A stretch of 44,419 nt of DNA, taken from contig NZ_JACCSU010000049.1 of NCBI RefSeq assembly GCF_013812825.1, forward strand, positions 1 through 44,419, written 5' to 3'. Of the stretch, positions 1-44,419 are shown in pieces; the first letter of the stretch is position 1, and each line of letters begins with the position of its first letter. The notes under the pieces are model-generated. The model saw nothing but the letters and a program-made list of their open reading frames with translations. It was not told the origin of the DNA and did no database searches. Origin of the DNA: Sphingomonas sp. Lineage in GTDB: Bacteria; Pseudomonadota; Alphaproteobacteria; Sphingomonadales; Sphingomonadaceae. Position numbers and translations under genes: made by a program.

Positions 1-152
1 CGCGCCGCCTCCATCGCCCGCTCGAGGTCGGCCGCGGTGCCAAGCCGGACCCGCGCCTGGACGGCGCCCTGGTTGGGGTCGAATACTTCGCCTTCACGCC
101 CCTCGGACGAGTAGCTGGAGCCGCCGATAAAATGATCGATGTCACGCAACAT
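1..152 (-). CDS. Methylmalonate-semialdehyde dehydrogenase-like protein, N-terminal fragment
   Basis: Partial gene running off the left edge; only about the first 50 codons are present. The minus-strand translation starts MLRDIDHFIGG and continues through VFDPNQGAVQARVRLG, which matches the N-terminus usual for the MmsA/IolA branch of aldehyde dehydrogenases (HFI.G followed by VFNPNTGEVQARV). That family oxidises methylmalonate semialdehyde to propionyl-CoA or acetyl-CoA with NAD and CoA, in valine and inositol catabolism. The catalytic cysteine lies outside the window, so the call rests on the N-terminal motif only. It is transcribed away from the peptidase gene at 249, with a 96 bp divergent spacer. 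Confidence 0.7.
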   Translation of the reverse strand, partial: MLRDIDHFIGGSSYSSEGREGEVFDPNQGAVQARVRLGTAADLERAMEAA

Positions 153-248
153 AGGAAAGCGTCCTCAAGGGTGAGTCTGGATCGCCGCTCCACTAGACCC
201 GAGCCGGCGCAAATGCCAGTTGGAGCAAAGCGGAAGAGGAGACGAGCG

Positions 249-1634
249 ATGCGCACGCTAGCCTTGATTCCATGCCTGCTGCTGGTCGGCAGCGCGGCCA
301 TCGCCCAGCAGCCCGCTTCCCCCGATGCGAAGCTCAAGCGGATCATCGCTCCGGTCAGCGGCGCGCAGATGAAGCGCACCATCGAGCGGCTGGTCGGCTT
401 CGGCACGCGCCACACCCTGTCGTCGCAAACCGACCCCAAGCGCGGGATCGGCGCCGCGGTGCGCTGGGCCGAGGCGGAGATGAAGCGATACGGCCTTCGG
501 ACGCTGCAGGCGTGCGATACGGTCACCGGCCGGCGCATCCCGGCCCCGACCAGGGTGTGCAACGCGGTCGCGATCCAGCGCGGCACCGAGCGGCCCAACG
601 ACGTGGTGATCATCACCGGCCACATCGACAGCCGAGTCACCGACGTGATGAATGCAACGGCCTTCGCGCCGGGGGCGAACGACGACGGCTCTGGAACGGC
701 GGCGGTGATCGAGGCGGCGCGGGTGCTGTCGAAGCACAAGTTCCCCGGCACGATCGTCTACGCAGCGCTGTCGGGCGAGGAGCAGGGGCTCCACGGCGGC
801 AAGATCATGGCCGATTACGCCAGGGCGCAGGGCTGGAACGTGGTCGCCAATCTGAACAACGACATCATCGGCAACAGCTGCGGCTCCGATGGAGTGTGCA
901 ACGCCCGGCAGGTGCGGGTCTTCTCGGAAGGACCGCGATGGCAGGGACGCGAGGAGCTGGCCGGCACAATCCGCAGCCGCGGCGGCGAGAATGACGCCCC
1001 GTCGCGCAACCTGTCGCGCTGGCTCGACACCCTGGCCGACCGGCTCAACATCGGCCTCGACGTGATGCAGATCTGGCGCAACGACCGCTTCGGCCGCGGC
1101 GGCGACCACACCGAGTTCCTCAACGCCGGCTATCCGGCGGTGCGCATGTCGGTCGCGGTCGAGAATTACAGTCACCAGCACCAGGACGTGCGGGCCGAAA
1201 ACGGCATCGAATATGGCGACACCATCGACAAGATGGATTTTCCGTACCTCGAGAAGGTGACCAGGCTGAACGTCGCCGCGCTGGCCGCGCTCGCCAGCGC
1301 TCCGCCGCCGCCCGAGCCGACGGTCGAGGGGGCGGTGAGCACGGATACGAATTTGAAGTGGCCTCGGGTCGAAACCGCGGCAAAATACATCGTTAGGTGG
1401 AGGCGCACCGACGCGAACAATTGGGAGCAACGCAAGACCGTATCTGCTGCTGATGTCGAACACACATCGGCAGACACCGTGACGGGGTACGGAACAACGT
1501 TGAAAGGAATCCGTGTCGACGACTGGGTGTTTGGCGTTTCGTCTGAGAGCGCCGACGGCTTCGAAAGCCCGGTCGCATCGGCGGTGCCGGGCGGGGCGTT
1601 CAAGCCGTGGGTGGCGCCTGCGGGGGAAAAATGA
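249..1634 (+). CDS. Secreted M28-family zinc metallopeptidase with C-terminal Fn3-like domain
   Basis: 461-residue predicted exported aminopeptidase. The ATG at 249 is chosen over upstream starts because it follows a purine-rich GAAGAGGAGA ribosome-binding site and begins a clean signal peptide (MRTLALIPCLLLVGSAAIAQ); a start at 132 would overlap the divergent dehydrogenase gene. The M28 core shows its expected zinc ligands and catalytic acid: H125 in GHIDS, D144/D145 in GANDDGSG, E177/E178 in SGEEQG, D205 in NNDIIG and H287 in GRGGDHTEF. After a proline-rich linker (about 351–357) residues 358–455 resemble a fibronectin type III domain (LKWPRV, YIVRWRR). Bases encoding that domain are visibly less GC-rich than the catalytic part. 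It probably acts in the periplasm or outside the cell; the substrate is unknown. Confidence 0.85.
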   Translation: MRTLALIPCLLLVGSAAIAQQPASPDAKLKRIIAPVSGAQMKRTIERLVGFGTRHTLSSQTDPKRGIGAAVRWAEAEMKRYGLRTLQACDTVTGRRIPAPTRVCNAVAIQRGTERPNDVVIITGHIDSRVTDVMNATAFAPGANDDGSGTAAVIEAARVLSKHKFPGTIVYAALSGEEQGLHGGKIMADYARAQGWNVVANLNNDIIGNSCGSDGVCNARQVRVFSEGPRWQGREELAGTIRSRGGENDAPSRNLSRWLDTLADRLNIGLDVMQIWRNDRFGRGGDHTEFLNAGYPAVRMSVAVENYSHQHQDVRAENGIEYGDTIDKMDFPYLEKVTRLNVAALAALASAPPPPEPTVEGAVSTDTNLKWPRVETAAKYIVRWRRTDANNWEQRKTVSAADVEHTSADTVTGYGTTLKGIRVDDWVFGVSSESADGFESPVASAVPGGAFKPWVAPAGEK

Positions 1635-1635
1635 G

Positions 1636-1674
1636 CCCCTCCCCTCGATGGGGAGGGGTTGGGGTGGGGTGATC
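1636..1674. repeat. Left terminal inverted repeat of the DUF559 cassette
   Basis: A hairpin (CCCCTCCCC at 1636–1644, loop TCGAT, GGGGAGGGG at 1650–1658) followed by TTGGGGTGGGGTGATC. The same unit in inverted orientation lies at 2034–2072. It begins one base after the peptidase stop codon, where it could also act as a transcript-end hairpin. Confidence 0.8.
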
Positions 1675-2078
1675 TTCGTCGTAAGGCTCAGCGGTTGAAG
1701 CATCACCCACCATCAGGTGCGGTTCCACGGGCTCGCCGGCTCCGTCGCGACATGACTGACGCCGAGCAGGCCATGTGGCGGTTGTTGCGCGAACAATTTT
1801 CTGGCTTCCACTTCCGCCGTCAGGTTCCAATCCGCCACTTCATCGCGGACTTCGCCAGCCATCGGGCGAAGCTGATCATAGAAGTCGATGGCGGGCAGCA
1901 CGAAACCGAGGCGGACGCTCCTCGTTCGGCGAGCATGGAAGCTGAGGGTTATCGGGTGATCCGATTCTGGAACAATGAGGTGCTTGGCAATCGCGAAGGT
2001 GTCTATCTCGCGATCGCTGCGGCATTGCGCGGAGATCACCCCCACCCAACCCTCCCCCATCAAGGGGGAGGGCTATAG
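1659..2078 (+). CDS. DUF559-domain protein (endonuclease-like fold)
   Basis: A 139-residue protein of the DUF559 family, whose fold resembles very-short-patch-repair-type endonucleases. The signature region is RARRLRRDMTDAEQAMWRLLRE (about residues 25–46; RR, TDAE and W..LR key), then F.FRRQ, FIADF, EVDGGQH and GYRVIRFWN. The start is uncertain: TTG 1659 and TTG 1695 keep the whole domain, whereas ATG 1752 would cut into it. The gene is bracketed by inverted hairpin repeats; its last codons (HPHPTLPHQGGGL) are encoded by the right repeat. The stop codon ends at 2078 and RNase R starts at 2079. Biological role is unknown; the arrangement suggests a small mobile or selfish cassette. Confidence 0.7.
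   Translation: MGWGDLRRKAQRLKHHPPSGAVPRARRLRRDMTDAEQAMWRLLREQFSGFHFRRQVPIRHFIADFASHRAKLIIEVDGGQHETEADAPRSASMEAEGYRVIRFWNNEVLGNREGVYLAIAAALRGDHPHPTLPHQGGGL
2034..2072. repeat. Right terminal inverted repeat of the DUF559 cassette
   Basis: Reads GATCACCCCCACCCAA and then the hairpin CCCTCCCCC (2050–2058), loop ATCAA, GGGGGAGGG (2064–2072). It is the inverted, slightly diverged partner of the unit at 1636–1674. Its GGAGGG end lies about 6 nt before the GTG start of RNase R, so it also supplies that gene's apparent ribosome-binding site. Confidence 0.8.
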
Positions 2079-4358
2079 GTGCCCCGCAAACGCTCCGCTG
2101 GACTGCCCTCGCACAAGCAGATCCTCGACTTCATCGCGACCTCGGACCAGCCGGCCGGAAAGCGCGAGATCGCTCGCGCGTTCGGGCTGTCCGGGCAGGA
2201 CAAGATCGCGCTCAAGACGCTGCTCAAGGACATGGCCGACGAGGGGCTGATCGACTCGGCGCCGGGCCGCGCATTCCACAAGTCCGGCGGAGTGCCCAAG
2301 GTCACGGTGCTGAGAATCGTCGAGGCCGACGACAGCGGCAACGTCTGGGGCGTGCCCGAGCAATGGCAGGCGGAAAGCCCGCCGCCGAAGCTGCGGATCC
2401 TGGAGCGGGGGCGGCGGGGAGCGCTCGGCATCGGCGACCGGGTGCTGGCGCGGACCGAGGAGCGCGGGGCGGGCCTCATCGCCCACCCGATGAAGAAGCT
2501 CGCGAAATCGGCCGAGCTGGTCTTGGGAGTGATCCGCAAGGAGGGCGAGCGGTTCTGGCTGACCCCGGTCGAAAAGAAGGAGCGGCGCGAGCTTGCGGTC
2601 AGCGAATTGAAGGACGCCGAGCCCGGCGACCTGGTGCTGTGCGAACTGTCGGGCCGGCCGCCGCGAGTCACGGCGCGGGTCGACGCGGTGCTCGGCGACC
2701 CGTTCGCGCCGCGCAGCTTCAGCCTGATCGCGATCCACAAGCATGGCCTGCGCCACGAGTTCCGCGACGAGGCGATCCAGGAGGCGCACCGCGTCTCGAA
2801 ACTGCCGCTCGGCGAGCGCGAGGACCTCACCCATCTGCCGATCGTCGCCATCGACCCGGCCGACGCGCGCGACCATGACGATGCGATCTGGGCGGCGCCG
2901 GATGTCGACCCGGGCAACTCCGGTGGCTGGAAGGCGATCGTCGCGATCGCCGACGTCAGCTTCTACGTTCGGCCGGCTTCCGAGCTCGACCGCGAGGCCC
3001 GGGCGCGCGGCAACAGCGTCTATTTCCCCGACCGGGTGGTGCCGATGCTGCCCGAGGAATTGTCGGCCGACATCTGTTCGCTGAAGGCCGGGAAGCCGCG
3101 CGCGGCGTTGGCCTGTCACCTGACAATTACGCGCGACGGAACGCTCAAAAGCTGGCGTTTCACGCGCGCGAAGATTTGTGTCGCGGCAAACATTGCCTAT
3201 GAAGATGCGCAGGCCGCGATCGATGCCGCCGCGCCGGACCGGGTCGAGGTTTCCTCCCCGACCTGCGACATGCCCGAGGTGGGCGGCCCGGTCCCGAAGC
3301 AATTGGTCGAGACCGCGCTGATGCCGCTGTGGGCGTGCTGGCGGGCGCTGCTGGCCAGCCGCAACAAGCGTGAGCCGCTCGAGCTCGACATCCCCGAGCG
3401 CCGGGTGATGCTCGACGAAAAGGGCCGCATCCTGTCGGTCGCGCCGCGCGACCGGCTCGACGCCCACCGGCTGGTCGAGGACTATATGATCGCCGCCAAC
3501 GTTGCCGCGGCGCGGGCGCTCGAGGCGAAGAAGGCGCCGGTGATGTACCGGGTCCACGAGCCCCCCGGGCGCGAGAAGCTGGTCGCCCTGAAGGAGAATC
3601 TGGCGACGTTCGGAGTCGAGTTCGCACTTGGCCAGGTGATCAAGCCGGCGACCTTCAACCGGATCATCGAGCGGGTCGGCGACGACGACGCCCGCACCGA
3701 GATCATGGAGATGGTCCTGCGCACCCAGATGCAGGCGCGCTACGGGCCCGAGCGTCTCGGCCATTTCGGCCTGGCGCTTTCGACCTACGCGCACTTCACT
3801 TCGCCCATCCGCCGCTACGCCGACCTGCTCGTCCACCGCTCGCTGGTCAGCGCCTATCGGCTCGGCGAGGGCGGGCTGCCGCCGGGCGAGGACGGCAAGT
3901 TCGTGGCGATCGGCGAGGCGATCTCGATGCTCGAGCGGCGCGCGATGGAGGCCGAGCGCGACACCATCGATCGCTACGTCGCGGCCTTTCTTGCCGACCG
4001 GGTCGGTCAATTGGTCGAATGCCGGATCACCGGCGTCCAGCCGTTCGGTTTCTTCGCCACCGTCACCGACCTGGGCGGCGACGGGCTGGTCCTCGCGCAG
4101 ACTCTCGGCCAGGAATATTTCCGCTACGACGAAGCGGCGCGCCAGCTGGTCGGCGAGCACAGCGGCGAGACGTACCGCATCGGCCAGAAGCTGACGCTGC
4201 GGCTCGCGGAGGCCAACCCGGTGTCCGGATCGCTGCGTTTCGAGCTGCCCGAGGGGTCGTACGGCGGCGGCGCGCGGCAGCGATCGGACCGAGTGCGCGC
4301 CGGTCCTCGCCGAGGGCGCCCCGCCAACATCCGCCACCAGGGCCGAGGCAAGCGCTGA
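2079..4358 (+). CDS. rnr: Ribonuclease R (RNB-family 3'-5' exoribonuclease)
   Basis: 759 residues, the normal size for RNase R, which degrades structured RNA processively from the 3' end. Order of domains: N-terminal winged-helix-like segment (about 10–65), cold-shock/OB region (about 75–215), RNB catalytic domain from about 245, and an S1 RNA-binding domain near 640–725 (CRITGVQPFGFFATV). Metal-binding aspartates are visible in IDPADARDHDDAIW (D259, D262, D267, D268), and PDRVVPMLPEELS is the typical RNB motif. GTG 2079 is used because GGAGGG sits 6 nt upstream; this purine tract belongs to the inverted repeat of the preceding DUF559 cassette. The C-terminus is basic (RAGPRRGRPANIRHQGRGKR), as often in RNase R. 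Confidence 0.95.
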   Translation: MPRKRSAGLPSHKQILDFIATSDQPAGKREIARAFGLSGQDKIALKTLLKDMADEGLIDSAPGRAFHKSGGVPKVTVLRIVEADDSGNVWGVPEQWQAESPPPKLRILERGRRGALGIGDRVLARTEERGAGLIAHPMKKLAKSAELVLGVIRKEGERFWLTPVEKKERRELAVSELKDAEPGDLVLCELSGRPPRVTARVDAVLGDPFAPRSFSLIAIHKHGLRHEFRDEAIQEAHRVSKLPLGEREDLTHLPIVAIDPADARDHDDAIWAAPDVDPGNSGGWKAIVAIADVSFYVRPASELDREARARGNSVYFPDRVVPMLPEELSADICSLKAGKPRAALACHLTITRDGTLKSWRFTRAKICVAANIAYEDAQAAIDAAAPDRVEVSSPTCDMPEVGGPVPKQLVETALMPLWACWRALLASRNKREPLELDIPERRVMLDEKGRILSVAPRDRLDAHRLVEDYMIAANVAAARALEAKKAPVMYRVHEPPGREKLVALKENLATFGVEFALGQVIKPATFNRIIERVGDDDARTEIMEMVLRTQMQARYGPERLGHFGLALSTYAHFTSPIRRYADLLVHRSLVSAYRLGEGGLPPGEDGKFVAIGEAISMLERRAMEAERDTIDRYVAAFLADRVGQLVECRITGVQPFGFFATVTDLGGDGLVLAQTLGQEYFRYDEAARQLVGEHSGETYRIGQKLTLRLAEANPVSGSLRFELPEGSYGGGARQRSDRVRAGPRRGRPANIRHQGRGKR

Positions 4359-4391
4359 GCAACCTCGAGCGTGCTCGCGCATTGGGTTGTC

Positions 4392-5018
4392 ATGACCCGC
4401 TACAGAATCGCCGTCGTCGTCGGCAGCATCCGCGAAGCCTCGCTGAACCGCAAGATCGCGCAGGCGATGTGCGCCGCGACTCCCGACAGCCTCGACTGCC
4501 GGATCGTCGAGATCGCCGACCTTCCGCTCTACGACCCCGATCTCGACGACAATCCGCCCGACGCCTGGATCCGCTTTCGCGACGACATCGCCTGCAGCCA
4601 GGGAGTGCTGTTCGTGACGCCGGAATACAACCGCTCGATGCCCGGTCCGCTCAAGAACGCGATCGACGTCGGCTCGCGGCCGTACGGTGAGAGCGTGTGG
4701 GCGAAAAAGCCGGCCGCGGTGGCGACGGCTTCGCCGGGCGGCATTGGCGGGTTTGGCGCCAACCACCATCTCCGTCAGTCGGCGGTGTTCCTCGACATGC
4801 CGATGATGCAGCAGCCCGAAGCCTATTTCGGCGGAGTTTCGGATGACAAGTTCGCCGACGACGGAAGCATAGCGGATGAAGGCCTGCGCAAGATCGCCGA
4901 GTCCTTCGGCCACGCATTCGCCGGCTGGATCGACCTGATCCACAAGGGCCGCCACCTGCTCGCCTGCGACCCGGCCGGAAGCGACGGCGAGCGCCCGGCG
5001 ATCCCGCTCAGCAGTTAG
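4392..5018 (+). CDS. NADPH-dependent FMN reductase (ChrR/YieF type)
   Basis: 208-residue flavodoxin-like reductase. The phosphate-binding loop of FMN is near the N-terminus (VVGSIREASLNRK, about residues 8–20), and the second hallmark, TPEYNRSMPGPLKNAIDV, spans about 75–92; SPGGIGGFGAN follows. Members reduce quinones, azo dyes or metal oxyanions with NAD(P)H through FMN; which substrate applies here cannot be read from sequence. ATG 4392 is favoured over GTG 4371 because the fold starts at once with YRIAVVVGS. It follows rnr by 33 bp on the same strand and converges with kynU, overlapping its end by 4 bp. Confidence 0.85.
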   Translation: MTRYRIAVVVGSIREASLNRKIAQAMCAATPDSLDCRIVEIADLPLYDPDLDDNPPDAWIRFRDDIACSQGVLFVTPEYNRSMPGPLKNAIDVGSRPYGESVWAKKPAAVATASPGGIGGFGANHHLRQSAVFLDMPMMQQPEAYFGGVSDDKFADDGSIADEGLRKIAESFGHAFAGWIDLIHKGRHLLACDPAGSDGERPAIPLSS

Positions 5019-6241
5019 GTTACGCGGCTCCGCTCGCGAAAGCGCGGCTGGTCCCAGCTGCCGTCCCGAAGAATCTCGGCCATCGTCTCGGCGGCGCGAA
5101 GCACGTCGACGAAGCCGTTATAGAGCGGCGCGAAGCCGAAGCGCATCAGGTCGGGGGCGCGGAAATCGCCGACCACGCCGCGCTCGATCAAGGCCTGGAT
5201 CACCGCGTAGCCGGCCGGGTGGGCGAAGCTGACGTGGCTTCCGCGCCGGCTGGGCTCGCGCGGACTGGCGAGCTGGACTTCGCTGCCGCAGCGCGCCTCG
5301 ACCTCCTCGATAAACCGTTGCGACAAGGCTGCGGCCTTCGCTTCGATCGCCGACATCGGGATCCCGGCGAAGCTGTCGAGACCCGCCTCGAGCGCCGCGA
5401 TCGCCAGGATCGAGGGAGTGCCCGTGAGGAATTGCGCGATACCCTCGGCCGGCCGGAAAGCGGGCTCGAACGCGAACGGCTCGGCGTGCGCCATCCAGCC
5501 GGGGAGCGGAGAGCGAAGCCGGCCCTGCAAGTGCCCGGCGGCAAACAGAAAGGCCGGGGCGCCCGGGCCGCCGTTCAGATATTTGTACCCGCAGCCGACG
5601 GCGAGATCGCAGCCGTCTCGTTTGAGGTCGATTTCGATCGCTCCGGCGCTGTGCGACAGGTCCCACAGGGTGAGCGTACCCCGGGCACGGGCAGCGGCAT
5701 TGATACTTGCCAGGTCGAGCCGCGCAGCGCTCCGGTAATCGACCTGGGTGAGCATCACGACCGCCGTGTCTTCGTCGATCGCGCTTTCGATTTCGCCTGC
5801 CGGCACCGTCCTCAGTCGGATGTGGGGCAGGAGCTCGGTGAGCCCTTGCGCGACATAAAGGTCGGTCGGGAAGTTGCCCTCTTGCGAGAGGATGGTCGAG
5901 CGGCCGGGCTGCGCCTGCACCGCGGCCGCGAGCAGCTTGAACAGGCACACCGACGTCGATTCGGCGATCAGCAACTCGTCCACATCGGCTCCGAGCAGAG
6001 GCGCGAGCTTGGCCGCGACGCGCCTTGGCGCATCGATCCAGCCGTGCCGGGTCCAGCTTGCGATCAAGTCCTCGCCCCATTGGTGCTCGACCGTTTGCAC
6101 GAGACGCGCCGGCGTCGCCGCGGGCAGCGCTCCGAGCGAATTGCCGTCGAGGTAGATCGTGCCGTCGGGCAGCCGGAAGCGGTCGCGGGCATGCCGGAGC
6201 GGATCGGCCGCATCGAGCGCCTGCGCTTCCTCCAGGGTCAT
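5015..6241 (-). CDS. kynU: Kynureninase
   Basis: 408-residue PLP enzyme of the aspartate aminotransferase fold that cleaves L-kynurenine to anthranilate and alanine in tryptophan breakdown. Motifs: YLDGNSLG near residue 30, STSVCLFKLL near 95, the PLP-contacting WDLSHSAGA (D194, H197) and the Schiff-base lysine K220 within GCGYKYLNGGPGAP. Length and motifs fit kynureninase rather than other class V aminotransferases. It starts 1 bp after the dcd stop and is probably cotranscribed with dcd. No kynA or kynB is present here, so the rest of the pathway must be elsewhere if it exists. Confidence 0.93.
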   Translation of the reverse strand: MTLEEAQALDAADPLRHARDRFRLPDGTIYLDGNSLGALPAATPARLVQTVEHQWGEDLIASWTRHGWIDAPRRVAAKLAPLLGADVDELLIAESTSVCLFKLLAAAVQAQPGRSTILSQEGNFPTDLYVAQGLTELLPHIRLRTVPAGEIESAIDEDTAVVMLTQVDYRSAARLDLASINAAARARGTLTLWDLSHSAGAIEIDLKRDGCDLAVGCGYKYLNGGPGAPAFLFAAGHLQGRLRSPLPGWMAHAEPFAFEPAFRPAEGIAQFLTGTPSILAIAALEAGLDSFAGIPMSAIEAKAAALSQRFIEEVEARCGSEVQLASPREPSRRGSHVSFAHPAGYAVIQALIERGVVGDFRAPDLMRFGFAPLYNGFVDVLRAAETMAEILRDGSWDQPRFRERSRVT

Positions 6242-6242
6242 T

Positions 6243-6797
6243 TCACAGCTTCGGCAAGGTGACTCCGCGCTGGCCCATATATTTGCCGGCGCGGTCGGCG
6301 TAGCTGGTCTCGCACGGCTCGTTGCCCTTCAGGAACAGGAACTGGCACGCGCCCTCGTTGGCGTAGACCTTGGCCGGAAGCGGCGTGGTGTTGGAGAATT
6401 CCAGGGTCACGTGGCCCTCCCAGCCGGGCTCGAGAGGAGTGACGTTGACGATGATCCCGCAGCGCGCATAGGTCGACTTGCCCAGGCAAATCACCATCAC
6501 GTCGCGCGGCACCCGGAAATATTCGACCGTGTGGGCGAGCGCGAAGCTGTTGGGCGGGATGATGCACACGTCGACCTCGCGGTCGACGAAGCTGTTGGCG
6601 GCAAAGTCCTTGGGGTCGACGGTCGCCGAGTCGACGTTGGTGAAGATCTTGAAGTGGTTGGAGACCCGCGCGTCGTAGCCGTAGGACGACAGGCCGTAGC
6701 TGATGCAGCCCTCGCGCCGCTGGGCCTCGACGAACGGTTCGATCATCGCGTGCTCAAGCGCCTGCTCGCGAATCCAGCGGTCCGATTGGATGGTCAT
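6243..6797 (-). CDS. dcd: dCTP deaminase
   Basis: 184 residues; deaminates dCTP to dUTP, the precursor for dTMP synthesis. The homotrimeric dUTPase-like fold is evident from [10 protein letters not shown] (about 105–114, phosphate-binding S/R) and GHVTLEFSN with the catalytic glutamate E133. The N-terminal segment [18 protein letters not shown] is typical of bacterial Dcd. Promoter signals would lie in the 195 bp spacer shared with divergent dnaB. kynU follows immediately, an unusual pairing of nucleotide metabolism with tryptophan catabolism. Confidence 0.95.
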
Positions 6798-6992
6798 GGG
6801 CGTGGGGTAACGGCCGCGTTGCTGCCCTTCAATCGGGCAGGAACGGCCCCCTTCTTTTTTATGTGGATGAAGGCATTGAGCCGGATTGCCGCTTTCGTCC
6901 CAACGGCGGAGCCATTCGGCTCACAGCCTATCCACAACCGTCCCCTTTCGTTCTCGTTTGGAGCAGCGCGGCAGTTGCCGTAGAACATTGCC

Positions 6993-8507
6993 ATGGCCGA
7001 CATCCTTCGAATTGCCGAGCCGGCAGCCACCGGCGGAAGCCCCGCTCTCCCCCAGAACGTCGAGGCCGAGGCGGCGCTGCTGGGCGCTCTGATGATCGAC
7101 AATCGGCTGGTCGAGGACATTCAGACCCGGCTCCACCCGCATCATTTCTTCGAGCCGCTGCACGGCCGCATCTACGAGTCGATCCTGCGGCTCACCGACC
7201 GCAACATGATCGCCAACCCGGTGACGCTGCGGCCGCTGTTCGAGGCCGACGAGGGCATCAAGGAGGTCGGCGGCCCGGCCTATCTGGCGCAGCTCACGGG
7301 CTCGGGCGCGGCGGTCATCGGAGCGCGCGATTTCGCCGCTCAGATCTACGACCTGGCTTTGCTTCGGGCGCTGATCGGGGTCGGACGAGAGCTCGTCGAA
7401 AGCGCTCTCGACACCAGCGAGGAAGTCGCTCCGATCGCCCAGATCGAAAAGGCCGAGACCGAGCTTTACAAAGTCGCCGAGGAAGGCGGCGCCGAAGGCA
7501 AGGCGAAGTCGTTCGGCGAAGCCACCAAGCTGGCAATCGAAATGGCCGAGCGGGCGCTCAACAGCGGCGGCCATTTGTCCGGAATCACCACCGGGCTCGA
7601 CACCTTGAACTCGAAAATCGGCGGCTTGCACGCGTCCGATCTCATCATCATCGCCGGGCGACCGGGCATGGGCAAGAGCTCGCTGGCCACCAACGTCGCC
7701 TTTGCCGCCGCGCAGCGCTTCCTGCGTGACGCCGAGGACGGGATCGAGCCCGGCAAGGGGGCGGGGGCCGCGGTCGCGCTGTTCAGCCTGGAAATGTCGG
7801 CCGACCAGCTGGCGACGAGGATCCTTGCCGAGCAGTCGGGCATCAGCTCCGAAAATCTGCGCATGGGGAAGATCAGCAAGCAGGAGTTCCGCCAGCTGGC
7901 GCGGGCCGCGGGCGAGCTTCAGAGCCTGCCGCTGTACATCGACGACACTCCCGGACTGACGATCGCCGCGCTTCGCGCCCGCGCCCGGCGGCTGAAGCGC
8001 CAGAAGGGCATCGGCATGGTGATCATCGATTACCTGCAATTGCTCCAGGGCACCGGCCGGAACAACAACGAGAACCGGGTTCAGGAAATCTCCGAAATCA
8101 GCCGCGGCCTCAAGCAATTGGCCAAGGAGCTCGACCTGCCGGTGGTCGGACTGTCGCAATTGAGCCGAGCAGTGGAGAGCCGAGAGGACAAGCGGCCGCA
8201 GCTGTCCGACCTGCGCGAATCGGGCTCGATCGAGCAGGACGCCGACATCGTGCTGTTCATCTACCGCGAGGATTATTACGTCGCGTCGCGCGAGCCCAAG
8301 CGGCCGGCCGAGGGCGACGATTCCAAGATCCACGAGGCGCACGAGGAATGGGCGCGCGACATGAACCGGGTCTATGGCCTGGCCGAGCTGATCGTCGCCA
8401 AGCAGCGCCACGGAGCGACCGGCAAGGTGCGCCTCAAGTTCGACAGCCGGATCACCAAGTTCAGCGACGCCGCCGACGATTCCTATCTGCCGGAGATCCG
8501 CAGCTAG
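6993..8507 (+). CDS. dnaB: Replicative DNA helicase DnaB
   Basis: 504 residues, normal length for the hexameric 5'-3' helicase of the replication fork. The N-terminal primase-interacting domain (about 20–125; LPQNVEAEAALLGALM, HHFFEPLHGRIYESIL) precedes the RecA-like ATPase: Walker A GRPGMGKSS at about 222–230, LFSLEMSADQLATR (H1a), Walker B region MVIIDYLQLL near 350, and LSQLSRAVE / DLRESGSIEQDADIVLFIYR. No intein or insertion is seen. It converges with the L,D-transpeptidase gene, leaving 21 bp between stops. Confidence 0.97.
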   Translation: MADILRIAEPAATGGSPALPQNVEAEAALLGALMIDNRLVEDIQTRLHPHHFFEPLHGRIYESILRLTDRNMIANPVTLRPLFEADEGIKEVGGPAYLAQLTGSGAAVIGARDFAAQIYDLALLRALIGVGRELVESALDTSEEVAPIAQIEKAETELYKVAEEGGAEGKAKSFGEATKLAIEMAERALNSGGHLSGITTGLDTLNSKIGGLHASDLIIIAGRPGMGKSSLATNVAFAAAQRFLRDAEDGIEPGKGAGAAVALFSLEMSADQLATRILAEQSGISSENLRMGKISKQEFRQLARAAGELQSLPLYIDDTPGLTIAALRARARRLKRQKGIGMVIIDYLQLLQGTGRNNNENRVQEISEISRGLKQLAKELDLPVVGLSQLSRAVESREDKRPQLSDLRESGSIEQDADIVLFIYREDYYVASREPKRPAEGDDSKIHEAHEEWARDMNRVYGLAELIVAKQRHGATGKVRLKFDSRITKFSDAADDSYLPEIRS

Positions 8508-8528
8508 GGCGGCGACACCATCGCAAAT

Positions 8529-10073
8529 TTAAGGTCCGACATCGCCGGGCTGATGCTTGTGGACCGGCCGGGCCTTGACCCGCCCGAGCCCCAGCGCGCG
8601 GGCGACGTCGTCATCCCAGCCGTAGATGTCGGGCCGCAGCTGCACCCTGCCTCCGTCGAAGAAGGCGGTGTGATAGAGCAGCCGCACCGGGATTTGAGTC
8701 TTCAGCTTAACGAATGTCTCGTCGGCGCTGACCAGCGCCTCCTGGAACTTGGCTTGCACCCCGTCGTGGACGGCCAGCATCAGCGCAAAGCCGATCGCAT
8801 CCTCGACCCGAACGCAGCCGTGGCTGCGGTGTCGCTCGGGCTGGCCGAACAGCGCCTTGGCGGGTGTATCGTGGAGATAGATCGCATGCTTGTTGTGCAT
8901 GTCCAGCTTGACCTTGCCGAGCGCGTTCTTCGGTCCGGGCAGCTGGACCAGGCGCCCGTTCCGCCATTCCATATGCTGCTCGGCGAAGTAGCCCGGTCCC
9001 TTGGCCTCGAGTTCGTCCTCGTAGATGGAATCGGGCACCCGCCACATCGGATTGGCGACCAGCTGGAAGATCGGCGAGGCGAGCTGCGGCGTTTCCCAGC
9101 CGGGCTCGCCGACGACCACGTTGCGCCGGTCCGAGTGCCGCCCGTCGCGCCAATAGTCGAGGAAGGCGGCGCCGGTGTTGACGTCGATACGCGTCGGCGG
9201 CGGGTCGCGATCGAGCCAGCGCAGGCGCTCGAGCGCGACCGCAAGCTGGCGCGCGCGATCGCCGGGGCCGGTGTTCAGCGCATTCACCGTATCGATGCCG
9301 ATCACGCCGTCGACCTTCAGCCCGTAATCGCCTTGCATCCGCTTGACCGCATCGACCACCGCACCGGAGTAGGTTGGCGGCGGCGGTCGCTGGTCATCCG
9401 CGCGCGGCAAATATCCATTTGCTTCCAGCGCGGCGACGATGGCCGGCAATCGAGCATCTCGGCCGCCGGGTTTGAGGGCTTTGCCGGGCGCGATCGGCGG
9501 CGGCAGCACCCGATTCTCCGCGGCGATCGCGAGGTAGTGAAGATAAGCCCGTGAGAGGGCCCGATACTCTTCCGTCGCTGGCGCGAGCGACTCCAGCCAC
9601 GCTTCCAGCTGACCCTGCTCGACCGCTCGCGCAAGGGCTGCGGCGATATCGGGCTTCGGCCGGGGCAGGGTGTAGATCTTGCCGACCTTCGCCGGGTCGG
9701 CGTAGCCGCGGGCCAGCGCCGATGCATAGTCAATCGCCGCGCCGGTCAGCGCCGCCTCGCGCTCGGCGCGGTCCTTGGGCAGGGGTTCTTCCAGGAACAT
9801 GTCCTGGCGCAATCCGTGCGCCGGCGCCTGCCTCAGCGCCTGGAGCAGCGTCTTCTGGGCGGCGCGGTCCCACGCCGCCTGCCAGTCGCGGGCTTCATAG
9901 AATGCCCGGGCGGCCGGCTCGCGAACCTCCGCCTGGAGCGCGTCGGGCGTGAATTCGCCGGAAGTTCCGCAACTCGCGAGTGGAACGCTGAACAGGGCAA
10001 GGCACACGGCCACGCCGCACCGGAAAAAAGCAGTCACGATGTTCCAACGCCGACGGCTCGCTTGCCGATCCAT
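8529..10073 (-). CDS. L,D-transpeptidase (YcbB/LdtD-like lipoprotein)
   Basis: 514-residue envelope enzyme that should form 3-3 cross-links or attach proteins to peptidoglycan. A basic N-terminus and hydrophobic stretch lead to a lipobox-like LASC, so it is probably a lipoprotein. A helical region precedes a peptidoglycan-binding domain (VVDAVKRMQGDYGLKVDGVIG) and a YkuD catalytic domain with the catalytic motif HRSHGCVRVED (Cys about residue 420). Domain order and size match YcbB/LdtD. The frame stays open upstream into the shadow of astD; ATG 10073 is chosen because it starts the signal sequence and lies 20 bp after the astD stop. Likely cotranscribed with astD and selO. Confidence 0.9.
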   Translation of the reverse strand: MDRQASRRRWNIVTAFFRCGVAVCLALFSVPLASCGTSGEFTPDALQAEVREPAARAFYEARDWQAAWDRAAQKTLLQALRQAPAHGLRQDMFLEEPLPKDRAEREAALTGAAIDYASALARGYADPAKVGKIYTLPRPKPDIAAALARAVEQGQLEAWLESLAPATEEYRALSRAYLHYLAIAAENRVLPPPIAPGKALKPGGRDARLPAIVAALEANGYLPRADDQRPPPPTYSGAVVDAVKRMQGDYGLKVDGVIGIDTVNALNTGPGDRARQLAVALERLRWLDRDPPPTRIDVNTGAAFLDYWRDGRHSDRRNVVVGEPGWETPQLASPIFQLVANPMWRVPDSIYEDELEAKGPGYFAEQHMEWRNGRLVQLPGPKNALGKVKLDMHNKHAIYLHDTPAKALFGQPERHRSHGCVRVEDAIGFALMLAVHDGVQAKFQEALVSADETFVKLKTQIPVRLLYHTAFFDGGRVQLRPDIYGWDDDVARALGLGRVKARPVHKHQPGDVGP

Positions 10074-10093
10074 TTTGCGACCGGCGGCGGCGC

Positions 10094-11536
10094 TCAGTCC
10101 TCGATCAGATTGGGGTCCCGAAGCCCCTCGCCGATCGCCGCTCGGGCGACGGCGGCTTCGCTGCTGGTCACCGGGTAAGCGCAATAGTCGGCCGCATAAT
10201 AGGCGCTCGGGCGGTGGTTGCCCGAGAGCCCGACGCCGCCGAACGGGGCATTCGACGGGGCGCCGTTGGTCGGCTTGTTCCAGTTGATCACGCCGGCGCG
10301 GATGTTTGCCCAGAAACGGTCGTAGAGGGCGGGGTCGCCGCCGACCAGGCTGGCGACGAGCCCGAAGCGAGTGTTGTTCGCCTCGTCGATCGCGGCGTCG
10401 AAATCCTTGACTCGGACGAGCTGCAGGACCGGGCCGAACAATTCCTCGTCCGGGCGATCGGCAATGTCGGTGACGTCGATCAGGGCGGGCGTCAGGTACG
10501 GCCGCTCTTCGACCGGGCGGTCGAGCCGCCGGACCGGCTTGCCGCCCTTCATCATCAGTCCGAGCCACGCTTCCTGCAGATGGTCGGCGGACTGGAGGTC
10601 GATCACCGGGCCCATGAACGGCTGCGGATCGGCGAAGGGCTCGTCGACGATGATCCGGTCGATCAGCCGCTGGATGGCCTCGATCAGCGCGCCTTCCTTG
10701 CCGTCTTCGACGATCAGCCGGCGGGCGGCGGTGCAGCGCTGGCCGGCCGACAGATAGGCCGACTGGACGACGATCGCCGCCGCCGCGTCGACGTCCTTGG
10801 CGCCCCACACCACGATCGGATTGTTGCCGCCGAGCTCGAGCGCGAGGATCTTGTGCGGAGCATCGGCGAACTGGCGGTGGAGCGCCTTGCCGGCGCGCGC
10901 CGAACCGGTGAACAGCAGCCCGTCGATTCCGGGCTCGGCGGCCAGCGCGCGGCCCTGGTCGGGGCCGCCGATCAGCAGCCGGACGACGCCTTCGGGGATC
11001 TTCGCCTGGTGATAGCATTCGACCAGCAGCTCGCCGGTCGCCGGAGTCTTCTCGGATGGCTTGAAGACGACCGCATTGCCGGCGATCAGCGCCGGCACGA
11101 TGTGGCCATTGGGAAGGTGCGCCGGGAAGTTGAACGGTCCGAGCACCCCCAGCACCCCGTGCGGCTTGTGGCGCACGGCAATCTTGTTGCCGAGCGCCGC
11201 CTCCAGCTTGCGCTGCGGAGTGCGCTCCGAATAAGCGTCGATCGAAATCTGGACCTTGTTGATGACCGCCGCGACCTCGGTCCGGGCTTCCCAGAACGGC
11301 TTGCCGGTTTCGCGCGAAATCAGGGTCGCGAACTCTTCCTCGCGCTTGCGAACGACGTTGGCGAAGCGGCGGACGGCCTCGCTTCGATAAGCGAGAGAAT
11401 GCGCAGCCCAGGCCGCCGCCGCGGCGCGTGCGGCAGCCACTTCGGCGGCCGCGTCGCCAACCGGACCGGACCAGATTTCGGCGCCGGTCGCCGGATCGCT
11501 CGACACCAGGCTTTCAGGCTTCTCGTTTCTCGCCAT
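10094..11536 (-). CDS. astD: N-succinylglutamate 5-semialdehyde dehydrogenase
   Basis: 480 residues. Aldehyde dehydrogenase motifs are all present: GPFNFPAHLPNGH (N136), FTGSARAGKAL, the general base E234 in LELGGNNP and the nucleophile C268 in SAGQRCTAARRL. The HLPNGH and GNNPIVV details are typical of AstD, which oxidises succinylglutamate semialdehyde to succinylglutamate in the arginine succinyltransferase pathway. No other ast genes are next to it, so the substrate assignment is by family only. It lies 33 bp downstream of selO on the same strand. Confidence 0.85.
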   Translation of the reverse strand: MARNEKPESLVSSDPATGAEIWSGPVGDAAAEVAAARAAAAAWAAHSLAYRSEAVRRFANVVRKREEEFATLISRETGKPFWEARTEVAAVINKVQISIDAYSERTPQRKLEAALGNKIAVRHKPHGVLGVLGPFNFPAHLPNGHIVPALIAGNAVVFKPSEKTPATGELLVECYHQAKIPEGVVRLLIGGPDQGRALAAEPGIDGLLFTGSARAGKALHRQFADAPHKILALELGGNNPIVVWGAKDVDAAAAIVVQSAYLSAGQRCTAARRLIVEDGKEGALIEAIQRLIDRIIVDEPFADPQPFMGPVIDLQSADHLQEAWLGLMMKGGKPVRRLDRPVEERPYLTPALIDVTDIADRPDEELFGPVLQLVRVKDFDAAIDEANNTRFGLVASLVGGDPALYDRFWANIRAGVINWNKPTNGAPSNAPFGGVGLSGNHRPSAYYAADYCAYPVTSSEAAVARAAIGEGLRDPNLIED

Positions 11537-11569
11537 TGCGCCGGGCGCTCCACGAACTTGGGCGCGCCG

Positions 11570-12982
11570 TCAAGCGGGTGACGCCGTGTCCCCGGCCATC
11601 GCCTCGCCCATCCGGCGGACCGATGCGATCTTGGCCTCGAACGGTCCCCAGTCGTCGCGCTCGGCGATCGCCGCCCAGATCGCCTCGACTTCCTCGATGT
11701 GCATCGAGCAAGGCCCGTCATCGGACCAATAGGCATGCGTGACCGGCCGCTCGCGGCCGCGGAGCGCTTCGGCCAGCGCTCGGAACGGCTCGGACGGATA
11801 GCGGTCTTCACCCGGGTCGCGACCGCCGCGCCAGTCGAAGAAGATGCGGTCGATCTGGGCTTCGCGCGATTGGAGCGCGCGGACGAGCGCGGCGGCGAGC
11901 GCTCGGTCGTCCTCGGCGTTGCGCGGAGCAACTCCGAGCCGCTTGAGCAGCCCCTCGACCAGGGCGTCCTCGAATCGGTGGCCCCAGGCGGCGAGCGCCT
12001 CGGACAGCGGCGGGGCCTCGGCGACCAGGGTCAGGGAGCCGGCGAATTGGGCCAGGTCCCAATGGACCGCCTCGGGCTGGCGCCCGAACGCGTAGAGGCC
12101 ATTGTAGTCGAAATAGGCGGCGGTGAAGGCCGGGTCCCAGTCGGGCGTGAAGCGCCACGGGCCATAATCGAAGCTCTCGCCGGTGATCGCGACATTGTCG
12201 CTGTTGAGGACCCCGTGGACGAAGCCCGCCGCCATGTAGCTGGCGGCGAGGCCGGCGGTCGCGGTGGAGACGAGGTCGAACAGCCGCAGCGCGTTGGCGG
12301 CGGTGTCGTTCGATGGCGGCTCGCCGTACAGGTGGGCGAGGCAATAGCGGACCAGCTTGTCGATGTTGTCCGCCTCTCCCAAGAAGGCGAACCGCTGGAA
12401 GCTGCCGATGCGGATGTGGCCGTGGCCGAGCCGGGTGAGGACCGACGAGCGGGTCGGCGAGGGCTCGTCGCCGCGGACCAGCTCCTCGCCGGTCTCGAAC
12501 AAGGCAAAGCTCTTGGACGTGTTGACTCCCAGCGCCTCGAGCATCTCGGTGGCAAGCACCTCGCGGACTCCGCCCTTGAGGGTCAGCCGCCCGTCGGCGG
12601 TGCGGCTGTAGGGCGTCGTTCCCGAGCCCTTGGTGCCGAGGTCGAGCAGCCGGCTACCCCTTTCGGAAGCCGGGGCATCGCGCAGCTGGGCGAAAAGGAA
12701 GCCGCGGCCGTCGCCGATGTCCGGGTTGTACACTCGGAACTGATGGCCGTGGTAACGCAGCGCCAGCGGCTCCTGGAGGTTGTCGGGCAGCGGCTCGAAA
12801 CGGCAGAAATGCGCCTCCCACTGCGGGCCGTCGAGGTCGCCGAGGCCGACGCGCCCGGCCCAGCGGCGGTTGAGGAAACGCGGAATGGCCGTGGGGAACG
12901 TCGCGGGCTCAACGGCATCGTAGAAATCCGCGCCGAGCTCGAGGATCCTGGGGTCGGCGCGATAGGAACTTGCGACTGTCAT
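11570..12982 (-). CDS. selO: SelO/YdiU-family protein adenylyltransferase (pseudokinase fold)
   Basis: 470 residues, close to E. coli SelO. This family binds ATP in a flipped orientation and transfers AMP to Ser/Thr/Tyr of proteins, linked to redox homeostasis. Conserved blocks include ALRYHGHQFRVYNPDIGDGR, LLDLGTKGSGTTPYSR and LKGGVREVLATEMLEALGV in the N-lobe, then HGVLNSDNVAITGESFDYGPW, where the metal-binding N and D residues lie. ATG 12982 is preferred over the adjoining TTG. Downstream genes astD and the L,D-transpeptidase follow with short gaps. Confidence 0.92.
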   Translation of the reverse strand: MTVASSYRADPRILELGADFYDAVEPATFPTAIPRFLNRRWAGRVGLGDLDGPQWEAHFCRFEPLPDNLQEPLALRYHGHQFRVYNPDIGDGRGFLFAQLRDAPASERGSRLLDLGTKGSGTTPYSRTADGRLTLKGGVREVLATEMLEALGVNTSKSFALFETGEELVRGDEPSPTRSSVLTRLGHGHIRIGSFQRFAFLGEADNIDKLVRYCLAHLYGEPPSNDTAANALRLFDLVSTATAGLAASYMAAGFVHGVLNSDNVAITGESFDYGPWRFTPDWDPAFTAAYFDYNGLYAFGRQPEAVHWDLAQFAGSLTLVAEAPPLSEALAAWGHRFEDALVEGLLKRLGVAPRNAEDDRALAAALVRALQSREAQIDRIFFDWRGGRDPGEDRYPSEPFRALAEALRGRERPVTHAYWSDDGPCSMHIEEVEAIWAAIAERDDWGPFEAKIASVRRMGEAMAGDTASPA

Positions 12983-13036
12983 CAAGGCCTTGTGCCGACG
13001 CCGCCGCCCTTGCGCTAGTCGTGCCCAGCTTATCGA

Positions 13037-13471
13037 TCAAAAGGTGACAGTGACCGTGAGGGAGTCGGCATACACATTGGCCTGGACATTCTGGGTTGCG
13101 GGTATCCGCCCGTAGACCGGCAGGTCGACGGTGGTTCCGACCGCGCCGAGGCCGTCGATCCCTTCGCCCCAGATGACAAGCCGGTTCGAGTCCTTGAACA
13201 GATTATAGGCGAGTTGCGCGGCGCCGCCTGTCATTCGCCGGTCCTGGACGGTGCCAGTCCCCGGGCCGATGGAGACCGTGAAGCTCGTTGGCGCATCGCA
13301 GCTGACATGGACATTGCCCACCCCATCGAGGGCGGACTGGGCCAGCGGGTCATAATTGCCGAAACTCACTCCCTGCGTACTGACGCTGCACGCGGCCATT
13401 GCAGCGCTCGACGCGGCAAGCATCAGGCAGGCCGCCGACAAGCGGATGCTCCATCGCGAGATCCGGCTCAT
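13037..13471 (-). CDS. Spore-coat-U-domain pilin, distal gene of chaperone-usher operon
   Basis: 144 residues with a signal peptide (MSRISRWSIRLSAACLMLAASSAAMA) and a single SCPU domain: ACSVSTQGVSFGNYDP at the start of the mature chain and the terminal strand VYADSLTVTVTF, typical of Csu-type pilins. The start ATG at 13471 overlaps the usher stop (ATGA), showing translational coupling. As the last gene of the operon it may be the minor or tip subunit, although archaic-pilus tip adhesins are often longer and two-domain. An in-frame upstream ATG at 13489 lies inside the usher gene and is less likely. Confidence 0.85.
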   Translation of the reverse strand: MSRISRWSIRLSAACLMLAASSAAMAACSVSTQGVSFGNYDPLAQSALDGVGNVHVSCDAPTSFTVSIGPGTGTVQDRRMTGGAAQLAYNLFKDSNRLVIWGEGIDGLGAVGTTVDLPVYGRIPATQNVQANVYADSLTVTVTF

Positions 13472-15798
13472 TGGACAATTCTCGCGCATTTGACATCGCC
13501 CAAATGCGGCTGTGGGTCGGTCGTCTGGGCGAATCGAAACTGCAGTCGGCAGCTTCCGTCCGACCAGGATGCGGTCGCCCAATTTTCTGCGTCCAGGCCC
13601 GTCAGATAGACTTCGCCTCCAGGCGCGCTGACAAATTGCTCCGATCCTTGGTCCAGAATGACCATCGAGCCCGCCGGCAGCAACGAGCCGTCGGCAAGCA
13701 CAATCCGGACGATTCCGGCGCGGGCCGGCTTCACCCCGAAGTCAACTTCGATCCCGTGCCGGTCATAGGGACGAACGGTCCGCTCCTCGCCGCTCAGTTC
13801 AGCGTTCATCGGCAGGTCGGCGACGTCGATCCGCAGGCTGTTGCGCTCGAACGGCCGCAGCCGCGGAATGACGACGCGGCCGTTCGCACCGGTTCGTCCG
13901 ACCAGCTGGTTGTCAGCATAAACCCTGACGTTCGGATAGTCGCCGACGCGGACGGTCGCGAAGCTCTGGTCGAGTTTGCGCGATGCAAAGACCTCGCCGC
14001 CCACCGTTGCCAAACCGCCGGCGGTTGAAAGCCGAACACCTGTCCGCCCGTCCGTCCACGTAAGCTGGGCGTCATGGGCGCCAAAGCTCGTGTGAGCGGT
14101 GATTCGTCCGTCGATCCGAGTAAACTCGCCGGATGAAACGGTGAACTGATAGCCCAGCCCCTGACCCACCGGCACGTTCCTCTGGAGCGCGGCCTTGAAC
14201 GTCAGCCTGTCGTTGAGCAGCGACGCTCCCGTAGAGCTGCTTGCGCCTCTGAAAGGCATTACGACGAGGAGGTCCGCGGAAAGGCCGCGGTCGCCCTTGA
14301 GGCTCTTGCGCCCCGCTAGGTGGAGGCTTCCAAGCCTGCCCAGCCGAAGCGAGGCGTTCGCGCTAACAAACTCCACGTTCGGCTCGGTGCGGCCATCGCG
14401 GCGAAGGTAGGAAACACCCAGCGACCCGAATTCCAGCGGAATCCCGGCAAAACCCCGGATGATCGCCGCTGGCGCCCTCCGTTCGGGAGTCCAGCCAAGC
14501 GATGCATAGTCGTCGCTGTTGAACTCGGCAGTGAGGCCGAACGAGGCGCCGCGCGTTCGCCGCTCAAAGGCAACTGCGGCGGACAAACCGGCGCCGGGCG
14601 CCGACCGGCTGCCCGCCATCGAAGCTTGGACATGGCCGACGCCGGTAATAACCAGGCCCGCAGCCAAACCCGCTGTCTGCACATCCTTGCTCGCTTCGAC
14701 ATGCGCCTCGGCCGTGAAACTGTTGGTGAAACCGTAACGGTGCGTCGCCGACAGCGCCAAGGGACCGTAGGCATGGCTCTTCTCGCCAAACGAGCGGCGC
14801 AGGAAGCCGATCTCGTACGAATAGTCATGGAGCCCGCGTCGGAGCAGACTCGGCGCGGCGTAATAGGCTTGGGTGAAAATCTGCTCCCGGCCGAGCAGAT
14901 CGCGAACGATGAGCTGCACGTCGCCGCTGCCGGTGACCACTGGAACATCGGTGATCTCGAAAGGCCCGGGACGGACATTGCGGCTGTCGCGCAGCGCATC
15001 GTTTACGTAGATGTCGACGATCGACGGCACGGCGGCGGTTCCGCCCAGCGACGGGAGCGGAATGGTGACGAAGCCCGGCTGGACCGCGAATTTGCGGGCG
15101 AGTTGGATTCCGCCGAAGCGCAACGGGCCTCCGCCGACCCCGCCGCGGGTGATGCCGTCGCCCAAGCGAAGCGACCGCATCCCGATCGGGTCGTCGATGG
15201 TCCAGTGCGTGTCCAGGCGGACAAGCTCGGCGCCCGCGTTCTCCCAGCGTCCGAGGAAGCTTGCAATACCAACGCCAAACCTTGTGAAAATGCCTGCCTC
15301 GAAGGCGCCGCCGACCGACGTAACGCCGTCTGCCGCCTGAGCGCTGACATCGTAGTTCGCAAAGGCGCCGGTCCCGCCGACGACTTCGTCATCAATTTCG
15401 ACCGGAGCATAGGAAAGGCGCGTGGGCCGGAAGGTCTCGGCCGGCACGGCAACTCTAAGTGTCTGGGTTGCCTCGTCCAACTGCAGCTTCACTCCCGAGA
15501 TGCCATTCAGGAGATAATGCTGCTGGCCGCCATGGCTCACGGCTGGAAGCGTCCCATCGCCGAGGCGCCAGGTCGCGAGGAGTTCCGCTGAAACGTAGAA
15601 CTGGTTCCCCGGCCGCCTCAACACCGGGACGGGCTCGCCCGCCGGTTCGCCGTTGACGCTAACCGAGAGCAGCGTCTCCTGCAGCTCGGCATCGGCTTGC
15701 GCGCGCTGGTTCTGCGGCGCCGCGCCAGCGTTCGGCGCGGTGAGCAGCAGCGTGAGCAGGCTTGCGCTATTCCAGAGTGATTTGGATCTGGGTTTCAC
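13468..15798 (-). CDS. Outer-membrane usher of FimD/PapC type (archaic chaperone-usher pathway)
   Basis: 776 residues. Signal peptide, then an N-terminal domain beginning LQETLLSVSVNGEPAGE, a beta-barrel with the plug region (LPSLGGTAAVPSIVDIYVND, then GPFEITDVPVVTGSGDVQL), and C-terminal domains with DNQLVGRTGANGRVVIPRLRPFERN and a cysteine in the last strand. It is compact compared with FimD (about 850–880) and matches ushers of the SCPU/Csu group. It secretes and polymerises chaperone-bound pilins across the outer membrane. The start overlaps the chaperone gene by 32 bp; the stop overlaps the last pilin start. Confidence 0.92.
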   Translation of the reverse strand: MKPRSKSLWNSASLLTLLLTAPNAGAAPQNQRAQADAELQETLLSVSVNGEPAGEPVPVLRRPGNQFYVSAELLATWRLGDGTLPAVSHGGQQHYLLNGISGVKLQLDEATQTLRVAVPAETFRPTRLSYAPVEIDDEVVGGTGAFANYDVSAQAADGVTSVGGAFEAGIFTRFGVGIASFLGRWENAGAELVRLDTHWTIDDPIGMRSLRLGDGITRGGVGGGPLRFGGIQLARKFAVQPGFVTIPLPSLGGTAAVPSIVDIYVNDALRDSRNVRPGPFEITDVPVVTGSGDVQLIVRDLLGREQIFTQAYYAAPSLLRRGLHDYSYEIGFLRRSFGEKSHAYGPLALSATHRYGFTNSFTAEAHVEASKDVQTAGLAAGLVITGVGHVQASMAGSRSAPGAGLSAAVAFERRTRGASFGLTAEFNSDDYASLGWTPERRAPAAIIRGFAGIPLEFGSLGVSYLRRDGRTEPNVEFVSANASLRLGRLGSLHLAGRKSLKGDRGLSADLLVVMPFRGASSSTGASLLNDRLTFKAALQRNVPVGQGLGYQFTVSSGEFTRIDGRITAHTSFGAHDAQLTWTDGRTGVRLSTAGGLATVGGEVFASRKLDQSFATVRVGDYPNVRVYADNQLVGRTGANGRVVIPRLRPFERNSLRIDVADLPMNAELSGEERTVRPYDRHGIEVDFGVKPARAGIVRIVLADGSLLPAGSMVILDQGSEQFVSAPGGEVYLTGLDAENWATASWSDGSCRLQFRFAQTTDPQPHLGDVKCARIVQ

Positions 15799-16504
15799 CA
15801 GCCGGGCTCCGAACCTTCAGCGCCAAGGGCAGCCCGACCTTCAAGTGAGGAGCTTTGCCCATTTTCCAGCGTCTCGCGCTGCCGGGGAGCACCACGCCGA
15901 TTTCCGTCGACCGCAGTTGCTCCGCGCCCTGCTGTGCCGAAAGCTCGGCGACCTGCCCGTAAAGCGATCCGGCGTTGCTGCCCTCAACCCACAGATCGCC
16001 GGCGGCATTGCGCCAGGCACGCCAGGAAATGTCGGTCTTGCCGCCCCTTCTGGGCAGGACGTACAAAGGAAGGTCCAGGCGCAAAGTGACCTGGATCTGG
16101 CCCGCGATGGGTATCTGACGCGGAATCTCCTCGAGGATGATTCGATAAGCGCGCGCGGCATCGCGATTCTTCAATCCGACTCGGAGGAGCTGCGCCTTGC
16201 CCGGCGCGATGGTGAAGATCGGCGGCGAGGCGATGACGTTGCTTGTGGCCTTGTGGACGTCGATTCCATTGACCTGCGTCCATTCGAGGGCGATGACCCT
16301 CACCGCCACCGCGACAGCGTCGCTGTTCGCAATCGTCAGCGACGCTGTCTGGCGGTCGGCGGGGAGGTTGATTCGCACCGGGTTGACGTTGAACGATCCC
16401 GCTAAGGCTGGATCGGCCAACGCCGCACCGGCAATCAACCACGCCAAGGCTGCTGCCCAAATGGTCCGGCGAGTGCCGAACCTGGCGCTTTTCCCCACTG
16501 ACAT
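15767..16504 (-). CDS. Periplasmic pilus-assembly chaperone (FimC/CsuC-like)
   Basis: 245 residues with a signal peptide ending near ADPALAG. The first immunoglobulin-like domain shows FNVNPVRINLPADRQTASLTIANSD, then the chaperone motif region FTIAPGKAQLLRVGL and AYRIILEEIP, the G1-strand segment that donates to pilins. A second domain follows, with a basic, strand-rich end. The gene starts 2 bp after the first pilin gene and overlaps the usher gene, consistent with one operon. It should keep pilin subunits folded in the periplasm. Confidence 0.92.
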   Translation of the reverse strand: MSVGKSARFGTRRTIWAAALAWLIAGAALADPALAGSFNVNPVRINLPADRQTASLTIANSDAVAVAVRVIALEWTQVNGIDVHKATSNVIASPPIFTIAPGKAQLLRVGLKNRDAARAYRIILEEIPRQIPIAGQIQVTLRLDLPLYVLPRRGGKTDISWRAWRNAAGDLWVEGSNAGSLYGQVAELSAQQGAEQLRSTEIGVVLPGSARRWKMGKAPHLKVGLPLALKVRSPAGETQIQITLE

Positions 16505-16506
16505 CT

Positions 16507-17031
16507 TCAGGTGTAGCTGACTGTAACCGTGACCGTGTCGGCGTAGCTGCCGACCGGCTTCGTGGTCTGCCCCGACGGAATGCGGCCGTAGATCGTTGTC
16601 GCCTGAGCGTTTCCGCTGCCGGTTCCGGTGATCGTCGAGCCATTGCCGGTGGTGCCGTCACCCCAGATCGTCAGGCGACCCGAGTCGGTGTAGAGGGTGT
16701 AATCCAGCAGGTTGAGGCCGCTGGTCATCTTGCGCGAGCTGATCGTCGCGAGAGACCCGCTGCCGGCGTTCGCTTTCGCAGTCCAGGCCGTGCCGTTGGT
16801 GCAGGTGACGGAGATCCCGCCGGTACCATCGACATTCGCGTTCAACGTCACGTTCACGTTGCCGAACGCAACCGCCGTTGTGGTAACAGCGCAGTTCGAC
16901 GTGACCGTCGCGGTCGCGGACAGACTGCCGGTCGCGTCAGCGGCGAGCGCCGGCTGCGCCGCAATCGCGGCAACGGCCGCTCCGGTGAGGGCAAGCATTC
17001 GCAAGGTGCGGGTGGTGGAATTCAACATCAT
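16507..17031 (-). CDS. Spore-coat-U-domain major pilin
   Basis: 174 residues, first gene of the pilus operon and therefore the likely major subunit. A 30-residue signal peptide (ends QPALAA) precedes the SCPU domain: SLSATATVTSNCAVTTTAVAFGNVNV with the first disulfide cysteine, SVTCTNGTAW with the second, YGRIPSGQTTKPVGSYADTVTVTVSY at the end. Two adjacent ATG codons (17031 and 17028) follow GGAGA, and either could be used. The sequence is Thr/Ser/Ala rich as in Csu-type pilins. The operon promoter should lie in the long region 17032–17604. Confidence 0.88.
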   Translation of the reverse strand: MMLNSTTRTLRMLALTGAAVAAIAAQPALAADATGSLSATATVTSNCAVTTTAVAFGNVNVTLNANVDGTGGISVTCTNGTAWTAKANAGSGSLATISSRKMTSGLNLLDYTLYTDSGRLTIWGDGTTGNGSTITGTGSGNAQATTIYGRIPSGQTTKPVGSYADTVTVTVSYT

Positions 17032-17604
17032 GATTCTCCGTGTTCGTGGGGGCTTGTGATCACCGCATTCGAGCGGCGTCCTTGGCACTATGACGGCCGC
17101 AGCAACTCAACTTGGAGCGCTCGGGCTGACTTTCCTGCTGGAACTTTTTATTTATTCCCAAAGACCTAAGCCAGGCTTACCCGGCGGTCCGATACGGATG
17201 ATTCAAAAGCGACGGGCGACACCGCCGGTTTCCCCGATTCGGGAAGCCTCGGCTTGGGAACGACAAAAAAGGGGTGGAGGTGCGCCCAGTCAGGAGTGCG
17301 CAAGTCTCTGCGGCAATTCCCTGAATAGCAGCGATTCTACAGGGTATTTCATCATTTTTGGAGGTTGTTTGGTGACTTCGCGCCTGTGGCAGGCGCAGTT
17401 TTGCGCCACTTCCGAGGCCGATTCCCTGCCGGACAAAACAGTGAAATGCCGCCACGCGAGCAGCGAAGGTTCGTTCCGGTAACAGTGATTCTGGATGTCA
17501 GATGCGAGCCCGATCAGCGAAGAACCCTAATGTCCGCTTTCGACCCTTTGCAGACGCTAAAAGCGCGTGCAAAGTGAGCTCGACAGCCAGCAAGGAGGTC
17601 CGAC
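17032..17604. other. Long intergenic region upstream of pilus operon and SWIB gene
   Basis: 573 bp with no credible gene; a 130-codon frame at 17090–17482 lacks a ribosome-binding site and looks random. It has AT-rich patches unlike the flanking genes (for example 17139–17160, where GGAA and TTCC arms bracket an A/T-rich core) and should hold the pilus-operon promoter on the minus strand. One copy of the dispersed palindrome lies at 17530–17560. Confidence 0.5.
17530..17560 (+). repeat. Dispersed palindromic repeat, copy 1
   Basis: Reads TGTCCGCTTTCGACCC then TTTGCAGACGCTA. Family consensus is TGTCCGC-TTTCSACCCATT-GCGGACA followed by TTAGCG. The right arm of this copy is degraded. Confidence 0.75.
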
Positions 17605-17859
17605 ATGGCAAAAGCACGACAGAACGCGTTCATGAAGCCGGTGAAGCCATCCCGTGAGCTGGCAGCCATCACGGGCGACGCTCCGCTGCCGCGGACTGAG
17701 GTCGTCCGCAAAATCTGGAATCACATCAAAAAGAACAATCTTCAGAACCCCAAGAACAAGCGCGAGATCGTCGCCGACGACAAGCTTCGCCCCGTGTTCG
17801 GCAAAGAGCGCGTGACCATGTTCGAGATGAACAAGCATCTCTCGAAACACCTGAGCTGA
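17605..17859 (+). CDS. SWIB/MDM2-domain protein
   Basis: 84-residue protein that is almost entirely a SWIB domain: PLPRTEVVRKIWNHIKKNNL, NKREIVADDKLRPVFG and FEMNKHLSKHL are the family blocks. A strong AAGGAGGT ribosome-binding site precedes ATG 17605. Stand-alone SWIB proteins occur in many alphaproteobacteria and chlamydiae; a DNA- or chromatin-linked role is proposed for the domain, but the bacterial function is not established. Palindrome copies flank the gene on both sides. Confidence 0.88.
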   Translation: MAKARQNAFMKPVKPSRELAAITGDAPLPRTEVVRKIWNHIKKNNLQNPKNKREIVADDKLRPVFGKERVTMFEMNKHLSKHLS

Positions 17860-17881
17860 GGTAGGAGCCACTGCCAATCCA

Positions 17882-17910
17882 ATGTCTGCTTTCCACCCAT
17901 TGCGGACGTT
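17882..17910 (+). repeat. Dispersed palindromic repeat, copy 2
   Basis: ATGTCTGCTTTCCACCC followed by ATTGCGGACGTT; one arm mismatch against the consensus. Lies between the SWIB gene and the convergent SH3-like gene. Confidence 0.75.
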
Positions 17911-17918
17911 CGCGCACT

Positions 17919-18296
17919 CTAGCCGGTGAGTATCTCAATCCAGCGACGATGAACCCATCCCGAGCGACATGAAGGCGTCAGAGTGATGTCTAACCCGACA
18001 TTTTCACGGCTCCCACAAGAAGCGCCGGGACGGCTGAATACGACCCCCAGCCACTCCCCGCGCCCGTCGCAGGTGTAGACACGCTCGCCCTCACGGAGCG
18101 CCTCTAACTGGCGGAAGCGCCGAGCCGGACCAGCGCGGACCCGCAAACGAAACGGACCCACTTCCCTAACAACCGCAAGATTGCAGACATTGCTTTTCAC
18201 GCTGCTGGCTGGAGGCAAGCTACCGGACCAGACTGGGACACTCGGCTGGGTGCTGGCCCCGCCAAACAGCATCAGGATCGCAAGCGACAGCGCCAC
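17919..18296 (-). CDS. Small exported SH3-like-domain protein
   Basis: 125 residues. GTG 18296 is preceded by AGGAGG at good spacing, which fixes the start. The N-terminus is hydrophobic (LSLAILMLFGGAS), suggesting a signal peptide. The region NLAVVREVGPFRLRVRAGPARRFRQLEALREGERVYTCDGRGEWLGVVFSR (read as the blocks LRVRAGPA, LREGERVYTC and GEWLGVV) resembles bacterial SH3 (SH3b) domains, which bind cell-wall or peptide ligands. Four cysteines could form disulfides after export. Cargo-like gene between two palindrome copies; role unknown. Confidence 0.65.
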   Translation of the reverse strand: MALSLAILMLFGGASTQPSVPVWSGSLPPASSVKSNVCNLAVVREVGPFRLRVRAGPARRFRQLEALREGERVYTCDGRGEWLGVVFSRPGASCGSRENVGLDITLTPSCRSGWVHRRWIEILTG

Positions 18297-18341
18297 GAGA
18301 GCCTCCTAATCCTCTTTCTGCTCCGAACGGGTGGCTTCGGC

Positions 18342-18371
18342 AATGTCCGCTTTCGACCCAAAGTGGAAATT
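18342..18371 (+). repeat. Dispersed palindromic repeat, copy 3
   Basis: AATGTCCGCTTTCGACCC followed by AAAGTGGAAATTAG; the right arm is eroded. It overlaps the extreme 5' end of the next open frame, so starts inside it are suspect. Confidence 0.65.
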
Positions 18372-18773
18372 AGAACCGACAGTGAGGAATGGACTTCACC
18401 GTTCGCAGCACGCTACTTTTCCGGCATGGGAACTGTCGGGGGGAAGCTGGGCTGCGCTGCTGCCTTTTTGGTTGCCATCGTCGTCAGCTTCCCGCTTCTG
18501 TTCGCATTAGCGTGGTCGGGCGCTCACTGCGAACCTGTCCCCCAGTGTCAAAGAGCAAGCGAGCAGCACTTTGGGGCGATGCTCGCCGGTGTGGCAGCGG
18601 TCGCGGGCATGACCGGGCTTCTCCTCCGATCGGTCATAAATAGCCTTGCAGCGCACCGTGATGACGAGGGCACTTCAGCTGGCTTCGCGATTGCCGCCAC
18701 GTTAGCGGCTCTCGTTGTCGCGGGGTTGGTCATCCTGGTCGCGTTCGCGGTTCTCGATCGCACCTACGGTTGA
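18363..18773 (+). CDS. Hypothetical membrane protein
   Basis: Up to 136 residues; not recognised. The first GTG (18363) falls in a repeat copy and has no ribosome-binding site, so ATG 18426 (MGTVGGKLGC) may be the true start, giving 115 residues. Three hydrophobic segments are visible: AAAFLVAIVVSFPLLFALAW, MLAGVAAVAGMTGLLL and a C-terminal one around ATLAALVVAGLVILVAFAVL. A short loop holds two cysteines (AHCEPVPQC). Stop directly precedes palindrome copy 4. Confidence 0.5.
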   Translation: MEIRTDSEEWTSPFAARYFSGMGTVGGKLGCAAAFLVAIVVSFPLLFALAWSGAHCEPVPQCQRASEQHFGAMLAGVAAVAGMTGLLLRSVINSLAAHRDDEGTSAGFAIAATLAALVVAGLVILVAFAVLDRTYG

Positions 18774-18804
18774 GTCCGCTTTCCACCCATTCCGGACATT
18801 AGCG
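18773..18804 (+). repeat. Dispersed palindromic repeat, copy 4
   Basis: AGTCCGCTTTCCACCC followed by ATTCCGGACATTAGCG, in tandem with copy 5 two bases later. Confidence 0.8.
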
Positions 18805-18806
18805 AA

Positions 18807-18840
18807 ATGTCCGCTTTCGACCCATTGCGGACATTAGCGC
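18807..18840 (+). repeat. Dispersed palindromic repeat, copy 5 (consensus-like)
   Basis: ATGTCCGCTTTCGACCC followed by ATTGCGGACATTAGCGC. Arms TGTCCGC and GCGGACA are perfectly complementary around a 12 nt spacer. Confidence 0.85.
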
Positions 18841-18870
18841 GGTCGGGGTACGACGCCCGTGAGGTCGCCG

Positions 18871-18975
18871 ATGGAAGACGCACCGGAGCAACAGGTCCTG
18901 TTCTACATAGAAGGCCCTAACAGGGACGGCTGCGTTTACATCTGCTCGTCGGAATCCGGCCAATTGGTGCCATAA
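18871..18975 (+). CDS. Possible small protein (34 aa)
   Basis: Short frame MEDAPEQQVLFYIEGP... ending at TAA 18975. It has weak support: protein-like composition and tight chaining with two further short frames (18977–19051 and 19051–19278). No ribosome-binding site stands out. Function unknown. Confidence 0.3.
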   Translation: MEDAPEQQVLFYIEGPNRDGCVYICSSESGQLVP

Positions 18976-18976
18976 T

Positions 18977-19051
18977 ATGGGGCCGACCGATAAGGTGGGG
19001 GAGGTCCTGTCGCAGTGGCTTGCCTCACTGGACGATGCCGAGGACTCTTGA
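18977..19051 (+). CDS. Possible leader-size protein (24 aa)
   Basis: MGPTDKVGEVLSQWLASLDD... begins one base after the previous stop and its TGA overlaps the next ATG (TGATG). Acidic, possibly helical. It may serve mainly to couple translation of the downstream 75-residue protein. Confidence 0.3.
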   Translation: MGPTDKVGEVLSQWLASLDDAEDS

Positions 19052-19278
19052 TGCCTGCGCTGCGCAATCACGGCCGGCTTTGGTCAGCAAGTGACATTGC
19101 TGAGCTCAAGTCGATGGTCGCCCAGCAAATTGAGTTGAGGGAGATCGCAGCCCAACTGGGACGGACGGAGGAAGCCGTCGCGACGAAGCTCTACGGTCTC
19201 TACGGGCGGCACACCACGCGAGTGTCCGGGAAGCGCCAGCAGCGTCGCCGCAACGGCGCTTCGTTCTTTCTCAGCTAA
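19051..19278 (+). CDS. Small helix-turn-helix-like protein
   Basis: 75 residues from ATG 19051, a start supported by the TGATG overlap with the preceding frame. The segment LWSASDIAELKSMVAQQIELREIAAQLGRTEEAV (blocks LWSASDIAEL, LREIAAQLGRTEEAVATK) looks like a SANT/GcrA-type helix-turn-helix that binds DNA. The C-terminus is very basic (GKRQQRRRNG). Role unknown; it may be a small regulator of this region. Confidence 0.55.
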   Translation: MPALRNHGRLWSASDIAELKSMVAQQIELREIAAQLGRTEEAVATKLYGLYGRHTTRVSGKRQQRRRNGASFFLS

Positions 19279-19406
19279 CTCATCGCATTTCAGTCTGAGG
19301 GCGTCCGGATGTAGGTGACCCGCTCAAGAGGAACGAAAAATAGAGCCCCACGTTTTTCCTTGGCGCGGCTTCTCTCTCTCTTCTGTGCCGTGCGAGGACC
19401 CTTCCT

Positions 19407-19440
19407 GGCCCGCCTACCAACCCTGGGGGGCGGGCCATTT
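19407..19440 (+). terminator. Probable rho-independent terminator
   Basis: GGCCCGCC (19407–19414) pairs with GGCGGGCC (19429–19436), followed by ATTTTCGTTT. Could end transcripts of the small-protein chain at 18871–19278. Confidence 0.5.
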
Positions 19441-19574
19441 TCGTTTAGACCCAGAACAAAAATATTGCGGCAGCTGCGACTAGCGCGCGCGCTATTCCTG
19501 GAGTTGAAGCATACCGCCCGGACTCATTGGCATCGAGTCGAGTTCCGATGGCCTCGCGACTGTTGAGAAAGGAA

Positions 19575-19596
19575 GGCCCACCCTCCCGGGTGGGCC
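19575..19596 (-). terminator. Hairpin, possible terminator of the WGxxGxxG gene
   Basis: Perfect 9 bp stem GGCCCACCC-TCCC-GGGTGGGCC. On the minus strand it is followed by TTCCTTTCTC and lies 77 bp beyond the stop of the gene at 19673–20062. Confidence 0.45.
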
Positions 19597-19672
19597 AGGT
19601 GCTGCTTAGACCAGGAGAATAGTAGGTCCAAGCGCATACGTGGGTCGTGCAAGCCGGTTCCGGCCTTACGAG

Positions 19673-20062
19673 TTACAGGCGTCTGTCAGTGTCAGTACCC
19701 GTACCTGAACCTGTGGTGGTCCGGTTTGCCGTGGTCGAGCCGCGGTATTCGACGTGATCCCGATCCCGGCGCTTCAGGCCGAGCAGACCGGCCAGCCCGA
19801 GGAGACCCAAGAGGCCCCATGGGAAGTCATCGTCGTCGTCTGCATCGCGAGCCGTATCGCGTCCCGCATCGTCCCGAGCTGCCTCGGTATCGTCCGCAAC
19901 GGTCGTGGTGAGCTGGTTAGCTTCGTCAGCAAGCTGGTTTGCCTGCTCGGAGACCTCGTTGGCTTGCTCGGTGACTGCTTCGTTCTGGGCCAGCGCAGTC
20001 GCCGGGAGCGTCAGCAGAGCCGTGGCCATGAGGGCTTGTTTGTATTTGGAGATCGAGGACAT
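19673..20062 (-). CDS. WGxxGxxG-type short exported protein
   Basis: 129 residues: signal peptide (ALMATALLTLPATALAQ), a Gln/Asn/Glu-rich repeat region built on EQANEVSEQANQLADEANQ-like heptads (likely coiled coil), an acidic run (DADDDDDFPW), then WGLLGLLGLAGLLGLKRRDR. The last part fits the WGxxGxxG C-terminal pattern: a Trp-Gly start, a Gly/Leu-rich membrane segment and a basic cluster, similar in logic to PEP-CTERM/MYXO-CTERM tails. A Thr/Gly/Asp tail follows. Probably membrane-anchored; function unknown. Confidence 0.7.
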   Translation of the reverse strand: MSSISKYKQALMATALLTLPATALAQNEAVTEQANEVSEQANQLADEANQLTTTVADDTEAARDDAGRDTARDADDDDDFPWGLLGLLGLAGLLGLKRRDRDHVEYRGSTTANRTTTGSGTGTDTDRRL

Positions 20063-20159
20063 TTTAACCTCTCCCTGTTTAGCCTGCGTCCGAGTGCAGT
20101 TGGCAGCAAACGTGTGAGCGGGCGGGAGGGTTGCGGTAGGTTTGAGCTTGTGGGTGGGA

Positions 20160-20190
20160 ATGTCCGCTTTCCACCCATTGCGGACGTTGG
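20160..20190 (+). repeat. Dispersed palindromic repeat, copy 6
   Basis: ATGTCCGCTTTCCACCC followed by ATTGCGGACGTTGGC; one arm mismatch. Placed between oppositely oriented genes. Confidence 0.8.
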
Positions 20191-20213
20191 CAGGTTAGTT
20201 ATGTCCTGATGGG

Positions 20214-20558
20214 GTGGGTCGATATAGAAAGCCGCTTGCAGCCAGTTACACCGGCTTGACGCTTCTCGGGGCCACAGGTGGTGCTGCGCTCGCGCTCCTG
20301 AGCGCGGCCATGTTTCTCTTCCGTAGCGAATGTGAGCCGATACTGAGGTTCGTGCTTCGTGCGTTTTCGAAAGTGCGCCACTACACTCCCGAGACCTACT
20401 ACTTCTGGGCTGGGTCTGTTGGGCTGCTGGCGGTTCTATGGCTGGCGCTTTTCCTTGGCGCGATAACAAAAAAACCTGCCGAAGACCGGCATGTGGACGC
20501 GGCCCTCCGGCGAAGGCTCAAGCCGACCATTCGGGGCGCACCAATTGAAGACGAGTAG
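20214..20558 (+). CDS. Hypothetical membrane protein
   Basis: 114 residues from GTG 20214; not recognised. Two hydrophobic segments are seen: GLTLLGATGGAALALLSAAMF and WAGSVGLLAVLWLALFLGA, with a basic, soluble tail (RRRLKPTIRG). No clear ribosome-binding site, so the start is uncertain. The stop abuts palindrome copy 7. Confidence 0.45.
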   Translation: MGRYRKPLAASYTGLTLLGATGGAALALLSAAMFLFRSECEPILRFVLRAFSKVRHYTPETYYFWAGSVGLLAVLWLALFLGAITKKPAEDRHVDAALRRRLKPTIRGAPIEDE

Positions 20559-20590
20559 ATGTCCGCTTTCCCCGCATTGCGCACGTTAGC
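20559..20590 (+). repeat. Dispersed palindromic repeat, copy 7
   Basis: ATGTCCGCTTTCCCCGC followed by ATTGCGCACGTTAGCG; two arm mismatches. Followed closely by copy 8. Confidence 0.75.
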
Positions 20591-20595
20591 GGCTT

Positions 20596-20623
20596 ATGTC
20601 CGCTTTCCACCCAAATCGGACAT
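20596..20623 (+). repeat. Dispersed palindromic repeat, copy 8
   Basis: ATGTCCGCTTTCCACCC followed by AAATCGGACAT; belongs to the AAA-loop variant of the family. Confidence 0.75.
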
Positions 20624-20675
20624 GCGGAACTACACGGCAGGCGGAGCCAACCACATCTGTCGGCGTTGCCCACGC

Positions 20676-21869
20676 ATGGACCGCATTCTGTGGTTGATCG
20701 CGATTCTCGCGGCGGGGTCCTGTGAGGCTTCCAATACTCCTGTGCTGCCGGTAACCCCTCCACTCGCGACCGCGGGCGCAGCGGACGACGGCACCTTTCT
20801 TCAACGCATCGACCCTTTGGGTGGGCAATGGTCGGTCGAGCGAATCGGCGGAGAAGACTTCCAACGCTTCAAGGCGTGGATAAACTTCAGCGCCGGGGGC
20901 TTCCTCAATCATGGGGCGGGTTGCAGCGGCGCTTACCCAGCCTTTTACCGGCTCCACGGACGGCGGCTCACAATCATCCGGCGGGAGGATGTCCGGGTCG
21001 GGAAATGCGGCTCGGGCGCGCCGGCAACCGCGGCTGCGGCAGCCGCAAGCGAGCGGCGACTAGCCGAAGTCCTGGACCATGCGACGGCCTGGGAAAAGCC
21101 GAATGATCGGACGCTGATTCTCACCGCAGAGGACGGCACCCGCGCTGTGCTTACCCGGCCTGTCGAACCGCATCCCGACCTCGCTGGCCGCTGGATCATA
21201 GAGACCATTAGCGGCGAGGCTTTCGTGACCGGACGGCGTCCGCCGATCCTGACCATATCCATGAGATCGATCGGTGTCGTTGCAGATTGCAACAGGATCG
21301 GAGCCCGGTTCACTACCCCAGCGCCGGGCCGGATCGCAGTCACCACACCCGCCGTGGGGACAGAAAAAGGCTGCGATCCGGAGGACAGTGCCGAAGACGC
21401 GCTGATGACGAAGGCGATGATTTCCGCAACCGCTTACCGTTTCAAGAGCGGCCGTCTTATCTTCATCGGTGGTCCGGGAATGGTTTTGCGCCGACCGTCG
21501 GCGCCTAATCGCCGGCTTGCGGGTGAGTATGAATCGTGTGGGAACACGCTGCTCGGCGCCTATCACGAAGGGCCAATCACTCTCGCGATCAATGAGCGCA
21601 CGATGCGCGACAACGCCGGTTGCACGGCCGAATACAGTGCTGAAGGTCCAGAACTGAACCTCCGACTGGCGAACAACCCAGCCTGTGCTGCGAAAGCACC
21701 TCCATTCGTCCCGGGTGAACCCGTCTCGGTGGGCGGCATGATCTCGACGCTTGCCGTGACCCGTCCGGACGGTTTCGGTTTCAACGATGAAGGCCAGCTG
21801 ATCCTGCGAACGAACCGCGGCCTGCTAATGATGTGCCGCAAGGGCTCGCCAACGCCGTTCGGTGGTTGA
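20676..21869 (+). CDS. Putative lipoprotein with META/HslJ-like repeats
   Basis: 397 residues from ATG 20676; the open frame upstream belongs to palindromic repeats. The N-terminus MDRILWLIAILAAGSC reads as a lipoprotein signal with Cys at residue 16. Three related stretches follow, each with the pattern of an HslJ/META-type domain (L.G.W..E.I.GE.F...R.P...S......G...C): about residues 40–110 (GGQWSVERIGGEDF), 160–255 (LAGRWIIETISGEAF) and 285–390 (LAGEYESCGNTLLG). Such proteins are found in envelopes, sometimes linked to stress. Precise role unknown. Confidence 0.6.
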   Translation: MDRILWLIAILAAGSCEASNTPVLPVTPPLATAGAADDGTFLQRIDPLGGQWSVERIGGEDFQRFKAWINFSAGGFLNHGAGCSGAYPAFYRLHGRRLTIIRREDVRVGKCGSGAPATAAAAAASERRLAEVLDHATAWEKPNDRTLILTAEDGTRAVLTRPVEPHPDLAGRWIIETISGEAFVTGRRPPILTISMRSIGVVADCNRIGARFTTPAPGRIAVTTPAVGTEKGCDPEDSAEDALMTKAMISATAYRFKSGRLIFIGGPGMVLRRPSAPNRRLAGEYESCGNTLLGAYHEGPITLAINERTMRDNAGCTAEYSAEGPELNLRLANNPACAAKAPPFVPGEPVSVGGMISTLAVTRPDGFGFNDEGQLILRTNRGLLMMCRKGSPTPFGG

Positions 21870-21887
21870 ACGACTTTGTCTGGCATA

Positions 21888-21915
21888 ATGTCTGCTTTCC
21901 ACCCATTGCGGGACA
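21888..21915 (+). repeat. Dispersed palindromic repeat, copy 9
   Basis: ATGTCTGCTTTCCACCC followed by ATTGCGGGACA; a one-base insertion in the right arm. Confidence 0.7.
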
Positions 21916-21956
21916 CGGGGCGCGCGTGCGAACCTGACCTCAGTAGGACGGTGCAA

Positions 21957-22862
21957 GTGGACTCCTCCTTACGACGTTTCGCCTGCACGCAATGCGGCAA
22001 ATGCTGCAACCGTTCGCCCGAGGTCGAGCTATCGGAAGCGGCGGGGCTCGCCGACGTCTTCGTATTCAGGCTGATGTTCCGGATGTACTGGCTGCCAGAT
22101 CAGCTGCGCGACTACCTCCCGGACGGCCCCGCCGCAGGTAATCCGAGCGCCGCATTCTACGAGAAGAAGCGCCTGCTCCGCGCCTTCGCTGCGCGCAAGA
22201 CCGCGGCGAAGCTGTCGCGCGACGGCAAGACCATCGAATACACAAAATACCTGATGATCTCCGCCCTCGCGCTCGACACTAGCCCCGGGGCGTGCGCCGC
22301 ACTGAATGGCACGCATTGCGGCATCCATGATCGGCGGCCGTTGAGCTGCCGTTCGGTTCCATTCCACTATTCGCGCGTAGAGGCTTTGGCAGAATCTGGC
22401 CTCGCCGCATTCGTCGCAACTGCCGGCTATCGATGCGACACGAGCGAAACTGCGGACGTTGTTCTGGTGGACGGCAGGATCGTCGCTCCGGAGTTTAACG
22501 CGGCCCGAGCTCAAGCTGTCGTGCTTGCCGAACGTGACCGTACCTGGACTGCGGCCATTCTCCGCCGGATGAAAGCGGGGTCCTCCGCCACACGGTCCCT
22601 CCCTGCGCTGCAGGAGGTTGAGGCCAACGCCCAGTTCTCAGCCGTGACAACGTCGATGCGCGTGGCCTGGCAGATTGCCGCCGATGTTGGGCTCATCGGT
22701 CCCGACGAGCGGGACAGGCTGACCCAGCTTCAGCTACACGCCATCGGTCAAGAGCTTGCAACCGATAGGTGCTCGCGAGATGCACGCGAAACGCTGATCG
22801 AGATGCGAGCGGAATATCGCCACCACCTGAACAGCGGTCGTGCCATTGCTGTGAATGGCTAG
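21957..22862 (+). CDS. YkgJ-type cysteine-cluster protein
   Basis: About 301 residues. The frame is open further upstream through a repeat copy; GTG 21957 is preferred because AGGA lies 8 nt before it (GTG 21951 is the alternative). Cysteine cluster: FACTQCGKCCN near residue 12–22, then CAALNGTHCGIHDRRPLSCRSVPF (blocks CAALNGTHC and RPLSCRSVP) near 105–125. This C.xC.xCC...C...C pattern defines the YkgJ/UPF0153 family, thought to bind zinc or an Fe-S cluster. The C-terminal half is helical and specific to this protein. Function not established. Confidence 0.75.
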   Translation: MDSSLRRFACTQCGKCCNRSPEVELSEAAGLADVFVFRLMFRMYWLPDQLRDYLPDGPAAGNPSAAFYEKKRLLRAFAARKTAAKLSRDGKTIEYTKYLMISALALDTSPGACAALNGTHCGIHDRRPLSCRSVPFHYSRVEALAESGLAAFVATAGYRCDTSETADVVLVDGRIVAPEFNAARAQAVVLAERDRTWTAAILRRMKAGSSATRSLPALQEVEANAQFSAVTTSMRVAWQIAADVGLIGPDERDRLTQLQLHAIGQELATDRCSRDARETLIEMRAEYRHHLNSGRAIAVNG

Positions 22863-22892
22863 CGTCCGATTTCCACCCCAAGGAGACATTTG
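22863..22892 (+). repeat. Dispersed palindromic repeat, copy 10 (eroded)
   Basis: GCGTCCGATTTCCACCC followed by CAAGGAGACATTTGCC; recognisable centre, damaged arms. Confidence 0.55.
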
Positions 22893-22902
22893 CCAGTTGC
22901 GG

Positions 22903-23208
22903 CTAGAACTTGATCTTGAGCCCAACCATCAATCGATTGGAGGGGAACCCATTTATGACAGCCTGCTCTGTTTCAGCGGCGACGCTAACGCCCTCGGCCA
23001 GCTGCAGCTGGGCCTTTGGGATCACCGGCTGTTCCGCAGCCGGTTGGTGGATTCGATAAGGACTTAAACCCTTCTGGCCAGGGGCGCAGACGATAATCTC
23101 ATCATTAGACGAGCGTCGCGCTTCGCACGGCTGTGGAATGGTCAAATCAATTTTCTCGGGAGGAGCCGAGCTTACTGCTTGAGCCATGAGCAGGAGAAGC
23201 AAAGACAA
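22903..23208 (-). CDS. Small exported protein of sphingomonad type
   Basis: 101 residues. TTG 23208 gives a leucine-rich signal peptide (MSLLLLLMAQAVSSA) and has GAGG 6–7 nt upstream; ATG 23187 would remove most of the hydrophobic stretch. The mature part contains CEARRSSNDEIIVCAPGQ, a two-cysteine block with the DEI(I/V)VCA signature that recurs in short periplasmic proteins of sphingomonads (from memory). The C-terminus FPSNRLMVGLKIKF ends in an alternating hydrophobic strand like an outer-membrane protein. Function unknown. Confidence 0.6.
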   Translation of the reverse strand: MSLLLLLMAQAVSSAPPEKIDLTIPQPCEARRSSNDEIIVCAPGQKGLSPYRIHQPAAEQPVIPKAQLQLAEGVSVAAETEQAVINGFPSNRLMVGLKIKF

Positions 23209-23259
23209 TTCGTTACCTCGACATTTCCGTCTGTCTGGGCTGAAAAGACTCGATGTTCA

Positions 23260-23290
23260 ATGTCCGCTTTCCACCCAAAGCAGACGCTAG
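23260..23290 (+). repeat. Dispersed palindromic repeat, copy 11 (recombinase side)
   Basis: AATGTCCGCTTTCCACCC followed by AAAGCAGACGCTAGG. Shares the CCCAAAGC centre with copy 12, which lies inverted at the other end of the recombinase gene. Confidence 0.8.
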
Positions 23291-23291
23291 G

Positions 23292-23903
23292 TCACAGCTC
23301 CAGGGCCTCTGAGAGCTCCAGTGCATCATCCACTTCAACTCCGAGGTATCGGACGGTACTCTCTAGCTTGGTATGGCCCAGCAGAAGCTGGCAGGCTCGC
23401 AAGTTGCCAGTCTTCTTGTAGAGTAGCGCCACTTTGGTGCGGCGCATGCTGTGAGTACCGTAGGCGGCCGGATCGAGGCCCAGGAGGCACACCCACTTGT
23501 CGACCAAGCGGGCGTACTGGCGAGTGCTCAGGTGACACCCTGGCTTCATTCGGCTCGGGAACAGCCAATCGTCATATGCTAGCCCCTTCAACTGCAGCCA
23601 CGCTGCAATCGAGCGACGAGCCTGCTCGGTGACCTCAAACTGCACTGGCCGGCCGGTTTTGCGCTGTAGAATGACGACTCGGTGCTTCACCCCGGTGGGC
23701 GAGAGGAGATCTGAGACTCGCAGCCGCACCAGGTCACAGCCGCGCAGCTTGCTGTCGAGTGCCACGTCGAAGAGGGCGAGGTCTCGGGCCCGGCTCGCCA
23801 CCTGGAGGCGGACGCGGATGCCCCACACGTGCACTGGCTTCAGAGCGAGCTTAGCTCCAGTCGGTTTGCGAGCGTTGAATTGAGTCGAGGGGGTGTAGAG
23901 CAT
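23292..23903 (-). CDS. Small tyrosine recombinase/integrase
   Basis: 203 residues, essentially a catalytic domain with a short N-terminal arm. All core residues are visible: R54 (DSKLRGCDLVRL), K82 (RKTGRP), H151 and R154 (GTHSMRRTK), H177 (LLLGHTKLES) and nucleophile Y186 (TVRYLGVE). It should break and rejoin DNA through a phosphotyrosine intermediate. It lacks a full core-binding domain, as in other short alphaproteobacterial integrases. Inverted palindrome copies 11 and 12 bracket the gene, so it may be a small mobile unit. Start ATG 23903 is the only ATG upstream of the domain. Confidence 0.85.
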   Translation of the reverse strand: MLYTPSTQFNARKPTGAKLALKPVHVWGIRVRLQVASRARDLALFDVALDSKLRGCDLVRLRVSDLLSPTGVKHRVVILQRKTGRPVQFEVTEQARRSIAAWLQLKGLAYDDWLFPSRMKPGCHLSTRQYARLVDKWVCLLGLDPAAYGTHSMRRTKVALLYKKTGNLRACQLLLGHTKLESTVRYLGVEVDDALELSEALEL

Positions 23904-24232
23904 GACGGGCCTCCAGTGTGCTGGAGGCCTACGGCTTGGCCCGCCCTAAGGTCCGCTTTGGGTGGAAAGCGGACATTAGCCAGGATGAGAGCGGCAAGGG
24001 ATCTTGTGTGAAGCGGCGGAGTCCGGAACCAGAGCTTCACATTTCAGAAATTGACATGACTTCTCATTTGCCTCAGATTTGAGTCTCGGCCCCAATGGGG
24101 TTCAGGGCGAAACTCGCCTTGCGGCAATGCCGCCATGCCGCGGTCAATGACTGCCCCTCCACCCACGCAATGCGTAGGCGCGAGATTTCCTCACATCGCG
24201 ACTTTTGGTCGCCAGCCTCCCGGAGATCGCAC
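23904..24232. other. Intergenic region before the methyltransferase gene
   Basis: 329 bp with palindrome copy 12 and the leader of the methyltransferase gene; no separate gene recognised. A single sequence similar to one arm of the 30 bp att-like sites (TGACATGAC, 24052–24060) is present but has no partner arm. Confidence 0.4.
23950..23980 (-). repeat. Dispersed palindromic repeat, copy 12 (inverted)
   Basis: On the minus strand reads AATGTCCGCTTTCCACCC followed by AAAGCGGACCTTA. The only inverted copy in the window. Confidence 0.8.
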
Positions 24233-25582
24233 ATGTTTGCGCCGTCGAAGATCCAGAAACTCGCCATTGCGGAGCTTGAGCCTCGCCCACAAAACGCGAG
24301 GACCCACAGTCCGAAACAAATCCGCAAGATCGCGGAGTCATTACGCCACTTTGGGTTCGTCAATCCGGTACTGATTGACGAGCGCCGATGCATCATCGCT
24401 GGGCATGGCAGAGTCGAAGCTGCAAAGGTGCTAGGACTTTCGACGGTTCCAACGATCACTCTCACTCATCTCAGCAAGGCAGAAGTTCGGGCCTACGTGC
24501 TCGCCGATAATCAGTTGGCCACGCTGGCCGGGTGGGACCGGGAGCTGCTCGCGATTGAAATTGCGACCTTGGCTGAAACCGTACCGGAACTCGACCTGAC
24601 GATTACGGGCTTCGATGCGGAGGAGATCGAGCTCCTCTGCGATCTCAAAGAGGGCGATGACAATGAGGAGGTGATTCTCCCTCGGGCCATCGCTTCAGAA
24701 CATCAGCCTAGTGTAACCAGGCCCGGGGATTTGTGGCGCATCGGCCGGCACCGACTGCTATGCGGAAATGCACTCGATCCAAATTCATATCGGGAGCTGC
24801 TTGGGGCCGAGCGGGCGGATATGGTGATCACTGATCCACCGTATAACGTACCGATCGTCGGTCACGTCTCCGGACTCGGCGTCGTTCAGCACCGCGAATT
24901 CTCCATGGCGTCTGGAGAAATGACCCGCACCGAATTCCGGCGCTTCCTGTCAGACGCCTGCTCGCTGCTGGCGCGATTCAGCCGTTCGGGCTCGCTCCAC
25001 TTTATCTTCATGGACTGGCGCTCGATCGCCGATCTCGTTGCGGCCGGCGAGCAGAATTACGACGAGCTTCTCAACATCATCGTCTGGATGAAGAACAATG
25101 CCGGGATGGGAAGCCTCTATCGGTCGCGCCATGAACTTGTTGCCTTGTTCAAGAAGGGGCGGCGATCTCACGTAAACAATGTCGAGCTTGGAAAGCACGG
25201 CCGCTACCGCACGAACGTCTGGGAATATCCGGGCGCGAACAGCTTCGGGACGGATCGAAGCACGGACCTTGCGCTTCACCCAACGGTGAAAAACGTCCGA
25301 ATGATCGCTGATGCGATCAAGGACGTGACCGACCCTGGGGCTATCGTGCTCGATCCCTTTGCCGGTTCGGGAACAACATTGGCTGCGGCGGAGCGTAGCC
25401 GTCGAACCTCAAGACTGATGGAATTGGATCCGCTTTATTGCGACATCATCGTCCGTCGGGGTTGCTCGATCGGTCTTCATGCCGAGCTCGAGGGCGAGGG
25501 CACGCCGTTCGAGGAGGTAGGGCGAGCACGCACTGGCGATTTTGCCGGCTTGTGCAAGCTGGAACAGGAGCCCGCGTCGTGA
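24233..25582 (+). CDS. ParB-like domain fused to DNA methyltransferase (N6-adenine/N4-cytosine, beta class)
   Basis: 449 residues. ATG 24233 follows GGAG at 7–8 nt; an upstream ATG at 24095 has no such site. Residues about 8–110 form a ParB N-terminal (sulfiredoxin-like) domain: ELEPRPQNARTHSPKQIRKIA, GFVNPVLIDERRCIIAGHGRVEAAK. The methyltransferase follows, with catalytic ITDPPYN near 200 and the AdoMet-binding DPFAGSGTTLAAAERSRR near 373; this order marks the beta class, as in CcrM. Such ParB–MTase fusions are common on alphaproteobacterial prophages and islands. The stop overlaps the next gene (GTGA). Target sequence cannot be read. Confidence 0.9.
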   Translation: MFAPSKIQKLAIAELEPRPQNARTHSPKQIRKIAESLRHFGFVNPVLIDERRCIIAGHGRVEAAKVLGLSTVPTITLTHLSKAEVRAYVLADNQLATLAGWDRELLAIEIATLAETVPELDLTITGFDAEEIELLCDLKEGDDNEEVILPRAIASEHQPSVTRPGDLWRIGRHRLLCGNALDPNSYRELLGAERADMVITDPPYNVPIVGHVSGLGVVQHREFSMASGEMTRTEFRRFLSDACSLLARFSRSGSLHFIFMDWRSIADLVAAGEQNYDELLNIIVWMKNNAGMGSLYRSRHELVALFKKGRRSHVNNVELGKHGRYRTNVWEYPGANSFGTDRSTDLALHPTVKNVRMIADAIKDVTDPGAIVLDPFAGSGTTLAAAERSRRTSRLMELDPLYCDIIVRRGCSIGLHAELEGEGTPFEEVGRARTGDFAGLCKLEQEPAS

Positions 25583-26019
25583 GCGGCGATAATGACGTAG
25601 GCTATCGCAAGCCACCAATGAATCATCAGTTCCGGCCCGGCAAGTCCGGCAATCCTAAGGGGCGACCGAAGCGTGAGCGCATCGACGTCGCTGAGCGGTT
25701 GTCCGAGCGGATTCGCTTTTCAATCAACGGCAAGGAGGAATCGAAGACGCCTTTCGAGGCAGGCCTTTTGAGCAGCGTCGGCCGAGCACTCAAGGGGGAC
25801 ATGCGCGCTGCCAGACGGTTTCTCGGGTACTGCAATTCTGCAGGACTGTTTGAGCGAGCGGAGCCAATCGACGATCATCAATACGTTTTGCGGATCCCTA
25901 AAGACTGGGACGATAAAGAATGGATGGCGATGTACGAACAGTTCGGCGCGCCACCGTGGAAGGGTGAACGAGACGGCTTGCCGAAGACTCCGCCGTGGGC
26001 ACCCATTGGTGGTTGGTGA
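25579..26019 (+). CDS. DUF5681-domain protein, first copy
   Basis: 146 residues from GTG 25579, which overlaps the methyltransferase stop. The family hallmark is near the N-terminus: GYRKPPMNHQFRPGKSGNPKGRPK (key blocks FRPGKSGNPKGRPK), a basic, glycine-rich motif likely to bind nucleic acid, then a helical region with ERLSERIRFSINGKEESKTPFEAGL. DUF5681 genes usually lie beside phage or island methyltransferase and terminase genes. Function unknown. Confidence 0.75.
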   Translation: MSGDNDVGYRKPPMNHQFRPGKSGNPKGRPKRERIDVAERLSERIRFSINGKEESKTPFEAGLLSSVGRALKGDMRAARRFLGYCNSAGLFERAEPIDDHQYVLRIPKDWDDKEWMAMYEQFGAPPWKGERDGLPKTPPWAPIGGW

Positions 26020-26497
26020 ATTGGAATCAGATGGCAGCGAGCCCACGGCTCGGCATGCCGACGGATCGGCATACGAGGTGGGCTACGGACGGCCACCCTT
26101 GCATAGTCGGTTTCGACCAGGTTACTCCGGAAATCCGGCTGGTCGACGGAAAGGGAGCGAAGACCATTCGAAGATTATTCGCAGAGTAGCCCTCCGGCGT
26201 GTCCTCATCGATGGAAGGCTCACTCAGAAGCGAAATATCGACCTCCTACTGGAGGTGGTGCGTCGTGCCGCTGCCAAGGGAGACTTCGTCGCCTTGTCCC
26301 TGGTCAGGAAGTACACCGGCTTTGTCGAAACTGAGGAGTCCCCCATTCCGAAGGGCATTCTAATCGTCGGCGAGAAGCTCACTCAAGAAGAGTGGAAGGC
26401 TGAGTATGGGCACCTTGGCCGGCCACCGGCTTCTGCGGCCCCTGAAGCCACGAAGCGTTACGAAGATGAGCGCCCTTGCGGCGAACCGACCGCATGA
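26009..26497 (+). CDS. DUF5681-domain protein, second copy
   Basis: About 162 residues from GTG 26009, overlapping the end of the first DUF5681 gene by 11 bp. It repeats the same architecture: VGYGRPPLHSRFRPGYSGNPAGRRKG, then a helical segment (IIRRVALRRVLIDGRLTQKRNIDLL) and a C-terminal EWKAEYGHLGRPP that parallels EWMAMYEQFGAPP in the first copy. The pair probably arose by duplication or represents a heteromeric set. The start is the least certain part. The end overlaps the convergent nuclease-like gene by 40 bp. Confidence 0.65.
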   Translation: MVGELESDGSEPTARHADGSAYEVGYGRPPLHSRFRPGYSGNPAGRRKGSEDHSKIIRRVALRRVLIDGRLTQKRNIDLLLEVVRRAAAKGDFVALSLVRKYTGFVETEESPIPKGILIVGEKLTQEEWKAEYGHLGRPPASAAPEATKRYEDERPCGEPTA

Positions 26498-27045
26498 AGC
26501 TGAGCTGCAACATGTTCTATCGCTTTTGCTAGTTCGTCGATCGGACACGCACTGGCGAGATTGGCAAGGCTTCGAAGGCCAATTCTCTTCCCACCGGGGA
26601 GCATCTCTGTCGGAACGACAAAGAAGCGCCATTGGCTCGGATCACAATGGTCTGCCGTCTCATCGATCACTGGATGGTGAGCAAAGACATAGAGATGGGC
26701 ACTGCGACCAGGCTCGGCGAACCAATCCGCGCCCTCGTACCGCCCGACGCGGCTCCTGATATCAAATGAGCAAGCACTGGGCTTGCCATTGCTCCGGGCC
26801 CAAGTCTGTTTGGACGCAGATTGCTTAACCTCCAGTCGAACCCCATCGCTGCGCTCGAAGTCCCAAGCCGCATAATCAGCCGAGCACCATCTCCATTCCG
26901 GAGGCAGTACTGACCTGACGATTGCCTCAGCAATCAGCCCGCGAAAGTTGTTGGTGATCAGGGCGCCGCCGAATGCTGCCTTGCATGCCATTTGCCGAAT
27001 GTGCGCCGGAGATGGAGGTACAACGGGGTCTGGCGAGGAATACAC
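26458..27045 (-). CDS. PD-(D/E)XK-like nuclease family protein
   Basis: 195 residues from GTG 27045 (ATG 26991 is an alternative); neither has a good ribosome-binding site. The core pattern GLIAEAIV (helix with Glu), WCSADYAAWDFERSDG (Asp) and VRLEVKQSA (E-x-K) matches the PD-(D/E)XK nuclease fold of restriction endonucleases and related enzymes. Further conserved-looking blocks are FDIRSRVGRYE, AHLYVFAHHPV and DPSQWRFFVV. It is divergent from a small XRE regulator with a 47 bp spacer and close to a DNA methyltransferase, which would fit a restriction role; this is inference. Confidence 0.6.
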   Translation of the reverse strand: MYSSPDPVVPPSPAHIRQMACKAAFGGALITNNFRGLIAEAIVRSVLPPEWRWCSADYAAWDFERSDGVRLEVKQSASKQTWARSNGKPSACSFDIRSRVGRYEGADWFAEPGRSAHLYVFAHHPVIDETADHCDPSQWRFFVVPTEMLPGGKRIGLRSLANLASACPIDELAKAIEHVAAQLHAVGSPQGRSSS

Positions 27046-27092
27046 ACTATAGTTGATAAACTGCGGTCTCTTAGATCGCCAATGCTTTGTGC

Positions 27093-27299
27093 ATGGATAT
27101 GCGCAAGCTCGTTGGCCGGAATGCTGCGAGAATTCGACGCGAGAAGGGCATGACACAGGAGCAGCTGGCTGAGCGCTCTGGCCTTAGCCAGCAGTATCTC
27201 AGCGGTCTCGAAAGTGGCCGACGCAATCCCACGATTGTGACGCTCTACGAGATTGCGACCGCGTTAGGCGTGTCCCACGTGGATCTCCTGAGGCCTTAG
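27093..27299 (+). CDS. XRE-family regulator (controller-protein-like)
   Basis: 68 residues from ATG 27093 (ATG 27099 is possible). A complete Cro/C1-type helix-turn-helix fills the protein: NAARIRREKGMTQEQLAERSGLSQQYLSGLESGRRNPTIVTLYEIATAL (blocks MTQEQLAERSGL, YLSGLESGRRNPT). Size and lack of other domains resemble C proteins of restriction-modification systems. It is divergent from the PD-(D/E)XK-like gene, with the operator expected in 27046–27092. Confidence 0.85.
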   Translation: MDMRKLVGRNAARIRREKGMTQEQLAERSGLSQQYLSGLESGRRNPTIVTLYEIATALGVSHVDLLRP

Positions 27300-27404
27300 A
27301 TCCGATTTCCACTGGACTTGGGCTGCATTTGAAGCATTGCTCATCTGTAAATCGCGGCCGGCCAATGCACCGGCTGCTGCCCTGGCCGGCTGACCGGCGG
27401 GGCT

Positions 27405-27453
27405 GTGGGTGGTGGGAAGGCGAGGGCGCCTTCCCCATGAAAGGACCACCCAC
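27405..27453 (+). promoter_or_regulatory. Large leader hairpin with the ribosome-binding site in a bulge
   Basis: Outer arms GTGGGTGGT (27405–27413) and ACCACCCAC (27445–27453) and inner arms GGGAAGGCG (27414–27422) and CGCCTTCCC (27427–27435) form 18 perfect base pairs, contiguous on the 5' side. The only unpaired right-side segment is CATGAAAGG (27436–27444), which contains the Shine-Dalgarno-like AAAGG. The DUF3489 start ATG is the next base (27454). The design suggests control of translation, or a binding site for an operon product. Confidence 0.75.
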
Positions 27454-27705
27454 ATGACGAAGACCAAAAAGACGGAATCCTCACTCAAAGCGACCGCCGC
27501 GAAGGCCAGCAACAAGGACAAGCTGCTGGAGCTGCTCCGCCGAGCTGGCGGGGCCAGCCTTGTAGAAATCACTGAAGTCACCGGTTGGCTGCCGCACAGC
27601 GCTCGCGCGATGCTGACCGGCCTTCGCAAGAAGAGCTTTGTCATTGGCAAGGAAAAGGTCGAGGGCACCACCCGCTACTCGATCGCGAATGAGCCCGCCG
27701 CGTGA
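27454..27705 (+). CDS. DUF3489 protein
   Basis: 83 residues from ATG 27454. A lysine/serine-rich start (MTKTKKTESSLKATAAK) leads to a winged-helix-like domain: KLLELLRRAGGASLVEITEVTGWLPHSARAMLTGLRKK and GTTRYSI. This is the DUF3489 family, regularly found just before DUF2924 and a serine recombinase in alphaproteobacteria. A DNA-binding role, perhaps with the recombinase as directionality or control factor, is likely but unproven. Its stop overlaps the next start (GTGA). Confidence 0.85.
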   Translation: MTKTKKTESSLKATAAKASNKDKLLELLRRAGGASLVEITEVTGWLPHSARAMLTGLRKKSFVIGKEKVEGTTRYSIANEPAA

Positions 27706-28121
27706 AGAAAGCGGATCGGGTTACGGAGGAGATTCGGGCGCTGGCAGCGCTCGGCCTCGCCGGTCTGCGGGATGTCTGGCGCCGGCACGGCTACGGCGAG
27801 CCGCCGAAGATGCGTTCGAAGGAGCTGCTGGCCCGCCTGCTTGCGTGGAAGATCCAGGCCGATGCATTCGGCGGGCTGGATGCGGCGACGATCCGGTTGT
27901 TGACGAGCGACCGGTTGCCGCGGCCGCGGGTGTTACTCGCGCCGGGCGCTCGGCTGGTTCGGCAGTGGCAGGGACGGCGCCACGAGGTTGACGTCTTGGA
28001 GGGCGGCTTTCAGCATAACGGAACGACCTACGGCAGCTTGTCTGAAGTCGCCCGCGCCATAACCGGCACCCGCTGGAATGGGCCGCGCTTCTTCGGCTTG
28101 CGCGAGGCCGGCGGCAAATGA
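27702..28121 (+). CDS. DUF2924 protein
   Basis: 139 residues from GTG 27702, coupled to DUF3489 by a GTGA overlap. Family blocks: EEIRALAALGLAGLRDVWRRHGYGEPPK (blocks LAGLRDVWRR and GEPPK), LLARLLAWKIQADAFGGLD, LAPGARLVRQWQGRRHEVDVLEGGF and the C-terminal GTTYGSLSEVARAITGTRWNGPRFFGL, which resembles a DNA-binding motif seen in phage-type proteins. It is followed with a 4 bp overlap by the recombinase. Function unknown, presumably in recombination. Confidence 0.88.
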   Translation: MKKADRVTEEIRALAALGLAGLRDVWRRHGYGEPPKMRSKELLARLLAWKIQADAFGGLDAATIRLLTSDRLPRPRVLLAPGARLVRQWQGRRHEVDVLEGGFQHNGTTYGSLSEVARAITGTRWNGPRFFGLREAGGK

Positions 28122-29767
28122 GCGGGGGCGGCGAGCGCATTCGCTGCGCGATCTACACCCGCAAGTCGACCGAAGAAGGGCTCGATCAGGTCTTCAATAC
28201 GCTCGATGCGCAGCGCGAGGCCTGTGAAGCCTACATCAAGTCACAGGCAGGAGAGGGGTGGCGGGCCCTACCGGAGCACTACGACGACGGTGGCTTCTCG
28301 GGTGGCAACATGGACCGGCCCGCCGTGCGGCGGCTGCTCGCCGATATCGACGCCGGAAAGGTCGACGTGATCGTCGTCTACAAGGTCGATCGACTGACAC
28401 GCTCACTGATGGACTTTGCCCGAATCGTTGAGCGGCTGGAGGCTCGCGGCGTGTCGTTCGTGAGCGTCACCCAAGCATTCAACACCACCACCAGCATGGG
28501 GCGCCTGACGCTCAATGTGCTGCTCTCATTTGCCCAGTTCGAGCGGGAGGTCACCGGCGAGCGGATCCGCGACAAGATTGCAGCGTCCAAAGCCAAAGGC
28601 ATCTGGATGGGCGGCAATATTCCGCTCGGATACGACCTTCAGGATCGCAAGCTCGTCATCAACCCGCGTGAAGCCGAGCAGGTGCGGCACATCTTCACGC
28701 GCTATCTGGCACTCAGATCAGGCGTTGACCTGATGCGGGAGCTTGCGGCTGACGGCATTGTCTCCAAGCGCTGCACGTCGCGGTCCGGAAAGGAGCGGGG
28801 TGGGCGGCCGTTTGGATGCGGGGCGCTGTATTATCTGCTCCAGAACCGCATTTATTGCGGAGAAATCGTCCACCGTGGGGTTAGTCATGGAGGCGAACAT
28901 GACCCAATTGTTGGCAATGATCTGTTCGAAGCCGTTCAAAAGCGGCTTGCAAGCAATCGGCGGGAGCGCGGAAAGCGCCCGGCTCGAGCAATGGCCTGCC
29001 CCTTGGCGGGCGTCGTGTTCGACGCCGGTGGTCGGCTGCTGACCACAAGCTTCAGCTATGGCCGTGGTGGAAAGGCCTATCGCTACTATGTATCGCCACC
29101 GCACTCCCCGATGAAAGGCGCGAGCGGAAATGGGCGGGAGCTGCGAGTGCCGGCTGACGGCCTCGAGACGCTGGTGACCCAGTTTGTCAGGCAGGTTCTG
29201 GGGAAAGACTCATCGTGGGAAGAGTTGCGCATGCTGGTGCAACGCGTTGAAGTGAGGGATCGGAGCATCCAGCTCGTAATTTCGCCGGGTCCCCTGCTTG
29301 AGCCGCATGAGCCGCTGACGTCCGCGGTAGATCGCCTTCGAAGACATAGAGGCGAGGGCCGGGTTGAACTCGGCACAGACGGGATGCTGCGCCTTATCCT
29401 GGACCGCGGCCCGAAGTTCCGGGGTGGTTCTACCGACTCCCAGTGCCCAGAATCGCGCATCGTTGGGCCGGACGCGAAGCTCGTGTCTCGGCTGAAAGTC
29501 GGGCACCAGCTTCTCGAACGCTTCCGAATGTCGCCAATGAATCCGAATTGCCATGGCTTCGCGGAAGCTCCACGGGACCAGCGCGATCGCCGACTGATGC
29601 ACCTCGGCCTGATCGCTCCCAGATTGCAAAAGCAGATGCTCGAGGGCCGATACCTAGAAGCTGGCCACCAATTTTTTAGTGGCGAATTTCCGCTCGCGTG
29701 GGCGGATCAGTTGCGACTGGCGCAAGTTCAAAACCCGTCTCATGACAATTGTGCGAAAATGTCATGA
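28118..29767 (+). CDS. Large serine recombinase
   Basis: 549 residues. The resolvase-type catalytic domain holds the nucleophile S17 (YTRKSTEEG), VDVIVVYKVDRLTRS and FAQFEREVTGERIRDKI. The recombinase domain follows (GNIPLGYDLQDRKLVINPREAEQVRHIF, LLQNRIYCGEIVHRG). The usual zinc-ribbon cysteines are absent: ACPLAGVVFDAGGRLL stands where LxGxxxCxxCG is expected, as in other alphaproteobacterial members. It should catalyse integration, excision or inversion. Last gene of the DUF3489–DUF2924 operon; its stop codon lies inside the first 30 bp att-like site. Confidence 0.93.
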   Translation: MSGGGERIRCAIYTRKSTEEGLDQVFNTLDAQREACEAYIKSQAGEGWRALPEHYDDGGFSGGNMDRPAVRRLLADIDAGKVDVIVVYKVDRLTRSLMDFARIVERLEARGVSFVSVTQAFNTTTSMGRLTLNVLLSFAQFEREVTGERIRDKIAASKAKGIWMGGNIPLGYDLQDRKLVINPREAEQVRHIFTRYLALRSGVDLMRELAADGIVSKRCTSRSGKERGGRPFGCGALYYLLQNRIYCGEIVHRGVSHGGEHDPIVGNDLFEAVQKRLASNRRERGKRPARAMACPLAGVVFDAGGRLLTTSFSYGRGGKAYRYYVSPPHSPMKGASGNGRELRVPADGLETLVTQFVRQVLGKDSSWEELRMLVQRVEVRDRSIQLVISPGPLLEPHEPLTSAVDRLRRHRGEGRVELGTDGMLRLILDRGPKFRGGSTDSQCPESRIVGPDAKLVSRLKVGHQLLERFRMSPMNPNCHGFAEAPRDQRDRRLMHLGLIAPRLQKQMLEGRYLEAGHQFFSGEFPLAWADQLRLAQVQNPSHDNCAKMS

Positions 29768-29768
29768 G
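29739..29768. repeat. 30 bp inverted-repeat site 1 (att-like), at recombinase stop
   Basis: CTCATGACA-ATTGTGCGAAAA-TGTCATGAG: perfect 9 bp arms and a 12 nt spacer, centre GC. It overlaps the last codons of the serine recombinase, a common place for an attachment site. Confidence 0.8.
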
Positions 29769-29781
29769 TGGAAGAGATTGG

Positions 29782-29812
29782 ATGTCCACTTTCGACCCAT
29801 TGCGGACATTGC
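29782..29812 (+). repeat. Dispersed palindromic repeat, copy 13
   Basis: ATGTCCACTTTCGACCC followed by ATTGCGGACATTGCGC; last recognisable full copy, 13 bp beyond att-like site 1. Confidence 0.8.
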
Positions 29813-29853
29813 GCTGTGATCGGGTTGGCGCCTAGCTGCAGTCCCCATGACCA

Positions 29854-30822
29854 TCACCGTTTGGATAGTATCTCTCGGAGAGGCTCGTGCACCTCTCGCA
29901 TCTTCGGCAGCTCGCCCCTGCCGCCGACAAAATCGACGATCGGCGCGGGCGGAGCGCGGTCCCGGATGCCGCGACCGCCATTGCGCGCCTCGAAGTCCGC
30001 CTTCAGTTTGAAAACGTCGTGCTTGAGGTCGTTAGGCCTACAGCAGCTGCCGTAGCGCGCGAAGGGAATGCCGCAGGTGCAAAGCTCATCGGGCTTGACC
30101 TCGGCGAGCCGATAATAGGGGTGCGGCAATGCGTAATGCTTGCCCGGCCAGCGACCGATCACTTCATTGTGCAAGTGCCGCATCGCCCAAACCGAATAGA
30201 GGTCGATCAGCGTTGCGAGGCTTCCGCCCTCAGACCATGCGTCATCCTCCGTGGGCGAGAACGCACAGATCGAACCGTCGAAAAAATTCGTATGTCGGTC
30301 ACCCATCCACCTAAAGCCCGCGGGTGTATTCCAGAACGCCCAAGCTCGCGGACCAACTCCTTTGCGGAAAGGTAAGGCTACGAGGAATGTGGCGTCCGCG
30401 TTTAGGCCCTCAATAAGGGCGCTATGCACGAGGAGCCACACTCCGTCGTCGTCGGGGAACTCACGTAGCGTCGGGTAGGCTTCTTCAAGCTCACCTAGCT
30501 GTTCTTCGTAAGCGGCCCGCAAGCTGCGGACCCGTGGCCGGGCACGGGACGCCCGTGATCGATCGGCCTGCCCTTGTCGTCCGGCGGACCCTTGCCGTGG
30601 TCGGGCTGCGGGTCTTCGCGGTCCTTGTCGTTGCTCATGGTAAGTCTCCTGGACCGCTGGTTCTGGGTCGTCGCCGTCGAAGCAAACAATGCCGCGATTG
30701 CGCACCCGAACAGCCCGGTAGCGGTCCATTGCCTCGCCGAACTGTTGCAGCACGGCTTGCCCTTCGGGAGAGAGGAGGGCTTCCAATTCCCCCGGAAGTG
30801 TGCGACTCTGTGCCAACGACAC
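29854..30822 (-). CDS. E2/UBC-like protein with C-terminal SEC-C motif (5' part uncertain)
   Basis: 322-codon open frame. The C-terminal two thirds look like an E2 ubiquitin-conjugating fold: GVWLLVHSAL, then RHTNFFDGSICAFSPTEDDAW, which matches the E2 hallmark H.N...G.IC...W (candidate Cys about residue 186), and LIDLYSVWAMRHL, GRWPG. A SEC-C zinc motif follows (CTCGIPFARYGSCC). Residues about 63–100 are an arginine-rich run that looks out of frame; in another frame the same DNA gives a well-initiated peptide (30495–30638). So the gene may start near TTG 30522, or be frameshifted. No E1, ubiquitin-like or JAB gene is adjacent. Divergent from the XRE–ImmA gene. Confidence 0.6.
   Translation of the reverse strand: MSLAQSRTLPGELEALLSPEGQAVLQQFGEAMDRYRAVRVRNRGIVCFDGDDPEPAVQETYHEQRQGPRRPAARPRQGSAGRQGQADRSRASRARPRVRSLRAAYEEQLGELEEAYPTLREFPDDDGVWLLVHSALIEGLNADATFLVALPFRKGVGPRAWAFWNTPAGFRWMGDRHTNFFDGSICAFSPTEDDAWSEGGSLATLIDLYSVWAMRHLHNEVIGRWPGKHYALPHPYYRLAEVKPDELCTCGIPFARYGSCCRPNDLKHDVFKLKADFEARNGGRGIRDRAPPAPIVDFVGGRGELPKMREVHEPLREILSKR
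30495..30638 (-). CDS. Possible small Asp/Gly/His-rich protein or displaced 5' end of the E2-like gene
   Basis: 47 codons starting MSNDKDREDPQPDHGKGPPD, with a strong AGGAGA 7 nt before ATG 30638. It lies out of frame within the E2-like open frame and stops (TAG 30495) just inside the E2 start region. A −1 shift near its end would join it to RAAYEEQLGELEEAYPTL of the E2-like domain. Either a real short upstream gene coupled to the E2 gene, or its true N-terminus separated by a frameshift. Confidence 0.45.
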   Translation of the reverse strand: MSNDKDREDPQPDHGKGPPDDKGRPIDHGRPVPGHGSAACGPLTKNS

Positions 30823-30877
30823 GGAAAATGGGGCAAAGGGGGGTCTGTGTCAATGCGTGTGAATCGCACAGGATCGT

Positions 30878-31831
30878 ATGAAATCGTTTGAAACGCGGCT
30901 CGTTGAAGCCGTTCGCCGGAAGCGCGAGGGCAAGGGCTTGAGCCTCCGCGCTCTTTCAGCTGTTGTGGGTATTAGCTTCTCGACCCTCGCTCGGATCGAG
31001 CGAAGGGACGGCGTGCCTGATAACAACTCAAAAATTCGATTGCTGGAATGGCTCGGCTCGGACGCGGAAAAAGCGGGTCTGAGCTTTGAGAATGTGGCCC
31101 TCGTTCATTTCCGCGCCGGGAAGAATGCGCGATCATCAACGGTCCAGGCACTTCTAACCGCTGCTGAGTGCATCAAAAAAAGCCGTCCTCTAGAAGCGTC
31201 GGACGCAAGGGCGGGCGCCGATGATGAGGACGATGAGGACGATGATCACAAGCCATTATCGCTTTCCAAGGAAGAGCTTGAGCGAACCGCCGAGCAATTC
31301 CGCAAGGATCTAAAGCTTGCCTACAGCCACGCCTTAGACTCGCTGAAGCTGGACGTCGAAGGCATTGAAATCATCAGATTGAGAGAGACCAACTGCTTGG
31401 ACGCCGCGACCGTAAGGCGCCTCAGTACCGAAGCTTGCGATGAATGGTCTGCAATGAGTGTTCCCTTGAATGAGATCCAAGATCAATGGGCCGTTCTATT
31501 GAATGATTGTCACACGCCCGAGCGGCAAAGGGTCACTCTGCTCGAAGAGGTTTGGCACATTCTCTTAGGCCACAAGCTCGTGAAGATAGCCAAGGTGGCG
31601 GAGTCATTTGGGCGAACCTACGACACAGTTGAGGAGCATGACGCTTACTACTTAGCGTCCGCCACGCTTCTACCACGCAAGGCGGTCGCCGAGGCGGTTG
31701 AGAAGCGTGAATCGTCTGACGATATCGCTAGTCGATTTGGTACATCGCCAGAACTGGTCGAATACCGAATCAAGCGACTTGGCCTTTGGCGTGACTACAT
31801 CGGAAAGCGCGTAGCGCTCACATCCATGTAG
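30878..31831 (+). CDS. XRE regulator with C-terminal ImmA/IrrE-like domain
   Basis: 317 residues. N-terminal helix-turn-helix (about 5–60; LSLRALSAVVGISFSTLARIERRDG), a very acidic linker (DDEDDEDDDH near 112–122), then an ImmA/IrrE-like protease domain. The expected HExxH zinc motif reads LLEEVWHILLGH (about 221–232), so the first histidine is replaced by Glu; the downstream EEHDAYYLASATLLP still matches the third-ligand helix. The protease may be inactive or use different ligands. A short HTH-like end (DDIASRFGTSPELVEYRIKRLG) closes the protein. It is followed 51 bp later by DUF3800, a common partner. Confidence 0.8.
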   Translation: MKSFETRLVEAVRRKREGKGLSLRALSAVVGISFSTLARIERRDGVPDNNSKIRLLEWLGSDAEKAGLSFENVALVHFRAGKNARSSTVQALLTAAECIKKSRPLEASDARAGADDEDDEDDDHKPLSLSKEELERTAEQFRKDLKLAYSHALDSLKLDVEGIEIIRLRETNCLDAATVRRLSTEACDEWSAMSVPLNEIQDQWAVLLNDCHTPERQRVTLLEEVWHILLGHKLVKIAKVAESFGRTYDTVEEHDAYYLASATLLPRKAVAEAVEKRESSDDIASRFGTSPELVEYRIKRLGLWRDYIGKRVALTSM

Positions 31832-31882
31832 CATTGGCAATTAGGCCGAGCCTCAGCACTTCCCAAACGACAGGCTCTCGGC

Positions 31883-32716
31883 ATGAAGTTCGCATACGTA
31901 GACGAGAGCGGCGACCCAGGCCAATCTGACGTTTTCGTAATGGTGGGTCTCTTAGTTGATGCCTATCGGCTCCGCCGCATTACTTCTGACTTTGACCAAC
32001 TGCTGCGTAACTTCTTGGCGCAGCATCCAGGCCACCCCAACGAGCTGAAGACCAAGAACCTCATCAATGGGCAGGGTGGCTGGAACAACGTCCAGGCGGA
32101 GGCCCGCAAGGGTTTCCTGCGTTCCGTGTGCGAACTGGCGGCGCGCGATGGAAGGCTGTTCGTGAGTGCGATTTCATTCGATCGGTTCAACGCCAATCTG
32201 CCTGAGGGTCCTCATCCTACACGGCGATCTTACTGGCACGCTGGCGGCATGTATGTGGCGGGCCTAGTCCAGAAAAAGCACCAGGACGAAAAGGCGAACA
32301 AGGGCCTCACAGTGCTCGTCATGGACGATAACAAGATGGGGATGGCGAACCTATCGGACTCGATCTACGCGCCCGACCCTTGGTTCGATTGCCTGTATCA
32401 ACGACGAAAGTTGAAGAAGGGAAAGGTGACTTGGGTAGTGCGAAACGCAGCGAACCGTCTCGATCACATCGTGAACACCGCGTTCGCGATCAAGTCGACC
32501 CATTCGTCGCTGGTGCAGGTGTCCGATGCCTTGTCGTATGTCTTCCGCAGGCATCTTGAACTGAAGACAGAAGACGAAGCTTACGCTGGCGAGGCGGCGT
32601 ATTATCTCGGGCTTGCGAATGTGCTGAACCCAAGGCGAGAAAAGCTCGGGCAGGGTCCCGAAGGCGACGCCCGTGACTTCTACCGCGCAATTGCACCCGA
32701 TGACTGGGATCTTTGA
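31883..32716 (+). CDS. DUF3800 protein (RNase H-like fold)
   Basis: 277 residues. The N-terminal FAYVDESGDPGQ is the DUF3800 hallmark; ELKTKNL (about residue 53), VLVMDDNK (about 148) and LVQVSDALSYVFRRHLE near the end complete the acidic set expected of an RNase H-like nuclease. The family is widespread on islands and suspected to act in phage defence or as a toxin-like effector, but no activity is established. It probably forms an operon with the XRE–ImmA-like regulator, which may control it. Confidence 0.85.
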   Translation: MKFAYVDESGDPGQSDVFVMVGLLVDAYRLRRITSDFDQLLRNFLAQHPGHPNELKTKNLINGQGGWNNVQAEARKGFLRSVCELAARDGRLFVSAISFDRFNANLPEGPHPTRRSYWHAGGMYVAGLVQKKHQDEKANKGLTVLVMDDNKMGMANLSDSIYAPDPWFDCLYQRRKLKKGKVTWVVRNAANRLDHIVNTAFAIKSTHSSLVQVSDALSYVFRRHLELKTEDEAYAGEAAYYLGLANVLNPRREKLGQGPEGDARDFYRAIAPDDWDL

Positions 32717-32782
32717 GACTCAAGGGTCGGACGTTAGTCGCGTGGGTCACTCACTTCCCCGCCGTCCGGCAGTAGCTGGCGC

Positions 32783-32929
32783 TCATGAGGTCAAGCCCGG
32801 TCCGCATCCACTGATCGCGGCGAACGGATCACCCTTGTAGTTCTGCGCGATGTCGTGCGCGGCATAGAGGGAAGCCGCGGCAGCTTTGCACGTTCCCATC
32901 TCGAATTCCGCCAGTCGGTTGAAGGCCAC
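32783..32929 (-). CDS. Possible short protein or gene remnant (48 aa)
   Basis: Frame from GTG 32929: VAFNRLAEFEMGTCKAAA..., ending GCGPGLTS. Composition is protein-like and more GC-rich than its surroundings, suggesting the truncated end of a larger foreign gene. No ribosome-binding site seen. Confidence 0.25.
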   Translation of the reverse strand: MAFNRLAEFEMGTCKAAAASLYAAHDIAQNYKGDPFAAISGCGPGLTS

Positions 32930-32943
32930 AATCGGCTATTCAA

Positions 32944-32973
32944 CTCATAACAATTCCGTGTTTTTGTCACCAG
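32944..32973. repeat. 30 bp inverted-repeat site 3 (att-like, diverged)
   Basis: CTCATAACA-ATTCCGTGTTTT-TGTCACCAG: three arm mismatches from the consensus, same 9-12-9 spacing, centre GT. Confidence 0.6.
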
Positions 32974-33007
32974 GACGCTCTACCTGACTCGTGCTAACCT
33001 GGTCGGT

Positions 33008-33154
33008 ATGAGTAACGATCAAGAGATTGGCGCGATGTTTGCCACCGCTTGGCAAGCTCGAGCGAGACTGAGCGGCAGCTCCGTTTTCGGAGATGACCAA
33101 ACCCTACTTCCCACCCAGAACCACGGGCGCATCCTTCATTCCTTCAACAAGTGA
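33008..33154 (+). CDS. Possible small protein (48 aa)
   Basis: ATG 33008, MSNDQEIGAMFATAWQARAR...; not recognised. Its TGA overlaps the GTG start of the next short frame (GTGA), the same coupling style used elsewhere in this island. It sits between att-like sites 3 and 2. Confidence 0.35.
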   Translation: MSNDQEIGAMFATAWQARARLSGSSVFGDDQTLLPTQNHGRILHSFNK

Positions 33155-33330
33155 ACACGCTCCGTCCCGGCGTGATCGTGTCGATGGACCGAATGGCTGA
33201 AGCCGCGTGTGACGCATGGGCACTGCAGGAAGCGGCGGTCGTGAAACACTGGTACTACACCCGGAAGCGCGACGCACACGCAGAGCGCACCATTACGCTG
33301 AAGGCGATGTCCGCCAACCGTAACTCATGA
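33151..33330 (+). CDS. Possible small protein (59 aa) ending inside att-like site 2
   Basis: GTG 33151, VNTLRPGVIVSMDRMAEAAC..., basic and aromatic centre (VVKHWYYTRKRDAHAER). Its TGA lies in the left arm of site 2, as the recombinase stop lies in site 1. Could be a small insert gene or the rest of a truncated one. Confidence 0.35.
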   Translation: MNTLRPGVIVSMDRMAEAACDAWALQEAAVVKHWYYTRKRDAHAERTITLKAMSANRNS

Positions 33331-33353
33331 CATTTCTGTACATTTGTCATGAG
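33324..33353. repeat. 30 bp inverted-repeat site 2 (att-like, perfect arms)
   Basis: CTCATGACA-TTTCTGTACATT-TGTCATGAG; arms identical to site 1, spacer different, centre GT. Confidence 0.8.
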
Positions 33354-33643
33354 TGCTGAAGAATCCGCACCTGCGTTGACATCCATGGGGCCGCAAGTTC
33401 AATCTTCGCCGCGCGCACCATTTTTTCGCTTCAAGAACGTTTGGAAACTCAAGTGAATGCTACGCCTAACGCCACGACTCGTCGCCCAGGGAGGCGCCTC
33501 ATTGGCCACGGCAAGTCAGCGAACAGCGCGGCGGAGTAATGCAAGACGGCCACAGTGACTGATTGCCGATGCGGTAATTCTCGTTAAAATCGCACGACCT
33601 CGCGATGCTCGGCGGGAGGGAACCGACTGACGGAGAGGTTCCA

Positions 33644-36286
33644 ATGAGTTCGCCTGCTTCTCAAATCTTGGCCTGGTCTAAGTCACAGCAGCCGTGGCGC
33701 CAGTGCGCACTTCGGCGCTTGATCACCTGTTCTTTCACTAAGTCGGACGAGGACGAGCTTCTCACTCTACTGAAGGCCGATCACGGCCTGGTTGAAACGA
33801 GCATAAAGCCAGTGCCACTCACGGAGGAGCATATTCCAGACGCGACGGTTACTGATGCGTTGGTAGCTCTCGTAGAAATTACGGGCGTCCAGCGAGTTAA
33901 CCAGCTCTCGACGCAGAGCGAACTTGAGTTCGGGACAAGCGGCCTCACCGTGATCTATGGTGATAATGGAAGTGGCAAATCCGGCTTCGTCCGGATCTTG
34001 AAATCAGCTTGCCGGTCCAAGGGAGCTGACGCCGTTCTCCCAAATGTTTTTGCGCAGGCGCTGACGACAGAACCGTCAAGAGCCAAGATTAGCTATCGAA
34101 TGGCGAATGAGGAGAAACCGCGACAGGCACAGTGGGAGTCGGGACAAGCAACCGACGAGGAACTATCGCAAGTGAGCGTTTTCGATAGCAAGTGCGCGTC
34201 TATCTACGTTGACAATTTCAATGAATTGAAAGCCGTCCCATACTCTCTCGATTGTTTTGAGCGGCTTGCGGCGCTGTGTGACGCACTCAAGTCGCGACTT
34301 GAGCTTGAGCGAAGCGCACTGGCCGCGGCAACTGCACTACCGGTAGTGAACTTGGATGAAGGCACAGCCGCCAAATCATTCCTGGACGCGTTGGCAACGA
34401 AGTCCAAGGACCAAGTTGAGGCCTTCGCGACGCACACCGAGGCGGACGAGGAAAGGCTTACGGAACTTGAAAAGATCGTGGGCGATCCACAAGCAAGATT
34501 GGCGGAACTGAAGCTCGTTCTGCAGTCCGCCTACGAGCTCGACAAACTACTCAATCGCCTACAGCGGCACCTATCGCCGGAGGGGCTTCAAGCCCTGCAC
34601 AAGGCCGCTGCCAACGCCAGCGCTGGTCATAAGGCCGCAGAGCTCGCGGCAAAGCAAGGAGCCGACGATGGATCGCTTTTGCCAGGCGTCGGATCCGCAC
34701 TCTGGGGAATCCTCTACGAGGCAGCTCAGCGATATTCGGAACAAGAAGCGTATCCTGGAAAGCCATTTCCTGTGACAGATGGGGCAGCGCAGTGCGTTCT
34801 TTGTCAGCAGGCGCTCGACGACGCTGCGAAGAACCGCTTCGTCACTTTCAAATCGCTCGTGGACGACGAAGCAAGCAAAGCGGCGGATGCGGCCGATAAG
34901 GCGTTCAGCGCCAAGCTTCAAGAGCTGAAGGAGGCCACGGAAGAACTCTCAAAAATCGAGGTGCATGTTCAAGCGATCACCAAGGAGAACGCGGCGGTTG
35001 GCGGAACGCTGTCGCAGTTCGTTACCGACGCAAAAGTCTGCGCGGTCGCCATTCAGTCGCATTTTGCGGGAGCAGATCTGCCTGAGGATTTCTCTTTTCC
35101 ACCGTTCCCTACGGCCCGACTGGATACCTTCCAGACGGCCGGGAAGCTCATAAAGGCAGAGGTCGAAAGCGCGATCCAAGCTGACGATACGGCCACCACA
35201 AAATCGGAACTCTCATCCCTAAAAGCAAAGAAGCTCCTTGCAGAGAATAAGGCGCAGGTCCTGGCGCGGCTGGGCCAGCTCGGCTCCCTGAAAAAACTCG
35301 ATAAAGCGATAGGCGCCTGCGGAACACACGGGATTTCACAACAGGGGCGTCAGCTGCTTCAACAATACGTCACGAAAGCGCTCAACGACGTGCTTACTGA
35401 GGAGCGCAAGGCGCTTCGGATGCAGCACATACCGCTGTCGCTTCTATCTGAGGGCAAAAAGGGCGCGGAGAGACATAAGCTCAAGTTAAAGAGTGAGAGC
35501 TTCACGGGCCAGATGTCGCAAGTTTTGAGCGAGGGTGAGCATCGCGCCATGGCATTGGCTCTTTTCCTCGCGGAGCTGCGCGTGCTTGGCACGACCACAC
35601 CCGTAGTGGTTGATGATCCTGTGTCGTCTCTGGACCATATCCGCGCAGAGCGCGTGGCCGCACGGCTTGTTGAGGAGGCCAAGAGCCGACAGGCAATCGT
35701 CTTTACCCACGACCTTTTCTTTTACACGACAGTGCAAACTCAGTGCGCCCATCAGCAGGTTCCGCTGCGCCGATTGGCTATCATAAAAACTCCGATCTCG
35801 ACCGGTGTCATTGACCCGTCGGGCGACCCTTGGGCGGCGAAATCGGTCCCCCAACGAGTGGACTGGCTGAACAACAAGCTTTCACATGCTAAGAAGGCGT
35901 TTGAAGCTGGCAACCAAGAGGAGTTCGCCGGCCAGTCCCGCGATTTTTATTTTGGCCTCCGACCCACATGGGAGCGCCTCGTCGAGGAGTTGCTTCTCAA
36001 GAGCGTTGTGGTTCGGTTCAGGCTAAGCGTTGAGACTACGCGGCTTGCGGAGGTCGTAGTTGATGATGACCTCTTTCTAATGGTGAGCAACGGCATGTCG
36101 GAGACGTCAGCGCTAGCGGCGCACGACCAGGCGGCAATTCCTAACGCGCCTTGGCCTGAGCCTGATGAGATGGAGGCCCATTTGCGGACCCTTACGGGGT
36201 GCATCGCGGCTGTCGACGCCAAATCCAAGGCTACAAAGAAGGTGCGCGAAGCGCTGCTGAAGCCTCCTAAGGTAACTACGCATTGA
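33644..36286 (+). CDS. SMC/RloC-like AAA ATPase with CxxC hook; candidate defence protein
   Basis: 880 residues. ATG 33644 has GGAGAGG 5 nt upstream; ATG 33605 is less good. Walker A YGDNGSGKSGF (about 106–115) near the N-terminus and, after long coiled-coil-rich arms, the signature LSEGEHRAMALALFLAEL (about 627) and Walker B VVVDDPVSSLD (about 655). The arms meet near CVLCQQ (about 384), a zinc-hook-like CxxC. The C-terminal domain has RPTWERLVEELL and SALAAHDQ, a possible Arg–Glu–His set like the anticodon nucleases PrrC/RloC. Related ATPases are known in phage defence; the RNase role here is inference. It stands alone between att-like sites 2 and 4. Confidence 0.8.
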   Translation: MSSPASQILAWSKSQQPWRQCALRRLITCSFTKSDEDELLTLLKADHGLVETSIKPVPLTEEHIPDATVTDALVALVEITGVQRVNQLSTQSELEFGTSGLTVIYGDNGSGKSGFVRILKSACRSKGADAVLPNVFAQALTTEPSRAKISYRMANEEKPRQAQWESGQATDEELSQVSVFDSKCASIYVDNFNELKAVPYSLDCFERLAALCDALKSRLELERSALAAATALPVVNLDEGTAAKSFLDALATKSKDQVEAFATHTEADEERLTELEKIVGDPQARLAELKLVLQSAYELDKLLNRLQRHLSPEGLQALHKAAANASAGHKAAELAAKQGADDGSLLPGVGSALWGILYEAAQRYSEQEAYPGKPFPVTDGAAQCVLCQQALDDAAKNRFVTFKSLVDDEASKAADAADKAFSAKLQELKEATEELSKIEVHVQAITKENAAVGGTLSQFVTDAKVCAVAIQSHFAGADLPEDFSFPPFPTARLDTFQTAGKLIKAEVESAIQADDTATTKSELSSLKAKKLLAENKAQVLARLGQLGSLKKLDKAIGACGTHGISQQGRQLLQQYVTKALNDVLTEERKALRMQHIPLSLLSEGKKGAERHKLKLKSESFTGQMSQVLSEGEHRAMALALFLAELRVLGTTTPVVVDDPVSSLDHIRAERVAARLVEEAKSRQAIVFTHDLFFYTTVQTQCAHQQVPLRRLAIIKTPISTGVIDPSGDPWAAKSVPQRVDWLNNKLSHAKKAFEAGNQEEFAGQSRDFYFGLRPTWERLVEELLLKSVVVRFRLSVETTRLAEVVVDDDLFLMVSNGMSETSALAAHDQAAIPNAPWPEPDEMEAHLRTLTGCIAAVDAKSKATKKVREALLKPPKVTTH

Positions 36287-36357
36287 ACTCCACGCTCGCC
36301 GCAACTTGGACCCGAACTAGGCCCCGCGCGGACCGGAATGAGCCAACCACGCCACCA

Positions 36358-36387
36358 CTCCTGACTTTTCCGTGCTTTTGTCTTGAA
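36358..36387. repeat. 30 bp inverted-repeat site 4 (att-like, diverged)
   Basis: CTCCTGACT-TTTCCGTGCTTT-TGTCTTGAA: seven of nine matches in each arm and the same spacing; spacer closely resembles that of site 3. Lies 72 bp after the ATPase stop. Confidence 0.55.
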
Positions 36388-36568
36388 TCAACTTTCGCTC
36401 GTCGTCGGAAACCGTGCACCGAAATTTCCCTTCAGAGATTGAGGCGTCGATTCGGCCGAGTTCGTCTGGTTCGGACAGTCTCTGGACACTGATGCGAGGC
36501 CGAGGACCCGCAGAACTACGCTATTCTCAGGGCCAATCAGTGGAGAGACTCGAGGGTCTGAATGTGGG

Positions 36569-36642
36569 TGGAGGCCCGAGCCGGAATCGAACCGGCGTGC
36601 AAGGATTTGCAGTCCTCTGCGTAACCACTCCGCCATCGGGCC
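36569..36642 (-). tRNA. tRNA-Cys (GCA anticodon)
   Basis: Cloverleaf is readable on the minus strand: acceptor GGCCCGA pairs with TCGGGCC, D-loop GAGTGGTTA, anticodon loop CTGCAAA (GCA), T-arm GCCGG-TTCGATT-CCGGC, discriminator U and encoded CCA at 36569–36571. No long variable arm, as expected for Cys. Its 3' end faces the accessory region. Confidence 0.95.
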
Positions 36643-36839
36643 GAGGCGAGCCATGTCGGTGGGATCGCGGCCGCCGTCAAGCATCAACCGGCGCGCCAAT
36701 TCAACCCGTTGCCCGCACCGGGCGCGCCCGGCGAATTGACCGAAGCCGCTCATCGTTCGACCAACGGCGGTTGGCGCGACTGCAACCTGTCAGTAAGAGC
36801 AGCCTTGCATCGAAGGTGTGTTAGCGGCATATAACAGCT

Positions 36840-37496
36840 ATGACGGTCCAGCTCCCAATCCCCGACTTCGCGGCGGCTCGCCGGGCGATGATCGAGAACC
36901 AGCTGCGCCCGGTCGGAGTAACCGATCCCGCGGTGCTCCAGGCGATGGGCTCGGTCGCTCGCGAGCAGTTCGTGCCGGAGGACAATCGGCCGCTCGCCTA
37001 TGCCGACCGGTCGGTTCCGATCGGCGGCGGGCGATATTTGGCGGCGCCCGCGGTGCTCGGCCAGCTGCTGACCCAGATGGCGCCGAAGAAGGGCGAGCGA
37101 GCGCTCGTCGTCGGCGCCGGCACCGGCTACGCGGCGGCGGTGCTGGCCGCGGTCGGCTGCGACGTGACCGCGCTCGAAAGCTCGTCCGCACTGGCCGCCC
37201 GCGCTCGCGAGATCGGGATCAACACGGTCGAAGGACCGCTCGAGGAGGGCCATTCGGCCGGCGTGCCTTATGATCTGATCGTCATCGACGGCGCGGTCGA
37301 ATTCATTCCAGACGCGATCATCCAGCAGCTGGTCGACGGCGGCCGGCTCGGCGCCGCGCTTGCCGAGGGCGGGGTCACTCGGCTGATCGTTGGCCAGAAG
37401 GTCGCCGGCGCATTCGGCTATCTGTCGATCTCCGACGCCGCAGTCGCCGCACTGCCGGGATTCAGCCGGCCCCGGGGATTCAGGTTCGAAAGGTGA
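36840..37496 (+). CDS. pcm: Protein-L-isoaspartate O-methyltransferase family protein
   Basis: 218 residues. Class I AdoMet-dependent methyltransferase: RRAMIENQLRPVGVTDPAVL and VAREQFVPEDNRPLAYADRSVPIGGGRYL (blocks QFVPED and AYADRSVPIG) match the substrate end of the PCMT family, and ALVVGAGTGYAAAVLA (near 90–105) is the AdoMet-binding motif. Canonical members repair isoaspartyl residues; this alphaproteobacterial branch next to tolC lacks the usual G(Q)TISQP stretch (here GGGRYLAAP), so repair activity is less sure. Its stop overlaps the next start (GTGA). Confidence 0.85.
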   Translation: MTVQLPIPDFAAARRAMIENQLRPVGVTDPAVLQAMGSVAREQFVPEDNRPLAYADRSVPIGGGRYLAAPAVLGQLLTQMAPKKGERALVVGAGTGYAAAVLAAVGCDVTALESSSALAARAREIGINTVEGPLEEGHSAGVPYDLIVIDGAVEFIPDAIIQQLVDGGRLGAALAEGGVTRLIVGQKVAGAFGYLSISDAAVAALPGFSRPRGFRFER

Positions 37497-38974
37497 GCAA
37501 GGTGTTGCGTAAACTTGCACTAGGGACTCTGGCGGCGGCGCTGATGGCCGGAACGGCGTCGGCCGACACGCTGCGCGAGGCGCTGCTGTCGACCTACCGG
37601 ACCAACCCGACCATCACCGGCCAGCGCGAGGCGCTTCGGGCGACCGACGCCAACGTGGCGATCGCGCGGGCCGCCGGGCGGCCGCAGGTCAGCGCGACCG
37701 CGGGCATCAACCGCGACCTGACCCGAAGCGGGATTCTCGATACCGGCGGCAAGGGTCCCGACCTGTCGGTGGGGCTGGACCTCAGCTACCCTTTGTTCAA
37801 CGGCGGCAGCGTCCGTAACAGCGTCCGCGCCGCCCAGACACGGGTGGAAGCGGGTCGCGCGACTCTCCGGGCGGTCGAGGGCGACGTGTTCACCGAGGCG
37901 GTGGCCGCCTACATGGACGTGATCCGCGACCGGGCGATCGTCGAATTGAACGCCAACAACGTCCGGGTGCTCGGAACCAACCTCGAGGCGACTCGCGACC
38001 GGTTCGAGATCGGCGATCTGACCCGCACCGACGTCGCCCAGTCCGAGGCGCGGCTGCAGCTCGGCCGGGCGAACCTCGCCACCGCGCAGGGGCGGCTGAC
38101 GTCGAGCGAGGAGAATTACCGGCGGGTGATCGGCAAGCGCCCGGAAGCGCTGGCGCCGCCGCCGCCGCTGCCGCCGCTGCCGTCGACCCCGGACGAAGCG
38201 GTGCGCATCGCGCTTGCCAACAACCCCGACCTGATCGCGGTCACCCGCCAGGCTTCGGCCGCCGGGTTCGACGTCAGCGTCGCCCGAGCGGGCCGGCTGC
38301 CGACGGTGTCGAGCGTGGTCAGCGGCACCTACATCAATGCCCTGGGCGGCAATCCGGGCCCGCTTCCGAGCACTGGCACGCAGACCAGCGCCGGCCTCAA
38401 CGCGCGCATCCCGCTCTACCAGGGTGGGCTCCCGGCGGCCCGGATTCGAGCCGCCCAGGCGCTCGAGGGCCAGTTCCTCGAGCAGATGATCGCTACCGAG
38501 CGGGCGGTGGTCTCCAACACCCGGTCGGCGTTCGCCAGCTACCAGGCGGCGCAGAACGCGATCGCGTCGAACGTGGTGGCGGTCAACGCCAACGAGCTGG
38601 CGCTCGAAGGCGCCCGCGCCGAGCAGAGCGTCGGCACCCGGACCGTGCTCGACGTGCTCAACGCCGAGCAGGAGCTCTTGAATGCCCAGGTCGCGCTGGT
38701 GACCGCGCGGCGCGACGCCTATGTCGCCGGCTTCCAGCTCTTGAACGCGATGGGCCAGGCGGAGGCCGACGATCTGGGGCTCGAAGGCGGGCCGCTTTAC
38801 GACCCGCTCGGCAATTACCGCCGAGTCTCCAGCAACTGGAACGACTGGGCCAACGATCGCCGCCACGACCCCGTCGCGACCCGCACCGTGACCCCCAGTG
38901 AGGTACCGGTGCCTCTGGGGCGGGTGCTGACCGAGCCGGTCACCACGTCCGGGGTGACACAGCCGCCGCAATAA
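37493..38974 (+). CDS. tolC: TolC-family outer-membrane efflux/secretion protein
   Basis: 493 residues from GTG 37493, coupled to pcm. Signal peptide MSKVLRKLALGTLAAALMAGTASA. Two tandem OEP repeats follow: first about 25–225 (TNPTITGQREALRATDANVAIARAAGRPQVSA, DRFEIGDLTRTDVAQSEARL) and second about 235–440 (NPDLIAVTRQ, EQSVGTRTVLDVLNAEQELLNAQ). These build the trimeric channel-tunnel for type I secretion and RND/MFS efflux. A proline-poor, Thr/Val-rich tail of about 50 residues is typical of alphaproteobacterial members. Confidence 0.93.
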   Translation: MSKVLRKLALGTLAAALMAGTASADTLREALLSTYRTNPTITGQREALRATDANVAIARAAGRPQVSATAGINRDLTRSGILDTGGKGPDLSVGLDLSYPLFNGGSVRNSVRAAQTRVEAGRATLRAVEGDVFTEAVAAYMDVIRDRAIVELNANNVRVLGTNLEATRDRFEIGDLTRTDVAQSEARLQLGRANLATAQGRLTSSEENYRRVIGKRPEALAPPPPLPPLPSTPDEAVRIALANNPDLIAVTRQASAAGFDVSVARAGRLPTVSSVVSGTYINALGGNPGPLPSTGTQTSAGLNARIPLYQGGLPAARIRAAQALEGQFLEQMIATERAVVSNTRSAFASYQAAQNAIASNVVAVNANELALEGARAEQSVGTRTVLDVLNAEQELLNAQVALVTARRDAYVAGFQLLNAMGQAEADDLGLEGGPLYDPLGNYRRVSSNWNDWANDRRHDPVATRTVTPSEVPVPLGRVLTEPVTTSGVTQPPQ

Positions 38975-38991
38975 GCGATAGAATTTTCGCG

Positions 38992-39411
38992 ATGCAGTCC
39001 CCCGGCCGCGAACCTTCGATGGAAGACATCCTGGCGTCGATCAAGAAGGTGATCGCCGATGAGAAGGACCTGCGCACGGCTGCCCCGCGCGATCCGGAAC
39101 CGACCGAAGAGGCGCATTCCGAAGGCAGCGAGGACGACGTGCTCGAGCTCGACAAGCCGCTGGCGCCGCCGGTGGATCTGGGCCCGCCGCTGGTCGACGA
39201 GGGGATCGCCGAGACCAGCCGCCATTCGCTCGAGACGCTGTCGACCATCGCCGCCAGCGTTCCAGCGCCGCCGCCGGTCAATCCGCTCGAGGACATGATC
39301 CGCGAGATGCTCCGGCCGATCCTCAAGCAATGGCTCGACGATCATCTGCCGGGCATTGTCGACGAGCATGTGAAGCGTGAGATCACTCGGATTACCGGGC
39401 GTCCGCTTTAG
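38992..39411 (+). CDS. popZ: PopZ-like pole-organising protein (DUF2497)
   Basis: 139 residues. N-terminal helix EPSMEDILASIKKVIADE and C-terminal LEDMIREMLRPILKQWLDDHLPGIVDEHVKREI (blocks MLRPILKQWLDDHLP and IVDEHVKREI) are the conserved PopZ ends; the middle is acidic and proline-rich, as in Caulobacter PopZ. PopZ assembles at cell poles and anchors ParB–parS. It lies between tolC and valS, a typical alphaproteobacterial order. Confidence 0.9.
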   Translation: MQSPGREPSMEDILASIKKVIADEKDLRTAAPRDPEPTEEAHSEGSEDDVLELDKPLAPPVDLGPPLVDEGIAETSRHSLETLSTIAASVPAPPPVNPLEDMIREMLRPILKQWLDDHLPGIVDEHVKREITRITGRPL

Positions 39412-39468
39412 AGCTTCCAATCGCCACCGCGGTTGATGCTGCGCTGCAGCGCGGTTAGGCGCGGGCCG

Positions 39469-42201
39469 ATGACCTCGCTTGCCAAGACCTTCGAGCCCGG
39501 CCCGATCGAGCAACGCTGGTACGAGCATTGGGAGACGCGCGGGCTGTTCCGGCCCGACCGCGGCGATGCCGAGCCGTGGACCATCGTCATGCCGCCGCCC
39601 AACGTCACCGGCTCGCTGCACATCGGTCATGCGCTCGACAACACGCTGCAGGACATCCTGACCCGGCATGCGCGGATGCGGGGCAGGGATGCGCGCTGGG
39701 TGGTCGGCATGGACCATGCCGGGATCGCCACCCAGATGGTCGTCGAGCGCCAGCTCGAGGAGCGGCAGGACAAGCGCACCAATTACACGCGCGACGAGTT
39801 CGTCTCCAAGGTGTGGGAGTGGAAGGAAGAAAGCGGCGGCCAGATCACCCGCCAGCTGCGGCGATTGGGCGCGTCGTGCGACTGGGCCCACGAGCGCTTC
39901 ACCATGGACGACGGCTTTCGCCGCGCGGTCACGCATGCGTTCGTCGAGCTGTATCGGCGCGGGCTCGCCTATCGCGACAAGCGGCTGGTCAACTGGGACC
40001 CCAAGTTCCAGAGTGCGATCAGCGACCTCGAGGTCGAGACGCGCGAGGTCCACGGCCATTTCTGGCACCTCAAATACCCGCTCGCCGAGGGCGATGGGCA
40101 CGTGTCGGTCGCGACGACGCGACCCGAGACGATGCTCGCCGACATGGCGGTCGCGGTGCACCCGGACGACGAGCGCTACCGGGCGCTGGTCGGCAAGGCG
40201 ATCCGGCACCCGATCACCGGCCGGCTGATCCCGATCATCGCCGACGAGCATGCCGATCCGGAGCTTGGAAGCGGCGCGGTCAAGATCACTCCGGGGCACG
40301 ACTTCAACGATTTCGAAGTCGGCAAGCGGGCCGGGTTCAAGCCGGCCGAGATGCTCAACATGTTCGATGCCGAGGCTCGGCTGGTGCAGACCGCCGACGG
40401 GCTGATTCCCGGGGATCTGATCGGTCTCGACCGCTTCGAGGCGCGCAAACGCGTCGTGGCGATGCTGGAGTCGGAAGGCGTGCTCGAGAAGGTCGAGGAG
40501 CGGGTGATCCCGACTCCTTTCGGTGACCGGTCGGGGGCGGTGATTGAGCCGTGGCTGACCGACCAATGGTATGTCGATGCCGCCAAGCTGGCCGCGCCGG
40601 TGCTCGAAGCAACGCGCTCGGGTGCGATCAAGATCGTGCCGAAAACCTGGGAAAAAACCTGGTTCAACTGGCTCGAGAATATCCAGCCCTGGTGCGTGTC
40701 GCGCCAACTATGGTGGGGCCACCGGATTCCGGCCTGGTTCGATGAGGACGGCAAGGTGTTTGTCGCCGAAACCGAGGAGGAAGCGCAGCGCGAGGCCGAC
40801 GACAAGACGCTCCAGCAGGACGACGACGTGCTCGACACCTGGTTCAGCTCCGCGTTGTGGCCATTCGCGACTTTGGGCTGGCCGGACGAGACCGATGAGC
40901 TCAAGCGCCACTACCCCAACGACGTGCTGATCTCGGGTTTCGACATCCTGTTCTTCTGGGATGCGCGGATGGCGATGCAGGGCCTCGAGTTCATGAATGA
41001 AGTGCCGTGGCGCACGCTGTACCTGCACGGGCTGGTCCGCGATGCGGTCGGCCAGAAGATGTCCAAGTCGAAGGGCAACACGGTCGACCCGCTGGGGTTG
41101 ATCGACCGCTACGGCGCCGACGCGCTGCGCTTCACTCTGGCGGCGATGGAAAGCCAGGGCCGCGACATCAAGCTCGAGGAGAAGCGGGTCGAGGGCTATC
41201 GAAACTTCGCGACCAAGCTGTGGAACGCGGCGCGCTTCCTGCAGATGAACGGCGTCGGCGCGAGCCAGAGCATCGCCGCGCCGCAGGCCCGGCTGCCGGT
41301 CAACCGCTGGATCATCGGCGAAGTGGTCGAGACATTGGCGAAGCTCGACCGGGCGTTCGACGAACTGCGTTTCGACGACATGGCCGACTCGATCTACCAC
41401 TTCACCTGGGGGACCTTCTGCGACTGGTACGTCGAGCTGGTGAAGGGCGCGTTCGACGACGAGACGCGCGCGGTCGCCGCCTGGGCATTCGACCAGATCC
41501 TGGTGATGCTCCACCCGTTCATGCCCTTCGTCACCGAGGAGCTGTGGCACGCGATGCCTCGAGACGGGGACTCGCGGCCCTACGAGCTGATCCTGGCCAA
41601 ATGGCCGGCGCCGGAAGCCGTCATTGATCGAGATGCAATGTCGGAGATCGATTGGTTGATCACGCTCGTTTCGGAAACGAGAAGTGCGCGAATGAGCATC
41701 AACGTCCCTCCCGCGGCGAGGACTGACTTGTGGGTGCTCGCGGAATACCAAGCATCGGAGGGCCCCCGCCACACCGCTCCTCCAACGGCCGAACTTGTGG
41801 GAAGAGTAGAGCGCAATAGAGCTACTTTAGCTCGCATGGCCCGACTGAATTACGTAACTTTTTTCAACACGGGAGTTCAGTTTGATCTGCGCTCCGGGGA
41901 GCGATTTGACAGGACCACATCGGAACGCCCGATAGCGGATCCTGGCATTCAAGTAGTGGCTGCAGGCAATACATATTTCCTTCCCTTGCAAGGGTTAGTC
42001 GATTTCGACGCTGAGCGAACTCGTTTAGCTGATTCACTCGCCGCGACCGAGAAAGAGCGCGACAGCCTCGCGGCTCGCCTCGACAACCCGGCGTTCACCG
42101 AGCGCGCCAAGCCCGAGGCGGTCGAGAAAGCGCGCTCCGACCACGCCGAGCGCGCGGCGGAGGCGGAGCGGCTGGCGGCGGCCCTAGCTCGCCTGGGTTG
42201 A
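39469..42201 (+). CDS. valS: Valine–tRNA ligase
   Basis: 910 residues, class Ia synthetase that charges tRNA-Val. Signatures: [17 protein letters not shown] (HIGH motif near residue 45), the CP1 editing domain ([17 protein letters not shown]), KMSKSKGN (near 530), anticodon-binding domain and a C-terminal coiled coil ([20 protein letters not shown]). ATG 39469 ([18 protein letters not shown]) is the family start. From about 41620 to 42050 the DNA is much less GC-rich and uses codons such as TTA, AGA and ATA that the rest avoids; the frame remains intact. This looks like a recombined patch. Confidence 0.96.
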
Positions 42202-43107
42202 ATCGGCCATTTGCTCGGGGCGCGGCGCCGCGACCAGGATAGCGGCTCGCGCGACCCGCACGACCACCGGAGTCTCGGCCAGCAGCTCGCCGTCGATCGA
42301 GATCTTCTGCGGCGGCCGGGCCACGATCCTGAGCTCGGGGGCGTGGAACTCGCTCACCGTCTGCTCGCGGCCGCGCAGCTTGAACAAGGTCGCGAACCAG
42401 CTCCAGGCGAGGCCCCAAAGGCTTCGGCCGGTGACCGCCTGCACGACAATTCTGCCGCTGGTCAGCTCGGCATTCTCGACCAGCTCGACGCCGCCGTGGA
42501 AGCTGCCGTTGGCGATCCGCGCCTCGGTCGCCCACATCCGGTGAACCCGGTCGCCCTCGTAGACGTGCAGCCGGAACGGACGGAATTTGAAGGCGACCCG
42601 GATCGCCCAGATCAGATAACCGAGCATCCCCAGGTAGCGCTTGAGCTTGCTCGGGACGCTCTCGGCGATCAGCGGGGACATGCCCATTGCCGCCGCATTG
42701 GCGAAATAGTCGCCGTCGATCGAGCCGAGGTCGATGCGCTTCTTGCGCCCGTGAGCGATCACGTCGATCGCCCCGTCCAGGTCGAGCGGCAGGCCGAGCG
42801 TGCGGGCGAAGCTGTTCGCCGTGCCGAGCGGCAGCACCGCGAACACGGTGTCGTGGCCGAGGAAATCGTCGACCACCGTCGAGAGCGACCCGTCGCCGCC
42901 TCCGATGATGATCATCGGCGCCTTGTTGGCGATCGCTTCGCGAACGATCGGCCGCATCTCATCGGGATCGTCGACCGCATGCTCGGCGAGCACCTCGACG
43001 CCCGCCGCCTTCAATTTCGAGCAGGAATCTTCGAAGGCCTTCTGTCCGCGGCGGCTGTGGACGTTGACGACCACAACGACCTGTTTGGGAAGCGCGTCGG
43101 TCGACAT
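42184..43107 (-). CDS. Diacylglycerol/lipid kinase-like protein (YegS/DagK catalytic family)
   Basis: 307 residues from ATG 43107. DAGK catalytic domain: [11 protein letters not shown] at the start, the nucleotide-binding [45 protein letters not shown] (blocks GGGDGSLS and [11 protein letters not shown]) near 80–120, and a C-terminal beta domain with [15 protein letters not shown]. The family phosphorylates diacylglycerol, sphingosine-type or other lipids; in a sphingolipid-making group sphingosine kinase activity is conceivable but unproven. It overlaps the end of valS by 18 bp (convergent) and is divergent from hemB. Confidence 0.85.
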
Positions 43108-43170
43108 TGCGGCTGAATGCGCGAGCCGCACCTTTCTTTCCAACCGGATCACGCGCTAGACGCGCGGCGA

Positions 43171-44175
43171 ATGACCGAGCCAAGCTTCCCTGCGATGCGC
43201 ATGCGGCGCGGCCGAGCCAGTCCGTGGATGCGCGACATGCTCGCCGAGCACCGGCTGCACCCGAGCGACCTGATCCTGCCGATGTTCATCTGCGAAGGGC
43301 GGGGCTGCGAGGAACCGATCGACTCGCTGCGCGGGGTCAGTCGCTGGAGCGTCGACCGGCTTGCGGAGCGGGCGAGGCAAGCGGCCGACCTCGGCATCCC
43401 GTGCGTCGCCTTGTTCCCCAACACGGCCGAGGCCCTGCGCACCGACGATGCCCGCGAAGCGCTCAACCCGGGCAATCTCATCTGCCGCGCGATCGAAACG
43501 ATCAAGAGCGCGGTGCCCCAAATCGGCGTGCTGACCGACGTCGCGCTCGACCCCTACACGAGCCACGGCCACGACGGCGTGATCGACGAGTGCGGCTGCG
43601 TCCGCAACGACGAGACCGTCGCGATCCTCGCCCAGCAGGCGCTGGTGCAGGCGGCCGCGGGAGCGGACATCATCGCCCCGTCCGACATGATGGACGGCCG
43701 CGTCGGGGCGATCCGCCAGGGCCTCGAAACCGCCGGCTATAGCGACGTCGCGATCATGGCCTACGCGGCCAAATATGCGTCGGCCCTCTACGGGCCGTTC
43801 CGCGACGCGGTCGGCTCGGCGGGGCGGCTGAAGGGCGACAAGCGCGCCTATCAGATGGACCCGGCCAACAGCGCCGAGGCGCTGCGCGAGGTGGCGCTCG
43901 ATATCGCCGAGGGGGCGGACATGGTGATGGTCAAGCCCGGGCTGCCCTATCTGGACGTCATCGCCCGGGTGAAGGAGCGGTTCGGAGTGCCCACCTTCGC
44001 TTACCAGGTATCGGGCGAGTACGCGATGATCGAGGCCGCGGCGGCGGCCGGGGCCGGCGACCGCGACGCGCTGCTGCTCGAGACGCTGATCGCCTTCAAG
44101 CGCGCGGGGGCGACCGGAATCCTCACCTATCACGCTCTGGACGCGGCCAGATTGCTGAACAACAGGGACGTTTGA
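43171..44175 (+). CDS. hemB: Delta-aminolevulinic acid dehydratase (porphobilinogen synthase)
   Basis: 334 residues from ATG 43171. Catalyses condensation of two aminolevulinate molecules to porphobilinogen in haem synthesis. Motifs: RRGRASPWMRDMLAEHRLHPSDLILPMF at the start, DVALDPYTSHGHDG, the first active-site Lys in MAYAAKYASALYGPFRDA, and the Schiff-base Lys in MVMVKPGLPYLDV. The absence of a cysteine triad (DECGCVRND keeps only part) suggests the metal use seen in other proteobacterial, Mg-assisted forms. Converges with the last gene, 4 bp between stops. Confidence 0.95.
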   Translation: MTEPSFPAMRMRRGRASPWMRDMLAEHRLHPSDLILPMFICEGRGCEEPIDSLRGVSRWSVDRLAERARQAADLGIPCVALFPNTAEALRTDDAREALNPGNLICRAIETIKSAVPQIGVLTDVALDPYTSHGHDGVIDECGCVRNDETVAILAQQALVQAAAGADIIAPSDMMDGRVGAIRQGLETAGYSDVAIMAYAAKYASALYGPFRDAVGSAGRLKGDKRAYQMDPANSAEALREVALDIAEGADMVMVKPGLPYLDVIARVKERFGVPTFAYQVSGEYAMIEAAAAAGAGDRDALLLETLIAFKRAGATGILTYHALDAARLLNNRDV

Positions 44176-44179
44176 CCGG

Positions 44180-44419
44180 CTAGCCGCCGAGGCGGGCCTG
44201 GAGAGCGTCGATCGTTTGCGAGTGGCGGCGGTCGAGCGCCCCGACCTGGGCCGCGGCGGCTTCGATCGCGGCGAGGTCGGCGGGGGCGATCCCGCCCTGT
44301 CTGGCCAGAGCGGACGCGGCGAGCGCGTCGATGTCACCAAGCGCCCGGGTCGTGGGTCCCCGCGCGGCGACCGCCGCCGACAGGGCTTGCTGCGCGACCA
44401 CCCAGCTTTCGCTCTGACG
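44180..44419 (-). CDS. Unrecognised protein, C-terminal part
   Basis: The frame runs off the right edge without a start: ...SESWVVAQQALSAAVAARG and then an alanine-rich, helical stretch (ALAASALARQGGIAPADLAAIEAAAAQVGALDRR) ending ALQARLGG. At least 79 residues. A GTG at 44401 could be a start but upstream codons look equally coding. No function recognised. Confidence 0.5.
   Translation of the reverse strand, partial: RQSESWVVAQQALSAAVAARGPTTRALGDIDALAASALARQGGIAPADLAAIEAAAAQVGALDRRHSQTIDALQARLGG

Follow-up and report, generated by a model that had tools for sequence, protein, structure and literature searches.

Short dyad sites as possible borders of exchangeable cassettes, including several anti-phage ones, in an island of Sphingomonas sp. 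and in related replicons

The window, by which we mean the whole stretch of 44,419 nucleotides of Sphingomonas sp. analysed here, contains an operon for a DUF3489 protein, a DUF2924 protein and a serine recombinase, followed by an array of four short dyad sites that extends over 6,649 bp and ends near a tRNA-Cys gene (Table 1). Sites 1 and 2 enclose three genes, the ORF at 29854–30822 on the reverse strand and the XRE-ImmA and DUF3800 genes, and sites 3 and 4 enclose the gene for the PDC-S06 ATPase. The reverse-strand ORF had been labelled E2-like in an earlier note on this DNA; Pfam, PADLOC and NCBIfam gave no support for this label, which we retain as a name. Genes for a ParB-methyltransferase and a DUF5681 protein precede the recombinase operon (24095–26497).

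Table 1. Features of the window discussed in the text (arm mismatches counted against CTCATGACA/TGTCATGAG; strand of sites according to their T-tracts).
Feature	Position	Strand	Remarks
Short tyrosine recombinase, 203 aa	23292..23903	-	PF00589; alternative candidate enzyme
DUF3489 protein	27409..27705	+	Recombinase operon; Pfam PF11994
DUF2924 protein	27702..28121	+	Recombinase operon; Pfam PF11149
Serine recombinase, 549 aa	28118..29767	+	Resolvase and Recombinase domains
Site 1	29739..29768	-	Perfect arms (0 mismatches); core TCGCAC (reverse orientation); holds recombinase stop
ORF labelled E2-like earlier	29854..30822	-	No family match
XRE and ImmA/IrrE peptidase	30878..31831	+	Weak PADLOC RmrA matches, best E 5.4e-9
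DUF3800 protein	31883..32716	+	
Site 2	32944..32973	+	3 arm mismatches; core CCGTGT
Segment between sites 2 and 3, 350 bp	32974..33323		No ORF of at least 80 aa
Site 3	33324..33353	+	Perfect arms (0 mismatches); core CTGTAC
AAA ATPase	33605..36286	+	PADLOC candidate defence protein PDC-S06, E 1.8e-183
Site 4	36358..36387	+	4 arm mismatches; core CCGTGC; 181 bp from tRNA-Cys
Stretch from site 4 to tRNA-Cys	36388..36568		By-eye comparison
tRNA-Cys	36569..36642	-	Beside DNA variable across the genus

All four sites, described in the earlier note as 9-bp arms around a 12-bp spacer, were recovered with this geometry on re-inspection of the window sequence, and the reported overlap of site 1 with the recombinase gene was found to be exact, with the TGA stop codon at 29765–29767 lying within the right arm. 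The remark that sites 2–4 have the central dinucleotide GT in common was also correct; they share one orientation, and site 1 is oriented opposite to them. The motif is rare: in the assembly of 2,449,372 bases (100 contigs, 96% complete), a search with the 28-bp core allowing up to three mismatches found four places, all of them within the array, and the same search with the core read backwards found one. With the 30-bp pattern and the same limit, three matches were obtained against an expectation of 0 from 100 shuffles; site 4 is beyond three mismatches on this pattern, yet within three on the 28-bp core. Sharply bounded dyads of this kind, several of which lie between convergent genes, could also be operators of a regulator or transcription terminators that have nothing to do with mobility. 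However, the directions of the flanking genes are mixed, all four copies in the assembly reside in one island, and an Rfam search of positions 27000–37500 up to E 0.5 matched the tRNA alone, so we regard this explanation as improbable.

Sites from other genomes show that the dyad is real and belongs to a specific family, but its conserved extent is 32 bp instead of the 30 bp originally proposed, with a T-tract on either side of a variable core. The consensus of 27 collected sites is ACTCATGACA-N12-TGTCATGAGT, a dyad with sharp borders: conservation is high at positions -1 to 30, except in the core, and near background on either side. The outer AC/GT was absent from the search patterns behind 19 of the 27 sites, yet it is conserved. 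The middle mostly reads TTTN6TTT with recurring 6-bp cores, namely TCGCAC (window site 1, G047b and G062c), GTACAG (G047a and G062b, as well as window site 3 in reverse), CCGTGT (window site 2, G062a, G036 and G066:C43) and TGTCAC (G057, G029 twice, and one site on each of two Paracoccus plasmids).

Within the genus, 9 of 71 genomes matched a pattern with added T-flanks at up to three mismatches and controls gave 0; eight of these were accepted, G052 being left out with a profile score below 12. At the level of the order, four of 396 genomes (G000, G047, G062 and G114) matched with up to two mismatches, again with 0 in controls, and at the level of the class a related pattern matched 2 of 367 genomes, one of which was the window's own; G807 was set aside. 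In the family, searching for the arms only matched 82 of 397 genomes (controls in four, by reading); among the matches listed, most were without T-tracts and were set aside, and at least G114 and G210 were worth keeping. Sites were also found in two genomes of other genera and on the two Paracoccus plasmids, which carry one and three sites, respectively, and one viral contig (L304) matches the exact site pattern. Matches with weak scores (L149:5481, L166:9938 and L189:7622) were left out, and in phage records there was no match over 80% of the query.

The sites are clustered in several genomes. A rough formula assuming uniform placement gives probabilities of 8e-8 for the window, 1e-7 for G062, 0.004 for G047, 0.003 for G066 and 0.002 for G114, and of 0.02 and 0.06 for G057 and G029, in which two sites each are 27 and 87 kb apart. 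Sites standing alone or far apart were further found in G210, G033, G036 and G066:C43. Leaving out the G057 and G029 pairs, seven of the nine pairs of neighbouring sites are direct repeats, the direction of G062b being the least certain. The central dinucleotide, which is shared in att pairs of serine integrases and in SCC-like chains, agrees in just three of the nine pairs; strict serine-integrase chains would not allow differing central dinucleotides. If the ends were hybrids, the outward arms should show decay, but inspection of the aligned sites did not clearly reveal any.

With variable dyad sites placed between putative cassettes, the array is reminiscent of integrons. The sites described here are shorter than attC, and the covarying arms characteristic of attC hairpins were not found. 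Recombination of the sites as single-strand hairpins in the manner of attC might be considered, given a conserved stem, a variable loop and compensatory changes of both arms in G062c and P. liaowanqingii 2. Across the family, though, arm covariation did not exceed that of shuffles (134 of 500 reach the score; P 0.18 in a second test), and this mode of recombination is already disfavoured and appears highly improbable.

Different gene blocks are bracketed by the sites in different genomes, and in five genomes, including that of the window, neighbouring sites stand at both ends of a block. In G047, the recombinase operon is followed by a site, the HsdR-HsdS-HsdM genes of a type I restriction system and a second site. 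The order in G062 is site, two genes without family match, site, HsdR-HsdS-HsdM (again type I restriction) and two sites. G066:C78 has two ORFs between two sites, the second of which gave weak matches to small GTPases and Leo. According to mechanical ORF calls, the start of the first ORF of this block lies within one site and the stop of the last within the other, because TCATGA contains both a start and a stop. In G114, two sites enclose a single gene without match. No defence match was obtained for the G062 pair, the first G066 gene or the G114 gene. Beyond these blocks, the G036 site adjoins a match to a CBASS-type cyclase (PADLOC, E 4e-54), and the site on the P. marcusii plasmid adjoins methylase, helicase and DUF262 genes.

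Some relatives of the window genes were also found without sites. On plasmids, the E2-like/XRE-ImmA stretch is conserved in Rhizobium etli and Sinorhizobium sojae; the R. etli stretch is site-free and adjoins the gene for a related ATPase, which runs the other way. Two plasmid-borne DUF3800 relatives overlap or adjoin HsdR genes, and the one whose region was fetched sits inside a type I restriction operon. For ten other PDC-S06 relatives, no site was found within 1.5 kb. The R. etli and plasmid relatives imply that the blocks of the window are composite and that these genes can come together without any site. The R. etli plasmid (L324, 3661–8789) holds the E2-like ORF region, XRE-ImmA and the PDC-S06-related ATPase together in a site-free arrangement, and maybe these genes constitute one functional defence unit.

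As to the enzyme, the recombinase next to site 1 matches both PF00239 and PF07508 above cut-off and thus has the domains of a large serine recombinase. Its sequence matches in the PDB include the integrases of TP901-1, SPbeta and PhiC31, and no zinc-ribbon model matched in Pfam. The earlier proposal that such an enzyme acts on the sites is supported in part. Three loci have a site just after an operon with a serine recombinase gene: the window, G047, where the 32-bp unit begins 26 bp past the recombinase stop, and the viral contig L304, where the distance is 143 bp. Strong relatives of the recombinase, defined by an E-value below 1e-40 as a cut-off of our choice, are present in seven of the eight genus genomes with sites and in 23 of the 63 others (P=0.008). 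If the genome of the window is left out, six of seven genomes with sites have a relative (P 0.018), and P is 0.026 when G052 is counted. On the other hand, the arrays of G062 and G066:C78 have no recombinase relative within fetched stretches of 20 kb and 14 kb, respectively, and the site of G066:C43 lies at the end of a tyrosine integrase gene. No relative was found in the genus genome search for G057, which has sites, and of the three closest relatives of the recombinase two, those of G015 and A. segetis, are free of sites.

This last point bears on a narrower explanation, in which the sites would be att sites solely of the clade of the window recombinase and the array a stack of attL/attR sites left by repeated integrations of a prophage-like element that encodes a ParB-methyltransferase and a terminase-like protein. 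In the recombinase tree, the window, L304, G015 and A. segetis form a four-member clade with support 100. The L304 recombinase is 57% identical over residues 8–531, its DUF3489-DUF2924 order is that of the window, and the contig encodes a ParB-methyltransferase related to window 24095–25582 as well as, by reading of the translation, a terminase-like ORF. Since the methyltransferase and the operon match this viral contig, that part of the window is likely a prophage remnant. The recombinase adjoins the site in both the window and L304, and sites 2–4 are alike in the central GT and in orientation, which speaks for such a stack. Yet G015 and A. segetis have no site at the recombinase, the recombinases of G047 and G036 are far from the window clade although G047 does have the site after its operon and G036 upstream of it, central dinucleotides mostly disagree, and two arrays lack a recombinase relative in the stretches fetched. 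Restriction of the sites to this one clade therefore seems rather unlikely.

We also considered whether related recombinases are generally followed by an inverted repeat of some kind, but inspection of the gene ends did not reveal one after every related recombinase. In the sister clade, CCCTGTT...AACAGGG-like repeats are located past the stop in L017, L022, L038 and L039, and a tRNA-Ser lies about 370–440 bp downstream in five of six members; possibly, the area of these repeats and the tRNA-Ser is the sister clade's own attachment region.

A different class of enzyme could be involved instead. With 14-bp arms and a 6-bp overlap, the geometry of the sites fits the 14-6-14 layout of simple Cre/FLP-type sites such as loxP and FRT, and tyrosine recombinases are encoded within about 1.3 kb of the array in G114, 1.8 kb in G062 and 5.8 kb in the window; the G066:C43 site extends across the stop codon of an integrase ORF of 392 aa. 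Nearness is weak evidence, however, because the 10 genomes searched encode 4 to 13 such enzymes each, and the 6-bp cores at the two ends of a cassette differ, so that we judge action of a tyrosine recombinase on the sites to be unlikely. The 203-aa protein of the window matches the catalytic domain alone in Pfam, and similarly short proteins are encoded in G029, G047 and G062.

Several known systems resemble the array. SCC/ECC cassette chromosomes, with their CcrAB/CcrC serine recombinases, have dyad sites at cassette edges and variable cargo (PMC6222049). The window recombinase matches models for CcrB, CcrC and CcrA below their curated cut-offs and mainly with its N-terminal half. The sites here are about 32 bp long in contrast to about 50 bp there, their core is inconstant, some arrays are without a nearby recombinase, and several of the islands are linked to tRNA genes and not to rlmH. 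In Acinetobacter dif modules, adjacent sites are inversely oriented, a rule that our predominantly direct repeats do not follow, and the site arms are unlike those of Xer sites. Similar to our sites, the pdif sites recognized by XerC/XerD are short and separate small interchangeable modules (PMC13141974). Among phage modules, DUF2924 is named in the Wolbachia literature. Wolbachia phage WO pairs DUF2924 with a serine recombinase.

The array ends at a tRNA-Cys/pcm locus that is variable in the genus. Among the 71 pcm loci, 20 were compared as longer stretches from other species; their fillings differ, and no single-site, cargo-free allele was found at this locus. In six of the 20 genomes, tRNA-Cys has an orthologue of the SelO gene of the window (11570–12985) within 5.6 kb, so that foreign DNA in the window may extend over about 13.0–36.57 kb. 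By eye, the sequence between site 4 and the tRNA resembles the tRNA-proximal end in G007, G015, G032 and G066, and in G015 this end comes after another serine recombinase. More generally, 106 recombinase relatives were available with their stop plus at least 150 bases after it, and 38 of them have a tRNA gene up to 1.5 kb downstream (25 at a distance of 187–480 bp); as all 38 face the recombinase, the family appears to target the 3' ends of tRNA genes commonly. The position of the array between the recombinase and the island end is consistent with cassettes having been loaded there. A comparison of G033 with G068, read by eye among 12 genomes, showed about 230 bp of extra sequence in G033 between the end of tRNA-Lys and the next gene, with its solo site included.

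Two other repeats were observed in these regions. In L303 (G015), two copies of the tRNA-proximal end, at about 999 and 3224, flank a serine recombinase gene in a unit of roughly 2.2 kb, with sequence resembling a tRNA 3' end, by eye, after the inner copy, which suggests a minimal tRNA-targeting serine-recombinase element. A ATGTCCGCTTTCGACCCATTGCGGACATT-like element is repeated in several copies at 17530–20600 of the window and also at 23947 and 29782, with 23–28 of 30 positions identical; it was seen at the end of the G037 recombinase and beside a G057 site as well, and has the appearance of a repeat dispersed in the genus.

On balance, we consider it somewhat probable that the sites are attachment-type recombination sites that bound exchangeable cassettes, several of them anti-phage, in mobile islands. 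One family of two-fold symmetric sites of about 32 bp, with conserved arms, T-tracts and a variable 6-bp core, would be recognized by a site-specific recombinase, and through its action blocks between direct repeats could be gained or lost. The likeliest candidate for this enzyme, with a chance a little short of even, is the DUF3489/DUF2924-linked serine recombinase, which might act in cis in the window and in trans on the arrays that have no recombinase of their own; otherwise, a tyrosine recombinase could act in trans. Successive insertion at one target, as suggested earlier, may plausibly have given rise to the array. A more far-reaching possibility, which we put forward tentatively and with some doubt, is a cassette system of Alphaproteobacteria in which the 32-bp site serves to load and exchange largely anti-phage modules and the DUF2924-linked recombinase, acting in cis or in trans, tolerates core differences. 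The site would then be shared among chromosomes, plasmids and a viral contig, and modules would be exchanged much as in integrons or dif modules. No description of these sites was seen among the results of literature searches.

Gain and loss of modules in defence islands are mostly credited to phages, integrative elements and homologous recombination. The site family offers a concrete site together with candidate enzymes, and a recombinase that accepts mismatched cores would be unusual, if this proves true. In this bacterium and in some of its relatives, the sites border small blocks made up largely of virus-defence genes, and these blocks look like interchangeable cassettes. A short site that marks the borders of modules across replicons and genera would provide a sequence handle for finding such modules, and this handle would also reach orphan genes like those in the G114 and G066 blocks.
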